Assembly: GCF_902170785.1 (NCBI RefSeq)
Contig: NZ_CABHYG010000011.1
Location: 186,001-250,000, forward strand
Source: Yersinia proxima
GTDB lineage: Bacteria > Pseudomonadota > Gammaproteobacteria > Enterobacterales > Enterobacteriaceae
Direction of reading: 5' to 3'
DNA: 64,000 bases
Position 1 is the first letter of the stretch. Each line of letters opens with the position of its first letter. The translations under genes were made by a program, and so were the position numbers. Below are positions 1-64,000 of this stretch, piece by piece. The notes beneath the pieces were generated by a model. That model worked only from the letters and a program-made list of their open reading frames with translations. It did no database searches and was not told the origin of the DNA.

Positions 1-560
1 GCCGCTGCCGTGATGAAGCGACGTTTGAAAAGACTGTCAGCATGGTCAATGACTTCAAACAGTACTTTATTGCGCACAACCAGCCGATTTATGAAAACCC
101 ATCTCCGGGCAATAAAGCTGGCGGTATCACGACGCTGGAAGAAAAATCGCTGGGTTGCACCCAAAAAGCGGGTCAGAGCAAGGTGGTTGACGTATTGAAG
201 TATGGTGAGCGTTTACAGCACCCAGGGCTGAATTTACTCAGTGCACCGGGTAATGATGCAGTCGCCACCAGTGCCTTAGCGGGCGCAGGTTGTCATATGG
301 TGTTGTTCAGTACCGGGCGTGGTACACCTTATGGCGGTTTTGTACCGACAGTGAAGCTGGCAACTAACAGTGAACTGGCCGCTAAAAAGCCCCATTGGAT
401 TGATTTCGATGCCGGTAAACTGATTCATGGCACGTCAATGGATGATTTGCTGACAGAGTTTGTTGATTTGATTGTCGACATTGCCAATGGCAAACCCGCG
501 CGTAATGAAGTGAATGACTTCCGTGAGCTGGCAATCTTTAAAAGCGGTGTCACCTTGTAA
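1..560 (+). CDS. uxaA: Altronate dehydratase UxaA, 3' part
   Basis: C-terminal ~185 residues of the UxaA/GarD family; the start lies outside the window and the reading frame is open from base 3. The enzyme removes water from D-altronate to give 2-keto-3-deoxygluconate in galacturonate breakdown (cytoplasm). Recognisable family segments are the ENPSPGNKAGGITTLEEKSLGC stretch split around residues 25-45 of the visible part and the C-terminal TPYGGFVPTVK region. It ends in a normal stop. In E. coli uxaA is likewise near the ygjV-sstT-alx region, which supports the call. Confidence 0.93.
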   Translation, partial: RCRDEATFEKTVSMVNDFKQYFIAHNQPIYENPSPGNKAGGITTLEEKSLGCTQKAGQSKVVDVLKYGERLQHPGLNLLSAPGNDAVATSALAGAGCHMVLFSTGRGTPYGGFVPTVKLATNSELAAKKPHWIDFDAGKLIHGTSMDDLLTEFVDLIVDIANGKPARNEVNDFRELAIFKSGVTL

Positions 561-629
561 ATATTGTGTCTTTTGATTAATATGAAACGGTGTTTTATTT
601 TTTATGGATAAGACACTCTGCCCAAGGTA

Positions 630-664
630 TTGAAGTCGCAGGAAGCGAGTTCCTGCGACTTCAA
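630..664. repeat. Perfect 15-bp inverted repeat (hairpin) after uxaA
   Basis: Arms 630-644 and 650-664 are perfect complements around a 5-base loop. No T-run follows, so it is not a classical intrinsic terminator. It may act as a 3' end stabiliser or be a fragment of a repeat family. It lies between uxaA and ygjV. Confidence 0.6.
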
Positions 665-729
665 GCACGAAGGGGAGTGCCGTTTGCTTATTAATTTGTA
701 CGGTTACCGTACACCAGGATTATCCCTTC

Positions 730-1266
730 ATGACTTTCTATTGGTTTGCTCAAGCTGTTGGTGTGCTGGCATTTTTTGTCGGCATTACCATGTTCTTCAA
801 CCGCGATGAGCGGCGTTTCAGGCTACAACTTTCTGCTTACAGCGCCATTATTGGCTGCCATTTCTTCCTGATGGGAGCCAGTGCTGCCGGTAGCAGCGCT
901 ATGCTGAATGCATTACGTAATCTGGTTGCGGCTAAGACCCGCAGTAGTATTGCCATGCTGGTGTTTATTATTCTGATATTGGCTTTTGGTCTCTGGCGTA
1001 TGCAGCATGCAGTCGAGATATTGCCAATTTTCGGCACCGTTATTAGCACCTGGGCGATATTTCGCACCACAGGCCTGACAACCCGCTGTGTGATGTGGGT
1101 ATCCACCGTTTGTTGGGTTATTCATAACGTTTGGTTGGGGTCGATCGGGGGGTCATTGATTGAGGGCAGTTTCTTGTTGCTTAATGGCTTTAATATTATT
1201 CGTTTTTACCGTCTGCAACGGCAAGGGATAGACCCTTTTCTGGTCGAAAAGAACGTCGCAAAATAA
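730..1266 (+). CDS. ygjV: YgjV family inner-membrane protein
   Basis: 178-residue, very hydrophobic protein with about five to six predicted membrane segments, typical of the YgjV/YgaP-type small inner-membrane family whose function is unknown. The N-terminal stretch MTFYWFAQAVGVLAFFVG begins the first segment. The start ATG follows a modest purine stretch. It converges with sstT; a GC-rich hairpin separates them. Position next to sstT is conserved with E. coli, which is the main reason for the symbol. No catalytic motif is visible. Confidence 0.8.
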   Translation: MTFYWFAQAVGVLAFFVGITMFFNRDERRFRLQLSAYSAIIGCHFFLMGASAAGSSAMLNALRNLVAAKTRSSIAMLVFIILILAFGLWRMQHAVEILPIFGTVISTWAIFRTTGLTTRCVMWVSTVCWVIHNVWLGSIGGSLIEGSFLLLNGFNIIRFYRLQRQGIDPFLVEKNVAK

Positions 1267-1273
1267 TAAGAAA

Positions 1274-1293
1274 CGGGGGCCAAATTGCCCCCG
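1274..1293. terminator. Bidirectional terminator between ygjV and sstT
   Basis: Seven-base arms CGGGGGC (1274-1280) and GCCCCCG (1287-1293) with a 6-base loop lie between convergent genes. A-rich sequence on the left and T-containing sequence on the right allow use on both strands. Confidence 0.6.
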
Positions 1294-1315
1294 ATAGTTA
1301 TCTCGATAATGTGCT

Positions 1316-2572
1316 TCAGACTGATTTACGGCTCGCCAGCGGATCTGGATTTGCTAGTCTGGCATCATCTGCCTGACAGGCGGCAGCAGTAAAAATAACG
1401 TCAGTTGACGAGTTCAGCGCAGTTTCAGCTGAATCCTGCAATACGCCGATAATGAAACCAACCGCCACCACTTGCATGGCGATTTCATTGGGAATACCAA
1501 ACATGCCGCAAGCCAGTGGGATCAACAGCAATGAGCCACCGGCAACACCGGATGCCCCACAGGCGCAGATAGCCGCTACCACACTTAATAGTAGCGCTGT
1601 TGGCAAATCTACCGGGATACCTAAGGTATGAACCGCCGCCAGTGTTAACACGGTAATAGTGATAGCAGCACCCGCCATGTTGATGGTGGCACCCAATGGA
1701 ATGGAAACGGAGTATGTATCTTCGTGTAAGTTCATTTTCTTACACATTTCCATATTCACGGGAATATTTGCGGCTGAGCTGCGGGTAAAGAAAGCGGTAA
1801 CGCCACTTTCTCGCAGGCAGGCGAAGACCAGTGGATAGGGGTTACTGCGGATTTTCCAGTAAACAATCAGTGGGTTAACTATTAACGCCACGACTAACAT
1901 ACAACCAATCAATACCACCAGCAGGTGTGCATAGCCCAGCAACACGCCAAAGCCGGTTTCGGCCATAGTGGATGCCACCAGACCAAAAATGCCTAATGGT
2001 GCGAAGCGGATAACCACACGTACCACCACAGTGACGGCATCAGACATATCATTAATCAATGCCTTGGTAGTATCTGCTGCGTGGCGCAAAGCAACACCCA
2101 GACCAACAGCCCAGGCCAGAATACCGATATAGTTCGCATTCAGCAGTGCATGAATTGGGTTTGCTATCACACTGTTTAACAAGCCTTTCAGCACGTCAAC
2201 AATCCCACCTGGCGGAGTGATATCCGCGTTCTGCGTAGCCAATACCAAAGTGGATGGGAACATAAAGCTAACAGCTACCGCAATCAGAGCTGCCGAGAAT
2301 GTGCCCAACAGATACAAAAACAGAATAGGGCGGATACTGGTTTTTTGACCTTGCTTATGGTTGGCAATGGAGGCCATAACCAGCATCAAAACCAAAACAG
2401 GGGCGACTGCTTTCAACGCGCCGACGAATAATGTACCCAGTAAACCCACGGCCAGTGCGGCTTGAGTTGATACCAGCGCTAAAATAATCCCGGCAATCAA
2501 ACCGACCAGAATTTGCTTAACCAAACTGCCGCGGATAATAAATCCGATAAAGCCAGACTGTGTCTTTTCCAT
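1316..2572 (-). CDS. sstT: Serine/threonine:Na+ symporter SstT
   Basis: 418 residues, close to the ~414 of E. coli SstT, a DAACS (glutamate-transporter-fold) symporter importing serine and threonine with sodium across the inner membrane. Eight or so hydrophobic segments are visible, as are the family core motifs: the serine-rich re-entrant loop around [18 protein letters not shown] (about residue 263) and the [14 protein letters not shown] segment (about residue 290) that form the substrate/sodium site. It is monocistronic: a hairpin lies downstream and an ERIC repeat lies in the upstream gap. Confidence 0.95.
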
Positions 2573-2641
2573 AGTTTCCAGTGATACCTCTTCCCAATCT
2601 TTAGTTAATTAGCGCATGAGCCGGAACGGGGCCACGCACTG

Positions 2642-2765
2642 ATACCCGTCATACTTCAAGCTGTATGTGCGTTGGCTGCCCTCGCTTACCCGAATCACTT
2701 ACCTGAGTAAGCTCATCGGGATGCACTCAGTTGCCGCCTTCCTACAACTCGAATTATTTGGGGTA
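2642..2765. repeat. ERIC-type intergenic repeat, copy 1
   Basis: About 124 bp with imperfect terminal inverted repeats (ATACCC at one end, GGGGTA at the other) and the ERIC core, in which TTACCTGAGTAA is a central dyad. It matches the family of ~127-bp ERIC elements abundant in Yersinia. It lies just upstream of sstT, so it may be transcribed in its leader. Confidence 0.85.
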
Positions 2766-2952
2766 GAGTTTTCACACCTGTAACTTTGTATTATTTGTAA
2801 CTGGGTGTGTTTGCTTTGACAGTATAAGGGAATCTATTGAGCAGGAAAGAAACAATCAGCAAAATCCAATGCAGATCAAATTTGCATAACATTTTGTTTA
2901 CATTTGTGTGATGGCAATAACGTTTGGTTGTTGGCGAAATAAGCGAGATAAA

Positions 2953-2975
2953 TGTGGGGCAGTAACTGCCCCACA
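2953..2975. terminator. Strong hairpin downstream of alx
   Basis: Arms TGTGGGGCAGT (2953-2963) and ACTGCCCCACA (2965-2975) are perfect 11-base complements around a single base. It sits 25 bases past the alx stop on the minus strand and is followed by an AT-rich tract, so it is the likely terminator. Confidence 0.65.
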
Positions 2976-2999
2976 TAATATATTGTATCGAGATGCTAA

Positions 3000-3986
3000 C
3001 TATTTATCGTTAGTATTATCTGCTGCCAAACGCTTATCTGCACGATGATTTGCCCACGTATTAATTAACAATGTTAGGGCAAGAATACCTGCTACCACGC
3101 CTAATGAAATGCCAATAGGGATATGGAACAGATCGATAATCATCATTTTGACACCGATAAAGACCAAAATGACGGACAAACCGTATTTCAGCATGGAGAA
3201 ACGCTCAGCCACGTTTGCTAACAAGAAATACATGGCGCGCAGACCTAAAATCGCAAACAGGTTAGAGGTCAAAACAATAAAGGGATCGGTGGTAACCGCG
3301 AAGATAGCCGGGATACTGTCGACGGCAAAAATCACATCGCTCAGTTCAACCAGAATTAATACCAATACTAATGGCGTGGCATAGAGTAGGCCATTTTTGC
3401 GCACAGTAAAGCGGTCACCATGTAACTCGTCAGTCATGCGCAGGTGATTACGAATCCAGCGTACCAGTGGCTTCTCGCCGATCGGTGTACTGTCTTCCTT
3501 CGCCAATGCCATTTTGATACCGGTAAACAGGAGGAACGCACCAAACAGGTACAAAATCCAACTGAATTGCGATACTAACCAGCTTCCGGCGAAAATCATG
3601 ATAGTACGCAGCACGATCGCGCCTAATACACCGTAAATCAGTACTCGGCGCTGCAAATTGGCAGGAACAGCAAAATAGCTAAATAGCATCAGCCAGACGA
3701 AGACGTTATCGACAGCGAGTGCTTTTTCAATCAGATAGCCGGTGAGGAAGGCCAGCGCCTGTTTGTCGGCGATTTCCCGGCCCATAGTTTCGGTCAGATA
3801 CCACCAGAAACCGGCGTTAAATAGCAAAGATAAGCTCACCCACACCAGCGACCAACAGGCAGCCTGACGTAGAGTCATGGTTTGTGAACCACGACGCCCC
3901 TGCAACAATAAGTCGATGGCGAGCATAATTGTCACAACAACGGCAAAACAACCCCACAATAAGGGAGTACCTACAGTATTCATCAT
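3000..3986 (-). CDS. alx: Alx/TerC family membrane protein (manganese-linked)
   Basis: 328 residues with about nine membrane segments and the TerC family signature: acidic residues in membrane helices such as [12 protein letters not shown] (about residue 88) and [20 protein letters not shown] (about residue 215). E. coli Alx (about 320 residues) is induced by alkaline pH and manganese and is linked to manganese export. Here the leader also carries a yybP-ykoY riboswitch (4069-4331), which strengthens the assignment. The gene is alone on its transcript, with a hairpin downstream. It acts in the inner membrane. Confidence 0.92.
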
Positions 3987-4056
3987 TAAGGAACCTCATA
4001 AAAACAAAAACGGCCAACGTCGGAAGACGCCAGCCGCTATGTCTGAGCTGCAAGCA

Positions 4057-4076
4057 AACCTCGCCTTCCGGCAAGG
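4057..4076 (-). promoter_or_regulatory. Expression-platform hairpin of the alx riboswitch
   Basis: On the minus strand ACCTTGCC and GGCGAGGT pair around a GGAA loop. This stem uses the same bases as the 3' strand of aptamer helix P1, so the two are mutually exclusive. That exclusivity is my inference from base pairing. Confidence 0.6.
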
Positions 4077-4331
4077 TCTCACTTACAACTCTATTAATGT
4101 ATACCTGTTATCTTTCAAGCTGTATGTGCGTTGGCTGCATCCATTCACCCCAGTCACTTACTTATGTAAGTTCCTCGGGACTCACTTACTTGCCGCCTTC
4201 CTACAACTCGAATTATTTTGGGTATGGAAGCATCTAAACAGATGCCAGAACATTAATGAGGTTGCCCGGTAACCGGGTGCTTTCGCACCGTAATGACGGC
4301 AGACCGGCAATGAAGTTACTCCCCTTTGCCG
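4069..4331 (-). promoter_or_regulatory. yybP-ykoY (Mn2+) riboswitch of alx
   Basis: Read on the minus strand, the 5' half carries CGGCAAAGGGGAGTAAC (from 4331), the hallmark of this class, followed by a GGTGCGAAAGCACC hairpin. The 3' half has GAGACCTTGCCG ending at 4069. The 5' CGGCAAAGG and 3' CCTTGCCG strands pair as P1. The same 3' strand can pair instead with GGCGAGGT just downstream (hairpin 4057-4076), a plausible switch. Known members bind manganese and control alx/mntP. Unusually, the variable arm contains a whole ERIC repeat. Confidence 0.88.
4101..4225. repeat. ERIC-type repeat, copy 2, inside the riboswitch arm
   Basis: About 125 bp with ATACC at one end and GGGTAT at the other and the ERIC core dyad TTACTTATGTAA. 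It lies between the two strands of the riboswitch P1 helix. As a transcript it would fold on itself as a long hairpin. Confidence 0.88.
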
Positions 4332-4424
4332 CGCAAAAATAATGGAAAACGGCCGACAGGTCAATCTCTGAAACAAAATATTAACTATGTATCCTTCATA
4401 TGCGCAGCTTACCAGCAACACCAA

Positions 4425-5426
4425 TTACTTTGGATATACTGCCGGTGGCTGGGAATCCGCTGGGAAGATAACCCCTGTTTGGCGGCGAATATCCGTCTGG
4501 ATACGTGACGTCAGCAATGACAGTTGCAAGCCATCGTGTTCCACCTGATTGGTTTCAACCAGATTGGCAAAAACCTCAGCCTCATACAGCATAGTATTAA
4601 TATGCTGAGGTAGCGTCAGATCTTGAGAGTGACTGCCTCGGGGGGTAAAGGCTACAGACAGGCATTCAGAGATGCTTTCGATAACCAATGAACCATCTTC
4701 GCCCTGAATCTCACTGGGAATATCGGATTGGCTCACTTTTGAATGAATAATAACTACATCAAAATCACCATAATTTAGGCAAACCGTACCATGCGCATCA
4801 ACACCACTCGGTAATAAACTCGCGCTCGCCAGCACGGATTTAGGCGCCCCCCATAATGCCAAAGCACTTGCCAGGCAGTAATAACCGATATCCATGATAG
4901 AGCCATTTGAAAATGCTGGATTAAAGGTATTAGGGTTCTCGCCATTCAGATAGCGCTGGTAACGTGAGGAATATTGGCAGAAATTAATAAAGGCTTTACG
5001 CAATTTCCCCACACGCGGCAGAGATTTTTTTAACTGAATAAAATTAGGTAGATAGGCTGTTTTAAAGGCTTCGAATAACACCACTTCATGTTCGCGGGCA
5101 CAGGTAACCAACGCTTCAACCTCTGCAAAATTTGAGGCCAATGATTTTTCACAGATAACGTGTTTTTTATGGCTGAGAAACAATTTAGCTTGGGGGTAAT
5201 GCAAGGAGTTTGGGCTAGCGATATACACTGCATCAATCTGATCGCTTGCTGCCATTACTTCGAGATTATCAAAACATTCAGTAACGTTATAATTATCACC
5301 AAACTTTTTAGCTTGCTCCAATTTACGCGAGTAAACAGCGGTCAGTTTCATTTTGCCACTTTCGTGGGCGGCATCAACAAAGCGAGCAGTGATCCAATTT
5401 GTGCCAATAACAGCGAAGCGAATCAT
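4425..5426 (-). CDS. ygjR: Gfo/Idh/MocA family oxidoreductase YgjR
   Basis: 333 residues from the ATG at 5426, chosen because it has a GGAG ribosome site ten bases upstream and starts the nucleotide-binding fold directly (MIRFAVIGTNWITARFV). An in-frame upstream ATG at 5459 would add 11 residues with no family match. The N-terminal Rossmann domain binds NAD(P); the segment ICEKSLASN (about residue 97) is the family EKP-like motif that carries the active-site lysine. The substrate is unknown. Synteny with E. coli alx-ygjR-ygjP supports the name. E. coli ygjQ, normally next, is not present here. Confidence 0.88.
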   Translation of the reverse strand: MIRFAVIGTNWITARFVDAAHESGKMKLTAVYSRKLEQAKKFGDNYNVTECFDNLEVMAASDQIDAVYIASPNSLHYPQAKLFLSHKKHVICEKSLASNFAEVEALVTCAREHEVVLFEAFKTAYLPNFIQLKKSLPRVGKLRKAFINFCQYSSRYQRYLNGENPNTFNPAFSNGSIMDIGYYCLASALALWGAPKSVLASASLLPSGVDAHGTVCLNYGDFDVVIIHSKVSQSDIPSEIQGEDGSLVIESISECLSVAFTPRGSHSQDLTLPQHINTMLYEAEVFANLVETNQVEHDGLQLSLLTSRIQTDIRRQTGVIFPADSQPPAVYPK

Positions 5427-5496
5427 AGTGAACTCCATTCCTACAGAAGAAAAACACATTGAACCGCCCCGCGAACAACGGATTGGTTTTTAAAGG

Positions 5497-6000
5497 CTAG
5501 TAAATAGTGCCAAACAGATCCAAGTGTGTCAGATAAAGACGCGTATCAAACTCTAACTGATGATATTGCGGTTCCATATGACAGCACAAACTATAGAACG
5601 CTTTGTTGTGATCTTTCTCTTTCAAATGTGCTAATTCATGCACCACAATCATTTTCAAAAAGGCTTCAGGGGCATTTTTAAATACCGTAGCAACCCTGAT
5701 CTCCGCTTTGGCCTTTAATTTTCCACCTTGTACTCTGGAGATAGCGGTGTGCAGCCCTAGTGCATGCTTCATCACCTGGATTTTACTGTCGTAGGCCACT
5801 TTACTGAGTGGCTGAGCATTCCGCAGATATTGATTTTTTAAATCAATCGTATATTGATACAGCATTTTATCTGTATTGTAATCATGAGGTTGCGGATAGC
5901 GCTGCCGTAATACACTTCCCAACCGTTGTTCACTAATAAGTTGCTGTACTTGAGACTGTAAGTGTTCTGGATAACCTTGCAGATAGGTTAGTTCCTGCAT
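5497..6000 (-). CDS. ygjP: YgjP, M48-like metal-dependent hydrolase
   Basis: 167 residues, the same length as E. coli YgjP. The HEXXH zinc motif appears as VVHELAHLKEKDHNKAFY (about residues 120-137). The family (DUF45/WLM-like) was named as a metallopeptidase; E. coli YgjP has been reported to act as a UTP pyrophosphatase, so the substrate is uncertain. It is cytoplasmic, with no signal peptide. It is transcribed in the same direction as ygjR with a 70-base gap, so the two may be co-transcribed. Confidence 0.88.
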   Translation of the reverse strand: MQELTYLQGYPEHLQSQVQQLISEQRLGSVLRQRYPQPHDYNTDKMLYQYTIDLKNQYLRNAQPLSKVAYDSKIQVMKHALGLHTAISRVQGGKLKAKAEIRVATVFKNAPEAFLKMIVVHELAHLKEKDHNKAFYSLCCHMEPQYHQLEFDTRLYLTHLDLFGTIY

Positions 6001-6174
6001 ATGGATTTGCTCTGGCTGCTAATGGTTTTGTATATATTGATGGTGATAATAGCGTTTTCTGTCTGGTTAGACAAAATCCTGTTGCTGAGAAAAACCAGCT
6101 ACCTGGATGATTTCTTACTGTTAGCCATAAAGGCTCAACACCAACATTATTTTTATACTGGGAGGGATATGTGA
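6001..6174 (+). CDS. Possible 57-residue membrane peptide (doubtful)
   Basis: An ATG directly abutting the ygjP start codon on the other strand opens a 57-codon frame. Its first ~22 residues are strongly hydrophobic (MDLLWLLMVLYILMVIIAF), followed by a charged tail. No ribosome-binding site can be seen upstream and I recognise no family. It may be a true small membrane protein, a remnant, or chance. The remaining bases to 6236 hold only the end of the autotransporter transcript, with a short hairpin near 6200-6230. Confidence 0.25.
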   Translation: MDLLWLLMVLYILMVIIAFSVWLDKILLLRKTSYLDDFLLLAIKAQHQHYFYTGRDM

Positions 6175-6236
6175 GTTGCGAGGTATTACTAAAGTGAAGA
6201 TACCTGCAATATATTTACAGGTATCTTTTGTTGTTA

Positions 6237-8969
6237 TCAGAAAGCGTATTTTATGCCAACCAAGGCATTAGTATCGCTGGTATTATAATTTCCTATCTGA
6301 TGATTGATATTTGCCCAGGCATGCAACCGTTGGTCAATTTTACTTTCTACGCCAATTTTGAATTCAGCACTGTTTTTGCTGCTGTTCTCAACACTTTTTC
6401 CTGAAAGTTGTGTGCCGGTATTGTGATCTTGATGAAGCCAGTTGACGGCAATAAATGGCATAAATTGTTGATCGGAGCTATTGGTGGTTTGCAGGTATGT
6501 TTTGGCACCAATACGCGTTATCAATTGGCTTCTATTCGTATAATTGATGATGTCTTTATTGGCTGCAGTATGAGTTTGAGCATTTATACCCACCCAGGTG
6601 ATTTGTGCATTAGGCTGGATGAAGTAACTTAATTGCTCAGTGCTTCCAATATTAAAGGTATAACCGCTTTCTATTGAGCTGGTGAAACCGGAAGATTTAT
6701 ATTTTTCCTCTGCCAGCTCCTGACCGTTAACGGCATTATTAAACCAGCTATATTGCACCAAGGTATCAATGTAGAGCCCTGTCTTATTTTGCTGATCGGT
6801 TAGCCAGGTTGCATATACACCAAGATTATAACCATTAACTGAACCATTAGAGTAATAACCTGTAATGTTAGATTTGCTGTGATTAGTTGCTTTACCCATT
6901 CCGGCCAACATACCGATTCGCCCGCTGCCTTGCGTGCCAATATCCCACTTGGCTACATCGCCACCAAGCTGAATCGAGTAGTATTTTCCTTTGATATTCA
7001 GTTGGTCAACGGTTTTTCCAAACTGTTTTATTCCGCCCTGAGTCTGTATCCACATACTGGAGGTGCGCCATTCTCCGGTCGCTGCATCTTTATATTTATA
7101 GTTCCCGGAGCGATTATCCAGGTCAGTAGTGAATAGATTTCTTGCCATTGAGAGATTGGCAATATAACTGCCGTTTTCAGGGCGATAAACGGGCTTATAG
7201 GTTTTTTGGGGAGCATTTTTGCTACTTTCAACCTCAATCTTAACCTCAGGTTTGTTTGGTACAGCCACAGTATTAATATCTTTTTTCGGGGTATTTTTTG
7301 TATTTTCTGGCGATTTATCTACTGAAATATTCTCTGGTTCGTTTTTTATCTCAGTTGCTGGAGCGGTTGTTTGAGATGCATTAGCTAATTTAGTTTCCTT
7401 TGGTTTATTGGTTTTATCGTCCTCTTTTTCTGCTTTTGGTATGGCCGGCTCCTCTACCTTTATCTTTTCCTCAGTTGGAGTAGGTTTCTTATCAACATTT
7501 GGAGCATCACTGATCATATACCAATTCTTTCTACTATCAACTTCACTACCACGTTTGAGAAAATATTCAAAAGCGCCAGCGGGATTACGGCCAACTTGTT
7601 TAAAGTCACCATCAGATAGACCTTTGACCTCGATTAATAGAATACCTAAATCAGTTTTCGCACCTTCACCGCCCAAATTATTAATTTTGACATTGGTATG
7701 ACCCGATGTATTACCTTCGACTATCATACGGTCAGTTTCTGACTCATCCCCCACCAGCTTGCTATAAAAAGTCAGGGTGCCGCCGTCGCTGGAATAGTTA
7801 TTTTCAATAGTTAAATTATTACCGACTTTATCGCCATGGTTGAAATTAATTTTTCCACCAGTGTCTATATTCAGATTATTAATTGTAGAGTTACCGCTGA
7901 TTACCCATGCGCTATTATTCTTGATAAGAACATTACCGTTTTGTACTGAGGTTTTTATCTTGCTATTTTTATCTAAAAAAAGAAGTGTATCTTTTTCCCC
8001 ATATATAATCGGACTACGGAGTAATGCTACATTTGATAACTCTAAAGTACCACCATCAATATATGTATTACCGCTATACTCATATCCTACACGTTTAGAC
8101 TCTTCAGAGCCTTGCAAAGTTAAAGTATTAGAGCCTCCTTTTATTAATGAACCTTCTCCGCTAATAAACGCGGAAACTACCCCACCATTTTTAAATATCA
8201 GCTCACCTTCGTTGGTAATGTCACCACCACCTTGTGTAATAAGTTTTGCCGTAGGTAAAAACTCAGTTTTACCTTGCAGTGTAATGTCACTATCAGATTT
8301 TAGCGTAAATACCCCTGAGATTTCCGTGGCTTTCAGTGTTATTGGATTACCTTCTGAGTTGTAATCAATAATCAGTTCACCACCATCAAGAATATTGGTA
8401 TCTTCTGCAGTTCCACCATCGATGGATAAAAGACCATTCATCCCAACAGTTGTCTTGCTAGATTTCCCATGCTTAGATATATGCATTGTTCCACGTATTG
8501 CATGTGTGTTATTCATCAGAAAACCAAAAATAGTATTTATGGCTTGTATCTTATTATCATAAGGAACGAAACCAATTTCAGTGCTTTCAACGACTGCGCT
8601 GTTGTCTACCGACATATTCCCATCGTAGACTTTGCCGTTTATGGCTTTACTGTTGTCTGTTAACTGAGTTTGACCACGAACTATAAGATTCTGTGCTGAG
8701 GAATGTTCCTTAAGTATTAATATTGAATTTTCATCGATTACAGCATCTTTTGCGATATCTGTTGATGCCAAGGTTATCTCTCTTGCATTAACAACACCTG
8801 TGAGTGCGGGGGGAGTATTGTTTGCATAAGAGATAGTAGATGAACTTCCTACTATAAATAATGCTGATGAAATGAATTTAGCAATTGGCTTTATTCTACT
8901 TATGAATTTTTTTTTATGAAATATTGGTTTTCTAGATGTGTACTCTCTTAAGTTATTTATATTTTCCAT
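6237..8969 (-). CDS. Autotransporter adhesin-type protein (type Va secretion)
   Basis: 910 residues. An extended signal peptide (basic N-terminal part to about residue 30, hydrophobic core, cleavage near SYANN at ~50) is followed by a passenger with short beta-helix repeats to about residue 490. Next comes a Lys/Pro/Glu-rich linker (about 495-600), a pertactin-like junction, and a C-terminal 12-strand beta-barrel of about 280 residues ending in phenylalanine (LVGIKYAF), as autotransporters do. The passenger has no visible protease triad, so adhesion or autoaggregation is the likely role. It is AT-rich compared with flanking backbone genes and interrupts the ygjP-rlmG synteny, pointing to acquisition. 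Function is not assignable further. Confidence 0.85.
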   Translation of the reverse strand: MENINNLREYTSRKPIFHKKKFISRIKPIAKFISSALFIVGSSSTISYANNTPPALTGVVNAREITLASTDIAKDAVIDENSILILKEHSSAQNLIVRGQTQLTDNSKAINGKVYDGNMSVDNSAVVESTEIGFVPYDNKIQAINTIFGFLMNNTHAIRGTMHISKHGKSSKTTVGMNGLLSIDGGTAEDTNILDGGELIIDYNSEGNPITLKATEISGVFTLKSDSDITLQGKTEFLPTAKLITQGGGDITNEGELIFKNGGVVSAFISGEGSLIKGGSNTLTLQGSEESKRVGYEYSGNTYIDGGTLELSNVALLRSPIIYGEKDTLLFLDKNSKIKTSVQNGNVLIKNNSAWVISGNSTINNLNIDTGGKINFNHGDKVGNNLTIENNYSSDGGTLTFYSKLVGDESETDRMIVEGNTSGHTNVKINNLGGEGAKTDLGILLIEVKGLSDGDFKQVGRNPAGAFEYFLKRGSEVDSRKNWYMISDAPNVDKKPTPTEEKIKVEEPAIPKAEKEDDKTNKPKETKLANASQTTAPATEIKNEPENISVDKSPENTKNTPKKDINTVAVPNKPEVKIEVESSKNAPQKTYKPVYRPENGSYIANLSMARNLFTTDLDNRSGNYKYKDAATGEWRTSSMWIQTQGGIKQFGKTVDQLNIKGKYYSIQLGGDVAKWDIGTQGSGRIGMLAGMGKATNHSKSNITGYYSNGSVNGYNLGVYATWLTDQQNKTGLYIDTLVQYSWFNNAVNGQELAEEKYKSSGFTSSIESGYTFNIGSTEQLSYFIQPNAQITWVGINAQTHTAANKDIINYTNRSQLITRIGAKTYLQTTNSSDQQFMPFIAVNWLHQDHNTGTQLSGKSVENSSKNSAEFKIGVESKIDQRLHAWANINHQIGNYNTSDTNALVGIKYAF

Positions 8970-9409
8970 AATTTAATATCACTAATCCTTATTAATGGCT
9001 GGTGACCCTATAACTTATTGTTATGGGGAATGGTTTTTCAATTCTTAATTTAAAATTATAATAAATAAGGCAGTAAGCCTCGTGACTGTGGATTATATTA
9101 CAATGTTGATTGGTGTTTGTGATTTTTTATTTTGGCAGACGTGCAATGTTTATTAATAAATCTTAATTTCCTTGCAGATTATTATTCTTACATCTTGATA
9201 AGAGATATTTATTTCCTTCGATAATTAATAGTTATGGTTTAGCGGGATGTTTTCAGCACAAAAGTGTAAAATCTGCCTTCTGGGGCGCAGCCTAAGGCCG
9301 CATGTCGGCACCTAAAACGGCATTTAAGTAAAAAAACATTTTACTGAGCGCCCGTTTTAGGGGATAAACAGCCCAAATTTGTTATTTATAATAGAAGTCA
9401 GGAGTGGTG
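8970..9409. other. Gene-free stretch between the autotransporter and rlmG
   Basis: This 440-base divergent region is very AT-rich near the autotransporter start, as expected for a silenced acquired promoter. It becomes GC-balanced next to rlmG, where a long hairpin (9311-9361) lies. No credible coding sequence is seen. Confidence 0.55.
9311..9361 (+). promoter_or_regulatory. Long hairpin in the rlmG leader
   Basis: Outer arms CCTAAAACG (9311-9319) and CGTTTTAGG (9353-9361) pair perfectly. Inside them AGTAAAA and TTTTACT (9327-9333, 9339-9345) pair again. It ends 48 bases before the rlmG start, so it may shape the leader or be the promoter-proximal end of a small repeat. Confidence 0.5.
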
Positions 9410-10600
9410 ATGAGCCAAGTCTTACTGGGGACACAAAGCCTTGAGCTTGAGCGTTTCCCCCCACAAGAAAATTCCAATACCTTACAGGCATGGGAAGCAG
9501 CAGATGAATATCTGCTACAAAACATTGACTTAAACCAAATTGATGGCCGCCCGGTGCTGGTGTTTAACGATCAGTTCGGTACGCTGACCTGTGCTTTACA
9601 TGCTTATCGCCCGTTTAGTGTCAGTGACTCTTATATGAGCCAACTGGCAACGGCACATAATTTACGTTTAAACCATCTGGATGAAGATGCAGTCACATTG
9701 CTGAGCAGTATGGATGCTTTGCCTGAGGCCCCTAAGCTGGTGGTGATTAAGATCCCTAAAGCGTTGGCGTTGTTGGAGCATCAATTACGTGCTTTGCGTC
9801 GTGTCGTTGCGCCAGACACAGTGATTATTGCCGGGGCTAAATCTCGTGATGTGCATAATTCAACCCTGCAATTATTCGAAAAAATTCTCGGGCCGACCAA
9901 AACCACGCTGGCATGGAAAAAAGCACGCCTGATTCACTGCGAAGTGGCTGATATTCCTCTGGCTGAGGATGCACCGGAAACGGTTGATTGGCCGCTGGCA
10001 AATACCGAATATGTCATCCATAACCATGCGAACGTTTTCTCTCGCAATAATTTGGATATCGGTGCGCGCTTCTTTATGGAAATTCTGCCCTATGATGTTG
10101 AGGGTAAAATAGCCGATCTGGGTTGCGGTAATGGGGTAGTGGGTTTAATCGCGTTGGAGCAAAACCCGCTGGCAGAGATGTTATTCGTCGATGAGTCATA
10201 TATGGCGGTGGCATCCAGTGAGCTGAATGTGACCTATAACCGCCCACAAGATTTATTGCGTTGTGAATTTATGGTGAGCCATGGTTTGGCTGGTGTTGAG
10301 CGCGAGAGCTTACAGTTGGTGTTATGTAACCCGCCATTCCATCAACAACACGCGGTCAGTGACCATGTGGCCTGGCAGATGTTCTGTGATGCCAAACGCT
10401 GTCTGAAAGTGGGCGGCGAACTGATGATTGTCGGTAACCGTCATCTGGATTATTTCCACAAACTAAAACGGTTGTTTGGTAACTGCGAGACGCTGGATTC
10501 CAATCAGAAGTTTATGGTGCTCAAGGCAGTGAAGACGGCCTCATCGCGCTCTGAGGGCGGTGGTAGTGGTAGTCTGGATATGTCGTACAGCGATTTCTAA
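9410..10600 (+). CDS. rlmG: 23S rRNA (guanine-N2) methyltransferase RlmG
   Basis: 396 residues from the ATG at 9410, which follows an AGGAG site (9400-9404) at 5 bases; two in-frame GTGs just upstream are less likely. The C-terminal half has the SAM motif [13 protein letters not shown] (about residue 235) and the N2-guanine methylase motif NPPFHQ (about residue 307). The N-terminal half is the degenerate duplicated domain of RsmC/RlmG proteins. In E. coli it modifies G1835 of 23S rRNA. It converges with fadH, as in E. coli where both genes are neighbours. Confidence 0.95.
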
Positions 10601-10865
10601 TTATCCTTTGTCCTTGAAGCCACAGGGGGGTTAGCGGCGCGCACTCACCCGAATCACTGACTTGAGTCAGCTCATCGGGATTTGTTTGCTTGCTGCCTAC
10701 CTGTGACTCCAATGACTTTGGATAATCCTTTGCTAAAATTAACCCCAAGGCGATTGTCCTGGACGCTACGGGGTTGCTAGCTGCGATTCCAATTACTTTG
10801 GGTATCTCTTTTGGGCTTAAAGCTGCGGGGCGTGGTATTTACCACTTACCGCTTTTTACTCATGC
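10601..10865. repeat. Degenerate ERIC-like repeats between rlmG and fadH
   Basis: About 10602-10727 is a diverged ERIC element: TTATCC and GGATAA ends and a recognisable TTGAGTCAGCTCATCGGGA core. A second fragment ending in TACTTTGGGTAT closes at 10805. The two are almost in tandem. No gene is visible. Confidence 0.65.
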
Positions 10866-12917
<2,052 letters not shown>

Positions 12918-13036
12918 TTACAGCTGCTTTCGGCAAGTGGTCGGATGAGATTTTTTATTCAAATTTAGACGGTGCAATGCAACTTGGGAAATCACAATGT
13001 GCTGATTGTGATAGCCGTCATGAATATGGCTGCGTT

Positions 13037-13936
13037 TTATTCAATGAGGGTCACTGAAGATTTTCTCTTTAGCCGGCCCATCAGCCGTTTGCCGTATAGA
13101 CCGATAATTAGCCCACTAATAATGAATACCATCGCGATGATTTTCCCGGAGGGAATACTTTCATTAAAAATCATCACTGAGCCTAGCATACCGAAAATCG
13201 GCACTAACAGGGATAACGGCGCGACGACTGAAACGGGGTATTTGGTGAGCAATGAATTCCATACCCAATAGGCGAATAATGTATTCGGATAAACCTGAAA
13301 CAAAATAGAAAATAGTGTGGTTGTATTAAAATGTATAGCTAATTCAGTAAATCCACTTGGCCCATTAAAGAGATAACTCAGTATGAATAGTGGAATAGGG
13401 GAGAATAAACTCGACCACACCAAAAATGAAAATACCTGCTTAGTATCGGATTTTTTAATAATAATGCTGACTAACCCCCAAACTACCGCGCCGCATAATA
13501 CCAAAGCCAGGCCAATAAATGTCACGGAACCGTCACTGATAAATATGATGCTGGTTAGCCCTAATAGGGCGACGAAAATACCTATATATTGATATTTCGA
13601 TAGATTTTCGTGAAATAAGAATGCGCCAAGAACCATAGTAAAAAAAGCACCAAATTGTAGCACTAAAGAGGCGATTCCAGCAGATATTCCGGCTTTGATA
13701 CCCAGATTGACAATGCCCCAGAGACCGATGCCAAATAAGAGTCCGTAACCTATTATATAACGCCATGAAGTATCTGGTTTCTTAATGAAAAAGACTGCTG
13801 GCAACGCGCAAAGAGTGAAGCGAATGCCCGCTAAAATAAGCGGGTCTACGGTAATTAGACCAAGTTTTATAATAGAGAAATTTACACCCCAGATGGCAGT
13901 GATCAATAGAGCAATTAAAAAGTCAGTGAATTTCAC
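13037..13936 (-). CDS. DMT superfamily (EamA) transporter
   Basis: 299 residues with about ten membrane helices in two EamA repeats; each repeat has the usual N-terminal WGVNFSIIKLGL-like and WGLVSIIIK segments. These proteins export amino acids or other metabolites across the inner membrane; the E. coli amino-acid exporter EamA/YdeD is a relative. Substrate cannot be read from sequence. It is AT-rich and begins the accessory block between fadH and the gad genes. It is transcribed alone; hdeD upstream has its own hairpin. Confidence 0.8.
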   Translation of the reverse strand: MKFTDFLIALLITAIWGVNFSIIKLGLITVDPLILAGIRFTLCALPAVFFIKKPDTSWRYIIGYGLLFGIGLWGIVNLGIKAGISAGIASLVLQFGAFFTMVLGAFLFHENLSKYQYIGIFVALLGLTSIIFISDGSVTFIGLALVLCGAVVWGLVSIIIKKSDTKQVFSFLVWSSLFSPIPLFILSYLFNGPSGFTELAIHFNTTTLFSILFQVYPNTLFAYWVWNSLLTKYPVSVVAPLSLLVPIFGMLGSVMIFNESIPSGKIIAMVFIISGLIIGLYGKRLMGRLKRKSSVTLIE

Positions 13937-14049
13937 ACAACCTGCCTATATTTGTTGGGGTTAATTAATTTGAGTAGACGGATATCACTGTGGCAGTTCC
14001 CACTGTGAGTATCAATAATTGTTCGAGAACATGAAAATATTTCCAGGAC

Positions 14050-14076
14050 AGCGGTATCGCAGCTCACGATACCGCT
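14050..14076 (-). terminator. Hairpin downstream of hdeD
   Basis: Perfect 10-base arms AGCGGTATCG (14050-14059) and CGATACCGCT (14067-14076) with a 7-base loop, located 12 bases past the hdeD stop on the minus strand. A pronounced T-run is not seen. Confidence 0.5.
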
Positions 14077-14088
14077 CAGGGAGAAGAA

Positions 14089-14661
14089 TTAAGATTGGCG
14101 TTTATATAAACCCGCGACCATAAAACAGCTAAATGAGCTGAACAGCATCTCAATCCCCACCAAGGTGGTGACCATAGTGATTGACATCAACGGCCCGGCA
14201 CTGACCAGCAAATAGGTAATAACCAGATCCAATATCCCCAGTAAAATATGCAGCCATGCGCCCGGTAATCCCCATGTTCTGTAGCCGGTTATCAGCCGCA
14301 TGACCCCACCGAAGGCAAACAGCACCGCCAGCACTATCGCCAGACTTATCATTCCCACCGCAGGGTTGGTAATGAATACATAACCCATTACGATATATGC
14401 CACACCCAGCAATATACCGGTGACCATCGGCCAAAGGTTATTAGTGCGGTTGGCTATCATCCCAACTATCATCGCGATCCCGCTGAGCAACAGCAGAACA
14501 CCGATAATCATACTCAGGGCAGCTCCAGAAGCTAATGGGTTAATCAGACAAAAGATCCCACCGAGCAGCAGTAATATGGCAATGACTCGCATGATAAGAC
14601 GTTGTTTCTTTAAGGTTCCTTCATCAATACTCAGAAGGTATTTCCGATCTATATTCAGCAT
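14089..14661 (-). CDS. hdeD: HdeD family acid-resistance membrane protein
   Basis: 190 residues, equal to E. coli HdeD, with about six membrane helices in the DUF308 pattern (pairs of hydrophobic segments such as LLLLGGIFCLINPLASGAAL and MLLSGIAMIVGMIANR). In E. coli hdeD lies in the acid fitness island with the gad genes and contributes to acid resistance at high cell density. Here gadB-gadC-glsA lie about 2.2 kb away, so the grouping is partly kept. AGGAG precedes the start. The molecular activity is unknown. Confidence 0.85.
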   Translation of the reverse strand: MLNIDRKYLLSIDEGTLKKQRLIMRVIAILLLLGGIFCLINPLASGAALSMIIGVLLLLSGIAMIVGMIANRTNNLWPMVTGILLGVAYIVMGYVFITNPAVGMISLAIVLAVLFAFGGVMRLITGYRTWGLPGAWLHILLGILDLVITYLLVSAGPLMSITMVTTLVGIEMLFSSFSCFMVAGLYKRQS

Positions 14662-14752
14662 AACTATTACTCCTGTATGGTCTGAACTCAGTTATAGATA
14701 ACTAACATGAGTATAGGTCGAACAATTGATACATAAATAAAATTTATGATAT

Positions 14753-15991
14753 TCAATTGATTACACATGTGGAATCTTTCCTGTACGTCAGATGTAAAAA
14801 CAGGATTGCAACGGCACTTATTGTCGCACCAAGCATACAAACACCTGACCATCCAGCATGGGCAAATACCCAAGTTGTGGCGATAGCCCCGATGGCACTG
14901 CCAATCGAGTAGAACAGCATATAACCTGCGACCAAACGGCTTTGGGCATCAGGTCGTAGTGCAAATATGATGCTCTGATTGGTGACATGCACCGCTTGTA
15001 CGGCAAAATCCAATATCACTACGCCGATAACTAACCACCACAGTGAGTAGGGCAAAAATGCGATAGGAAGCCAGGAAAACAGCAGCAGCGCCAAGGCAAT
15101 CAGTGTTGTTTTTTCCCCCAGCCCCTGATCTGCACGTTGCCCAGCGTGGCTTGCAGCTAATGCCCCTGCAACACCCGCCAACCCAAATAATCCCACCTGG
15201 CTATGGGACAAAGCATAGTGTGGGCTGCTCAGTGGTAACACCATTGCGGTCCATAGCACACTAAACGCCATAAATATCAACAATGCGAGGGTGGCTCGTA
15301 TGCGAAGCTCACGCTCATTGATAAATAACTCGCACAGCGAAAGTAGCAGCTGCCGATAGGATGACGGAGCTGATTTAGCTGCGGACGGCATCACGAAATA
15401 GAGCACTATCGCCATCAATAACATCATGGCAGCGGAACAAAAATAGACTGAACGCCAACCGGCAAAATCGGCCATTGCACCAGAGATAAAGCGCGCCAAC
15501 AGGATCCCCAAAACAATTCCGCTGGTGACTTTACCCACCACTTTTCCTCTTTGTTGCTCGGGAGCCAGGGTTGCGGCAAAGGCGACGATCACCTGCACCA
15601 CAACGGCCATCAGCCCGATAATCAGCATTGCCATCAGTAGCAGTGAAAAAGTGGGGGCAAAACTTGCCGAGATCAATGCTGCAGCAGACAGCAATAGTTG
15701 CCCAATAATTAATTTTCGACGATCCCAAAGGTCACCCAGCGGTACTATGAAGATGAGTCCCAGGGCATAACCTGTTTGTGTCAGAGTGACTACCAGACCA
15801 ATCGCCGATGGGCTAACGCTCAACTCTCCCGCCATAATGTCCAGTAGAGGCTGAGCAAAATAGACATTGGCAACAGCCATGGCTGATACCATCGCGAAGA
15901 GCAGTATCATGATTGAGCTGAGGTACGGCGTAAAAGCTGTTTTCGGTAATGGCTGGATACGGTTTTTTGCCGATTCTTTTACAGTGGACAT
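14753..15991 (-). CDS. MFS efflux transporter (DHA1-like)
   Basis: 412 residues, about twelve membrane helices. The MFS motif between helices 2 and 3 is visible as GLIFIVPLGDLWDRRKLII (about residue 75), and a proline/glycine-rich fifth helix (GKVVGKVTSGIVLGILLARFISG) fits the antiporter (drug:H+) class. Substrate unknown. It is divergently transcribed from an HxlR regulator across an 108-base region with strong dyads, a common pair for inducible efflux or detoxification. Confidence 0.82.
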   Translation of the reverse strand: MSTVKESAKNRIQPLPKTAFTPYLSSIMILLFAMVSAMAVANVYFAQPLLDIMAGELSVSPSAIGLVVTLTQTGYALGLIFIVPLGDLWDRRKLIIGQLLLSAAALISASFAPTFSLLLMAMLIIGLMAVVVQVIVAFAATLAPEQQRGKVVGKVTSGIVLGILLARFISGAMADFAGWRSVYFCSAAMMLLMAIVLYFVMPSAAKSAPSSYRQLLLSLCELFINERELRIRATLALLIFMAFSVLWTAMVLPLSSPHYALSHSQVGLFGLAGVAGALAASHAGQRADQGLGEKTTLIALALLLFSWLPIAFLPYSLWWLVIGVVILDFAVQAVHVTNQSIIFALRPDAQSRLVAGYMLFYSIGSAIGAIATTWVFAHAGWSGVCMLGATISAVAILFLHLTYRKDSTCVIN

Positions 15992-16011
15992 AAAATGCCT
16001 GATACATAATC

Positions 16012-16059
16012 TGGTTTCGAATTGAAACCACTTAATTGATTTTTAACAGAGGTGGTTTT
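16012..16059. promoter_or_regulatory. Probable HxlR operator dyads
   Basis: A 19-bp perfect palindrome (16012-16030, TGGTTTC-GAATT-GAAACCA) is followed by another TGGTTT copy at 16053-16058. Arms AAACCAC and GTGGTTT also pair across the gap. The repeat lies between the start codons of the MFS gene and the regulator, where an autoregulating winged-helix protein would bind. Confidence 0.6.
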
Positions 16060-16099
16060 AATATGCAACTAGTTTTCCATGCCAGACCGGAGTCAAAGA

Positions 16100-16558
16100 A
16101 TGTCTAAAATGAGTGAAGACCAGACCGAAGCAGAAGAGTGTCCAGTTGCCAGAACACTTGAGATCTTGGGGGATCGCTGGTCGTTGATGATTATTCGTGA
16201 TGCTTTTGATGGGATCCGCCGCTTTGGCGAGTTTCGTAACAATCTCGGATTGGCGAAAAATATCTTGGCGGGGCGTCTACGAGATTTAGTGGAACACGGA
16301 ATTTTGAGGGTGGCTCCGGCCTCTGATGGCAGCGCCTATCATGAGTATGTGCTGACTGAAAAGGGCCATCAATTATTCCCGATTATTGTTAGCTTACGCC
16401 AGTGGGGTGAAGAGCATCTATTTTCAGCGGGCGAGAAACATTCTATTTTAGTTGATAATCTGAGTGGCCAACCTATCAGTAAATTGGCGGTATCTTCACA
16501 GCAAGGTCAGGTTCTGGATGCCAGTGATTGTCATCGGGAAAAAGTGATTAAACGTTAA
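16100..16558 (+). CDS. HxlR-family winged-helix transcription regulator
   Basis: 152 residues from the ATG at 16100, preceded by GGAG at about 8-10 bases; an ATG at 16079 is in frame but lacks a site. The HxlR signature is clear: CPVARTLEILGDRWSLMIIRD (about residues 14-34), then FGEFRNNLGLAKNILAGRLRDL as the recognition helix and wing. A C-terminal extension of ~50 residues follows the usual ~100-residue domain. A conserved N-terminal Cys (C14) may sense electrophiles or oxidants, as in related proteins. It probably represses the divergent MFS gene. Confidence 0.85.
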   Translation: MSKMSEDQTEAEECPVARTLEILGDRWSLMIIRDAFDGIRRFGEFRNNLGLAKNILAGRLRDLVEHGILRVAPASDGSAYHEYVLTEKGHQLFPIIVSLRQWGEEHLFSAGEKHSILVDNLSGQPISKLAVSSQQGQVLDASDCHREKVIKR

Positions 16559-16881
16559 ATAATTCACTATAGAAATAGTCTTATTCACAGAATCTGAGTG
16601 ATAAAAAAGAAGAAATATATTTTTGAAAGTCTCTGCATAAAATTTCTTAATAAATAGAAACTAGCATGCAAGTAATACAATAATCATCCATCCATAAAAC
16701 AAACATATTCGTATTTGCAGTGGCACATTTTTTATCCAGTGCTAACGTTTATTAGCATGTGAAATCATAATAGTGCTCTGTCGATATATTTTCTGCACTC
16801 AATAATAATTTAATTTTTATAGTTATTTGATTTCACTGATTTTTAATTGAACATTTATCTCAATTAGGATAGGGGTAGGAA
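16559..16881. promoter_or_regulatory. AT-rich promoter region of the gad operon
   Basis: A 323-base stretch with no gene, very AT-rich throughout, ending in a purine-rich ribosome site (AGGGGTAGG) before gadB. Such composition fits an H-NS-silenced, condition-dependent promoter. I could not identify a specific activator site. Confidence 0.45.
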
Positions 16882-18282
16882 ATGACTAGAAAATCTCTGG
16901 ATGATTATCGCTCAGATTTATTAGACTCTCGCTTTGGCTCTAAAGCGATTCGTAATATTTCAGAAAATAAAGTATTCCCTAAAGAGGAGATGCGCGAGGA
17001 TATTGCTTTTCAAATCATCAGTGATGAACTATTTCTTGATGGTAATGCGCGACAGAATCTTGCCACATTCTGTCAGACGTGGGATGACGATAATGTCCAC
17101 AAACTGATGGATCTTTCGATAAATAAAAACTGGATTGATAAAGAGGAATATCCGCAATCAGCGGCAATAGATATGCGCTGTGTAAATATGATGGCTGATT
17201 TATGGAATGCCCCTACGCCGAAGGGGGAGCAAGGTGTGGGGACGAATACCATTGGTTCTTCAGAGGCGTGCATGCTGGGTGGCATGGCGATGAAGTGGCG
17301 CTGGCGCAAAAAAATGGAAGCGGCAGGCAAGTCAACGAATAAACCTAATTTTGTTTGTGGGCCGGTACAGGTGTGTTGGCATAAATTTGCCCGTTATTGG
17401 GATGTGGAAATTCGTGAAATTCCTATGATTCCAGGGCAATTATTTATGGATCCACAACGGATGATAGAAGCATGCGATGAAAATACTATTGGTGTTGTAC
17501 CGACTTTCGGTGTGACTTACACCGGCAACTATGAATTACCCAAACCCTTGCATGACGCGCTGGATAAATTGCAAAAAGATACCGGCCTCGATATTGATAT
17601 GCATATTGATGCGGCCAGTGGTGGCTTTTTAGCTCCCTTTGTTGCGCCGGATATTGAGTGGGACTTTCGTTTACCACGCGTTAAATCAATCAGCACTTCC
17701 GGGCATAAATTCGGGCTGGCACCTTTGGGATGTGGTTGGGTTATTTGGCGCGATGCCGCGGCGTTACCTGAAGAACTGATATTTAATGTCGATTATCTTG
17801 GTGGGCAGGTCGGCACATTTGCTATCAACTTCTCGCGTCCGGCGGGGCAAGTGATTTCCCAATATTATGAATTTATACGCTTAGGGCGTGAAGGTTATAC
17901 CAAAGTACAAAGCGCCTGCTATCAGGTAGCTGAATTCCTCGCCAAAGAAATAACTCCGCTTGGGCCTTATGAATTCTATTGCAGTGGTGGCCCGTATGAG
18001 GGTATTCCGGCTATTTGTTTTCGCATCAAAAAAGGGGAGAAACCTGGGTATACCCTCTATGACCTCTCCGAGCGTTTAAGGCTGCGTGGCTGGCAGGTTC
18101 CGGCATTTACCCTTAGTGGCAAGATGTCAGATGTGGTGGTGATGCGCATCATGTGCCGTCGTGGGTTCGAGATGGATTTCGCAGGGTTGCTCTTAGATGA
18201 TTTTAAATCCTCACTGAAATATCTAAGTGAACATCCATCCCTTGGAGGCGAGGCAAGTCAGAATAGTTTTAGTCATACATAA
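16882..18282 (+). CDS. gadB: Glutamate decarboxylase
   Basis: 466 residues, identical in length to E. coli GadA/GadB. The pyridoxal-phosphate lysine is in STSGHKFG at K276, the same number as E. coli. The enzyme converts glutamate and a proton to GABA and CO2, consuming cytoplasmic protons. The C-terminus QNSFSHT corresponds to the E. coli tail whose penultimate histidine closes the active site at neutral pH, and that histidine is kept. It is followed by gadC (73-base gap) and glsA, clearly one operon. Confidence 0.97.
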
Positions 18283-18355
18283 ACCGGGTGGCGGTCTTTA
18301 TTCTGATTATTAACCTTCAAGATGGTGCTATGCCCGTGAATAAGGTGGATAAATT

Positions 18356-19930
18356 ATGTCGAATAATAGCTCCGGGACAGGTAAACCTGCTGTTCCAGTC
18401 AAAAAGCTGAGTATCGCAACATTGGCTATCATGAATATCGTGGCTGTTGTCAGTCTCAGGGGATTACCCGCTGAAGCCGAATATGGCCTGAGTTCAATTT
18501 TCTATTATCTGTTTGCTGCAGTATTTTTCTTAATTCCTGTTTCACTGGTAGCGGCGGAATTAGCCACAGGCTGGCCTGAAAAAGGCGGGGTATTTCGCTG
18601 GGTTGGCGAAGCATTTGGCCCGCGTTTAGCTTTTCTTGCCATGTTTATGTTGTGGATTGAGGTGACCGTCTGGTTCCCCACTGCACTGACATTTGCTGCG
18701 GTATCACTGGCCTTTATCGGCCCAGAACAACGATGGGACGAGGCCCTGTCTGCCAATAAATTCTTTGTCTTGGGAATAGTGCTATTTATTTATTGGCTCG
18801 CCACCTTTATTGCCTTTAAAGGCGTTGATACATTCGCCAAAGTTTCAAAATGGGGCGGTATTATCGGTACGATTATTCCTGCGGTGATTTTGATTGTGCT
18901 GGGTTTCTCTTACTTAATTGGCGGTGGGACTCCACAAATAGAATTAGCCTGGGATCAGGTGGTTCCCGATTTTACCAACTTTGATAATGTGGTGCTGGCC
19001 GCCAGTATTTTCTTGTTCTATGCCGGTATGGAGATGAATGCCATCCATGTTAAAGATGTGGATAACCCGAATAGAAACTATCCCATAGCCATTATGTTGT
19101 CCGCCGTGGGGACGGTACTTATTTTCGTCTTAGGAACTCTGGCAATTGCCTTTATTATTCCACAGTCTGAAATTAGCCTGACGCAAAGCCTGTTGGTGGC
19201 TTACGATGATATGTTCAAGTGGGCTCATTTGGAATGGTTGGGGCCAGTGGTTGCTTTTGCTTTGGCTATTGGTGTGCTGGCAGGGGTGGTGACCTGGGTT
19301 GCTGGCCCATCTTCAGGTTTGTTGGTAGTGGCGAAAGCGGGTTATTTGCCACGCTGGTGGCAACATACCAATAAGAATGGCATGGCGACCCATATTCTGC
19401 TGTTACAGGCTCTGCTGGTTTCCTTGTTGGCAATACTGTTTGTGGTATTACCTTCGGTGCAGGCGGCGTATCAAATAATGAGTCAAATGACCGTTATCTT
19501 ATATCTCATCATGTATATGCTGATGTTCAGCTCTGCAATTTATCTGCGTTACAGTCAGCCGAATCGTCCACGCCCATATCATATTCCCGGCGGGGCAATC
19601 GGCATGTGGATTATTGGCGGAGCAGGGCTTATTGGCTCAATTCTGGCTTTCGTATTCAGCTTTATTCCACCCAGTCAAATTACGGTAGGTAGCCCAACAG
19701 AATATGTCGGTATTCTGATCGCCTCCACACTGTTCTTTGTCATTTTGCCATTCTTGATTTATATCGTTCGCAAGCCTCACTGGCGTGATGCAAATAGCGA
19801 TTTTGCCCCATTTACCTGGCAAGCAGAAAATGGTCATCCAGGTATTCCGAGTACTTCAGCGATGCATACCAATGACGTCACGGCTGCGGCAGCAATTAAC
19901 GCACCGGCTACCAATGCGCCGAAAAGTTAA
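18356..19930 (+). CDS. gadC: Glutamate:GABA antiporter
   Basis: 524 residues, about twelve membrane helices of the APC superfamily. The first helix contains ATLAIMNIVAVVSLRGLPAEAEYGL split over residues 21-45, typical for GadC. The C-terminal ~50 hydrophilic residues, rich in Ala/Asn/Thr, stand where E. coli GadC has the pH-sensitive plug, but the sequence is low-complexity and may differ in gating. It exchanges extracellular glutamate for GABA, completing the acid-resistance cycle, and in E. coli also imports glutamine. Confidence 0.95.
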   Translation: MSNNSSGTGKPAVPVKKLSIATLAIMNIVAVVSLRGLPAEAEYGLSSIFYYLFAAVFFLIPVSLVAAELATGWPEKGGVFRWVGEAFGPRLAFLAMFMLWIEVTVWFPTALTFAAVSLAFIGPEQRWDEALSANKFFVLGIVLFIYWLATFIAFKGVDTFAKVSKWGGIIGTIIPAVILIVLGFSYLIGGGTPQIELAWDQVVPDFTNFDNVVLAASIFLFYAGMEMNAIHVKDVDNPNRNYPIAIMLSAVGTVLIFVLGTLAIAFIIPQSEISLTQSLLVAYDDMFKWAHLEWLGPVVAFALAIGVLAGVVTWVAGPSSGLLVVAKAGYLPRWWQHTNKNGMATHILLLQALLVSLLAILFVVLPSVQAAYQIMSQMTVILYLIMYMLMFSSAIYLRYSQPNRPRPYHIPGGAIGMWIIGGAGLIGSILAFVFSFIPPSQITVGSPTEYVGILIASTLFFVILPFLIYIVRKPHWRDANSDFAPFTWQAENGHPGIPSTSAMHTNDVTAAAAINAPATNAPKS

Positions 19931-19999
19931 CATCTTTCTTCTCTATGCAGGGCGGCTTCGGCCTCCTGCCCAATAATATTAAGTGTTGGAGTCAGTATT

Positions 20000-20941
20000 A
20001 TGACTATTGACCTAGCTCGCTTGAATCACGTTATTAAGGATGCTTATTCGCAACACTCCACCCTCGCCGGAGGCGAGAATGCCAGCTACATTCCTTATCT
20101 GGCCAGCGTTCCCAGTCAGCTTGCTGGGTTAGCCATTGTCACTGTTAATGGCGATATTATTTCGCAAGGTGATGCCGATTTTCGTTTTGCCTTGGAATCT
20201 ATTTCGAAAGTGTGCTCTCTTGCCTTAGCGCTAGAAGATATTGGCCCACAGGCGGTACAGGACAAAATAGGCGCTGACCCTACCGGTTTACCTTTTAACT
20301 CGGTCATTGCGTTAGAGCTGCATAATGGTAAGCCTTTGTCACCACTGGTCAATGCGGGGGCGATGTCGACAGTGAGTGCGATTAAGGCCAGCAACCGGGA
20401 AGAGCGCTGGGCACGTATTTTGGATATGCAGCAGCAATTGGCTGGCGCGCCCATTGCACTTTCGGATGAAGTTAATCATTCAGAACAGACTACCAATTTT
20501 CACAATCGAGCCATTGCCTGGCTGCTTTATTCGGCCCAGGCCATGTATTGTGATCCGATGGAAGCCTGTGACGTTTATACCCGTCAGTGTTCAACATTGT
20601 TCAATACTATTGAACTGGCCACCATGGGGGCAACCTTTGCGGCGGCGGGAGTCAACCCTGTGACTAAAAAACAGGTGCTGACGGCCAGCAATACGCCATT
20701 TATTTTGGCGGAAATGACCATGGAAGGAATGTATGGTAGCTCTGGAGATTGGGCATATACCGTGGGCTTACCGGGTAAAAGTGGTGTCGGTGGCGGGATT
20801 CTGGCGGTAGTGCCGGGTGTTATGGGGATTGCGGCATTTTCGCCGCCCCTTGACCCGGTAGGCAATAGTGTCCGTGGCCAAAAAATGGTGGCATCAGTGG
20901 CGCAACAGTTGGGATATAACCTATATAAAGGTTCGCTTTAA
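20000..20941 (+). CDS. glsA: Glutaminase (acid-resistance type)
   Basis: 313 residues, near the 310 of E. coli GlsA1/YbaS. The beta-lactamase-like catalytic site is present: ESISKV (Ser-x-x-Lys at about residue 68) and the tyrosine and glycine motifs near SGDWAYTVGLPGKSGVGGG. It releases ammonia from glutamine; the ammonia takes up a proton and the glutamate feeds GadB. Placement as third gene after gadB-gadC indicates a combined glutamine/glutamate acid-resistance operon. GGAG precedes the ATG. Confidence 0.95.
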   Translation: MTIDLARLNHVIKDAYSQHSTLAGGENASYIPYLASVPSQLAGLAIVTVNGDIISQGDADFRFALESISKVCSLALALEDIGPQAVQDKIGADPTGLPFNSVIALELHNGKPLSPLVNAGAMSTVSAIKASNREERWARILDMQQQLAGAPIALSDEVNHSEQTTNFHNRAIAWLLYSAQAMYCDPMEACDVYTRQCSTLFNTIELATMGATFAAAGVNPVTKKQVLTASNTPFILAEMTMEGMYGSSGDWAYTVGLPGKSGVGGGILAVVPGVMGIAAFSPPLDPVGNSVRGQKMVASVAQQLGYNLYKGSL

Positions 20942-20952
20942 TCTTGGGTAGC

Positions 20953-20974
20953 GGCCCTGCGGTGCAGCAGGGCC
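20953..20974. terminator. Terminator between glsA and murP
   Basis: Perfect arms GGCCCTGC (20953-20960) and GCAGGGCC (20967-20974) with a 6-base loop lie between convergent genes, 12 bases after the glsA stop. Confidence 0.65.
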
Positions 20975-20990
20975 AAATCAATCATCGCAA

Positions 20991-22442
20991 CTAGCTTAAA
21001 TCAATATCCTTATGGCCGAAAAACCACGTCAGAATAAAGCCCGCAGCATATGAGATGAGGAGACCAACCACGTAAACCATCATTCCGGCGAAAATCCCCT
21101 GGCCTGATGTCATGAGTGGAATAGACACTAATCCCGATGGGCCAAACACCGTATTCAAACCAACCGGTAGCCCCAACCAGGCAACCAGACCGATAAAGAA
21201 GCCGCCGACAGCGCCACCTAAACACGCGGTAATAAAAGGCTTCAGGCGCGGTAATGTCACACCATAAATAAGTGGCTCACCAATCCCCAATAACCCAGGG
21301 AAAATGGCTCCTTTAATCTGTGTACGCAAGACAGAGCCTTTTGGCGAACGAACATAAAGTGCCAGTGCTGCCCCCACTTGCCCCCCACCTGCCATAGCCA
21401 GAATCGGGAATAATGAGTTGAAACCTTGCGCGTCCATTAAGGCGAAATAAACCGGAACAAACCCTTGATGGATACCGAACACCACGGCAATCAGGAATAA
21501 TCCAGCCAAAATAGCGGTGCCGAACGGGTTACCATTTAAATGCATAAACAGCCATGACATGCCCTTAAATAGCTCGCCCCCTACTGGCATGATGGCAACG
21601 AAAGTAATTGCACCTGTAATCAGCAGTGTGATGGCTGATGTCAGGATCATATCCAGATTATCAGGAATAAAACGACGCACTTGCCGCTCAACCCAGGCAC
21701 CTAACATACAGGCCAACAGAACGCCGATGATATTGCCGCGTGGGTCAATCGCCAGCCCAAAGAAACTTTCCATGCCGCCGTAGTAGCCGACAGTGCCTTC
21801 CGGTACATAGCGTAAAATAAACAGCGAAGCGATAATTGCGCCGTTGACCCCTGTCCCACCAAAGGCTTTCTGTGTATTAAAGCCAATCAGAATACTGAGG
21901 AAGGTGAACAAACCGATGCTGAACACTTTCATGTAAGCAATCAGTGCCGCCAGCCATGGGGATTGAATCACGCCATCCACTGCCAGTGTTTGCTGGAGTA
22001 ATGTTGCGATCCCCAGCAGTAATCCTGCGGCAATGAATCCGGGAATCAGTGGAGTAAATATGGTGGCGAATTTGGTCAGAAAATTATGAACAGCACTTTG
22101 TTGTTTCGCTTTCATTTGCTGTTTTTTCTGGCTGGCCAGCACATGCAAATCTGCATCCTGAACACTTTCATGTAACTGCTGCGGTTCAGAACTCAGCACC
22201 TTATTCATCATCTCACTGGCGGTTTGAGCTTTGCCCGGCCCGAGAATGATTTGTAACTGATCATCGCCGTTAACGACCCCCATCACGCCGGGTATTGTTT
22301 TTAAGTTGTCATGTTGTATCAGCTGACGATCTTTTAAGGTCAGGCGCAGCCTCGTCATGCAATTTCCACAAACGATGATATTCTTACTTCCGCCAATCAA
22401 GAGTAAGATCTGGCCTATCGTAGTGCTGGTTATTTTCGCCAT
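20991..22442 (-). CDS. murP: N-acetylmuramic acid PTS permease EIIBC
   Basis: 483 residues. The EIIB domain occupies about residues 1-85, with the phosphorylated cysteine in [10 protein letters not shown] (about C25). After a ~40-residue linker comes the EIIC membrane domain with about ten helices and the [13 protein letters not shown] motif (about residue 390). As in E. coli MurP there is no EIIA domain, so phosphate would come from EIIA-Glc. It imports MurNAc as MurNAc-6-phosphate, the MurQ substrate. It follows murQ with 2 bases between. Confidence 0.93.
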
Positions 22443-22444
22443 GG

Positions 22445-23353
22445 TTATACTTTAATCTCCTGGAGCGCTTTACGGATGAATCCTTTATTTTTTATAAGGA
22501 TATCGGCTGATTCCTCCGCAGACATACCACTCAGAATCATCATAATGGCTGTTTTGCAGTGACGGTTACATTTATCAAGTGCATCTTCTGCCTCTTCGGG
22601 AGAGCACTCAGTTGCTTGAACAACAATATTGACCTGACGTTGCACCAGTTTGGCATTTGTCGCTTCAACATCTACCATCAGATTGCTATACACTTTCCCA
22701 CTGCGGATCATCGCACCGGTTGTCAGCATATTCAGGATTAACTTCTGTGCTGTTCCGGCTTTCATCCGTGATGACCCAGTGACAACCTCTGGGCCGACCA
22801 GCGCCTCAATAGCGATATCTGCCGCTTTACTCATTTCGCTATTCTGATTACAGGAAATCGCCACCACGGTAGCCCCAACACTGCGCGCATAGGCCATGGC
22901 CCCTAGTACATAAGGTGTGCGGCCACTGGCTGCAATTCCGACGAGCACATCTCGTGCATTGAAATGTAGGTCACGCAGGTCTTGCTCACCCATTTCGCGG
23001 CTATCTTCTGCATTCTCAACCGCTTGCAAAATAGCTTTGCTGCCGCCAGCGATAAGGCCGATAACCATTTCTCGTGGCGTGCCATAGGTTGGTGGGCACT
23101 CACTAGCATCCAGAATCCCCAGTCGTCCAGATGTACCTGCCCCACAGTAAATTAATCTACCGCCGTGTGCGAACGCCTCGGCGATAAGCGAAACGGCTTG
23201 GGCAATTTCGGGCAGCTTCTCTTCCACTGCATAGGGCACTTTTTTATCCTCATTATTGATAACCTTGAGTATCTCCAGTGTTGAAAGAGTATCAATTTGA
23301 GAACTGGCAGGGTTTCGGCTTTCCGTAACCATTGAACTTAGATTAATCTTCAT
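22445..23353 (-). CDS. murQ: N-acetylmuramic acid 6-phosphate etherase
   Basis: 302 residues, a SIS-domain protein with the MurQ signatures [25 protein letters not shown] (residues split over about 85-109) and [16 protein letters not shown] (about 190-205). It splits MurNAc-6-P into GlcNAc-6-P and D-lactate in the cytoplasm. First gene of the murQ-murP unit. It is divergent from murR with a CRP-like dyad between. The start has GGAAG seven bases upstream. Confidence 0.96.
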
Positions 23354-23383
23354 GGGGACTTCCTTTTATTTAAATTATCGGCG

Positions 23384-23426
23384 ATGTTAAGTAATTAATT
23401 ATTTATTAAACGTGATGTTCGTCACG
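23384..23426 (-). promoter_or_regulatory. Putative CRP-dependent murQP promoter
   Basis: A CRP-like dyad CGTGA-N6-TCACG spans 23411-23426. On the minus strand TAACAT (23389-23384) is a fair -10, placing the start near 23377 and the dyad centre near -41.5, the class II arrangement. E. coli murQP needs CRP-cAMP. The promoter position is my inference. Confidence 0.55.
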
Positions 23427-23580
23427 GTAAAACCTATTCTAACCACTGGGGCTATGAGGAATAAGTACAGATAAAAATGAATAAATTAATAAATTATCTT
23501 CATTATATTTATACAGTTACGCCTTGGTCATAAAAGGTATTGAGCTGGAATAATCCATTATCTTTAACGGGAAACCTTTG

Positions 23581-24441
23581 ATGTCGATTCTGAATGAAAT
23601 AACCTGGTTACTACCTGAACTGGCAGAAAACCAACAAAAAATAGCAAAATACATTCTTGATAATCCGGAGTCTATTCTCAGTATATCTTCTTCTCAGTTT
23701 GCAGAAGATGCGGGAGTCAGCCAGTCGGCCATTGTAAAATTTAGTCAAAAGATTGGTATGAAAGGTTTTCCGGCCTTAAAAGTCGCGATCAGTGAAGAAT
23801 TAAGCAGAAATAACTTATTTAAATCCTATCCACATAAAGCACTGCATAATTCTATTTCACCCGAAGACTCATTGATGGTGATGGCACAAAAACTTGCACA
23901 TGAGAAAACGGCGTCAATTATGGAAACAACAAGAAAAATTAATTTTTCTGTTTTCCAGCAAGTGATCTCACTCATTAATACTGCTCAGCGAGTACAAATA
24001 GTGGGTATCTGGGGGTCAGGACTTACAGCAAAGGACCTGAGCTATAAATTGCAAAAAATAGGTATAATGACTCTGGTTGAAGCAGACCTCCATGTACAGA
24101 TTGCCGCAGCGCTGACCCTTACACCCAAAGATGTGCAAATTGTTCTTTCCTTCACGGGTAGAAGAAAAGATATGAGAATTGCAGCAACAGTCGCCAAAGC
24201 ACAAGGTGCAACGGTCATTGCGATTACCGGCAGTAAAGTCTCGCCGTTGGCTAAAATTGCTGATTATGTCCTTGAAAGTATTTCGGATGAAAATGAGTGG
24301 CGAAGTTCTTCAATATCATCCAGAACGGCGCAAAATACTCTCACTGACCTGATATTTCTGGCATTGATGCAGCAGCGAAAAGAAATGGCTAAGCCTTTGA
24401 TTCTGAATGCGAGTATGACAATAAATAATCTGGATGACTGA
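23581..24441 (+). CDS. murR: MurR-like RpiR-family regulator
   Basis: 286 residues from the ATG at 23581 (a TTG one codon earlier is possible). The N-terminal RpiR helix-turn-helix is at about residues 1-77 (FAEDAGVSQSAIVKFSQKIGMKGFPALK), and the C-terminal SIS sugar-phosphate-binding domain at about 120-260 (VGIWGSGLTAKDLSYKLQ, then IAITGSKVSPLA). In E. coli MurR represses murQP and responds to MurNAc-6-P. It is divergent from murQ here, as in E. coli, and lies between the uptake unit and the nagZ unit. Confidence 0.88.
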   Translation: MSILNEITWLLPELAENQQKIAKYILDNPESILSISSSQFAEDAGVSQSAIVKFSQKIGMKGFPALKVAISEELSRNNLFKSYPHKALHNSISPEDSLMVMAQKLAHEKTASIMETTRKINFSVFQQVISLINTAQRVQIVGIWGSGLTAKDLSYKLQKIGIMTLVEADLHVQIAAALTLTPKDVQIVLSFTGRRKDMRIAATVAKAQGATVIAITGSKVSPLAKIADYVLESISDENEWRSSSISSRTAQNTLTDLIFLALMQQRKEMAKPLILNASMTINNLDD

Positions 24442-24469
24442 TGTGTTAGCATATCGGTTCATAAGTTTT

Positions 24470-24510
24470 AAGGCAATGAAGGTTATATATTTTAATTACC
24501 TCATTGCCTT
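24470..24510 (+). terminator. Hairpin after murR
   Basis: AAGGCAATGA (24470-24479) pairs with TCATTGCCTT (24501-24510), and the inner bases AGGT/ACCT extend the stem. It lies 29 bases after the murR stop; only a weak T stretch follows. Confidence 0.55.
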
Positions 24511-24723
24511 GTGTTACTTTCGGTATGTCTATCTTATCAGGCACTATCTGTAACTCTGATGGCTATTAAATGATTACATTTTGATTTGTTTTGTAATAAC
24601 TATTCCTGCTGGTAATAAAGTTATTCCTTGTCTTGTCGCCTAATATGGCGGGTTTTCTGAAATGAACACACAAAAAAGAAATGTTATTATTCCTTATTAG
24701 TACGAAAAGGCGAATCAATCAAC

Positions 24724-24765
24724 TGTGATTATTATCACTTTATTATACGAGTTAAAAAGTAAAAT
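24724..24765 (+). promoter_or_regulatory. Putative CRP-dependent promoter of the nagZ unit
   Basis: TGTGA-N6-TCACT (24724-24739) is close to the CRP consensus. TAAAAT at 24760-24765 would be the -10, giving a start near 24772-24773 and a site centred near -41. This is the same geometry as the murQP site. Confidence 0.55.
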
Positions 24766-24784
24766 CGCCCGACAAACATAGCTA

Positions 24785-26665
24785 ATGGAAAAGTTAATGA
24801 AAAAATTAATACCCGCGATTCTCTTATTTAGTACCTGTACTTACGCAGATGTTATTCCAGATGCACAACTTAAAGAAATGTGGTTGTCGCCGAAAATTTC
24901 GGCTGAAAAAATAACCTCCCAAATGAGTTTTGAAGAAAAACTCGGGCAAATATTAATGGTTGATATTCGATCCTGGAGTCATACTGATAACGGCGATAAA
25001 GCAGCATTCATTGAAATAAATGACTCTGTCAGTAAGATGATTCGTGATTATCATTTAGGTTCTATTATTCTTTTCCGTGAAAACCTGATTGATACACCAC
25101 AAACAGTCGAGTTAATTAATAATCTTCAAAATGCGCGCAGTAATCTCCCTCTATTTATTAGCACAGATCAGGAAGGCGGGTATGTCACCCGCCTACGAGT
25201 GGGGACTGAAATGCCAGGGAATATGGCATTAGGGGCTACCGGTTCATCCAAGTATGCTCAGCAGGCTGGAAGTATCCATGGTTATGAGTTATCCAGCCTG
25301 GGGTTTAACTTTAACTTTGGCCCAGTGGTTGATGTTAACAATAACCAGAATAACCCCGTTATTGGCGTACGCTCTTATTCAAATGATCCGGTACTGGTCG
25401 GGGAATTAGCCCGCAGTTATATCAGTGGCATCCACAAATATAATGTACTCACTTCACTAAAACACTTCCCTGGTCATGGCAACGTTACCTCGGATACCCA
25501 TTTTTCCCTGCCGACGGTTAATATTGATAAAGCTGCATGGCAGCAAGTCGAACTGAAACCCTTTGTCGAAGTTATGCCAGTGACTGATGCCATTATGACT
25601 GCTCATGTGGTTGTGCCAGCCCTGGATGATTCAATGCTCACAAATATTAAGGGCGAAAAAGTGGGTACTCCAGCCACATTATCAAAGCCCATACTGACCG
25701 ACATCCTCCGCAATCAGCTAAAGTTTGATGGCTTGATCCTGACTGATGCTATGGATATGGGGGCGATTACCAGTAACTTTGATCGTAACTGGTCTATCAA
25801 ACAGGCCATTATGGCTGGTAATGATATTGTCTTAATGCCAATGGAAATTAAGAATCGCGACAGTATTGAACAACTCAATGCACTTTATGTTTATTTAAAA
25901 ACTGAGGCCATGAAAGATCCGGTGCTTAAAAAACGTATTGAGGATGCAGCACAGCGAGTTATTTACACCAAACTGAATAAGCGTATTTCTCCTGAGCCAC
26001 ATGATGTCACTATTGCGGAGAAAGTTGTCGCATCGAAAAACCATAAGAATATTGAGAACTTTATTTCTGAACAGGCTATCACGTTAATTAAAAATGATAA
26101 TGTGTTACCCTATAAAATTAAGCCACAAAACAAGATAATGGTATTTTCTGACGAGAAACCACGCAACGAACTCATTACCAAACATCTTGATGATATTGCT
26201 AATGAATTTCAAGTTGATTTTTCCATTAAAAATCAAGTGATAAAACTAGATAAGAGTGATGCAAATTCTGAGGATATCGCCAAACAGATTAAAGGCCAAG
26301 ACCTTATTATTCTTGCTACTTATAATCTTAAACTTGATCCCATTAATGCACAGCGGATCATCGATGAGGCAAATAATGCCAATATTCCACTGGTCGTCAT
26401 ATCTAGTCGCAACCCTTACGATATTGCTTATCTATCCGGCGTAAAGGCGAATATTGCTATTTATGGTATTACAGGATTCGATGTGACTAATAATGTACGA
26501 AACAGTTTAGAAACTAATATCCGTAGTGGGTTAAGAACATTATTTCAGGGGCCAAAAGGGAAATTAGATGTATTGGCCAAACCACATGGGAAATTGCCTG
26601 TTGATATTAAAACCCCTGATAATAGCCAAATACTCTTTCCACGGGGTTATGGACTAACAACATAA
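24785..26665 (+). CDS. nagZ: Exported beta-N-acetylglucosaminidase, GH3 (NagZ type)
   Basis: 626 residues with an N-terminal signal peptide (hydrophobic core LIPAILLFSTCTYA, cleavage likely before D22); the in-frame ATG at 24797 is an alternative start. The GH3 domain has KHFPGHG (226-232), the Asp-His catalytic dyad D237/H239, and the nucleophile D321 in LILTDAMDMGAI. About 200 further residues form a C-terminal alpha/beta domain. This two-domain exported form resembles Bacillus subtilis NagZ (YbbD) rather than the one-domain cytoplasmic E. coli NagZ. It would remove GlcNAc from peptidoglycan fragments in the periplasm. First gene of a unit with the porin and namZ. Confidence 0.88.
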   Translation: MEKLMKKLIPAILLFSTCTYADVIPDAQLKEMWLSPKISAEKITSQMSFEEKLGQILMVDIRSWSHTDNGDKAAFIEINDSVSKMIRDYHLGSIILFRENLIDTPQTVELINNLQNARSNLPLFISTDQEGGYVTRLRVGTEMPGNMALGATGSSKYAQQAGSIHGYELSSLGFNFNFGPVVDVNNNQNNPVIGVRSYSNDPVLVGELARSYISGIHKYNVLTSLKHFPGHGNVTSDTHFSLPTVNIDKAAWQQVELKPFVEVMPVTDAIMTAHVVVPALDDSMLTNIKGEKVGTPATLSKPILTDILRNQLKFDGLILTDAMDMGAITSNFDRNWSIKQAIMAGNDIVLMPMEIKNRDSIEQLNALYVYLKTEAMKDPVLKKRIEDAAQRVIYTKLNKRISPEPHDVTIAEKVVASKNHKNIENFISEQAITLIKNDNVLPYKIKPQNKIMVFSDEKPRNELITKHLDDIANEFQVDFSIKNQVIKLDKSDANSEDIAKQIKGQDLIILATYNLKLDPINAQRIIDEANNANIPLVVISSRNPYDIAYLSGVKANIAIYGITGFDVTNNVRNSLETNIRSGLRTLFQGPKGKLDVLAKPHGKLPVDIKTPDNSQILFPRGYGLTT

Positions 26666-26684
26666 TAAGCTATCGGAAGGTAAA

Positions 26685-27770
26685 ATGAATATATTAAATG
26701 GAATTGTGGTTTTTAGTACCTTAACACTATGCATGCCGGTATTAGCAGATGAATTTGAAACTGATTATGATCAGGAGATTTTTAAATTAAATGAAAGAAT
26801 CCAAAAAATAGAAAAAGAAAAAAAAGAAGCACAGGATAAACTACGACAAAAAGCATGGAATTTCGAAACTTATATAGGTGCAGAACAAGAGATAGACAGT
26901 GATGAAAGTTGGAAGTTTATTAAAGGTAGTATGGCAACCTCACCTTATGTTGGTGCCTATATCTATCAAAATGACTCACTGTGGCTATATGATGTTCAGT
27001 TTTTAAAAACATATCTGGATAATAATCCAGAGTATGATCGTACACGTTGGCAGGTTGGTGTCACCAGAACTTTTCCTTTCACCTACGATGGTAAGAGTGG
27101 TAATACGAAATTGCGCTTAGGTTATCGTAATGATAACTGGCATTATCCATCAATAAGCAACCCGGCATTGGCTGACCCTGAGTACAAAGGGGATGTTCGC
27201 AAAGGTGAAGAGCGGCATGAAATCTGGATCCGCCCACAGGCATATTATCAATATTCTGAGAATCTAAGTTTTAACGCCAGCTTATCATTTCGCCTGATTG
27301 ATCGTAAATTGGACTACGCTCGTGCTAAAGGGAATTATGGCGTATACAAACGAGATTGGAGCCAAATAAATGAGCATTTTGCTGGCGCCAATATCACCTT
27401 TAATCAGAAAAACTCACTCTGGTTAAACTATTTGTACATTGATGAACAATTGGTCAATACGCTTTATAACAAAGAGCATTTCTTATGGGGAATTTACCGC
27501 CATAAATTTGATAATGGCCTTTTGTTTATGCCTTATACGCGTCTGGCCTTGGTTAAAGGGACACAAAGTTTCCGTGACTCGAATAATCATGAAACTGTAC
27601 ATAAAGAAAAGAATCGTAGCCGTTATGGTTTACAGGTGCTCTACCCACTGACAAAACAAACATCAATATTTGCCGATACCTATTACCGTCCAGAGCAAAC
27701 CTGGACTGACAGCAACAAAACCAGCAATAATTTTTGGTTTTGGGCTGTGGAGTTGAGGCACAATTTCTGA
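26685..27770 (+). CDS. OmpG-like outer-membrane porin
   Basis: 361 residues. A signal peptide (cleavage near LADEFE, about residue 22) is followed by a charged, probably coiled-coil stretch (about residues 28-58: repeated KIEKEKKEAQDKLRQK pattern). The rest, about 300 residues, is rich in alternating aromatic beta-strands, ending in F (WAVELRHNF), as outer-membrane barrels do. The size fits the monomeric 14-strand OmpG family. GGAAGG precedes the ATG. Placement between exported NagZ and NamZ suggests it admits muropeptide sugars. A KdgM-like barrel is less likely from the length. Confidence 0.72.
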   Translation: MNILNGIVVFSTLTLCMPVLADEFETDYDQEIFKLNERIQKIEKEKKEAQDKLRQKAWNFETYIGAEQEIDSDESWKFIKGSMATSPYVGAYIYQNDSLWLYDVQFLKTYLDNNPEYDRTRWQVGVTRTFPFTYDGKSGNTKLRLGYRNDNWHYPSISNPALADPEYKGDVRKGEERHEIWIRPQAYYQYSENLSFNASLSFRLIDRKLDYARAKGNYGVYKRDWSQINEHFAGANITFNQKNSLWLNYLYIDEQLVNTLYNKEHFLWGIYRHKFDNGLLFMPYTRLALVKGTQSFRDSNNHETVHKEKNRSRYGLQVLYPLTKQTSIFADTYYRPEQTWTDSNKTSNNFWFWAVELRHNF

Positions 27771-27822
27771 TACTTAATAAGAAATATCAAAAAATCAATT
27801 TATTAATAGCGAGATATTAGGG

Positions 27823-29154
27823 ATGAGGAATTTCCTGCGAATATTATTATGTCTGTATGGACTATTTATTGTCAGCTTTGGCCATGCCAGCGTTACCCAA
27901 GAAATTATTTTAGGCGTTGATCAGGAAAGTGTTTATGGTCCACTACTTAAAAATAAACGTATTGGTTTAATGGTCAACCAAAGTTCGATTAACAAGGAAG
28001 GGCGTCATACCATTGATAAATTGTTAGCCGAGCAAAATAAATACCATTTTACAGTGACAAAATTATTCTCCGTTGAGCATGGTATACGTGGAAACGAAGA
28101 TGCTGGATTAGGGGATGATAATCATATCGATAAACAGAGTGGCCTCCCCATTATTTCTCTGTATGGAATAGATAAAGATGGACGCGCACGCGCCCACCCA
28201 ACCGAAACGCAGTTATCTGATGTTGATGTTGTTATTTATGATTTACAAGATGTCGGTGTTCGTTATTTTACCTATACAATTTCCATGCATCATATGCTGG
28301 AAAGCCTGCAAAAATACCATAAGCAATTTATGGTATTTGACCGGCCTAACCCGCTCGGAAATCATGTTTATGGGCCAATTCTTGAAGAGGAAAATATTTC
28401 CGGAATTGGTATGCATCCTGTCCCTATGGTGCATGGTCTGACATCGGGAGAGTTTGCCCGGATGATAGTTAATGAGGGTTGGTTAACCCATTTCAATGAT
28501 TCTAATTGGGGCTCATTTAGTATCAAAGATTATCAGTTTCCCCCTGAAGACTTGACTGTTATTGCTATGGGAAATTACACGCATGATTCACCTTATTCAT
28601 TGCCAGTAAGACCTTCACCCAATTTACGCAGTGATTTGTCTATTCAGCTTTATCCTTCTTTGGGCTTATTTGAAGCAACCAGTGTCAATATGGGTCGAGG
28701 TTCAGACTATCCTTTTGAGCAATTGGGTTTCCCATCCAAGAAGTTTTACACCAATACTTGCTATCATGTTGATATTAACCAACAGAAAACCGGATGGCCA
28801 CAAGCGGGAAAAGAAGTCTGTGGCGAAAGATTTACTGCCACCAATATAGCCGAGATTAAGCCGACGATACGTTACTTTGTTGAATGGTGGTTTAAATTTA
28901 AAGATGCGGGTTATTCCATGGTGATCCCTGCTCAAATGGAAGCAAATTATCTGGAGCATCAGGAGAAGTATTTTCTAATACGACCTACATGGTTGGCTAA
29001 ATTAACAGGTACGCGCAATCTGGTTAAATTAATGAAAGAAGCAGACAATAAGAAATTAACTATCGATGAAACTGTGAATTATCTAGAATCTAGCTGGCAG
29101 CCTGATCTTGATAATTATCTGAAATTACGCGAGAAATATAAAATTTATCCTTAA
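27823..29154 (+). CDS. namZ: Exported exo-beta-N-acetylmuramidase NamZ-like (DUF1343)
   Basis: 443 residues with a signal peptide (LLCLYGLFIVSFGHA, cleavage before S23). The DUF1343 hallmarks are present: RIGLMVNQSSI, FSVEHGIRGNEDAG, VVIYDLQDVGVRYFTY, FDRPNPLGN, PMVHGLTSGEFA and RPSPNL. The B. subtilis member NamZ (YbbC, family GH171) cleaves MurNAc from the non-reducing end of chains and of MurNAc-GlcNAc. The putative catalytic Glu lies in the SVEHG motif. It lies 52 bases after the porin gene and completes the sugar-salvage set. Confidence 0.82.
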   Translation: MRNFLRILLCLYGLFIVSFGHASVTQEIILGVDQESVYGPLLKNKRIGLMVNQSSINKEGRHTIDKLLAEQNKYHFTVTKLFSVEHGIRGNEDAGLGDDNHIDKQSGLPIISLYGIDKDGRARAHPTETQLSDVDVVIYDLQDVGVRYFTYTISMHHMLESLQKYHKQFMVFDRPNPLGNHVYGPILEEENISGIGMHPVPMVHGLTSGEFARMIVNEGWLTHFNDSNWGSFSIKDYQFPPEDLTVIAMGNYTHDSPYSLPVRPSPNLRSDLSIQLYPSLGLFEATSVNMGRGSDYPFEQLGFPSKKFYTNTCYHVDINQQKTGWPQAGKEVCGERFTATNIAEIKPTIRYFVEWWFKFKDAGYSMVIPAQMEANYLEHQEKYFLIRPTWLAKLTGTRNLVKLMKEADNKKLTIDETVNYLESSWQPDLDNYLKLREKYKIYP

Positions 29155-29177
29155 ATCCTATTATTCTTCTTTGACGT

Positions 29178-29211
29178 TTGGGGTGACAGTGAGAGCTGCG
29201 CCCCTTTTTTA
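29178..29211 (+). terminator. Terminator of the nagZ-namZ unit
   Basis: GGGGTG...CGCCCC stem with an inner CAG/CTG pairing is followed by six T residues, 24 bases after the namZ stop. Confidence 0.75.
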
Positions 29212-29257
29212 TGATGATTATCTTGGGTAGTGCAATGATTTATTCGAACCAAATAAA

Positions 29258-29289
29258 AAGGAGTCAGATGATTGCTCATCTAACTCCTT
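29258..29289 (-). terminator. Original tRNA-Ile2 terminator, now displaced
   Basis: Arms AAGGAGT and ACTCCTT with an inner AGATGA/TCATCT pairing. Read on the minus strand it ends in a T-rich tail. Before prophage insertion this lay directly 3' of the tRNA; the prophage has moved it ~29 kb away. Confidence 0.7.
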
Positions 29290-29291
29290 AC

Positions 29292-29342
29292 AAATTTGGT
29301 GGCCCCTACTGGACTTGAACCAGTGACCAAGCGATTATGAGT
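29292..29342. repeat. attL-side copy of the 51-bp attachment repeat
   Basis: Identical over 51 bp to 58651-58701. It contains the 3' 46 bases of the tRNA-Ile2 gene. Bases outside differ on both sides. It marks one prophage end, next to int. Confidence 0.95.
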
Positions 29343-29396
29343 ATCTAACTATATCTATATAAATCATATAATTATGATATATGTCAGTGACATAGA

Positions 29397-29422
29397 TTGC
29401 CATTAATTGCCAAGAAATGCCA
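29397..29422. promoter_or_regulatory. Three phased TTGCCA boxes near attL
   Basis: TTGCCA at 29397 and 29407 and ATGCCA at 29417 repeat at exactly 10-bp steps. They are the reverse complement of the TGGCAA boxes before the apl gene. A perfect palindrome TATGTCA-G-TGACATA lies just left (29380-29394). They are likely excisionase (Apl/Cox) sites. Confidence 0.65.
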
Positions 29423-29424
29423 GA

Positions 29425-30450
29425 TTATACAATCTCTATCGCCACTTTATCGCCACTCATTGCCAGCGGATTAAGTTTCACTGCTTCTTCTAAATGGTCT
29501 GGTGCAAAGTGCGCGTAACGCATAGTCATTTTAATATCGGTATGTCCAAGTACACGTTGTAATACCAGTATATTACCGCCATTCATCATAAAATGTGATG
29601 CAAAGGTATGGCGTAATACGTGGGTCAATTGACCCGCTGGTAATTCTATTTCTGTGCGATTTAGGGCTGAGCGAAATGCGCCATAGCATGAAGTAAAAAG
29701 ACGTCCTTTTTTCTTCTCAGGTAAGGAATCATATATTTCAGGGCTAATAGGAATGGTTCTATTCTTTCTACCTTTGGTCTTGGTATAAGTGATTTTATAC
29801 TTATTAACTTGGCTACTTCTTAGTTCTTCTGCCTCAGACCAGCGGGCGCCAGTAGAAAGACAGATTTTTACAATATTCACCAAGTCAGCGTTGTTCTCTC
29901 GCCCGCACTCAAGCAACAAGTGGGCTATTTGCTCTTTAGTGAGGAAAGCCATCTCACTCTCTTCAGTACGGAAAGGGCGTATATTTTTAAGCGGGTTTTC
30001 ACCAGCCCATTCACCTAGACGATTTAGCTCGTTAAAAACTGCTCGGAAATATGCTAACTCTAGATTTATAGTGCGCGGTGCAACTTTAGTTACTCTGCTA
30101 GAACGGGCAAAGTCGCCTTTTAGGCGCTTCTCTCTGTACCGTGAAAACATCTGAGCGTCAAAATCTTTTGCTAGCGGTTGGCCCATGCACTCGTAAGCAT
30201 GATGCATTGCTTGCTGCCGCCTTTCACCGTCTTTTAGTGTTATACCATGTGCTGTAAACCATGCATCAACCAACGTTTTTAGAGTCCGTTCATCTTCTTT
30301 TTCATCGTGCCAAGGTTTCTGAACAGTGTGTTGCTCAAAGGAAATAGCTTCGCCTTTTGTCGCGAACTTTCTACGAATGCGCTTACCTTTGGCTCCATTA
30401 AGGTAAATTTCACAGAGCCACCATCCATCAGCCTGTTTTCTGATTGCCAT
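29425..30450 (-). CDS. int: Phage integrase (tyrosine recombinase)
   Basis: 341 residues. The catalytic set is visible: Arg in STGARWSEAEEL (about 205), LTHVLRHTFASHF (His-x-x-Arg, about 278-290), LGHTDIKMTMRY with the second His and the nucleophilic Tyr in RYAHF (about 315). An N-terminal arm-binding and SAM-like core-binding region precedes. It integrates the phage at the tRNA site. Its start codon overlaps the stop of cI (TGATG), so both are one leftward transcript. Confidence 0.95.
   Translation of the reverse strand: MAIRKQADGWWLCEIYLNGAKGKRIRRKFATKGEAISFEQHTVQKPWHDEKEDERTLKTLVDAWFTAHGITLKDGERRQQAMHHAYECMGQPLAKDFDAQMFSRYREKRLKGDFARSSRVTKVAPRTINLELAYFRAVFNELNRLGEWAGENPLKNIRPFRTEESEMAFLTKEQIAHLLLECGRENNADLVNIVKICLSTGARWSEAEELRSSQVNKYKITYTKTKGRKNRTIPISPEIYDSLPEKKKGRLFTSCYGAFRSALNRTEIELPAGQLTHVLRHTFASHFMMNGGNILVLQRVLGHTDIKMTMRYAHFAPDHLEEAVKLNPLAMSGDKVAIEIV
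29437..29455. promoter_or_regulatory. Repeated TATCGCCA sites, left end
   Basis: TATCGCCACTTTATCGCCA contains the octamer twice, inside the last int codons. A near copy lies at the other prophage end (58569-58586). They are candidate integrase arm-binding sites. Confidence 0.45.
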
Positions 30451-31025
30451 CAGTTAACCTCGGTGTAAATCCCAACAACGCGGCCAAGTGTTTTAATCTC
30501 ATCAATGCCACATTCAAATGGCACCCTACCACCCGTAACATGGAGCCTCCTGGCAGGAAGTAAAGCTAGCTCGCGGATACTGATAGAACCCTCAATATCT
30601 ACCAGCCACAATCCATCTGAAATAGATGCAACTAGCTCTATAATATGTGTCTTACCATCGGACTTAACACATTGCGGGTGAGTTAGCACTTTGCCAAATA
30701 GTTTTGGGTCGATACTCAAAATTCCATCTTCGACTAACTTACTTTCACTTAAAGTGAATGTTTTTAGCTCTAACACTTCATATTTAGGGGTTTCACCGCT
30801 AAATCTCGGCCCATTCCCAGTGAGTAACCAGTGAATGCTTGCGCCGGTATCTAAGGAGCAGTGAACAATAAAATCATAAGAGATAGTTCCACGCGTATAC
30901 CGATTCTGTAGGGAACTGGCTGCGATATTGAATTGTCTCGCAAGCTGTATCTTCTGACTAAATCCGTAAGCCTCGCAGACTCTGTTTAAAACATCCTCGT
31001 TACTGATTCCATCATCAATATTCAT
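30450..31025 (-). CDS. cI: 186-type CI repressor
   Basis: 191 residues. The N-terminal ~70 residues are a CI-type helix-turn-helix (SQKIQLARQFNIAASSLQNRYTRGTISYD), followed by the WLLTGNGP segment typical of this family. The C-terminal ~100 residues form the oligomerisation domain (SDGLWLVDIEGSISIREL). No Ala-Gly cleavage site with Ser-Lys dyad is evident, so, like 186 CI, it is unlikely to be self-cleaved by RecA. It should maintain lysogeny from the operators at 31030-31069 and the TTCAC sites. Confidence 0.88.
   Translation of the reverse strand: MNIDDGISNEDVLNRVCEAYGFSQKIQLARQFNIAASSLQNRYTRGTISYDFIVHCSLDTGASIHWLLTGNGPRFSGETPKYEVLELKTFTLSESKLVEDGILSIDPKLFGKVLTHPQCVKSDGKTHIIELVASISDGLWLVDIEGSISIRELALLPARRLHVTGGRVPFECGIDEIKTLGRVVGIYTEVN
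30744..30758. promoter_or_regulatory. TTCAC-N5-GTGAA site inside cI
   Basis: TTCAC-TTAAA-GTGAA, same layout as at 31423-31437 and 58188-58202. It lies ~300 bp left of the early promoter, where 186 has its flanking CI site FL. Confidence 0.55.
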
Positions 31026-31029
31026 AATT

Positions 31030-31074
31030 AATACGTCACTCCGTATTGACCAATGCGTCGTTACGCATTAGGAT
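31030..31074 (+). promoter_or_regulatory. Rightward early promoter with two repressor palindromes
   Basis: Palindrome AATACG-N6-CGTATT (31030-31047) and palindrome AATGCGT-N4-ACGCATT (31052-31069) have centres 22 bp apart. TTGACC (31046-31051), a 17-base spacer and TAGGAT (31069-31074) make a fair promoter whose spacer is exactly the second palindrome. CI bound there would block it. Confidence 0.65.
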
Positions 31075-31098
31075 TGCGGTCAAGCCTAAAGTCATTGA

Positions 31099-31134
31099 TG
31101 GCAAAAGTTGGCAAACCGTGGCAATCAATGGCAA
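31099..31134. promoter_or_regulatory. Four phased TGGCAA boxes (Apl/Cox sites)
   Basis: TGGCAA starts at 31099, 31109, 31119 and 31129: perfect 10-bp spacing, one face of the helix. The same hexamer inverted occurs three times at attL. In 186, Apl binds phased direct repeats at the early promoters and at att. Confidence 0.7.
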
Positions 31135-31161
31135 ATATTTTCTAACCGGGAATAATGCATT

Positions 31162-31422
31162 ATGACAGCACTCATTACAATCAAGATCCCACGTGAAACC
31201 GTTTTTCCAGAAGAGTTTGCAGCCCTTGAGGGGGTTTCTGTTCGCACCGTTTATCGTCGTACAACTGGTAACGACGCCTGTATCCCCATTGAGCCACGCA
31301 CTATAAAGAAAGGAAACAAGCGGGCTAGCGGCCCTATCAAGATTCTTTATGCTCGTTATAAAGAACTAGAAGCAAGAAAAGCGCTTGGTCATTCCCGTTT
31401 TCAAATCGTCATTGGTGCGTAA
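31162..31422 (+). CDS. Apl/Cox-type excisionase and early repressor
   Basis: 86 residues with a winged/AlpA-like helix-turn-helix (FAALEGVSVRTVYRRTTGN, about residues 14-32) and a basic C-terminal part, as in the Cox/Apl family of P2-like phages. Such proteins turn down the repressor promoter and assist excision. It is the first gene of the early rightward operon, divergent from cI. It would bind the phased TGGCAA boxes just upstream and at attL; that pairing is an inference. Confidence 0.8.
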   Translation: MTALITIKIPRETVFPEEFAALEGVSVRTVYRRTTGNDACIPIEPRTIKKGNKRASGPIKILYARYKELEARKALGHSRFQIVIGA

Positions 31423-31437
31423 TTCACATTAAGTGAA
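31423..31437. promoter_or_regulatory. TTCAC-N5-GTGAA site between apl and cII
   Basis: TTCAC-ATTAA-GTGAA inside a longer dyad (31421-31439), directly after the apl stop. Its position, ~380 bp right of the early operators, matches the 186 FR site. Confidence 0.55.
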
Positions 31438-31452
31438 TTTTGAGGTGAAAAC

Positions 31453-31962
31453 ATGTTTGATTTTTCTGTTTCTAAACATCCGCATTTTGACAACGCCTGC
31501 CGCCAGTTTCCAACGCGTCACAATCTGACGCAGTTGGCGAAACTGTTGGATATGAATGCACAAACGTTGCGGAATAAGCTCAACCCGGAGCAACCGCACC
31601 ACCTTACTGTTACTGAATTGCTTGCTATCACCGACGCAACAGAAGACGCCAGCCTTATCGATGCTATGTTGGCGCAAATCAATTGCATGCCATCGGTGCC
31701 AGTCAATGAAGCCTGTGCCGGTAATATCCCAACTTATGCGTTACATGCTACTGCTGCTGTTGGCTTAATTGCCGCTGCTGCTGTTCAAGGCGATCATAAG
31801 ACCGCTTCCCGTAAATCATCGCTACTGGATACCGTCAATACTGCGATTCGCCACCTGTCACTGATTGGCCTGACAGTGCAATGTCGCATTCAGTCAACCC
31901 CTGCGCTTGCTTCAACCGTTGATGTTATTAGCGGCTTGAGTGCTGTCGCCGGTTTAAGTTGA
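31453..31962 (+). CDS. cII: CII-like phage regulatory protein
   Basis: 169 residues of the P2/186 CII-type family (N-terminal MFDFSVSKHPHFDNACRQF, then LTQLAKLLDMNAQTLRNKLNPEQPHHLTVTELLAITD as the DNA-binding helix pair). In 186 CII activates the establishment promoter of cI. The C-terminal half is alanine-rich and less conserved. A GAGG site precedes the ATG. It is second in the early operon, after apl. Confidence 0.8.
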   Translation: MFDFSVSKHPHFDNACRQFPTRHNLTQLAKLLDMNAQTLRNKLNPEQPHHLTVTELLAITDATEDASLIDAMLAQINCMPSVPVNEACAGNIPTYALHATAAVGLIAAAAVQGDHKTASRKSSLLDTVNTAIRHLSLIGLTVQCRIQSTPALASTVDVISGLSAVAGLS

Positions 31963-31971
31963 GGTGTCTTT

Positions 31972-32157
31972 ATGATTATTTCTATTGCTCCACTGTTAAA
32001 ACAGCAAAGCCCGGTAAACCTGCGCCATTTCGGTCACGGTGTGCTGGAGTTGAAGAACGGCCAGCGCTGGAAGCCGGGAAGTAATCAAAAGGTGCTTTTA
32101 CAAGAATTGTCCTCTGCAAAGAAGACGCCAATATTACGTCGTCTGTTCGGACGTTGA
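31972..32157 (+). CDS. Fil-like phage protein (DUF2724)
   Basis: 61 residues, recognisable by GHGVLELKNGQRWKPGSN in its middle. The 186 Fil protein, named for filamentation of the host when expressed, belongs to this group. Mechanism is not known from sequence. GAGG precedes the ATG. It is early-operon gene three. Confidence 0.65.
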   Translation: MIISIAPLLKQQSPVNLRHFGHGVLELKNGQRWKPGSNQKVLLQELSSAKKTPILRRLFGR

Positions 32158-32168
32158 TTGGGGGTTAT

Positions 32169-32480
32169 ATGCTGCAATTAACGGAAGCTGAAAAATTAAG
32201 AATGACGGGTATTGCTCGTATTGCTGAATTAAAAGAAACGCATTTCCGTAATAGAAAGAATGTTGCTCAGGAGGCTTTTGACAAATCACCGGCACATTTG
32301 CGTAAAACAATTTGTTTTCATGCAGGGTTAAAAAAACGCCATGTGAATATGCAATTTTCAGAGTTAACTCCAGCAGAAAGAGAATCTGTTATTGAAGCGT
32401 TAAATTACTTAATTGAGTTTACTCGTTCGCTGCCGTCGTTTGTCAGTAATGATGACTGCGCGCTGAATATTATTAATTAA
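32169..32480 (+). CDS. Small early phage protein (DUF5347-like)
   Basis: 103 residues from the ATG at 32169 with a GGGGG tract before it; a TTG five codons earlier is less likely. Charged and helical; the central LRKTICFHAGLKKRHVNMQF segment resembles DUF5347 proteins of P2-like phages. It occupies the place of P2 gene B and its neighbours, but I see no helicase-loader motif. Function unknown. Confidence 0.5.
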   Translation: MLQLTEAEKLRMTGIARIAELKETHFRNRKNVAQEAFDKSPAHLRKTICFHAGLKKRHVNMQFSELTPAERESVIEALNYLIEFTRSLPSFVSNDDCALNIIN

Positions 32481-32545
32481 TTATCATCGCAATATATGGC
32501 GTTCTACTCGCCGGGTTTCGTATTGCCTAAAAACAGGAGTTATCT

Positions 32546-32818
32546 ATGCAGAATACAGAACAGAATATATGGGTTTTCGTAGACCCCGCAAAGCCGGGCA
32601 GTGAGAGCACAATCACAATGACGTCAGTTGAATCAATGGAGCTAATGCTCAATGAAGCGCGCATGAATGAAAGAAAGAATCAGGCCGCGCTGGTTTCATT
32701 TCGTTTGGATGAGATTGCTAATCAAATCCTAAACCGAGAATTGAACGGCGTAGAGGCGGCGGAGCTGCTTAATCAAATAGCCGAGGGAATTCTTAACCAA
32801 GCGCAGGCGCAACATTGA
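32546..32818 (+). CDS. DUF2732-like early phage protein
   Basis: 90 residues. The part from MLNEARMNERKNQAAL to the end is helical and matches the DUF2732 pattern found in many P2-like prophages (FRLDEIANQIL then AAELLNQIAEGIL). AGGAG precedes the ATG. The stop overlaps the next start (TGATG). Function unknown. Confidence 0.6.
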   Translation: MQNTEQNIWVFVDPAKPGSESTITMTSVESMELMLNEARMNERKNQAALVSFRLDEIANQILNRELNGVEAAELLNQIAEGILNQAQAQH

Positions 32819-33123
32819 TGATTGATGAAATCATTATTGATGCTCGTTACGCAATTACGTTGCTTGAGCCAACCCGAACTCTAAATCGCATTCCAAACCT
32901 CGTGCTTAACGAGATTAAATTCACCAAAGAAAATGAAAGGGTGTTAGCCGTAATTGCTCATTATCCGACAAGAGTTAGTTTGGTAAGTGATTTAATTCAT
33001 CATCGTATTTATCGCTCTGGCGTTAATTCTATTTCGGCGTTGGTTGAGGAAACTAAACGCCTTGCTGAATTATGTGAGAAAGGATTTAAAGATTTTCACT
33101 CTCCTAACTTATTACCTAAATAA
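32818..33123 (+). CDS. DUF5405-like protein, first paralogue
   Basis: 101 residues from the ATG overlapping the preceding stop. Shares the YPT-x-x-x-LV-x-x-LI pattern and a C-terminal S-x-x-x-L-x-x-E-x-x-R-x-x-x-LC-E pattern with the next gene, so the two are paralogues. Such proteins occur in the same place in many P2-like phages. Function unknown. Confidence 0.55.
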   Translation: MIDEIIIDARYAITLLEPTRTLNRIPNLVLNEIKFTKENERVLAVIAHYPTRVSLVSDLIHHRIYRSGVNSISALVEETKRLAELCEKGFKDFHSPNLLPK

Positions 33124-33133
33124 AGGATTTATT

Positions 33134-33415
33134 ATGCATATTAAAATTGGTGAAAAACACATTGTTACTTCTGACAGTCTGCAATTTATTCTTAATGAAG
33201 TAAAAGTAAGCCAAAAAGGTAAAAGTGAGGGGCAGGAACGTTTAGAGCCAATTGCTTATTATCCAACTATTGCCCAACTGGTCGAGGGATTAATAAAGCG
33301 CAATATAGGTGAAGCGCAGATTAATAGCTTTGCGTCATTGGGTAATGAAATTGGTCGCATTGGTAAGTTATGTCAAGAGGCGTTTTCTTCACCATCATCC
33401 AAGGTGAAGCAATGA
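33134..33415 (+). CDS. DUF5405-like protein, second paralogue
   Basis: 93 residues from the ATG at 33134 (AAAGGA before it). It is a typical DUF5405 protein (MHIKIGEKHIVTSDSLQFIL). Its stop overlaps the start of the next small gene (ATGA). Together with its upstream paralogue it suggests a tandem duplication. Function unknown. Confidence 0.6.
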   Translation: MHIKIGEKHIVTSDSLQFILNEVKVSQKGKSEGQERLEPIAYYPTIAQLVEGLIKRNIGEAQINSFASLGNEIGRIGKLCQEAFSSPSSKVKQ

Positions 33416-33513
33416 AATTAAGTATCTGGATTTTCTTTCACGTCATGTTGCCAGCTATTTGCGGTGCTGGCTTGGTGATTTTGTGTCTCACCTTAAAAGT
33501 TAATGGGCTGTAA
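33412..33513 (+). CDS. 33-residue single-span membrane peptide
   Basis: ATG overlaps the previous stop by four bases, so it is probably translationally coupled. The peptide begins MKLSIWIFFHVMLPAICGAG and is almost entirely one membrane helix. The next gene starts 2 bases after its stop. It is too short for a family call; the tight packing argues that it is real. Confidence 0.5.
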   Translation: MKLSIWIFFHVMLPAICGAGLVILCLTLKVNGL

Positions 33514-33515
33514 TT

Positions 33516-34421
33516 ATGGCTACTGAATGCTTTGTATATAAAAACTTTAATGATGAACGAACATTAATGATTAATACCATTGACGATATTGTGACGGAAT
33601 ATCAAGAGCAGGGGTATCGATTAACTACGCGTCAGGTTTATTACCAACTTGTGGCGCGTGGCATGATTGAGAACACGCTACAGAGCTATAAACGTATTGC
33701 CTCGCTGATTAATGACGCGAAGCTCGCGGGCTTGATTGATTGGTCTGGTCTTGAGGATAGGACGCGAGATTTTATTACCCGGAGTCACTGGAATAGTCCT
33801 AGCGAGATTATTCGTGCTAGTGCTGAGCAGTATCATGAGGATTTATGGGGTAATCAATCACAGCGGCTTTTTGTCATTATCGAAAAAGAGGCGTTGGTCG
33901 GCGTTCTTGAGTCGCTTTGCAATCGGTATGACGTGCCTTTACTTGCTGCACGTGGTTATCCGTCAGGTTCCGTTTTGTATGATTTTGCTCAAAGTCATTT
34001 AATTCCTGCAACCAATTTGCGGCAGCACTGCCATATTTTGCACCTTGGCGACCATGACCCAAGTGGCATTGATATGACGCGGGATTTAGCTGGCCGATTA
34101 GATATGTTTACTTATACCTCCGCTCTGGTTTCCCTTGAGCGAATCGCACTAAATATGGAACAGGTTGAAGAAATTAACCCGCCTGAAAACCCGGCGAAAA
34201 CAACGGACTCTCGTTTTGCTCAATATATCAAAAGATATGGCCGCTCAAGTTGGGAGCTTGATGCTTTGCAGCCTCGCTATCTAAATCAACTTGTTGAGGA
34301 AAAAATATCCAGTCGAATTGATTGGGATGAATGGGAGCAAAAGAAAACTGAGATTAAAGCCCGTCGTACTGCGCTGGAAGATGTTGCTAATCGGTTCGAA
34401 CATGATGCGGGTGACGAGTGA
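33516..34421 (+). CDS. TopVI-A/Spo11-like protein with winged helix and TOPRIM
   Basis: 301 residues. The first ~90 residues hold LTTRQVYYQLVARGMIEN, close to the R-D/E-x-Y-Y active-site motif of Spo11/TopVI-A 5Y-CAP domains, with Y42/Y43. Next is a TOPRIM domain: E123 in FVIIEKEALVGVLE and the D-x-D of LHLGDHDPSGIDMTRD (D179, D181). This is the architecture of a TopVI A subunit in short form; no ATPase B subunit is nearby. It lies directly before and overlaps gpA. Nicking/cleavage in replication is one idea; not proven. Confidence 0.7.
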   Translation: MATECFVYKNFNDERTLMINTIDDIVTEYQEQGYRLTTRQVYYQLVARGMIENTLQSYKRIASLINDAKLAGLIDWSGLEDRTRDFITRSHWNSPSEIIRASAEQYHEDLWGNQSQRLFVIIEKEALVGVLESLCNRYDVPLLAARGYPSGSVLYDFAQSHLIPATNLRQHCHILHLGDHDPSGIDMTRDLAGRLDMFTYTSALVSLERIALNMEQVEEINPPENPAKTTDSRFAQYIKRYGRSSWELDALQPRYLNQLVEEKISSRIDWDEWEQKKTEIKARRTALEDVANRFEHDAGDE

Positions 34422-36697
34422 GCACCTTTATTCGTGGCCGTGTTACACCAACTCCGCCGCTGCCTTATCCGGGCAGCGGCGCTGCTGTTCCTGCTTATGC
34501 CTATCCCGGTAGCAAACCGCGCGAAACCTTGTCCGGCATTCAAAGACCGCTTACCCGTGAACAACTGATTCAGGGGCAAGCCGTTTTAGCCAATATCCAT
34601 AATCTGCCTCACTTCCTGCGTAGCCAGTTTATTTCTCGCTATCAATACCTGTTAGCCAATAAAGGGCTAAACGACGCTAATAAATGGCTGGTTTTTGTCT
34701 TTGACCAGCGTATCTGGCCGCGTATTCAGGTGGTCAATAGCAAAAATGTTATGCGCCTCAGTGCATCAATGAGCTTTTCCATTGATGCCCCAACCTATGC
34801 CAGCCTAGCGGGTATGCATGATAAAGAGCTGCGCCGCTTTGCCCGCAAAATCGGTGATGAGCTAATGGTGGCGTACAACCATCATTGTGATGAATGCATT
34901 AAGGCTAATCAGGGTGACAGGGCCGTTTTATTGCAGGCCGATACGCAGGTACGGATATTCGGCGATCTTGCCAGAATGGCGCGCGCTTTTAATATCACCC
35001 CGATGCACTGGCGCAAATACCTGAAAGGTCGGTTAGATATCACCTCAGCTATTGCCAGTTTGTCACGGCTGGTTAATCCCGAATGGTGGGAGCGCAAACT
35101 CAAAGCACAGCGTACCCGCTGGCGGGAAGCGCTATTGATTGCTGTCGGTAATGTTAGCCGGGATATATCGGCGTCTTCATATGCCAGTAAGCAGGCTATC
35201 CGCGAAGTGTTCGCCCGTCGCCAATCTAATCTGGAATATCTCAAAAGCTGCCAGTTAGAAAATATTGAAACCGGTGAACGCATCGACCTGATTGATAAGG
35301 TGATGGCGAGTATTTCTAATCCAGAAATTCGCCGCATGGAGTTAATGAACACCATCGCTTTCACGGAAAAATATGCTGCCGGGCAAAAGCACGTCGGCAT
35401 GTTCCTGACCATCACCACCCCGTCAAAATATCACCCGACCCGCGTTGTGGGGAAAGGCGACAACGAGAAAGTCCAGCTTAATCATAAGTGGAATAATGAA
35501 GCCTATTCCCCCAAAGACGGCCAGCGCTATCTCTGCAAGATTTGGAGCAAGATGCGCACCGCCTTTAAAGACAACGAATTAAGCGTCTACGGAATGCGCG
35601 TAGTTGAGCCACACCATGACGGTACACCGCACTGGCACATGATGCTGTTTTGCCAACGCCGCCAGCGCCAGCAGGTTATCGACATCATGCGCCGCTATGC
35701 GTTGAAAGAAGACGGTGACGAGCGTGGGGCTGATAAATATCGCTTTGAGTGTAAGCACATGAACAAAGGCGGGGCCGCTGGCTACATTGCTAAATACATT
35801 GCCAAGAATATCGACGGCTATGCGCTTGAGGGTGAACGCGACCATGAAACCGGTGAGCTGCTAACCGATTCCGCTGCGGCGGTAACAGCGTGGGCGGCAA
35901 CGTGGCGCATCCCTCAATTTCGCCCGATTGGGCTTCCCTCCATGGGAGTCTATCGCGAGTGTCGCCGTATCCGTTCTATTAGTCTGGCCGAGACTTTCGA
36001 CGAAACCGTGGAAGCCGTGCGCCATGCGGCTGACGAGGGTGATTTTGCGGCCTACATCATGGCGCAAGGTGGCACCAATTGCGGTAATCAGACCGTCCGG
36101 TTAGCCAAGCGCGTCGCCGATGAGCTGAACGCCTACGATGAAGAAGTACAGAAAGTCGTCGGTATCTATGCGCCTCACTTGGGCGCTGACCATATTCATG
36201 AAACCCGCACAACCCAATGGCGCATCGTTGCTGGTGCCGTTGACGTTGAGCTTTTGACTTTGAAAAGCGCCTCTGGCGCGCCTCGGAGTCCTGTCAATAA
36301 CTGTGGGTTAGGTGGAAACACCCAAGCGCCAAATGACCCCAGCGGGCAGGCTGAAACGCCTGTGGTGGCGATGGAATACCCACCGGACGCCGTTATTGAC
36401 TGGTCGGACACTGCCGCCGTGAGGGCGATTGTGGCCCGCGTTAAAGAGAAACAGCCAACGATAAGCAAGATACAACGCAGTTATGACCCCACCAAGGGCC
36501 GAATTATTGCGCCATCTGCCCGCTTAACCCGCGAAGAACGCCAGCGCATCTCCCAAATTCGCAATGATTTACTGCTGAAAGATATCAGCGTCCAGCGCTG
36601 GGAGCTGGAATCGTTAGCCCGTGGGGCTTCAATGACGTTCGATGACACTGTTATTCAATATCCGGCCTTGTCCGACTGGCCGGAATTCGATGATTAA
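34418..36697 (+). CDS. A: Rolling-circle replication initiator gpA
   Basis: 759 residues, the P2 gpA family (HUH endonuclease). The start is GTG at 34418, overlapping the previous stop (GTGA). Visible motifs: TIAFTEKYAAGQKHVGMFLTIT (motif I region), PHWHMMLF with H405 and H407 (HUH), and YIAKY with two catalytic tyrosines Y456 and Y460 four apart, as in P2 gpA. It nicks the phage origin, which in P2 lies inside gene A, and stays bound to the 5' end. Position before cos is as in P2. Confidence 0.95.
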   Translation: MSTFIRGRVTPTPPLPYPGSGAAVPAYAYPGSKPRETLSGIQRPLTREQLIQGQAVLANIHNLPHFLRSQFISRYQYLLANKGLNDANKWLVFVFDQRIWPRIQVVNSKNVMRLSASMSFSIDAPTYASLAGMHDKELRRFARKIGDELMVAYNHHCDECIKANQGDRAVLLQADTQVRIFGDLARMARAFNITPMHWRKYLKGRLDITSAIASLSRLVNPEWWERKLKAQRTRWREALLIAVGNVSRDISASSYASKQAIREVFARRQSNLEYLKSCQLENIETGERIDLIDKVMASISNPEIRRMELMNTIAFTEKYAAGQKHVGMFLTITTPSKYHPTRVVGKGDNEKVQLNHKWNNEAYSPKDGQRYLCKIWSKMRTAFKDNELSVYGMRVVEPHHDGTPHWHMMLFCQRRQRQQVIDIMRRYALKEDGDERGADKYRFECKHMNKGGAAGYIAKYIAKNIDGYALEGERDHETGELLTDSAAAVTAWAATWRIPQFRPIGLPSMGVYRECRRIRSISLAETFDETVEAVRHAADEGDFAAYIMAQGGTNCGNQTVRLAKRVADELNAYDEEVQKVVGIYAPHLGADHIHETRTTQWRIVAGAVDVELLTLKSASGAPRSPVNNCGLGGNTQAPNDPSGQAETPVVAMEYPPDAVIDWSDTAAVRAIVARVKEKQPTISKIQRSYDPTKGRIIAPSARLTREERQRISQIRNDLLLKDISVQRWELESLARGASMTFDDTVIQYPALSDWPEFDD

Positions 36698-36716
36698 TCT
36701 ACCTGAGAGAGAAACC

Positions 36717-37076
36717 ATGACTAAAACCGACGCCACTACCCGCAAACAGGCACAGCGCCAGCGTGATAAATCCGCCGGTATCAATGAAATTCGCGCCCGG
36801 CTTGAGCCAGAAGAACACGCCATGCTGACCGAGGGTATGGCCGCCCGACGTCTGTTCCGGCCAGCCTACGATTTACCGGAATATATCGCGCTCCTGATTC
36901 GACAAGATAACCAGCGACTAAAAGAGCAACTGGCTGAACTGGGTAAACAATGTTGCGGCAAATGTGGCGATACCTTGCCGGGTGATCCGAATGGGTGTTG
37001 TTTACGCGGTGAGGCGGCATGTTGGCAAACCAAAGGCATCAACAGTCTATTGATTAGCGCAATTAAACCGTTGTGA
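36717..37076 (+). CDS. Small phage protein with cysteine cluster
   Basis: 119 residues from the ATG at 36717 (GAGAGAAA site). A helical first part (RKQAQRQRDKSAGINEIRARL) is followed by a cluster CCGKCGDTLPGDPNGCC (about residues 83-99) and a further Cys, a possible zinc ribbon. I do not recognise a family with confidence; similar proteins follow gpA in several P2-like prophages. It could bind DNA or RNA. A hairpin overlaps its stop. Confidence 0.55.
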   Translation: MTKTDATTRKQAQRQRDKSAGINEIRARLEPEEHAMLTEGMAARRLFRPAYDLPEYIALLIRQDNQRLKEQLAELGKQCCGKCGDTLPGDPNGCCLRGEAACWQTKGINSLLISAIKPL

Positions 37077-37113
37077 CGCGTCACACTGAAAATTAAATAT
37101 GTAATGTGACGCG
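37077..37113 (+). terminator. Hairpin after the cysteine-cluster gene
   Basis: CGCGTCACA (37077-37085) pairs perfectly with TGTGACGCG (37105-37113) around an AT-rich loop. The left arm is also in a 12-bp palindrome (37073-37084). No T-run follows. Confidence 0.4.
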
Positions 37114-37235
37114 CTGTGTTCACTGCTTTTATGCATAAAAGGCTTGTTGTTCAACAGGCTGCTTTTTAAACCAAGATTTTTTACTTAAGTAAAACCATAG
37201 ATTTATATAGAAGTTTTCTTAAAAAATGCATAGTA

Positions 37236-37255
37236 TACTGTATATAAACACAGTA
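37236..37255 (+). promoter_or_regulatory. LexA (SOS) box
   Basis: TACTGTATATAAACACAGTA has the full CTG-N10-CAG core with AT-rich middle and flanking TA, a near-consensus LexA site. TATACT at 37234-37239 could be the -10 it covers. It is 28 bases before the next start codon. Confidence 0.85.
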
Positions 37256-37282
37256 CGCGTGGTGCTGGGAGGTTATTAGGTG

Positions 37283-37465
37283 ATGGATTTAGACGGGCTA
37301 GTTCTACTTGAACGGATAGACCTCATCGCTAGAATGTCAGCTAGCGATGAAATGAAAAACCGAGATCGTGAGGTGGCGTTAGCATGGATTGCTGAGTTAG
37401 CCATGGAAGCTAAAAATAGCTATTTAGACGGGGCAGGGGAGTCAGGTTTACATCCTTTGCGCTGA
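37283..37465 (+). CDS. SOS-controlled small phage protein (antirepressor candidate)
   Basis: 60 residues from the ATG at 37283 (GGGAGG site; an in-frame GTG at 37280 is equally possible). Acidic, helical, no family recognised (MDLDGLVLLERIDLIARMSA at the start). It stands behind a LexA box and next to cos. In phage 186 the LexA-controlled gene tum, whose product inactivates CI, lies in the same place, but this protein is shorter and not visibly similar to Tum or DinI. An antirepressor role is inference from position and control only. Confidence 0.6.
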   Translation: MDLDGLVLLERIDLIARMSASDEMKNRDREVALAWIAELAMEAKNSYLDGAGESGLHPLR

Positions 37466-37475
37466 CTTTTAGCGC

Positions 37476-37578
37476 TGCATGCATATAGTGCATGATTTTG
37501 CATGATGAAGCTGAGCCAGAAACTCCCAGTTAGCCCCAGTTCCGGCGCGGTTCCCGATGGTTCATGCAAGTGCATGAA
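37476..37578. repeat. TGCATG box cluster beside cos
   Basis: TGCATG at 37476, 37489, 37499 and 37571, and its inverse within TTCATGCAA at 37561-37569. The first three are 13 and 10 bp apart. Candidate sites for terminase (gpM) binding. Confidence 0.5.
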
Positions 37579-37599
37579 AAGCGACCTGCAAAGCGCGCA

Positions 37600-37618
37600 G
37601 GCGTGGCGGGGATAGCAT
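37600..37618. other. cos site (cohesive-end sequence)
   Basis: GGCGTGGCGGGGATAGCAT matches the 19-base P2/P4 cohesive end (GGCGAGGCGGGGAAAGCAC, from memory) at 16 of 19 positions. It stands between the early block and gene Q, where P2 has cos. Confidence 0.85.
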
Positions 37619-37782
37619 TGCGCGCAAAGGGTTTTGATACCCTTATTTATCGATCTTGGGCGGGCCGTGGTGCTGCGCTCGGTTGAGTCGAGAGTCAATG
37701 CGCATTCGTAGGGTGTGAGGGCGTGACGGGCGTCTGGTGGCGTATGGTGCGAGGGGGCGGAATGGCTATTTTTCAGGCATGA

Positions 37783-37806
37783 AAAAGCCGCCCGGTTCGG
37801 CGGCTA
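37783..37806 (-). terminator. Terminator of the Q-side late operon
   Basis: On the minus strand GCCGCC-GAACCG-GGCGGC is followed by five T residues, about 25 bases after the stop of the small gene at 37830. Confidence 0.85.
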
Positions 37807-37829
37807 TGATGTTCAAAACTATCAGTTAA

Positions 37830-38108
37830 CTATTTGTAAACCTGAAACGCGGCCAGCTTATTGTCATCCGTAAACTTTGCGGCAATAACGCCGTCTTTGA
37901 CCAGTGAATTGATAATACCAAGCGCGCCAGTCATGTATTTGCCTTTAGACATACCACACATCACCTCAGAGTCATGGGCTAACGTCGCGTTACACTCTAT
38001 TCGATGCGATACCAGCGCAGTAATACAATCCGGGTCAAGTGACAACGCTTGATTAAGAATATCAACAGCCAGTTGCGCTGTGATTTTTGGGTTAGTTTGA
38101 TTTTTCAT
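37830..38108 (-). CDS. Unknown cargo-type protein between cos and Q
   Basis: 92 residues, cytoplasmic, helical, with two cysteines (C28 and C41 region; ITALVSHRIECNATL) and no motif I recognise. Its start overlaps the end of Q by 17 bases, and the operon terminator follows it, so it is the last gene of the P-Q late transcript. P2 has no gene here. It may be a lysogen- or packaging-related accessory gene. Confidence 0.6.
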   Translation of the reverse strand: MKNQTNPKITAQLAVDILNQALSLDPDCITALVSHRIECNATLAHDSEVMCGMSKGKYMTGALGIINSLVKDGVIAAKFTDDNKLAAFQVYK

Positions 38109-39147
38109 TTTCTTCCTCGCTAATTAATTCATAAGGCTTGAACCGGATCACCTCTTGCCCTATCCAGTCATTCACCTCTTTCAATCGTTCTTGCAACGGC
38201 GTTAACTCATTGCGGACAAAGACTTGTGAGGCTTTCGCCACGTCACCGAAACCGCCAGTATTGTTGGGAATAATCCCCATCATCTGCGGTGGCACCCGGT
38301 GCACACTGAGCAGGTCGTCGCGGGTGGCGTTCTTGATATTAAAAAAGTCATCTTTGGTGGCGACTTCGCTCAACGGTAAAATCTGGATACCGTCTTTCTT
38401 GCCATTAGGTGCGTACATAAACAGGTTGCGGAAATTGCCTAACCCTTTAGTGTCGCGCATCGCTTTACGCATTGCCTCAATATCGCTGCTACTTTGCGCG
38501 GCGTCAGTCATATACAGGATGTATCCCGCGTGAGCGCCATTCTGGTAATACTTGCGACGGAACAGCGTGGCCGCTTCATTGAGCCAAGCCGAATTTAAGC
38601 CGCTGAGATATTCCGGCAGGCCGTAAAGCTCCTGATTGATATCCGGTTCTATCAGGTGAAAAACGCTCCCGGCTTCGAACAGGTGTTCATCTTTCCAGTT
38701 CTGGACAAACCAATAGCAATCTTTTTCAAGTCCCCGGCGGGTGTACTTGGCCGGGCTGGGGTCGAGGCGCAGTGGTGCGCCCAGTTGGTTACGGCGCACC
38801 TCTAAAAACGCATTGCCGAACACCAGATAATCCAGCGCATAGCGGCTAAAGGCTTGCTGACTGAGCATTGCATGCGGGATAAATGTGCTTGCCAGTATGT
38901 TGCGTTTCACATACAGCGGTGAGCTGTGATGCACCGCCGCCCGGAAACTGCGCGCCAGCCCGTCAAAGCTAATCGGCGGGTCATACCATTTACCGTTGCC
39001 GGTGCATTCGATGTAATCCAGTATTTCCCGCTTGTCGAGAACGGCGGAGGGTTCGCCAAAGGTGAAAGCCTCCACCGGCTGCTGTTGGCTGGCGGTGTGA
39101 TTAGTTGCCGGGCGACTTAATGCCTTGCGGCCTTTGCGCTTACTCAT
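38092..39147 (-). CDS. Q: Portal protein gpQ
   Basis: 351 residues from the ATG at 39147, which overlaps the preceding stop (ATGA); the frame extends upstream but P2 gpQ (344) argues for this start. Typical PBSX/P2 portal segments: YVKRNILASTFIPH, YALDYLVFGNAFLEV and LSVHRVPPQMMGIIPNNTGGFGD. It forms the dodecameric ring through which DNA enters the head. Last structural gene of the leftward late operon. Confidence 0.95.
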   Translation of the reverse strand: MSKRKGRKALSRPATNHTASQQQPVEAFTFGEPSAVLDKREILDYIECTGNGKWYDPPISFDGLARSFRAAVHHSSPLYVKRNILASTFIPHAMLSQQAFSRYALDYLVFGNAFLEVRRNQLGAPLRLDPSPAKYTRRGLEKDCYWFVQNWKDEHLFEAGSVFHLIEPDINQELYGLPEYLSGLNSAWLNEAATLFRRKYYQNGAHAGYILYMTDAAQSSSDIEAMRKAMRDTKGLGNFRNLFMYAPNGKKDGIQILPLSEVATKDDFFNIKNATRDDLLSVHRVPPQMMGIIPNNTGGFGDVAKASQVFVRNELTPLQERLKEVNDWIGQEVIRFKPYELISEEENEKSN

Positions 39148-39908
39148 TTTACTTCCTCTGCATTGTTTGCCGCTTGTGACCAGTCGCACAAATATAAGAG
39201 CTTGAAATCATCCGCCGTCATGTGTTTTTTCAGCCAATCTTTATCCCAATTTTTTCCCCATAACATGCCGCCTTGCTGAGTAGCATCATCAGCCGTAACC
39301 GATTGACGGAATACGCCATCAGCACAAAAAACGCCGTTATCGGTGTGTATCACCGGTGCGACTTTTCGTGGATGGCCCAGTGAGCCGTTCCAAATCTTGA
39401 ACGCGGTATGTGAGCGGGAGGGCGTGGTATAGAGTGTTAAACGATGATTTTTGTGCATTGCCATCCCCTTAGCCATGAGCAGTATTGAACGTGGGTTTTT
39501 AGCCCATGCATATTCACCCAGGTACACATTCCCGGCATGAGCAGCGGCGTGACTGTTTTCACCGTGAAAGGCGATAAGTGCGCCATTACCTAACAGAATA
39601 TTATTCAGCGAACATGGGTTCACGTTTACCCCAACGACCCGACCGAACTCGGCAATATAAGCGCGGGTATTCAAGGCGCTTGGTCTGGTGCAGGTTAAAA
39701 AATGCTGATTGCGCCCGGTGGTGAGGGAATCCAGTAACGCTTCAAAAGCAAAAAGCCAGTCGACCCCAATCTGGCGCGACTTGGTGATATTTCGGGCTAC
39801 GCCGGTCTGCCCCACCCGATACCACGTCTTTTGATAGTCAAAGGCCGCGTTTTCGAAATGTTCGCGCAGGCCGTCAACTTGACCAGCAGTAAAAGTCATT
39901 GATTTCAT
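39144..39908 (-). CDS. Truncated terminase ATPase paralogue
   Basis: 254 residues, clearly related to the ATPase part of gpP encoded just upstream (FDYQKTWYRVG / FDYQRNWFEAG, SRQIG, EALLDSLTTGRNQ / EALLDAITTGRNQ). It stops where the nuclease domain would start. The Walker A-like SRQIG (44-48) is kept, but the Walker B LDE of gpP is LGE (G131), so ATP hydrolysis may be lost. It overlaps both P and Q by four bases, so it is translated in series and not decaying. Role unknown: packaging modulator is a guess. Confidence 0.8.
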   Translation of the reverse strand: MKSMTFTAGQVDGLREHFENAAFDYQKTWYRVGQTGVARNITKSRQIGVDWLFAFEALLDSLTTGRNQHFLTCTRPSALNTRAYIAEFGRVVGVNVNPCSLNNILLGNGALIAFHGENSHAAAHAGNVYLGEYAWAKNPRSILLMAKGMAMHKNHRLTLYTTPSRSHTAFKIWNGSLGHPRKVAPVIHTDNGVFCADGVFRQSVTADDATQQGGMLWGKNWDKDWLKKHMTADDFKLLYLCDWSQAANNAEEVK

Positions 39909-41677
39909 CCGTAAAACTCCAAGAAGTTAGGGCTGTGACCGCCATATGTCGCGGTAAGGGGTTCATTTAACAGGGCGTGCATAATCGCCCACGCCACATC
40001 GGCGTGGCTGGCTTCTTCACTGCGGCTGGCAACATAAGTCGAACTCTTGCCGCTGGCGGTCATAGTCTTGCGAATGGCCATAAATGACTGGGTGATATCG
40101 GTGTGGCCAGTGTCATATTCCAGACGGCCGTTATTAATGGTGTGCTTGGCTTTCAGCACCATGGCGGTTTTGATTTCAGGGGTGTATTTGATTTCCCTTG
40201 CTGCCGGGAAGAACTGGCGCACCAACTGGAAAACGCCTTGGCCGACGGTAGTCGCATCGATACCGATATATTCCACACAATACTTCTGCGTCAGCTCTTC
40301 GATATGTTTGGCCTGCGCTTCAAAATCCATCCCTTTCCACTGGTGGCGCTCCAATACGCGGAACTTGCCGCCCGGCACCATTGGCGGCGCGATCACCGCA
40401 CACCCGGCACTGTCGCCGCCGTTGGCCTCGGACGGGTCGTAACCAATCCACACCGGGCGATGCCCAAACGGCCGCAACGAATACGGGTTGTAGTCTTCCC
40501 ACTCTTCCAGACTGTCCACCATACAAGCCTGCAACTCGGCGAACGGGAAGACGGACGCTTGATCGTCCACAAACTCGCACATCAACAGGTTTTGATATTC
40601 TGACGGGCCGTATTCCAGTGAGAGCTGGTTGAGGTCAAAAAGGTTACAGCCGCCCGCCAGTGCATCTTCAACTGTGACTATCTGCCGCCACTGACCATCA
40701 TCACACAGCGCACCACGAGCCAAATGGCTGTGGCTTAAATCCAGTTGGATATGGTCGGATTTATTGCGGCGGCCTTTATTGAACAGCTCACCAGACCAGA
40801 ACGGATAGGCACTGTGCGCCAGACTCGACGGCGTGGAGAAATAGGTGGTACGCCATTTTTTGTGTAATGACATGCCGCTGGCGACTTTGCGCAGCTCCTG
40901 AAACTTGGGGATCCAGAAATATTCATCAAGATAGAGATTGCCGGTGTAGCTCTGTGCGGTGCGGACGTTAGTGCCGAGGAAGAACAGGCGCGCGCCATTC
41001 GGTAACACCATCGGGTCGCCTTTCAGGTCAACGTCAACCATACGGGCAAAATCGATAATGTAGCTTTTGAACACATGCGCCTGTGCCTTACTGGCGGACA
41101 GGAATATCTGATTACGCCCGGTGGTGATGGCGTCCAGCAGCGCTTCGCGGGCAAAGAAGAAGGTTGCACCAATCTGGCGCGATTTCAGAATATTGCGGAT
41201 ACGGTGAGTAAGTCCGGCTTCAAACCAGTTGCGCTGATAATCAAAGATATTTTCGTGAAAAATAGACTCCAGCTTTTCAATAGCGGATTCACCGAACAGG
41301 TTTTTATCCGGGGGCTTGCGCTCCCCTTTGTTGCGGTTCGCCACATTCGGGTTTAAATCAGCTTCGCTGCCGGTCTGGCTGTAGCGGTTCACCCGCGCCA
41401 GCCGTTCAATCTGGCGGCCTAACAGGTCAATCTCTTTAAAGTCCCGCCCCTCTTTGGCGTCTTTCATGATGAGCTGAATCAACCGCGCTTCCATGCTGGT
41501 TTCCACGCGAGAAATGGGCGCAATGGCGTCCCACCTGTCGCGCTTCTTCCAGCTCTGCACTGTCGGCGATTTCAGGGCTAGCTGGTCTGCGATTTGGCGC
41601 ACAGAAAAGCCCTGCCAGTAAAGCAAGGCCGCCTGTCGCCGTGGGTCGCTGATGATGGTGCTCGGTGTTGTATTCAT
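39905..41677 (-). CDS. P: Terminase large subunit gpP
   Basis: 590 residues, equal in size to P2 gpP (590). An N-terminal helix-turn-helix (WQGFSVRQIADQLALKSPTVQSWKKR) is followed by the ATPase (SRQIGATFFF as Walker A-like; NLYLDEYFW as Walker B) and the C-terminal nuclease (WIGYDPSEANGGDSAG with D, and IGIDATTVGQGVF). It cuts at cos and drives DNA into the head. Divergent from gene O; promoter region shared. Confidence 0.97.
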   Translation of the reverse strand: MNTTPSTIISDPRRQAALLYWQGFSVRQIADQLALKSPTVQSWKKRDRWDAIAPISRVETSMEARLIQLIMKDAKEGRDFKEIDLLGRQIERLARVNRYSQTGSEADLNPNVANRNKGERKPPDKNLFGESAIEKLESIFHENIFDYQRNWFEAGLTHRIRNILKSRQIGATFFFAREALLDAITTGRNQIFLSASKAQAHVFKSYIIDFARMVDVDLKGDPMVLPNGARLFFLGTNVRTAQSYTGNLYLDEYFWIPKFQELRKVASGMSLHKKWRTTYFSTPSSLAHSAYPFWSGELFNKGRRNKSDHIQLDLSHSHLARGALCDDGQWRQIVTVEDALAGGCNLFDLNQLSLEYGPSEYQNLLMCEFVDDQASVFPFAELQACMVDSLEEWEDYNPYSLRPFGHRPVWIGYDPSEANGGDSAGCAVIAPPMVPGGKFRVLERHQWKGMDFEAQAKHIEELTQKYCVEYIGIDATTVGQGVFQLVRQFFPAAREIKYTPEIKTAMVLKAKHTINNGRLEYDTGHTDITQSFMAIRKTMTASGKSSTYVASRSEEASHADVAWAIMHALLNEPLTATYGGHSPNFLEFYG

Positions 41678-41724
41678 GCCATTAGGCTACGCGACCAGCC
41701 CGACCCTCTGCGCGTCCTCGCTGT

Positions 41725-41742
41725 TGTGCCAGCCCCGTCACA
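41725..41742. promoter_or_regulatory. Late-activator (Ogr) site between P and O
   Basis: TGT-N12-ACA within TTGTG...CACAA (41724-41743). This is the known Ogr/Delta site pattern of P2-like late promoters and sits between the two divergent late operons. Confidence 0.65.
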
Positions 41743-41830
41743 ACGGGCTTTCGTTGTTGCTGCCGCCATACATCAGGAAACTAAGCCCCGAACCGAATAA
41801 TCATAATCACACTGAATGGAGCAGCCACTT

Positions 41831-42685
41831 ATGGCTAAGAAAGTATCAAAATGGTTTCGTATCGGCGTTGAGGGTGATACCTGTGACGGGCGAGTGATTG
41901 ACGCTGACGATATCAACCAAATGGCCGAATCCTTTGACCCGCGCGTCTACGGTTGCCGCATTAATTTGGAGCATCTGAAAAGCTACTCCCCGGACAGCAC
42001 TTTCCGCCGTTATGGCGACGTCTCAGCCCTTAAAGCGGAAACCATTGAAGACGATTCCATTCTCAATGGTAAGCGCGCGTTGTTCGCCCAAATCAGCCCA
42101 ACCGATGATTTGGTGCAGATGACCAAAGCCCTACAGAAAATCTATACCTCGATGGAGATTCGCCCGAACTTTGCCAATACCGGTAAAGCCTATCTGGTTG
42201 GTCTGGCCGTGACCGATGACCCCGCCAGCCTTGGCACCGAAATGTTGGAATTTAGCGCCAAAGCCAAACACAACCCACTGGCCTCCCGTAAATCTCACCC
42301 GGACAACCTGTTTTCTGCGGCGGTTGAAGTGCAACTGGAATTTGAAGACGTGGCCGAGCCGGGTGTCACTTTGCTCAACATGGTGAAGTCAGTATTCAGT
42401 CGCAAACAGGCCACCGACGACGCCCGTTTTAATGATGTGCATGAGGCGGTGAATGCCGTGGCCGTGCATGTACAGGAACAGGGAGAAACCATTGAAACCC
42501 GCTTTACGTCCATCGAGAAGCAACTTGCTGACCAAGTGACAGAGCTTAAGCAAAGTATCGAAAAGGGAAAACAAGGGGTTACGTCCCTAGAAACCAAACT
42601 GTCTATCACTGAAAACTTTAGCCAGACCAAGCGCCCGGAATCCACCGGTGGCAACAATCAAAACGATGTATTGACCGACTGCTAG
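41831..42685 (+). CDS. O: Capsid scaffold and protease gpO
   Basis: 284 residues from the ATG at 41831, matching P2 gpO (284). The N-terminal serine-protease part holds CRINLEHLKSYSPDSTFRRYGDV with the catalytic His (about H44) and the MAKKVSKWFRIGVEGDTCDGR start typical of the family; Ser in LVGLAVTDDPASLGTEM (about S129-S135) is the probable nucleophile. The C-terminal ~90 residues are coiled coil, acting as scaffold. First gene of the rightward late operon. Confidence 0.95.
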   Translation: MAKKVSKWFRIGVEGDTCDGRVIDADDINQMAESFDPRVYGCRINLEHLKSYSPDSTFRRYGDVSALKAETIEDDSILNGKRALFAQISPTDDLVQMTKALQKIYTSMEIRPNFANTGKAYLVGLAVTDDPASLGTEMLEFSAKAKHNPLASRKSHPDNLFSAAVEVQLEFEDVAEPGVTLLNMVKSVFSRKQATDDARFNDVHEAVNAVAVHVQEQGETIETRFTSIEKQLADQVTELKQSIEKGKQGVTSLETKLSITENFSQTKRPESTGGNNQNDVLTDC

Positions 42686-42761
42686 TTGGGGTCACTGGCC
42701 GCCGGCTGTGCGGCCCACTGGTTATTTCATTAACACCTTTTTTAACTGAATCAGGATTATT

Positions 42762-43997
42762 ATGCGCCCAGCAACCCGTTTTAAATTTAATGCCTATCTA
42801 ACCCGTCAAGCCGAGCTGAACGGAGTAGCAACCGGCGACCTGAATAAAAAATTCAGTGTTGAACCCTCCGTTACGCAAACCATCATGACCCGCGTGCAAG
42901 AGTCCTCAGAATTTCTGAGCAGCATCAATATTGTGCCAGTCGCCGAGCTGACCGCCGAAAAGGTCGGCCTTGGTGTCAATGGTTCGGTTGCCAGCACCAC
43001 CGATACTGACGGCGGCGACGAACGCGAAACTGCCGAATTTGCCTCACTGGACAGTGAGAAATATTTCTGTGAACAGGTGAACTACGATTTCCACATTCGC
43101 TATAACACCCTCGACCTGTGGGCGCGTTATCAGGACTTCCAGACCCGTTTACGCGACGCCATTATCAAGCGGCAGGCACTTGACCGCATCATGGCAGGCT
43201 TCAATGGCACCCACCGCGCCAAGACATCCAACCGTGCACAAAATCCATTGTTGCAGGATATCGCGGTGGGCTGGTTACAGAAGTATCGCACCAATGCACC
43301 GGCGCGTGTGATGGATTCGTTTACGGCTAAGGACGGTACTGTCACCGATAAAATCACCGTGGGTGACGAGGGTAACTACGTCAATCTGGATGCACTGGTG
43401 ATGGATGCTGCCAGCTCAATGATTGCCGAGTGGTATCAAGAAGACCCTGAGTTGGTGGTCATTACGGGTCGCCAGTTGATGCAGGATAAATATTTTCCAC
43501 TGGTCAACAAAGTGCAAGAGAACAGCGAAACCCTCGCCGCTGACCTAATTATCAGCCAGAAGCGTATCGGCAATTTGCCTGCTGTCCGTGCGCCTTATTT
43601 TCCGCCCAACGCATTCATGATCACCCGCCTTGATAACCTGTCTATCTACTGGCTGGAAGATTCGCACCGCCGCCATATTGATGAGAACGCTAAGCGTGAC
43701 CGCATCGAAAACTACGAATCCATTAAACAGGATTATGTAGTGGAAGATTACGCCTGCGGCTGTCTGGTGGAAAACATCGAGATTTTGCCACCGCCACAGA
43801 AAAAAGATGAACCGGAATCTGGCGCAGATAAAAAAGCCGCGTCTGACGCACCTAATTACGATGGTCTAGCGGCCGCGATTATTGCCGCCGTAAAAGTGGC
43901 TGCTAACCCGGATGAAACTAAGCCGGAAGCCACAGCCAACGCGGAAAACGTGCTGGAACCCACAGGCGAAGCACCAGCCGCGAAGGGGAGTAAATAA
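42762..43997 (+). CDS. N: Major capsid protein gpN (long C-terminal tail)
   Basis: 411 residues. The first ~345 match P2 gpN (357 residues): MRPATRFKFNAYLTRQAELN start, DFHIRYNTLDLWARYQDF, and the core ending YACGCLVENIEI. The final ~60 residues are an acidic, Ala/Pro/Lys-rich extension (from PPPQKKDEPESG onwards) that P2 gpN lacks. It may decorate the capsid or be cut off. A stem-loop (42697-42715) lies between O and N. Confidence 0.94.
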   Translation: MRPATRFKFNAYLTRQAELNGVATGDLNKKFSVEPSVTQTIMTRVQESSEFLSSINIVPVAELTAEKVGLGVNGSVASTTDTDGGDERETAEFASLDSEKYFCEQVNYDFHIRYNTLDLWARYQDFQTRLRDAIIKRQALDRIMAGFNGTHRAKTSNRAQNPLLQDIAVGWLQKYRTNAPARVMDSFTAKDGTVTDKITVGDEGNYVNLDALVMDAASSMIAEWYQEDPELVVITGRQLMQDKYFPLVNKVQENSETLAADLIISQKRIGNLPAVRAPYFPPNAFMITRLDNLSIYWLEDSHRRHIDENAKRDRIENYESIKQDYVVEDYACGCLVENIEILPPPQKKDEPESGADKKAASDAPNYDGLAAAIIAAVKVAANPDETKPEATANAENVLEPTGEAPAAKGSK

Positions 43998-44000
43998 GCC

Positions 44001-44660
44001 ATGACCAGTCCTGCGCGCCGCCACTTTCTGAGGCAGTCGGCTATTGCTGCCTCACAGCAGCGGGATAACCCGCTGCGCCACGCCACCGGCTACGAGCTGA
44101 TGTTGCTCAAGCTCAATGAAGATAAGCGCAAGCTGAAACAGGTGCGTTCAAACGAGCGTAAAGCCGAGCTGAAACGCCAACTCTTGCCGGATTATCTGCC
44201 GTGGGTGTCGGGTGTGTTAAGTGAGGGGAAAGGCGCGCAGGACGCCATTGTCATGACTATCATGATTTGGCGTCTGGACGCTGGGGATATCCCCGGCGCA
44301 CTGGATATCGCCCGTTATGCCCTTCGTTATCAGTTAGTACCAACTGACCGCTTTACCCGCTCAACAGCTTACCTGATTGCCGAGGAAGTCGCGGACGCTG
44401 CGGCGCGCGCCTATGCCACCGGTAAACCTGTTGATGTTGAGCCTCTGCTGCAAACCATTGAGCTGATGGAAGATGAAGATATGCCCGACCAGGTACGCGC
44501 CAAACTGCACAAAATGACCGGCTATGTGCTGCGTGACAGTGGCCGGGGCGAACTGGCGCTTACCCATCTTCACCGCGCACTCCAACTGCATACCGGTTGT
44601 GGCGTCAAGAAAGACATTGAGCGACTGGCCGTGAAGTTAAAGAACGCCGCCAGCCGCTAA
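44001..44660 (+). CDS. M: Terminase small subunit gpM
   Basis: 219 residues (P2 gpM 247). Typical opening MTSPARRHFLRQ and LPWVSGVLSEGKGAQDAIVMTIMIWRLDAGD split over residues 60-90. It binds cos DNA, possibly at the TGCATG boxes, and works with gpP. It starts 3 bases after N, in one operon. Confidence 0.93.
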   Translation: MTSPARRHFLRQSAIAASQQRDNPLRHATGYELMLLKLNEDKRKLKQVRSNERKAELKRQLLPDYLPWVSGVLSEGKGAQDAIVMTIMIWRLDAGDIPGALDIARYALRYQLVPTDRFTRSTAYLIAEEVADAAARAYATGKPVDVEPLLQTIELMEDEDMPDQVRAKLHKMTGYVLRDSGRGELALTHLHRALQLHTGCGVKKDIERLAVKLKNAASR

Positions 44661-44759
44661 CCCGAACGCTCCCCGAGCCGGGCGGCACGATGGCCGCAAC
44701 AGCATTCATTTTGTTAACGCCATCGTCCACCGCCCACCCATTCTGATATTGAGGTTGCC

Positions 44760-45236
44760 ATGACCACCACTGTTGTTATTCCCGCGCCTCGGCCCGACAA
44801 GACGGCCGAGCCGGTGATTGAAAATACCTTTTTCTGGCCTGCGGTTGACCCGATAAAACTGCGCGAATTGTTGCGCCTTGAGGGAACCGTCACCGCCGAG
44901 CGCCTGCGTTTTACCATCAAGGGCGCAATCTCTGAGGTCAACGCCGAACTGTACGAGTACCGCCGTGACCAGATGGCGACTGGTTTCAAGACACTGGCCG
45001 AGGTGCAGGCCGAGCAACTGGACGGCGAAAGCATCCTGTTGGCCGAGTACCAGCGGGCAGTCTGTGCCATCACGGCCGCACTACTGGCCGAGCGTTATCG
45101 CGGTTATGACGCCAGCGCGCGCGGTGATAAACGTGCGGAGGCCATTGAAAGCACGGTTGATGAGTTGTGGCGTGATGCGCGGATTAGCATTCGTAACATT
45201 GCCGGTAAGTCCCACAGCATTATTGGCCTTATCTGA
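44760..45236 (+). CDS. L: Head completion protein gpL
   Basis: 158 residues (P2 gpL 169). Family pattern: NTFFWPAVDPIKLRELLRLEG near residue 22, then YRGYDASARGDKRAE near 115. It closes the filled head at the neck. Overlaps the start of X by one base. Confidence 0.93.
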   Translation: MTTTVVIPAPRPDKTAEPVIENTFFWPAVDPIKLRELLRLEGTVTAERLRFTIKGAISEVNAELYEYRRDQMATGFKTLAEVQAEQLDGESILLAEYQRAVCAITAALLAERYRGYDASARGDKRAEAIESTVDELWRDARISIRNIAGKSHSIIGLI

Positions 45237-45439
45237 TGCGGGTTTACGCGTTGCAAGGCGACACGCTCGACGCACTGTGCTGGCGGCATTACGGCCGCAC
45301 ACAAGATGTGCTTGAGCAAGTCTATGACGCAAATCCGGGGCTGTCGGAACTGGGGGCCATTCTGCCGCATGGTTATCCGGTGCAGTTGCCCGATATGGCC
45401 CCGGCGGCCCAACGTGAAACCGTTCAATTATGGGATTGA
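45236..45439 (+). CDS. X: Tail protein gpX
   Basis: 67 residues, the same as P2 gpX. LysM-like fold: VYALQGDTLDALCWRHYGRT and the NPGLSELGAILPHGYPVQLP pattern. Part of the tail base; role in P2 essential but poorly defined. Followed closely by the lysis genes. Confidence 0.92.
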   Translation: MRVYALQGDTLDALCWRHYGRTQDVLEQVYDANPGLSELGAILPHGYPVQLPDMAPAAQRETVQLWD

Positions 45440-45441
45440 AA

Positions 45442-45651
45442 ATGGAAGAATTTATTACCCGGCTAGCGCATTTACTCACTGTCATCTTGGTTTTTATTGG
45501 TGCATTGAGTCCACAGGATATGGCGTTTTATGTGGCGACGGCTGCCGCGATAACGACTTGCATCATCAACTGGTATTACCGACGCAAAAGTTATCTGTTG
45601 CTCAAGGAGTTGGGTATCCGAGAGGAGGTGTTTGATGTCCTCAATCGTTAA
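45442..45651 (+). CDS. Phage holin (small membrane protein)
   Basis: 69 residues from the ATG at 45442; an ATG at 45430 inside X adds four residues. Two membrane helices (LLTVILVFIGALSPQDMAFYVATAAAITTC) and a basic C-terminus (YYRRKSYLLLKELG) suit a class II holin of the HP1/P2-like group. It would open the inner membrane to start lysis. Overlaps the lysozyme start. Confidence 0.75.
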   Translation: MEEFITRLAHLLTVILVFIGALSPQDMAFYVATAAAITTCIINWYYRRKSYLLLKELGIREEVFDVLNR

Positions 45652-46141
45652 GCGCTGTCTGGTCGGGGTCATTTTGGCGCTGGCTGCCACCTTACCAAAC
45701 TACCAGACGCTCAAAACATCAGCCGCCGGGCTAAAACTGATTGCCGATTATGAGGGTTGCCAACTCAACGCCTATCAGTGCAGCGCCAACGTTTGGACAA
45801 ATGGCATCGGTCACACGTCCGGGGTTAAGCCGGGCAGTGTGATCAGTGAGCGACAGGTGGCGGTCAATCTAGTCACTGATGTGCAGCGGGTTGAACGGGC
45901 AATCGTCGTCTGTATGCCAGTTGCCATGCCGCAACCAGTGTATGACTCGGTGGTGTCGTTTGCCTTTAACGTCGGCACCGGCGCGGCCTGTCGCTCGACG
46001 CTTGCCTTTCATATCAACAAGGGAGACTGGCGCAGCGCCTGCAATCAGTTACCGCGCTGGGTGTACGTCAATGGCGTGAAAACCAAAGGGCTGGAACGTC
46101 GGCGCGCCACTGAACAAACACACTGCCTGAGCGGGGTCTGA
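45635..46141 (+). CDS. Endolysin (T4-type lysozyme, SAR type)
   Basis: 168 residues. The N-terminal weakly hydrophobic segment (VGVILALAATLPNYQTL) suggests a signal-arrest-release domain. The GH24 site follows the E-8-C-5-T spacing: E in YEGCQLNAYQ, then Cys, then Thr in WTNGIGHT. In many members the middle residue is Asp; a Cys is a known variant. It cuts peptidoglycan. P2 gene K has the same place. Confidence 0.92.
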   Translation: MSSIVKRCLVGVILALAATLPNYQTLKTSAAGLKLIADYEGCQLNAYQCSANVWTNGIGHTSGVKPGSVISERQVAVNLVTDVQRVERAIVVCMPVAMPQPVYDSVVSFAFNVGTGAACRSTLAFHINKGDWRSACNQLPRWVYVNGVKTKGLERRRATEQTHCLSGV

Positions 46142-46142
46142 T

Positions 46143-46559
46143 ATGCGCACAATAATCATTTTATACCTTTCGATGATGGGGTTGCTGGCGTGGCACGCCC
46201 ATAGCCTGAAAACAGAGTTAGACAGCGCCAAGACTGAGATTGGCACTTTATCCGCTGGGATTGAGAGCCGGGACAACGCGATCACCCTCCTGCAAGATGA
46301 GGCCCGGCAACAGGCAGACAATGAGCGGGCATTACGGCAATCACTGAGCCACGCCAGCACCTTGTCATTATCGCGTGAACAGAAAATACAGAGGTTACTC
46401 AATGAAAATAAAGCGTTGCGTGATTGGTTCGCTACTGCTTTGCCTGATGATGTTATCCGGCTGCACCAAAGACCCGGGTTTGCCAGCCCCAACGATTATT
46501 TACGTTGGCTGTCCGACGGTGAACAGTTGCCCACTACCGGGCAGCAGTCCGGCGGTTAA
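46143..46559 (+). CDS. i-spanin (LysB/Rz-like)
   Basis: 138 residues. One N-terminal membrane span (IIILYLSMMGLLAWHA), then a long coiled coil (LKTELDSAKTEIGTL onward), as in P2 LysB. It bridges to the lipoprotein LysC in the periplasm for outer-membrane disruption. The gene hosts lysC in another frame. Confidence 0.88.
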   Translation: MRTIIILYLSMMGLLAWHAHSLKTELDSAKTEIGTLSAGIESRDNAITLLQDEARQQADNERALRQSLSHASTLSLSREQKIQRLLNENKALRDWFATALPDDVIRLHQRPGFASPNDYLRWLSDGEQLPTTGQQSGG

Positions 46560-46716
46560 CGGTGATTTAAGTGCCGATATCCGCCAGTTAGAAGCCGCAC
46601 TGGTGGCCTGCGGGCTGCAAGTGGAAGCCGTGAAACAATGTCAGGAACAACATCATGTTAAAACCCAAACTGCTGCGCCAAGCCTTAACCGACAGCCTGC
46701 CGCTGTTCCAGACTAA
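46402..46716 (+). CDS. o-spanin lipoprotein (LysC/Rz1-like)
   Basis: 104 residues from the ATG at 46402, nested in the +1 frame of lysB. A lipoprotein signal with lipobox LSGC (Cys about 20) is followed by a short proline-containing chain. It extends past lysB and overlaps the start of R. The nested arrangement is the usual one for spanins. Confidence 0.88.
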   Translation: MKIKRCVIGSLLLCLMMLSGCTKDPGLPAPTIIYVGCPTVNSCPLPGSSPAVNGDLSADIRQLEAALVACGLQVEAVKQCQEQHHVKTQTAAPSLNRQPAAVPD

Positions 46717-47110
46717 CCCGGAACGGCTGAAAATGTTTGTTGATGGCGGGCGCATTGTCTCGACGCTGGCCCCGTCGCTGTCTTTCGAAAATCAATATCA
46801 GCTCACGCTATTTATTGAGGATTTTCCCAGTGATGTTGATTATCTCTTTGTGCCGATACTGGCATGGCTGCGGGAACATCAACCGGACATCATGGCGACG
46901 GAGGAAAAGCGCCGCACCGGCTTTATTCATAAAGTTGATGTGATGAGCGATGTGCTGAGTGATATCCGTATCGACTTGCAACTGACTGAGCGGGCCATTG
47001 TGAAAGAGATAGACGGCGCACTGCATGTTAACCATGTGCCTGAGCCGCAATTGCCGGAAACGATACCCCGACCAACAGAAATTTACTTCCACGGTGAGCG
47101 GATTAAATGA
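46655..47110 (+). CDS. R: Tail completion protein gpR
   Basis: 151 residues (P2 gpR 155). Typical start LKPKLLRQALTDSLPLFQTNP and VPILAWLREHQPDI. It helps finish the tail tip near the head. Overlaps both lysC and S. Confidence 0.93.
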   Translation: MLKPKLLRQALTDSLPLFQTNPERLKMFVDGGRIVSTLAPSLSFENQYQLTLFIEDFPSDVDYLFVPILAWLREHQPDIMATEEKRRTGFIHKVDVMSDVLSDIRIDLQLTERAIVKEIDGALHVNHVPEPQLPETIPRPTEIYFHGERIK

Positions 47111-47556
47111 ATGAGCTGAAACCCTTTGATGATGCATTGACCGGGCTGATTGCCAACCTGTCACCCAAGGCGCGCAAAGCACTGGCGGTGACGGTTGCCA
47201 AGCGCCTGCGCGCCAGTCAGCAACAACGTATTAAACGCCAGCAAGCGCCGGACGGCACCCCGTATGCCACCCGTAAATCTCAACCACTGCGTAAACCCAA
47301 GGGCCGGATTAAGCGGGAAATGTTCGCCAAGTTGCGCACCACGCGCTATATGAAAGCCAACAGCAGCCCTGATGAGGCGGTGGTCGAATTTGTGGGACGC
47401 GTGGAACGGATGGCGGCCGTGCATCATTTTGGCCTGCGTGACCGTCCAAACGCGCACAGCAAAGATGTGCAGTATGACGAGCGGCCGTTGCTCGGTTTCA
47501 GTCAGCAAGATATTGCCATTGTCGAGCATGCCGTGATGGAAAGCCTGTCAAAGTAG
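47107..47556 (+). CDS. S: Tail completion protein gpS
   Basis: 149 residues (P2 gpS 150). Basic protein, SPKARKALAVTVAKRLRASQQQRI near residue 18 and VHHFGLRDRP near 101. It works with gpR. Overlaps R by four bases. Confidence 0.93.
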   Translation: MNELKPFDDALTGLIANLSPKARKALAVTVAKRLRASQQQRIKRQQAPDGTPYATRKSQPLRKPKGRIKREMFAKLRTTRYMKANSSPDEAVVEFVGRVERMAAVHHFGLRDRPNAHSKDVQYDERPLLGFSQQDIAIVEHAVMESLSK

Positions 47557-47564
47557 AGTGTCTG

Positions 47565-47583
47565 TTGTCCTGTCGATGAACAA
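47565..47583. promoter_or_regulatory. Possible late promoter site before gpV
   Basis: TTGT (47565-47568) and ACAA (47580-47583) form a dyad with 11 bases between, one less than the TGT-N12-ACA pattern. P2 has a late promoter at this place (PV). Confidence 0.4.
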
Positions 47584-47629
47584 ACCCGCACAAATTGCCG
47601 CCTGACCTGTTGGGCGGCATCCTTTCTGC

Positions 47630-48271
47630 ATGAACACTCAAACCCAAATCACTGAAATTCTGCGCCTGCTGCGCAACCTGATCCGTATTGGTACGGTGGC
47701 CGAGGTCGATCTCGACCAATCCCTGTGCCGTGTGGCGACAGGGGACAATACCACCGGCTGGTTAAACTGGCTGACGCTGCGCGCCGGTCAATCGCGATCA
47801 TGGTGGGCACCGTCTGAGGGGGAGCAAGTATTGATATTGTCCCTCGGCGGCGAACTGGATACCGCCTTTGTGCTGCCGGGCATTTTCTCTGATAACTTCC
47901 CGCCGCCGTCGGCCTCGGCGCATGGCCTGTATATCGCTTTTCCTGACGGTGCCACGTTGCACTATGAACCTGAGAGCGGCGAGTTGCAGGCTGATGGCAT
48001 CAAAACGGCGGTTATCAATGCCAGTGAATCGATAAATGCCACTGCCCCCACTATCACCTGTGCTGCCTTGGTCAAAATCCTGCTGGATACACCCGAAGTG
48101 GAATGCACCAACAACCTGACTACCGGCACGTTGAACGTGAAGAAAGGCGGCACGATGAGCGGCAATATCGAGCATTCCGGCGGCAAGTTCTCATCCAATG
48201 GCGTGGTAGTTGATGACCATGACCACGGTGGTGTGTTGCGCGGCGGGGATTATACGGAGGGGATTAAATGA
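47630..48271 (+). CDS. V: Baseplate spike protein gpV
   Basis: 213 residues (P2 gpV 211). OB-fold part with IGTVAEVDLDQSLCRVATGD and WWAPSEGEQVLILSLGGELD; then a beta-helix ending in DDHDHGGV, whose H-x-H binds iron at the tip in P2. The trimer pierces the outer membrane. Confidence 0.95.
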   Translation: MNTQTQITEILRLLRNLIRIGTVAEVDLDQSLCRVATGDNTTGWLNWLTLRAGQSRSWWAPSEGEQVLILSLGGELDTAFVLPGIFSDNFPPPSASAHGLYIAFPDGATLHYEPESGELQADGIKTAVINASESINATAPTITCAALVKILLDTPEVECTNNLTTGTLNVKKGGTMSGNIEHSGGKFSSNGVVVDDHDHGGVLRGGDYTEGIK

Positions 48272-48618
48272 CCACTGCCACCTATCTCGGCATGAGCCGC
48301 AACGCCGGGCAGACCATTACCGACGCTGACCATATTAGCCAGTCAATTGCAGACATACTGATTACCCCGGTGGGGTCACGTGTGATGCGCCGCGCTTATG
48401 GTTCGCTGCTATCGGAGTTGATTGACCAGCCGCAAAATCCAGCCCTGCGCCTGCAAATTATGGCCGCCAGTTACAGTGCCATTCTGTGCTGGGAGCCAAG
48501 GGTTAAGCTGACCGGCATCACCTTTGAGACCACTATTGACGGAAAAATGGTGGTCGATATCACCGGTACCCGCAGCGATAGCGCGGGTCCGCTTTCATTA
48601 ACCATTCCTGTGAGCTGA
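48268..48618 (+). CDS. W: Baseplate wedge gpW
   Basis: 116 residues (P2 gpW 115), gp25-like: SQSIADILITPVGSRVMRRAYGS at residues 26-48. Baseplate wedge. Overlaps V by four bases. Confidence 0.95.
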   Translation: MTTATYLGMSRNAGQTITDADHISQSIADILITPVGSRVMRRAYGSLLSELIDQPQNPALRLQIMAASYSAILCWEPRVKLTGITFETTIDGKMVVDITGTRSDSAGPLSLTIPVS

Positions 48619-48622
48619 CCCT

Positions 48623-49531
48623 ATGGCAACCATTGACCTGAGCCTGTTACCGCCGCCGTTTGTGGTGGAAGAACTGGATTATGAAACCTTACTGGCCGAG
48701 CGCAAAGCCACGCTGATTTCTCTGTATCCAGAAGAACAGCGCGCCGCCGTGGCCCGCACCCTTTCGCTGGAATCGGAGCCGCTGGTCAAGCTATTGCAGG
48801 AAAACACTTACCGCGAGGTGATATTACGCCAGCGTGTCAATGATGCGGCCCGCGCGGTGATGGTGGCTTATGCCGTCGGCAGCGATTTAGACCAGCTCGG
48901 CGCGAATAACAACGTTGCGCGGCTGGTGATTACCCCGGCAGACCCCACGGCCATTCCGCCGATTGAGGCGGTGATGGAATCTGACAGTGATTTCCGGGTG
49001 AGAATTCCACAGGCTTTCGAGGGCTTGAGTGTCGCCGGGCCGACCGGAGCCTATGAATACCATGCAAAAAGTGCTGACGGCCGGGTGGCCGATGCCTCGG
49101 CAATCAGCCCGACACCCGCCTGTGTCACGGTCACGGTGTTATCGCGCGAGGGTAACGGTGAAGCCTCGGCCGAGCTGTTGGCTGTGGTTGAAACCGCGCT
49201 GAATGATGAGAATACGCGGCCGGTGGCTGACCGGGTGACGGTGCAATCGGCCCGCATTGAAAATTATGAGATTGACGCGGTGCTCTACCTGCATCCGGGG
49301 CCGGAAGCGGAGCCGGTACGCGTGGCGGCCGAGAAAAAACTGACCGCCTTTGTCACCGCACAGCGCCGCCTTGGTCGCGATATTCGCCTGTCGGCACTTT
49401 ATGCCGCGCTGCATGTTGAGGGTGTCCAGCGGGTGGTGATTAATGCCCCATTGGCCGACGTGGTGCTGGATAAAACCCAAGCCGCGTATTGCACCGGCAG
49501 CACCATCACTGTCGGAGGGACGGATGACTGA
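48623..49531 (+). CDS. J: Baseplate protein gpJ
   Basis: 302 residues, as P2 gpJ. LPPPFVVEELDYETLLAERK near the start; SDSDFRVRIPQAFEGLSVAG in the centre. Baseplate wedge connected to gpI. Overlaps the start of I by eight bases. Confidence 0.95.
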   Translation: MATIDLSLLPPPFVVEELDYETLLAERKATLISLYPEEQRAAVARTLSLESEPLVKLLQENTYREVILRQRVNDAARAVMVAYAVGSDLDQLGANNNVARLVITPADPTAIPPIEAVMESDSDFRVRIPQAFEGLSVAGPTGAYEYHAKSADGRVADASAISPTPACVTVTVLSREGNGEASAELLAVVETALNDENTRPVADRVTVQSARIENYEIDAVLYLHPGPEAEPVRVAAEKKLTAFVTAQRRLGRDIRLSALYAALHVEGVQRVVINAPLADVVLDKTQAAYCTGSTITVGGTDD

Positions 49532-50132
49532 CCGTTTATTGCCTGTCGGTTCCTCGGTGCTGGAAGTGGCCGCCGCGCGCGCCTGTGCCGAACTGGAGAA
49601 TACCCCGGTTCCGATTCGCCAGCTGTGGAACGCCGACACCTGCCCGCTTGAATTATTGCCTTATTTGGCGTGGGCGTGGTCAGTGGATCGCTGGGATGAG
49701 AAATGGCCGGAAACCACCAAGCGGGCAGTGGTGAAGTCCTCGCAGTATGTCCACAAACACAAAGGCACCATAGGCGCAATTCGTCGGATCGTTGAGCCAT
49801 TGGGCTATCTCATCAATGTGCGCGAGTGGTGGAAGAGCGGTGAGGCACCCGGCACCTTTCGCCTCGATGTCGGCGTATTGGAAACCGGCATTACCGAAGA
49901 AATGTATCAAGAGCTTGAGCGGCTAATAGATGATGCAAAGCCGTGCAGTCGCCATTTAATCGGCTTGTCTATCAACCTCGACAGCAGCGGCCCGCTGTAT
50001 GTGGCTGCTGGCAGTTACAGCGGTGACGAGCTGACCGTGTACCCGTATTTACCTGAAACCATAACCGTGAGCGGCGAGGATTACGCCAGCGCCGCCGTCC
50101 ATATTATTGATGACCTGAGAGTGAACCCATGA
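49524..50132 (+). CDS. I: Tail protein gpI
   Basis: 202 residues from the ATG at 49524 with a GGAGG site; P2 gpI has 176. Family segments: PLELLPYLAWAWSVDRWDEKW and KGTIGAIRRIVEPLG. It joins the fibres to the baseplate. Overlaps H by four bases. Confidence 0.94.
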   Translation: MTDRLLPVGSSVLEVAAARACAELENTPVPIRQLWNADTCPLELLPYLAWAWSVDRWDEKWPETTKRAVVKSSQYVHKHKGTIGAIRRIVEPLGYLINVREWWKSGEAPGTFRLDVGVLETGITEEMYQELERLIDDAKPCSRHLIGLSINLDSSGPLYVAAGSYSGDELTVYPYLPETITVSGEDYASAAVHIIDDLRVNP

Positions 50133-51283
50133 CAGCGAGATTCTTTGCTTTACTGACTAATATTGGCGCGGCCAAGCTGGCGAACGCCACCGCACTCGGC
50201 ACCCGCTTAGAGATAACTCAAATGGCCGTCGGGGATGGCGGCGGAACCCTGCCAACCCCTAACCCGGCACAAACCCAACTGGTGAATGAGCAACGCCGGG
50301 CGGCTCTTAATATGCTGACCGTTGACCCAGTAAACACGAGCCAGATTATTGCGGAACAGGTTATCCCTGAAACCGAGGGCGGGTGGTGGATTCGAGAAAT
50401 TGGCTTGTTGGATAAAGACGGTGATTTGATTGCCATTGCCAACTGTGCCGAAACCTATAAACCGCAACTGCAAGAGGGCAGCGGCCGCACCCAAACCATT
50501 CGGGTGATTTTGATTGTCAGCAGCACGGCGGCGGTTACGTTGAAAATCGACCCGTCGGTGGTATTGGCGACGCGTAAATACGTGGATGATGGGGTGATTG
50601 AGGTTAAAACCTATGCAGATGACCTGATGGTTAAACATCTGGCCGGGACTAATCCCCATTCGCAATACGCACCGCTTGCCAGTCCCGCACTGACGGGTAA
50701 ACCAACCGCGCCTACACCGGCTGCGGGAAATAATACCCAACAGTTGGCGAACACCGCTTTTATTCAGGCTGCTATTGACGCTTTGGGGTTGGGCAGTGCA
50801 GCTAAATTAAATTCTGGTGTCGCCGGGGGCGTTGCACTCTTTAACGATACGCTCCGCGTGGTTAATGACTTAATCGAAATTAAAAACAAAGGGGAAGTAG
50901 CCAAGACTAACTCAAGAATTAATCTCGGCTGTGGAACGGTGGCGGTAAAAGATGTCGGAACGGGCGCAGGACAAATACCCGATATGAATTCATTTACTTC
51001 TGGCAATGGCTGGGTGAAATATCCTGATGGCACCATTATTCAGCGCGGGCGGGCGAACAGCTCTGATGCAGGTTATGCACTGATAAATTTCCCTATTCCA
51101 TTTATAACCGGATTTACATTGGCTTTATTGCCAGTGAGTTCTGCAAACCCACCGGCTACGCGTTATTCAGCCAATATGGGGCCGTTGGGTGACGGTAGGA
51201 CAAACTTTTCATTTGCCGTGTGGGTCTTAAACTCAAACACAATTAGCAATGTGGGTACTGATTACATCGCCATAGGAAAATAA
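50129..51283 (+). CDS. H: Tail fibre protein gpH
   Basis: 384 residues, much shorter than P2 gpH (669). The N-terminal ~150 residues (FFALLTNIGAAKLANATALG) are the conserved baseplate-binding part, followed by a collar-like stretch ANTAFIQAAIDALGLGSAAKL, and a tip of ~110 residues from WVKYPDGTIIQRGRA that sets host range. The middle shaft is reduced. The C-terminus is intact, so it is probably functional. No inverted copy of the tip is nearby. Confidence 0.9.
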   Translation: MTARFFALLTNIGAAKLANATALGTRLEITQMAVGDGGGTLPTPNPAQTQLVNEQRRAALNMLTVDPVNTSQIIAEQVIPETEGGWWIREIGLLDKDGDLIAIANCAETYKPQLQEGSGRTQTIRVILIVSSTAAVTLKIDPSVVLATRKYVDDGVIEVKTYADDLMVKHLAGTNPHSQYAPLASPALTGKPTAPTPAAGNNTQQLANTAFIQAAIDALGLGSAAKLNSGVAGGVALFNDTLRVVNDLIEIKNKGEVAKTNSRINLGCGTVAVKDVGTGAGQIPDMNSFTSGNGWVKYPDGTIIQRGRANSSDAGYALINFPIPFITGFTLALLPVSSANPPATRYSANMGPLGDGRTNFSFAVWVLNSNTISNVGTDYIAIGK

Positions 51284-51284
51284 A

Positions 51285-51767
51285 ATGAAATATTTATTCA
51301 GTGATATTAAAAATCTATTTTTCCCTTACTCAAGCATGGAAGATTATAAACAAGCAGGAATGTGGCCCGAGTCTGGTGTAGATGTTGATGAGGATATATT
51401 TGCACTTTACACAGGGGAACCGCCAACGGGGAAGGTGCGCGGTTCTGTTGATGGAATGCCTGCCTGGGTAGATGTTTCCCCACAACAACCATTAACCGCC
51501 GATGAACTTGCCGCAAAAGCTCGCTCTCACCGTGATGATTTTATTATGGCGACTGACCCCATGATGGTCAGCGATTACTCGATTGATGACGCCCCACTGA
51601 CCAAGGCACAACGCACCGAGTTAACCGCCACGCGCGCGCTCTATCGTGCATGGCCGACAGTAGAGAACTGGCCGCTGATTGAACTACCCGAGCTGCCGCA
51701 ATGGCTGTTAGTGGAAGCCGTTAATCAGGGCTATCGTGTCCCAGTCTGGCCGCCGCTGTCAGCCTGA
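51285..51767 (+). CDS. G: Tail fibre assembly chaperone gpG
   Basis: 160 residues (P2 gpG 175). Tfa-family C-terminal pattern PLTKAQRTELTATRALYRAWP and LPQWLLVEAV. It helps fold and trimerise gpH. A terminator follows. Confidence 0.92.
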   Translation: MKYLFSDIKNLFFPYSSMEDYKQAGMWPESGVDVDEDIFALYTGEPPTGKVRGSVDGMPAWVDVSPQQPLTADELAAKARSHRDDFIMATDPMMVSDYSIDDAPLTKAQRTELTATRALYRAWPTVENWPLIELPELPQWLLVEAVNQGYRVPVWPPLSA

Positions 51768-51778
51768 TATTTTATATT

Positions 51779-51800
51779 AGCCCCGCAATCGGGGCTTTTC
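51779..51800 (+). terminator. Terminator after gpG
   Basis: AGCCCCG-CAAT-CGGGGCT followed by TTTTC. It ends the O-to-G late transcript. Confidence 0.85.
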
Positions 51801-51802
51801 AT

Positions 51803-51820
51803 TGTGCCATCCCTCACACA
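51803..51820 (+). promoter_or_regulatory. Late-activator (Ogr) site before gpFI
   Basis: TGT-N12-ACA (51803-51820), 73 bases before the FI start. P2 has its late promoter PF here. Confidence 0.65.
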
Positions 51821-51892
51821 TCCCCTATCAATCGCCCCGCGCACTGTAACCCGTCACCATACTCTCACCCTTAACCAACGGAGAGTTACCCC

Positions 51893-53062
51893 ATGGGTGA
51901 TTATCATCACGGCGTCCGCGTTCTCGAAATCAACGAGGGGACGCGTGTCATTTCCACTATTTCAACCGCCATTGTCGGTATGGTCTGCACCAGCGATGAT
52001 GCAGACGCGGCAGCATTTCCCCTCAATACCCCGGTACTGATTACCAATGTGCTGGCCGCCGCTGGCAAAGCCGGAAAAAAAGGCACGCTGGCCGCGTCAT
52101 TGCTGGCGATTGCGGAACAGGCCCGCCCTGTCACCATTGTGGTGCGGGTGGCTACCGGTAAAGATGAGGCTGAAACTACCTCCAATATTATCGGCGGCGC
52201 TGACGAGAACGGCCGCTACACCGGCATGAAAGCGCTGTTAGATGCGCAGTCTGTCACCGGTGTGCGCCCGCGTATTTTGGGTGTGCCGGGGCTGGATAAT
52301 CAGCAGGTGTCTACCGCACTGGCGAGTATCTGCCAGCAGTTGCGCGCCTTTGGCTATATCAGCGCCTACGGTTGCAAGACCCTTTCCGAAGCCATTTTGT
52401 ACCGTGACAATTTCAGCCAGCGTGAGTTGATGCTGATTTGGCCGGACTTCCTGAGCTGGAACACCACCGCCAACAGCACCGATATTGCTTATGCCACTGC
52501 CCGCGCGCTGGGTCTGCGCGCCAAGATTGACCAAGAGACGGGATGGCATAAAACCCTGTCTAACGTCGGGGTGAATGGCGTGACCGGTATATCTGCCAGC
52601 GTCTACTGGGATTTACAGACCGTCGGCACTGACGCCGACCTGCTCAATAAAGCCTGTGTAACCACCCTTGTACGCAAAGATGGCTTCAAGTTTTGGGGTT
52701 CGCGCACCTGTTCTGACGACCCGCTATTCGCCTTTGAAAACTACACCCGCACCGCACAAATTCTGGCTGACACCATGGCCGAGGCGCAGTTGTGGGCCAT
52801 AGACCGCCCGATGCACCCGACGCTGGTTAAAGACATGATTGGCAGCATCAATGCTAAATTCCGCGAAATGAAATCCGCCGGGCTGATTATTGACGGCAGT
52901 TGCTGGTATGACGACAGCGCCAACGATAAAAACACCCTGAAAGCGGGCAAGCTGTTTATCGATTACGACTACACCCCAGTGCCACCACTGGAAGATTTAA
53001 CCCTGCGCCAGCGTATCACCGATAAATATCTGGTGAACTTTGCCGCTGCCGTCAACAGCTAA
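51893..53062 (+). CDS. FI: Tail sheath protein gpFI
   Basis: 389 residues (P2 gpFI 396). Opening MGDYHHGVRVLEINEGTRVIS and the C-terminal DYDYTPVPPLEDLTLRQRITDKY are typical. It forms the contractile sheath. First gene of the FI-D late operon. Confidence 0.97.
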   Translation: MGDYHHGVRVLEINEGTRVISTISTAIVGMVCTSDDADAAAFPLNTPVLITNVLAAAGKAGKKGTLAASLLAIAEQARPVTIVVRVATGKDEAETTSNIIGGADENGRYTGMKALLDAQSVTGVRPRILGVPGLDNQQVSTALASICQQLRAFGYISAYGCKTLSEAILYRDNFSQRELMLIWPDFLSWNTTANSTDIAYATARALGLRAKIDQETGWHKTLSNVGVNGVTGISASVYWDLQTVGTDADLLNKACVTTLVRKDGFKFWGSRTCSDDPLFAFENYTRTAQILADTMAEAQLWAIDRPMHPTLVKDMIGSINAKFREMKSAGLIIDGSCWYDDSANDKNTLKAGKLFIDYDYTPVPPLEDLTLRQRITDKYLVNFAAAVNS

Positions 53063-53075
53063 GGAAACCTGACTT

Positions 53076-53591
53076 ATGGCACTGCCACGTAAGCTGAAAT
53101 TGATGAACCTGTTTAACGATGGTCGGGATTATATGGGGATCGTGTCCTCAATCACCCTGCCGAAACTCACCCGCAAGCTGGAGAACTACCGGGGCGGTGG
53201 GATGAATGGCGTCGCGCCGATTGATTTGGGGCTGGATGACGATGCGCTATCCATGGAGTGGTCGATGGGCGGCCTCGACGAGCTGGTGTTGCAGCAATGG
53301 GGAACCCCAAAAGTTGACGCGGTTCCGCTGCGTTTTGCCGGGGCTTATCAGCGTGACGACACTGGCGAAGTGACGGCGGTAGAGGTCGAAATCCGTGGCC
53401 GTCATAAAGAGATTGATGGCGGCGAATCCAAACAAGGGGAAGACACCGAAACCAAGGTATCCACCCAGTGTACTTATTACAAGCTGACCATTGACGGCAA
53501 GGTAGTGATGGAGATTGACGTGGTTAACCTGATTGAAATGGTTAACGGCGTAGACCTGCTGGAAGCCCAACGCAAGGCCATTGGCCGCTAA
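53076..53591 (+). CDS. FII: Tail tube protein gpFII
   Basis: 171 residues (P2 gpFII 172). LPRKLKLMNLFNDGRDYMGI at the start and ALSMEWSMGGLDELVLQQWG in the centre. It forms the inner tube. Confidence 0.97.
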   Translation: MALPRKLKLMNLFNDGRDYMGIVSSITLPKLTRKLENYRGGGMNGVAPIDLGLDDDALSMEWSMGGLDELVLQQWGTPKVDAVPLRFAGAYQRDDTGEVTAVEVEIRGRHKEIDGGESKQGEDTETKVSTQCTYYKLTIDGKVVMEIDVVNLIEMVNGVDLLEAQRKAIGR

Positions 53592-53646
53592 CCCCTGACG
53601 GCCAGTGTTAATCCGCTGGCCCTCCCTGACTGAACTGGAAAAAACC

Positions 53647-53958
53647 ATGAAAAAAGTGACTGCTAAAACTGAACCTGTCGCCGAGATTAACGAGAATGTG
53701 GTGGTACTGGATACCCCATTAAAACGCGGCGATAGCCTGATTACTGAAATTGAAGTTTACCGCCCCAATGCTGGGTCGTTGCGCGGGGTGAGGCTGCTTG
53801 ATGTAGCCAATGCTGATGTCGATGCGCTGATTATTGTGTTGCCCCGTATCACCTCACCGACACTGACCGCCGCAGAATGCAACCGTCTGGAGTTACCCGA
53901 TTTAGTGGCGCTGGCCGGTAAGGTGGTTGGTTTTTTATCACCGAAACGGGGGGTGTAA
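53647..53958 (+). CDS. E: Tail protein gpE
   Basis: 103 residues from the ATG at 53647. P2-like gpE: LDTPLKRGDSLITEIEVYRPNAG in the first half. It is made alone or as gpE+E' by frameshift near its end. It and its extended form assist the tape measure, as gpG/gpGT do in lambda. Confidence 0.93.
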   Translation: MKKVTAKTEPVAEINENVVVLDTPLKRGDSLITEIEVYRPNAGSLRGVRLLDVANADVDALIIVLPRITSPTLTAAECNRLELPDLVALAGKVVGFLSPKRGV

Positions 53959-54113
53959 CGCTCGACCCGAAACTGGAAGTGGATGACCTGATGGCGGATA
54001 TTGCCGCCATTTTTCACTGGCCGCCGTCGGAGCTTTGGGGGTTGAGCCTCACCGAGCTGGTGCGCTGGCGTCATAAAGCCCTGCTACGAAGTGGAGCCGT
54101 AAACCATGAGTAA
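53647..54113 (+). CDS. E+E': gpE+E' by -1 frameshift
   Basis: At 53931-53937 the heptamer T-TTT-TTA fits the slippery rule X-XXY-YYZ in the gpE frame. A -1 slip continues 61 codons to a stop at 54111-54113, just inside gene T. The added part has AAIFHWPPSELWGLSLTELV and WRHKALLRSG, the conserved E' family core, with no start of its own. P2 is known to do the same at this place. Confidence 0.9.
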
Positions 54114-56538
54114 GAGCTTACAGTTACAGGTATTGCTCAAAGCCGTAGACCAAGCTACCCGCCCGTTTAAAGCCATTCAAACCGCCAGTAAATCTCTCAC
54201 TGGCGACATTCGCAATACGCAAAGCAGCATCAAATCCCTTGATGCGCAGGCGGCGAAAATTGACGGTTTCCGCAAGGCCAGCGCCCAACTGGCGGTCACC
54301 GGGCAGGCATTAAAAAAAGCCAAAGAAGACGCGGCGGCGCTGGCGATTGCGTTTAAAAACACTGAGAAACCCACCGCCCAACAAGCCCGGCTGATGGAGG
54401 GAGCCAAGCGCGCAGCGGCTGAACTGCAAACCAAGTACAACGGGTTGCGTACATCGGTACAGCGCCAGCGCGATGCGCTCAACGCTGACGGCATAGCGAC
54501 CAAAAACCTGAGCAGTGAACAGCGCCGGTTACGCAGCAGTGCCGCCGAGGCGACTGTCGCCCTGAGTCGCCAACGGCAAGAGCTGCAACGCCTGAGTATG
54601 AAACAGGAACAGCTCAACCGTATTAGCAACCGTTACCAGAAAGGCAAAGCCGCCACCAGTGCGGTGCGTAATACCAGCGCGGCCAGTCTGGGCATAGCCA
54701 CCGCCGGGCTGTACGGCGCGGCGAAACTGATTGCGCCGGGTATCGAGTTCGACAGCCAGATGTCCGGCACTCAGGCGATTTTGGGGCTGGATAAAAACGA
54801 CACCAAGCTGGCCGCCATTCGTCAGCAGGCGCGTGACATTGGCGGCTCAACCGCCTTTTCTCCAACCGATGTGGCACGAACCCAAGACACGCTGGCCCGC
54901 TCAGGCTATGACGCTGACGCCATTCTGGCCGCCACTGAACCGACGGTTAACCTGTCGCTGGCATCCGGTGTGGATATTGCCGAGGCGGCCGATATTGTCA
55001 CTAACATGCAATCGGCGTTTAACCTGCCATTAGACCAGATTCAACGCGTGTCGGACGTGATGGCGAAAGGCTTCACCAGTTCAAACACCAACCTGTTAGA
55101 GCTGGGCGAGGCGATGAAATATGTCGCCCCGATTGCCGAGGCCGCCGGGGCCAGCATCGAAGACACTACCGCGCTACTCGGTGTTCTGGCCGATAACGGC
55201 ATAAAAGGCAGTATGGCCGGTACCAGTACCAGTGCGGTATTTAGCCGCTTACAGGCTCCTATCGGCAAAGCACCGGAAGCCTTGCGCGAACTGGGGATAA
55301 CCACCCGCGACGGCAAAGGCAATATGTTGCCGGTGGAGAAAATCCTCAAAGATATTGACCGCTCGTTTAAAAAGAACAAGTTAGGCACCGCACAGCAAGC
55401 CGAATACCTGAAAGTGATCTTTGGTGATGAAGCGATGAAAGGCGCGGTGAAACTGGTGGCCGCAGCCGGTAACGGCAAGCTGGCGGAGAAGCAAAGTAAG
55501 CTAAAAAATGCTGATGGCACCGCGCAATCTATCGCCACGGTCAGAATGGACAACCTCGACGGCGACCTGAAAAACCTGAGTTCGGCATGGGAAGACTTAG
55601 AGATTGAAGTGTTTGAGAAACAGGACTCTGCACTGCGCCAACTGACCGTGACCGCGACAGACTGGCTGGTCAATGTCGCGGTGTGGGCCAAGAAAAACCC
55701 GGAGCTGGTCGCCACTATTACCAAAGTGACCGGCGGAGCGCTGGCACTGGTCGCCGGGTTGGGTGCGCTGGGGCTGATGGCATGGCCGGTCATGGCCGGG
55801 TTTAACCTGCTATTGGCCGGGGCCAGTCTGTTGAGTACCGGTTTTTCCCTGATGGCCGGAACCATTGCCGCTGCGCTCACGGCACTAACATGGCCGATAG
55901 TGGCCGTGGTGGCAGCCATTGTGGCCGGTGGCCTGCTTATCCGGAAATACTGGGAGCCTATCAGCGCCTTTATTGCTGGCGTCGCCGAGGGCTTTACTGC
56001 TGCCATGGGGCCAATCAGTGCCGCCTTTGAGCCGCTAAAGCCGGTGTTTAACTGGTTTAGTGACAAGGTGAAACAGCTTTCAAACTGGTTCGCTGACCTG
56101 ATTAAACCGGTGAAAGCCACGCAGGAAACCTTAGACGTGGCGACCAATGCGGGCAAGTTATTTGGTGAGGGGCTGGCGGCGGCGCTCAGTCTGCCCATGG
56201 ATGCGCTGAACACCCTGCGCAGTGGTATTGACTGGGTGCTGGAAAAGCTCGGCGTTATTGACAGCAAATCTACCGGGCTGGCCGATAACGTCCCGAAAGA
56301 TAACCCTTACGCGGGCGGATACTCACCCAGTGGCGGCGTGTTATATGGCGGTTATCAGCCGGTGACTGCCAATACTGGCACCACTATCGTTGACAGTAGT
56401 GTCACCACCAACGATATCAAGGTGACTATTCCGCCGGGTATGAGCCGACAGGATGCCGAGCGAATGATGGTTGATGCGCTTGCCAAGAACGAACGCGATA
56501 AGCGCGCCCGTCAGCGCGGCCAGATGGAGAATGATTAA
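54106..56538 (+). CDS. T: Tail tape measure protein gpT
   Basis: 810 residues (P2 gpT 815). The N-terminal ~190 are coiled coil (AAKIDGFRKASAQLA...), then the TP901-type core (GGSTAFSPTDVARTQDTLAR, about residue 246), membrane-like hydrophobic segments at about 535-610, and a hydrophilic tail. It sets tail length. It starts within the end of E'. Confidence 0.95.
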   Translation: MSKSLQLQVLLKAVDQATRPFKAIQTASKSLTGDIRNTQSSIKSLDAQAAKIDGFRKASAQLAVTGQALKKAKEDAAALAIAFKNTEKPTAQQARLMEGAKRAAAELQTKYNGLRTSVQRQRDALNADGIATKNLSSEQRRLRSSAAEATVALSRQRQELQRLSMKQEQLNRISNRYQKGKAATSAVRNTSAASLGIATAGLYGAAKLIAPGIEFDSQMSGTQAILGLDKNDTKLAAIRQQARDIGGSTAFSPTDVARTQDTLARSGYDADAILAATEPTVNLSLASGVDIAEAADIVTNMQSAFNLPLDQIQRVSDVMAKGFTSSNTNLLELGEAMKYVAPIAEAAGASIEDTTALLGVLADNGIKGSMAGTSTSAVFSRLQAPIGKAPEALRELGITTRDGKGNMLPVEKILKDIDRSFKKNKLGTAQQAEYLKVIFGDEAMKGAVKLVAAAGNGKLAEKQSKLKNADGTAQSIATVRMDNLDGDLKNLSSAWEDLEIEVFEKQDSALRQLTVTATDWLVNVAVWAKKNPELVATITKVTGGALALVAGLGALGLMAWPVMAGFNLLLAGASLLSTGFSLMAGTIAAALTALTWPIVAVVAAIVAGGLLIRKYWEPISAFIAGVAEGFTAAMGPISAAFEPLKPVFNWFSDKVKQLSNWFADLIKPVKATQETLDVATNAGKLFGEGLAAALSLPMDALNTLRSGIDWVLEKLGVIDSKSTGLADNVPKDNPYAGGYSPSGGVLYGGYQPVTANTGTTIVDSSVTTNDIKVTIPPGMSRQDAERMMVDALAKNERDKRARQRGQMEND

Positions 56539-56540
56539 TC

Positions 56541-57026
56541 ATGATGTTATCACTGGGTTTATTTGTGTTTATGCGCCAGACCACACCCTATCAAACCATG
56601 GCCCGTAACATTGATTACCGTTGGCCGACTAACAGCCGCGTGGGTTTGCGCCCGTCCGCGCAATTTCTTGGCGTCGACAGTGAAAAAATCACCTTGTCTG
56701 GGGTGCTATTGCCGGAGCTAACCGGTGGCCGCCTGTCATTGCTGACCCTTGAGGCCATGGCTGACCAAGGCAAGGCTTGGCCGCTGGTTGAGGGCAGTGG
56801 CATGATTTACGGCATGTTTGTGATTGAGAGCCTGAGCCAGACCGGCGCGTTGTTTTTTGAAGACGGTAGCGCCCGTCGTATTGAGTTCACCCTCAACCTG
56901 TTGCGGGTGGATGAGTCGTTAACGGCCATGTTCGGCGACCTGCAACAACAAGCTGACGAGTTACTGGGTAAGGCGACGGAAATGACCGGCAAGGCGCAGG
57001 CGACTATCGGGGGATTCTTCTCATGA
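56541..57026 (+). CDS. U: Tail protein gpU
   Basis: 161 residues (P2 gpU 159). Typical: MLSLGLFVFMRQTTPYQ and LLPELTGGRLSLLTLEAMADQG. Sits 2 bases after T. It forms part of the tail-to-baseplate region. Confidence 0.95.
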   Translation: MMLSLGLFVFMRQTTPYQTMARNIDYRWPTNSRVGLRPSAQFLGVDSEKITLSGVLLPELTGGRLSLLTLEAMADQGKAWPLVEGSGMIYGMFVIESLSQTGALFFEDGSARRIEFTLNLLRVDESLTAMFGDLQQQADELLGKATEMTGKAQATIGGFFS

Positions 57027-58186
57027 TGACTGGCATGGCACTACCGGCGGGTGCGGATATGGCCCCGGACTTTATGCTGAATATTAATCAAAAAGATATC
57101 ACGCAGAATATTCGTGACCGGCTGCTATCCCTGAGCCTGACCGATAACCGAGGTTTTGAGGCTGACCAGCTCGATGTGGAACTGGATGATGCCGACGGGC
57201 AGCTTGCCATGCCGGAACGGGGCGCGGTGCTGTCGGTGTTCTTGGGCTGGAAAGGCTCGGCCTTAATTGGTAAAGGCGATTTTACCGTGGATGAAGTCGA
57301 GCATCATGGCGCGCCGGATACGCTGATTATTCGCGCGCGCAGTGCTGATTTTCGCGGTTCGCTCAATACGCGCCGAGAAGTCTCTTATCATGAAACCACA
57401 CTGGGGAAAGTGGTGGCGCAGGTGGCCGAGCGCAATAACCTGAAAGCCATGCTGGCCGAGGGGCTGGCGGATATCGCTATTTCCCATATCGACCAGACCC
57501 AAGAAACAGACGCCAAGTTTATCACCCGGTTAGCCTCGCTCAATGGTGCAGTGGCCGCCGTCAAAGCTGGGCGATTGTTATTTATCAAGCCGGGCAGCGG
57601 TGTGACGGCCAGTGGTAAACCTATTCCGCAAATGACGATCACCCGGCAAGATGGCGACCAGCACAGCTTTAGTATTGCTGACCGGGGCGCGTATACCGGT
57701 GTGAGTGCCAGTTGGTTGCACACTAAAGACCCTAAACCGGCCAAGCCGAAAAAGGTTAAGTTGCAGCGTAAGCCCAAGTTTAAACAACTCCGCGCGCTGG
57801 AACACCCCAAAGCCAAACCGACCCGCACCAAAGCAGCGACAGTAAAAAAGCCAGTGGAGGAAAAGCAAGGGGATTATCTGGTGGGGTCTGAGGATAACGT
57901 TTTTACTATCACCACGGTTTACGCCACGCAAAAAGCCGCCATGCGCGCCGCACAGTCTAAATGGGAGAAGTTACAGCGCGGTGTGGCTGAATTCAGTATC
58001 ACCCTTGCTATGGGGCGCGCTGATTTATTCCCTGAAACACCGGTTGCGGTCAATGGCTTTAAATCCGTGATAGACCAGCAAAGCTGGATAATCAGCAAGG
58101 TATCGCACAGCTTGAGCAACAGCGGCTACACCACACAATTGTCACTCGAAGTGTTGTTGTCGGATGTGACATATGAGGCTGAGTAA
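57023..58186 (+). CDS. D: Tail hub protein gpD
   Basis: 387 residues (P2 gpD 387). PDFMLNINQKDITQNIRDRLLSLSL near the start and the late-control D family core; a basic Lys-rich linker (KPKKVKLQRKPKFKQLRALE) lies at about 240-260. It forms the baseplate hub around gpV. It overlaps gpU by four bases; the in-frame ATG at 57026 is an alternative start. Confidence 0.96.
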   Translation: MMTGMALPAGADMAPDFMLNINQKDITQNIRDRLLSLSLTDNRGFEADQLDVELDDADGQLAMPERGAVLSVFLGWKGSALIGKGDFTVDEVEHHGAPDTLIIRARSADFRGSLNTRREVSYHETTLGKVVAQVAERNNLKAMLAEGLADIAISHIDQTQETDAKFITRLASLNGAVAAVKAGRLLFIKPGSGVTASGKPIPQMTITRQDGDQHSFSIADRGAYTGVSASWLHTKDPKPAKPKKVKLQRKPKFKQLRALEHPKAKPTRTKAATVKKPVEEKQGDYLVGSEDNVFTITTVYATQKAAMRAAQSKWEKLQRGVAEFSITLAMGRADLFPETPVAVNGFKSVIDQQSWIISKVSHSLSNSGYTTQLSLEVLLSDVTYEAE

Positions 58187-58187
58187 A

Positions 58188-58202
58188 TTCACAATAAGTG
58201 AT
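58188..58202. promoter_or_regulatory. TTCAC-N5-GTGAT site before ogr
   Basis: TTCAC-AATAA-GTGAT, matching the two sites around the cI-cII switch, with a half-matching TTCAC-N5-GCTAA at 58218-58232. It lies ~90 bases before ogr. In 186, CI represses promoter pB of the ogr-like gene B. Confidence 0.55.
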
Positions 58203-58292
58203 TTATTGATTAATTAGTTCACATAAAGCTAATTGTTAAGCATTTCTAGTGTTATCATACTTGCATAAGCAGAGAGAGGAGGGGATACGAGT

Positions 58293-58511
58293 ATGATGCA
58301 TTGCCCGCTTTGTAAGACCGCTGCACATGCTCGGTCTAGCCGTTACCTGAGTGAAAAAACGAAAGAACGTTATCACCAGTGCCAGAATATAAATTGCAGT
58401 TGTACTTTCGCTACGCACGAAACGGTAGACAGAATCATTGTGTCACCGGGGGAAACAAAGCCAGCCCCACCCCATCCAAGTCGAACGAATCAAGGTGTAT
58501 TGTGGATATAG
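58293..58511 (+). CDS. ogr: Late transcription activator Ogr
   Basis: 72 residues, as P2 Ogr (72). Zinc motif CPLCK then C-x4-C in HQCQNINCSCTF. It binds TGT-N12-ACA sites and contacts RNA polymerase alpha to turn on late operons. The ATG at 58293 or 58296 may be used. A terminator follows. Confidence 0.95.
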   Translation: MMHCPLCKTAAHARSSRYLSEKTKERYHQCQNINCSCTFATHETVDRIIVSPGETKPAPPHPSRTNQGVLWI

Positions 58512-58516
58512 AATAA

Positions 58517-58540
58517 GCCTGCGAAAGCAGGTTTTTTTTC
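58517..58540 (+). terminator. Terminator after ogr
   Basis: CCTGC-GAAA-GCAGG followed by eight T residues, right after the ogr stop. Confidence 0.9.
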
Positions 58541-58568
58541 GCCCTAAGAACCGATCACCAGAATATCG

Positions 58569-58586
58569 ATCGCCATTTTATCGCCA
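58569..58586. promoter_or_regulatory. Repeated ATCGCCA sites, right end
   Basis: ATCGCCATTTTATCGCCA, a near copy of 29437-29455, followed by another ATCGCCA. Candidate integrase arm sites of the other attP arm. Confidence 0.45.
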
Positions 58587-58603
58587 TCGCCATTTTAGCC
58601 AAC

Positions 58604-58630
58604 AAAAAAGCCAACTCGAAAGTTGGCTTA
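58604..58630 (-). terminator. Phage-supplied terminator for the tRNA
   Basis: On the minus strand AAGCCAACTTTCGAGTTGGC is a hairpin followed by six T residues. It lies 26 bases after the tRNA 3' end but inside the prophage, so it replaces the displaced native terminator. Confidence 0.75.
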
Positions 58631-58650
58631 ATGTGCTGATTTAACAGCTA

Positions 58651-58701
58651 AAATTTGGTGGCCCCTACTGGACTTGAACCAGTGACCAAGCGATTATGAG
58701 T
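58651..58701. repeat. attR-side copy of the 51-bp attachment repeat
   Basis: Identical to 29292-29342. The tRNA gene here is intact, its 3' part being the phage-borne copy. Confidence 0.95.
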
Positions 58702-58732
58702 CGCGTGCTCTAACCAACTGAGCTAAGGGGCC
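58656..58732 (-). tRNA. ileX: tRNA-Ile2 (CAT anticodon)
   Basis: 77 bases with encoded CCA. GGCCCCT acceptor stem, TTAGCTCAGTTGG D-arm, anticodon loop CTCATAA, GGTTCAAGTCC T-arm. The sequence is like E. coli ileX, in which C34 is changed to lysidine so that AUA is read, and unlike elongator tRNA-Met. ileX is near rpoD in E. coli also. It is the prophage attachment gene. Confidence 0.85.
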
Positions 58733-58882
58733 AAACTTGGACGCTGATTATACGGTAGTTTTTATCCTGCGGTCTAGAGCTGATAAATCAGATGGGCGTT
58801 TTCTGTGCAAATTTGAGGGTTTTTAAGTATATAGTGGAAAATAGTAAGCCAATATTAGTATCGGAATCAGAGTTTAAGCCAA

Positions 58883-58911
58883 AAAGAAAACCCCCGGCAT
58901 GCCGAGGGTTT
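58883..58911 (-). terminator. Terminator of the rpoD operon
   Basis: AAAACCCTCGGCATGCCGGGGGTTTT on the minus strand: stem with T-run, 27 bases after the rpoD stop. Confidence 0.85.
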
Positions 58912-58937
58912 TGTATGCTTGTCACGGCAACCGACGA

Positions 58938-60776
58938 TTAATCGTCCAGGAAGCTGCGCAGCACTTCAGAACGGCTTGGGTGACGCAGTTTACGCAATGC
59001 CTTGGCTTCGATCTGACGGATACGCTCACGGGTGACGTCGAACTGTTTGCCCACTTCTTCCAGAGTGTGGTCAGTGTTCATATCAATACCGAAACGCATA
59101 CGCAGAACTTTCGCTTCACGCGCGGTCAGGCCAGCTAACACGTCGTGAGTGGCAGAACGCAGGCTCTCAGAGGTGGCAGAGTCCAGCGGCAGCTCCAGAG
59201 TGGTATCTTCAATGAAATCGCCCAGATGTGAATCTTCATCATCACCGATTGGGGTTTCCATTGAGATTGGCTCTTTCGCAATCTTCAATACCTTACGGAT
59301 TTTGTCTTCCGGCATCAGCATACGTTCAGCCAACTCTTCCGGCGTTGGTTCACGGCCCATCTCTTGCAGCATCTGGCGCGAAATACGGTTGAGTTTGTTA
59401 ATGGTCTCAATCATATGCACCGGAATACGGATGGTACGTGCCTGGTCCGCGATAGAGCGGGTGATAGCCTGACGAATCCACCAGGTCGCATAGGTTGAGA
59501 ACTTATAACCACGGCGGTATTCGAATTTATCTACTGCTTTCATCAAACCGATGTTGCCTTCCTGAATTAAATCAAGGAACTGCAAACCACGGTTGGTGTA
59601 TTTTTTCGCAATAGAGATAACCAAACGCAGGTTAGCCTCAACCATTTCTTTCTTGGCACGACGCGCTTTCGCTTCACCGATAGACATACGACGGTTGATG
59701 TCTTTCACTTGCTCAATGGTCAGACCTGTTTCTTCTTCGATCTGACGCAGTTTTTGCAAGCTGCGTTGCACATCGTCCGAGACATCTTTCAGTTTTTCAG
59801 ACCAAGGTTTGCCCATAGCAATTGCAGCCGCAAACCAGGTATCGCTGGTTTCATTGCTGGCAAACAGGGTAACGAAGTTCTTCTTCGGCATTTTGCACTG
59901 TTCAACACACAGTTTCATGATGATACGTTCTTGAGTACGAACGCGGTCCATCATGGCACGCATATTATTGACCAGATAGTCGAACTGTTTTGGTACAAGA
60001 CGGAACTGTTTGAACACTTCAGAAAGTTTCAGAATCTCAGCAGCAGCGTTGGCGTGGCTACGGCCATTTTTCTTGATTTCCAAGCGTGCGTTTTCGTACT
60101 GCTCACGCAATTCGCTGAATTTCTGACGTGCCAGCTCAGGATCGATGCTGTTGTCGTCTTCTTCTTCTTCGTCGTCTTCATCTTCGTCGTCATCATCATC
60201 CATTTCTTCAGAGGATAATTCAGAACCAACGTGAGTTGCCGTAGGCGCAATATCTTCTTCGGCGTTTGGATCAACAAAGCCGGTGATCAAGTCAGATAGA
60301 CGGGCTTCGCCCGCTTCAACGCGATCATACTGTTCCAACAGGTAAGTAATCGCTTCAGGGTACTCAGCCACTGAGCACTGAACCTGATTGATACCGTCTT
60401 CGATACGTTTGGCAATATCAATCTCGCCTTCACGCGTCAATAGCTCAACGGTACCCATTTCGCGCATGTACATACGCACCGGGTCGGTTGTACGCCCGAT
60501 TTCGGATTCAACACTGGACAACACCTGTGCAGCAGCTTCAGCCGCGTCATCGTCGGTATCAGTGGTGTTCTCGGCCAGCATTAAATCATCGGCATCAGGG
60601 GCTTCTTCCAGCACCTGTATGCCCATGTCATTAATCATCTGGATGATGTCTTCGATCTGATCGGAATCGACGATATCTTCCGGCAGATGGTCATTGACCT
60701 CAGCATAGGTCAGATAGCCTTGCTCCTTACCACGGGTGACAAGTAGCTTCAGCTGTGACTGCGGGTTTTGCTCCAT
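58938..60776 (-). CDS. rpoD: RNA polymerase sigma-70 (RpoD)
   Basis: 612 residues from the ATG at 60776 ([20 protein letters not shown]), close to E. coli's 613; the longer frame to 60875 is non-coding leader. Region 1.1 at the N-terminus; an acidic run (about residues 189-212) in the non-conserved region; region 2 with [38 protein letters not shown]; region 4 with [17 protein letters not shown]. The main sigma factor. Third gene of the rpsU-dnaG-rpoD operon. Confidence 0.99.
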
Positions 60777-60885
60777 AAGACGGTATCCACACTTCAGAGT
60801 ATTTGGGTTGGTGTCGGTCGGCGAAACCGCCAACAATAGCATTTGGGGCTTTTTTTTGTCGCCGCTGCCCGCCATGACGGCATAT

Positions 60886-60905
60886 TGTGGGGATTTGCCC
60901 CCACA
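60886..60905 (-). other. Hairpin between dnaG and rpoD
   Basis: TGTGGGG (60886-60892) pairs with CCCCACA (60899-60905). In E. coli this gap has an RNase E processing site; the hairpin may be the equivalent. Position only; not proven. Confidence 0.35.
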
Positions 60906-60933
60906 TTTATCGGCAATTAAGCCGTTGGGTGTT

Positions 60934-62682
60934 TCATTTTTTTCTGGCTAACGCCAGATTCAAAGACCAAAGCTCTTTACGTTCTTCGGCGTTTAATCCA
61001 TGAGTACGATCACGCGCTATAAGTGTTTCCTGACGTTGCTCCAATATGGAGTCATACAGGCTGGTTAGCGTGTCGACAAAAGTCTGTTCGACCATATCCT
61101 CAACAATCATGTGGTTCCATGTTGCGAGAGTTTCAAGTTGTTGGCTGAATTTATTATCACGATACAGTTCTAATAACTGCCCGGTTGTTAGCCCTGGTTG
61201 GGCTAAACACGTCTCAACCAACTCAATAAATAATGGTAAACCGGCCAACTTGGCTTGCTCGACCCCCTGTAGTGAGGGGATAAGTGTAGCCAGTTGTGGA
61301 TTTTGTACCAATAGCCCTATAAGTATACGCATGGTTGTGCGTTTTAGCTGGGGCGGCTGGTAGCTATTTGCATTTTCAGTCTGCTTTGGCATCAGCTTAT
61401 CGAGCTGGCTGTCATCGAGCAGACCTAGCTTATTGCCGAGCTGCTGGCGCAGGTAAAGCCGTAAGGTTTCACCGGGCACCTGGCTGATTAAAGGGAGTGC
61501 CAGCGTGCTTAACTTGGCTCGCCCATCTGGGCTGCTCAAATCCACTTGTGGCATTAATGTTTCGAACAAAAAAGTTGAGAGTGGCTGCGCCTCCTCCATC
61601 CGTTGTTCGAATGCATCTTTCCCTTCTTTACGTACCAGAGTGTCTGGATCCTCACCATCAGGCAAAAACATAAAGCGTAGCTGACGCCCATCATTTAGAT
61701 AGGGCAGTGCAGTTTCTAGTGCACGCCAGGCGGCATCTCTACCTGCACGATCGCCGTCATAACAACAAATTACGTTATCCGTTGCGCGGAATAATAATTG
61801 AATATGTTCCGCAGTTGTCGCTGTACCCAGTGAGGCAACGGCATAATCAATACCAAATTGCGCCAGTGCTACCACATCCATATAACCTTCCACCACGAGT
61901 AGCCGTGTTGGGTTAGGATGGCTCACTTGCGCTTCATACAAGCCGTATAACTGGCGGCCCTTATGAAATATTTCTGTTTCTGGGGAGTTGAGGTACTTCG
62001 GCACTCCATCACCCAGAATTCGCCCACCAAAAGCGATAACCCGCCCACGTTTATCGCGGATAGGGAACATAACGCGCTCACGAAAACGATCGTAAACTCG
62101 CCCTGTATCATTAGTCACCAGCATCCCGGCATCGTTCAGTGCGGTACGGCTTTCACCATCGCGACCAAAACGTTTTAAGGCGTTGTCCCAACCTGGGGGG
62201 GCAAAACCGATAGCGAAATGTTGGATGATTTCTTCACTCAAACCGCGATGTTTAAGATATTCGCGTGCCTGATTGGCGTTTTGGCCCTTGAGTGATTGTT
62301 GATAGAATGCACTCAGGCTTTCCATCAGTTGATAAAGACTTTGTCGTTGATGGCGTTCTAACTGAGTGGTGCCGGTTCCTGCCTCATAAGGCACTTCCAA
62401 CCCGTGCATGGTGGCTAATTCTTCGATACTTTCAACAAACTCTAGCCTGTCGTAATTCATCAAGAAATCAACAGCATTGCCATGCGCACCGCAACCAAAA
62501 CAATGGTAAAACTGCTTTTCGCCATTAACGGTGAATGAGGGTGTTTTCTCATGATGGAACGGACAGCACGCATGATAATTTTTGCCTTGCTTCTTCAGCT
62601 TTACCCGAGCATCGATAAGGTCGACGATGTCGGTGCGAGCCAGCAAGTCATTGATAAATACACGTGGAATTCGTCCAGCCAT
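60934..62682 (-). CDS. dnaG: DNA primase
   Basis: 582 residues (E. coli 581). N-terminal CHC2 zinc finger: [11 protein letters not shown] and [12 protein letters not shown] (Cys/His about 40-64). [19 protein letters not shown] with E about 265 and [11 protein letters not shown] with D-x-D. The C-terminal ~150 residues bind DnaB. Makes primers at the fork. Second gene of the operon. Confidence 0.99.
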
Positions 62683-62818
62683 AAGCCCCTATTCGGTCAG
62701 TCCATAAACGAGAACAAGCCGCGCATTCCTTTCGGAAAGCACGGCCTTCGTATGCAACTACTCGATCTGCGCGTTCTTAGAACATAAAAAACTACGCGGT
62801 GGGGTTACCCCCGAAGAA
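62683..62818 (-). promoter_or_regulatory. rpsU-dnaG intergenic region
   Basis: 136 bases. A short GGGG-TAA-CCCC hairpin and T-run follow rpsU, the position of the leaky terminator that in E. coli lowers dnaG expression relative to rpsU. Assigned by position. Confidence 0.45.
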
Positions 62819-63407
<589 letters not shown>

Positions 63408-64000
63408 ATGCGAGTTTTGGGTATAGAAACGTCCTGCGATGAAACCGGAATTGCAGTGTATGACGATGAAACCGGTCTGTTAGCTAACCAATTGTACAGT
63501 CAGGTTAAATTGCATGCTGATTATGGCGGCGTTGTGCCTGAACTGGCTTCCCGAGATCATGTGCGCAAAACAGTGCCATTGATTCAGGCTGCATTGAAAG
63601 AAGCTAATTTGAGCGCCAAAGATATTGATGGCGTGGCGTATACCGCAGGCCCCGGCTTGGTTGGCGCATTGCTGGTTGGTGCCACAGTAGGGCGTGCATT
63701 AGCTTTTGCCTGGGGTGTTCCAGCCGTGCCCGTTCATCATATGGAAGGCCATTTATTGGCTCCAATGCTGGAAGAAAATGCACCAGAATTTCCATTCGTC
63801 GCGCTCCTTGTCTCTGGTGGCCACACGCAATTAATTAGTGTGACTGGCATTGGCGAATATCTGTTGTTGGGCGAATCTGTCGATGATGCGGCAGGTGAGG
63901 CTTTTGATAAAACAGCGAAATTGCTAGGTCTGGATTATCCCGGCGGGCCAATGTTGTCGCGTATGGCGCAACTTGGAACGGCTGGACGATTCACTTTCCC
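63408..64000 (+). CDS. tsaD: tRNA threonylcarbamoyladenosine synthesis TsaD, 5' part
   Basis: First 197 codons from the ATG at 63408; runs out of the window. [20 protein letters not shown] is the ASKHA nucleotide-binding start; [11 protein letters not shown] carries the metal-binding HxxxH (about H111, H115); [10 protein letters not shown] follows. TsaD with TsaB/E makes t6A37 in tRNAs. tsaD-rpsU-dnaG-rpoD order is as in E. coli. Confidence 0.98.

Follow-up and report, generated by a model that had tools for sequence, protein, structure and literature searches.

In a window of 64,000 nucleotides of Yersinia proxima DNA (the whole stretch that was analysed), six genes form what is probably a regulon for scavenging peptidoglycan glycans. 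It would consist of two transcription units that combine uptake by a porin, exo-trimming in the periplasm and import by MurP under common control of MurR and CRP. The gene content, its conservation and the promoter elements common to both units were directly observed. In the proposed pathway, the porin would pass peptide-free GlcNAc/MurNAc oligosaccharides across the outer membrane, and NagZ2 and NamZ would alternately cut GlcNAc and MurNAc off the non-reducing end in the periplasm. MurP would then import and phosphorylate MurNAc, MurQ would convert MurNAc-6P to GlcNAc-6P, and GlcNAc would be taken up by a separate route. MurR, sensing MurNAc-6P, and CRP would control both units.

Gene content and protein identity

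The original prediction of murQ-murP with a divergent murR, followed by nagZ, a porin gene and namZ, was confirmed, and all six genes were present between positions 20991 and 29154. On the minus strand, murP (20991..22442) encodes the MurNAc PTS EIIBC importer, which contains the Pfam domains PTS_EIIC and PTS_EIIB and passed NCBIfam NF007152 (841 bits, cut-off 516); an EIIA domain was not found in it by the domain search. At a distance of 2 bp, murQ (22445..23353, minus strand) encodes the MurNAc-6-phosphate etherase (TIGR00274, 441 bits, cut-off 302). The RpiR-family regulator with Pfam domains HTH_6 and SIS, encoded on the plus strand at 23581..24441, scored 244 bits against the E. coli MurR equivalog NF012026, below the cut-off of 408, and is called MurR from its position and conservation.

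The remaining three genes, here called the trio, also lie on the plus strand. NagZ2 (24797..26665, with an alternative ATG start at 24785) is a putatively exported two-domain GH3 β-N-acetylglucosaminidase with a match to Pfam Glyco_hydro_3 (PF00933). Its residues 8-621 could be aligned to residues 11-635 of B. subtilis YbbD/NagZ (3bmx, E 3e-113), including the C-terminal domain. The motif KHFPGHG is found at residues 222-228, followed by D233/H235, which we take to be the Asp-x-His dyad, and by ILTDAMDM at 314-321, the Asp of which is presumably the nucleophile. Against the NagZ equivalog NF003740 (beta-N-acetylhexosaminidase) NagZ2 stayed below the cut-off (180 bits, cut-off 207), and a second GH3 gene in the genome fits a cytoplasmic NagZ for the cell's own turnover. 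NamZ (27823..29154), a DUF1343 protein and putatively exported exo-β-N-acetylmuramidase, passed both NamZ_N (215 bits, cut-off 26.9) and NamZ_C (51 bits, cut-off 25). In B. subtilis, NamZ is the product of ybbC. The motifs EHG, QDVG, DRPNP and HG.T.GE are invariant in all nine aligned NamZ proteins, that of the window included. The substrates and the export of NagZ2 and NamZ are predicted from their sequences, with signal peptides of the locus proteins assessed by eye only.

The trio had been proposed to form one unit, and the gaps of 19 and 52 bp between its genes are consistent with this. It is separated from murR by 355 bp with conserved elements of their own, and probably has its own promoter. 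A simple promoter/terminator scan scored about one standard deviation above shuffled sequences. The GC content of murR and the trio (0.38-0.40) is lower than that of murPQ and of the window (both 0.48), which may point to lateral transfer or to an origin of their own.

Conservation of the trio across genomes

A close relative of the porin was identified in 24 distinct genomes, 15 of Yersinia and nine from six other genera, and in every one of them nagZ precedes and namZ follows the porin gene. Contiguity of the trio was seen in all 15 NamZ-bearing Yersinia and in all nine non-Yersinia genomes, whose porins are at least 52% identical; the porin copy of G014 carries an apparent frameshift. A MurP ortholog is present in 24 of the 24 trio genomes, so that DUF1343, GH3, porin and MurP, the co-occurrence of which had been suggested as a check, were always found together in genomes with the porin relative. 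Among 25 Yersinia, a full-length MurP ortholog occurred in 15/15 namZ-positive and 1/10 namZ-negative genomes (Fisher 5e-6), where neither the test nor the co-occurrence counts are corrected for kinship and the test is also uncorrected for adjacency.

Relative to the mur genes, the trio is found in the same order, inverted or moved away, and therefore the link exceeds a single inherited adjacency. Chance adjacency was rejected in view of these rearranged layouts together with the conservation in 24 of 24 genomes. In Y. rohdei the trio sits at pst-phoU. In five further loci a different porin, a true member of the OmpG family, takes the place of the barrel protein beside nagZ2 and mur genes, and one of these loci, in another family, is an apparent single operon murQ-murP-nagZ2-OmpG-namZ. 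Among the matches listed, namZ adjoins murQ in 22 of 29 loci of the order from genomes without the barrel-porin trio. G301, which has murQP-nagZ2-OmpG and lacks NamZ, counts against the scavenging explanation.

In the window, a prophage begins to the right of namZ. Carriage of the trio as prophage cargo was rejected because a relative of the integrase lay near the locus in just one of 17 other genomes examined (14 Yersinia, G222, G720 and G473) and because Y. vastinensis and Y. frederiksenii have a tRNA about 150 bp after namZ.

The trio might instead chiefly serve periplasmic recycling of what the cell itself releases in turnover, with the porin a general sugar channel carried along. In B. 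subtilis the corresponding enzymes degrade muropeptides freed in the organism's own turnover (PMC5061867). Such a recycling role is nevertheless unlikely here, as a porin would be of no use for products made inside the cell, yet it is kept between both enzymes in all 24 genomes and a different porin adjoins nagZ2 and mur genes in the five further loci. In addition, own turnover would already be served, to judge by its fit to cytoplasmic NagZ, by the second GH3 gene. The scavenging reading, in which a periplasmic NagZ/NamZ pair and a dedicated porin feed MurP, as originally inferred, is supported by the conservation of the trio and of a MurP ortholog in all 24 genomes, and further by the apparent single-operon version and the common promoter elements.

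A putative barrel protein remotely related to OmpG

The gene between nagZ2 and namZ (26685..27770, plus strand) encodes a putative outer-membrane β-barrel channel of 361 residues, the last of which is Phe. Ahead of the barrel there is a charged N-terminal stretch, helical by eye, which is extra relative to OmpG. As a single sequence the protein gave no Pfam or NCBIfam match at E 0.001 and no PDB match at E 1, and with HMMER filters on it did not match PF09381 (OmpG) even at a maximal E of 10. When profiles were compared, the barrel profile matched that of the OmpG set with E 1.5e-9 and a probability of 96, whereas the controls gave E 0.13 (reversed), 0.052-0.58 (six column shuffles) and 0.83 (NamZ). 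A PDB match to OmpG obtained with alignment A1 vanished with A3, a smaller alignment without the L063 and L069 members; therefore the controlled profile-profile test was relied upon. The description of this protein as an OmpG-like porin holds as remote homology at the level of profiles, but the protein lies below the reach of the Pfam model.

It is predicted to act as a channel and may be a porin for glycan fragments. That it is instead an enzyme anchor, an adhesin or an exporter of trimmed sugars is improbable, somewhat more so than recycling. The N-terminal stretch and the lack of a porin-family match for the sequence by itself would suit such a function, but the remote OmpG match came with clean controls and in L063 a true OmpG (PF09381, 64 bits) occupies the same slot. 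The counterpart of the barrel protein in G241 is a member of PF09381.

Promoter elements common to both units

CRP-like sites and half-sites were identified in both intergenic gaps. Between murQ and murR lie the CRP-like site CGTGATGTTCGTCACG (23411..23426, 2 mismatches) and GGAATA half-sites at 23458..23463 and, before murR, at 23547..23552. Before nagZ2, three TATTCC half-sites (24601..24606, 24622..24627 and 24688..24693) are followed by the CRP-like site TGTGATTATTATCACT (24724..24739, 1 mismatch). For both CRP-like sites, each of the 15 aligned rows retains GTGA-N6-TCAC, and half-sites and a CRP-like site are also kept at the relocated trio of Y. rohdei.

Four non-Yersinia genomes have the trio and the mur genes at separate places. 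In two of them, G673 and G731, the palindrome GGAATA-N3-TATTCC is found before both murQ and nagZ2, and in G673 these are its only two copies in the whole genome. Beside the palindrome-bearing murQP of these two genomes, murR was not found. Over 12 whole genomes the palindrome occurs at 19 places. Eight of these precede murQ or nagZ2 or lie in the murQ-murR gap and 11 are elsewhere, compared with eight places for a backward control. The whole genomes of the window's strain, G720 and G526 contain no exact copy of the palindrome, and the Yersinia half-sites stand at other spacings. Half-sites numbered 41 against 4.6 expected over 18 regions that were hand-picked, some after half-sites had been noticed, with the motif derived from some of the same regions; three of the 18 showed no enrichment when taken singly. 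This count excluded the upstream regions of L149-L151, L170, L172, L062 and L155. L155 has one half-site before murQ, and neither L155 nor L063 has any before its operon-internal nagZ2. The murR-murQ gap of E. coli contains ATTCC half-sites and lacks GGAATA/TATTCC.

In V. cholerae, murQP is activated by CRP (PMC10328515). The elements described here suggest that MurR and CRP may bind at both promoters. The common elements speak for the proposed co-regulation of the two units, but the exact palindrome is missing from the window's own genome. That the trio targets another amino-sugar polymer, such as chitin oligomers, beside mur genes by chance is very improbable: GH3 enzymes of the NagZ2 type also cleave chito-oligosaccharides and sequence does not fix the substrate of the barrel protein, but NamZ family membership, murQ beside namZ in 22 of the 29 other loci listed, MurP in every trio genome and the palindrome common to murQ and nagZ2 in G673 and G731 all oppose it.

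Comparison with known systems

The locus appears to be a Gram-negative equivalent of the Bacillus murQRP-amiE-nagZ-namZ cluster. The B. subtilis cluster murQ-murR-murP-amiE-nagZ-ybbC (PMC5061867) has the same pathway genes, including a two-domain exported NagZ. The Yersinia locus differs from it by its Gram-negative host, the added porin, the divergence of murR from murQP and the placement of the trio in its own unit. Although murQ, murP, murR, NagZ, NamZ and the porin are all there, the locus is not quite the complete set first described, as it lacks an equivalent of the amidase AmiE of Bacillus: no amidase was found among the six locus proteins by Pfam or, by eye, among the other ORFs of 17000-33000. 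An Amidase_2 lipoprotein, AmiD-like in appearance, is encoded elsewhere in the genome and could strip peptides from the glycan chains.

In E. coli K-12 murR is likewise divergent from murQP, but yfeW follows murP, and an exported NagZ, NamZ and the porin are absent within the 12 kb examined. Tannerella forsythia, also a Gram-negative user of external peptidoglycan sugars, needs an outside supply of MurNAc and takes up disaccharides via AmpG (PMC7670621), whereas the Yersinia locus would send monomers through MurP and has a linked porin. A literature search of open-licence papers found neither a dedicated outer-membrane channel for peptidoglycan sugar chains nor such a porin-equipped locus, and how these chains cross the outer membrane of Gram-negatives seems little described.

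We consider it an even question whether the barrel protein is the first member of a novel outer-membrane channel family dedicated to peptidoglycan glycan fragments ("muroporin"), with OmpG-family porins recruited independently for the same job and both kept with NagZ and mostly NamZ in the MurR regulon. Gram-negatives would then eat the wall chains of other bacteria via a purpose-made channel. The palindrome provides a handle for mapping the MurR regulon, and the porin, fixed between two exo-hydrolases of one pathway, is a testable channel candidate. For OmpG-type porins, the locus also points to a class of natural substrates.

Gene content of the locus

The six genes that had been predicted at 20991-29154 are all present as open reading frames: murP and murQ on the reverse strand, and murR, nagZ2, a putative porin gene (26685-27770) and namZ on the forward strand. 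MurP, MurQ, an RpiR-family regulator, a GH3 protein and the DUF1343 protein NamZ were assigned by Pfam and NCBIfam. NagZ2, the GH3 protein, could be aligned almost end to end with the B. subtilis YbbD/NagZ structure 3bmx (E 3e-113) and matches the extracellular two-domain type represented by that enzyme; one more GH3 gene in the genome, an open frame of 360 codons, fits a predicted cytoplasmic NagZ. NamZ motifs were invariant in nine of nine aligned relatives. As judged by eye, all three proteins of the nagZ2-porin-namZ trio start with an apparent cleavable signal peptide. Phe is the last residue of the barrel protein, as is frequent in outer-membrane barrels.

Immediately left of murP, gadB, gadC and a glutaminase gene are located (16882-20941), and these genes adjoin murP in 11 of the 15 trio-bearing Yersinia; they also accompany the mur genes of Y. 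rohdei, which are unlinked from its trio. At the other end, an apparent prophage (29292-58732) lies between namZ and a tRNA (58656-58732) that was called tRNA-Met CAT by ARAGORN and which we take to be tRNA-Ile2. Identical copies of 51 bases of the tRNA 3' end were found at 29292, near the integrase gene (29425-30450), and at 58651. In other Yersinia the tRNA follows closely after namZ, and a related integrase occupies that place in Y. alsatica.

Conservation within Yersinia

Close NamZ homologs were found on seven named genome contigs, every one from Yersinia. Among 25 Yersinia genomes, one per species, NamZ was present in 15, and the end of nagZ2, the porin gene and namZ were contiguous in all 15. 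The complete six-gene order was observed in 13 of these (window counted); in Y. artesiana contig ends interrupt between murR and nagZ2, and in Y. rohdei the trio adjoins pst-phoU (L007:1-6929) with the mur genes on a separate contig. In one genome (G014) the porin match was split into two pieces in different frames (L084:4960-6041), unlike in its close relative G015, and therefore that copy may be broken.

A full-length MurP ortholog (at least 85% identity) was found in 16 of the 25 genomes, namely the 15 with NamZ and G008. In G008 murP is whole, murQ was matched only as two pieces, and the trio was not found in the 18 kb covered; in G006 only a murP remnant is left, near an integrase-like gene. 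These two genomes (L126 and L127) show decay of the locus.

Conservation beyond Yersinia

In a sample of 394 genomes of the order, NamZ was identified in 36 (35 over the cut-off) and a porin relative in seven. Six of these seven carry the trio; the other, G050 (about 30% identity), was not among the NamZ genomes, and no mur gene turned up within 20 kb. Its porin gene (L069:9318-11292) lies between an autotransporter-like and a lipoprotein-like gene, and perhaps represents a sister family with another substrate. Of 12 matches in 392 genomes of the family, ten had at least 69% identity, all with the trio, and two were partial-length at 27% identity, without it; among 274 genomes of the class, the porin matched the window's own genome alone. 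Over these samples, which overlap, and the Yersinia set, the distinct genomes with a close porin relative number 24, and in all 24 nagZ2 precedes and namZ follows the porin gene.

Nine of these genomes, from six other genera, lie outside Yersinia. murPQ-murR adjoins the trio in five (G222, G720, G473, G193 and G245), with the trio inverted and convergent on murR in G193 and G245; in G731, G673, G506 and G526 it is not adjacent, and MurP is encoded elsewhere in the genome. In NamZ-bearing genomes of the order lacking the trio, murQ adjoins namZ in 22 of the 29 loci returned, each comprising namZ and 1.5 kb per side. In G318, namZ is flanked by two nagZ2 copies (L064:2209-7635); a tblastn search of that short contig with the window-type porin gave no match.

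Relation of the porin to OmpG

The original prediction had described the porin as OmpG-like. As a single sequence it gave no porin-family match, to Pfam OmpG (PF09381) included, and a profile of seven close relatives found no barrel in the PDB. Compared with a six-member OmpG profile, however, the same profile gave an E value of 1.5e-9 (probability 96), versus 0.13 for the reversed profile, 0.052 to 0.58 for six column shuffles and 0.83 for NamZ. The likeness thus holds as remote profile similarity and not as family membership, and the protein is taken as a probable remote relative of OmpG.

True OmpG-family porins were found in similar surroundings. In G241 an apparent operon murQ-murP-nagZ2-porin-namZ is divergent from murR, and its 335-residue porin scored 64 bits with Pfam OmpG (cut-off 26.5). 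G301 carries murQ-murP-nagZ2-ompG with murR convergent, and NamZ was not found in a search of this genome. In G673, G731 and G506 an extra locus with murR, murQP and nagZ2-ompG is present in addition to the trio. A porin beside NagZ2 and mur genes therefore recurs in two sequence families. In G506, the murQP beside nagZ2-ompG is the only one found; in G673 and G731 it is the second of the genome, so that each has two murQP loci (L171 and L173 with L149, L150, L170 and L172), only one of which includes nagZ2 and a porin of the OmpG type, on top of the unlinked trio with its window-type porin.

Shared promoter motifs

The murQ-murR and murR-nagZ2 gaps were aligned for 12 Yersinia, including the window, and three other genera. 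A CRP-like core, GTGA-N6-TCAC, occurs in both gaps in 15 of 15 rows. Each gap also contains repeated GGAATA/TATTCC-type elements. In 18 hand-picked promoter regions 41 half-sites were counted versus 4.6 expected from shuffles, a count that is partly circular because some of these regions had served to define the motif; taken singly, three regions were not enriched. Half-sites and a CRP-like site are retained at the Y. rohdei trio.

Less circular evidence comes from the unlinked genes. In G731, G673 and G506, nagZ2 is preceded by a CRP-like site and by the complete palindrome GGAATA-N3-TATTCC, and the identical palindrome precedes murQ in G673 and G731, without murR beside that murQP; G526 has half-sites alone. 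Across 12 whole genomes the palindrome was found at 19 places in nine genomes (backward control, eight places). Eight of these 19 are in the murQ-murR gap or directly upstream of murQ or nagZ2, among them the only two copies in G673. It is absent from the genomes of the window, G720 and G526. G193 and G245 showed no CRP-like site upstream of murQ or of nagZ2. MurR may bind the GGAATA/TATTCC motif. The murQ operon of E. coli is under repression by MurR when MurNAc-6P is lacking (PMC5061867), and in V. cholerae the murQP promoter is bound and activated by CRP (PMC10328515).

Proposed function and relation to known clusters

Gene content, conservation and motifs of the locus are observations, and for its action the following route is proposed. 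Peptide-free glycan fragments would enter via the porin, GlcNAc and MurNAc would be removed alternately by NagZ2 and NamZ, and MurNAc would be converted to GlcNAc-6P by MurP and MurQ. Peptides would have to be removed ahead of glycan trimming, a step in which the clustered amidase AmiE shares in B. subtilis (PMC5061867). No amidase is among the genes of the locus; elsewhere in the genome, an Amidase_2-domain protein with a lipoprotein signal (LAGC, judged by eye) looks like AmiD.

The B. subtilis cluster murQ-murR-murP-amiE-nagZ-ybbC has been described (PMC5061867) and includes amiE, whereas the window locus has a porin and lacks an amidase; E. coli has murR, murQP and yfeW. A porin-equipped version was not found among the open-licence papers surveyed. 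The locus is a variant of the known peptidoglycan-sugar cluster, with the porin as its apparently new feature.
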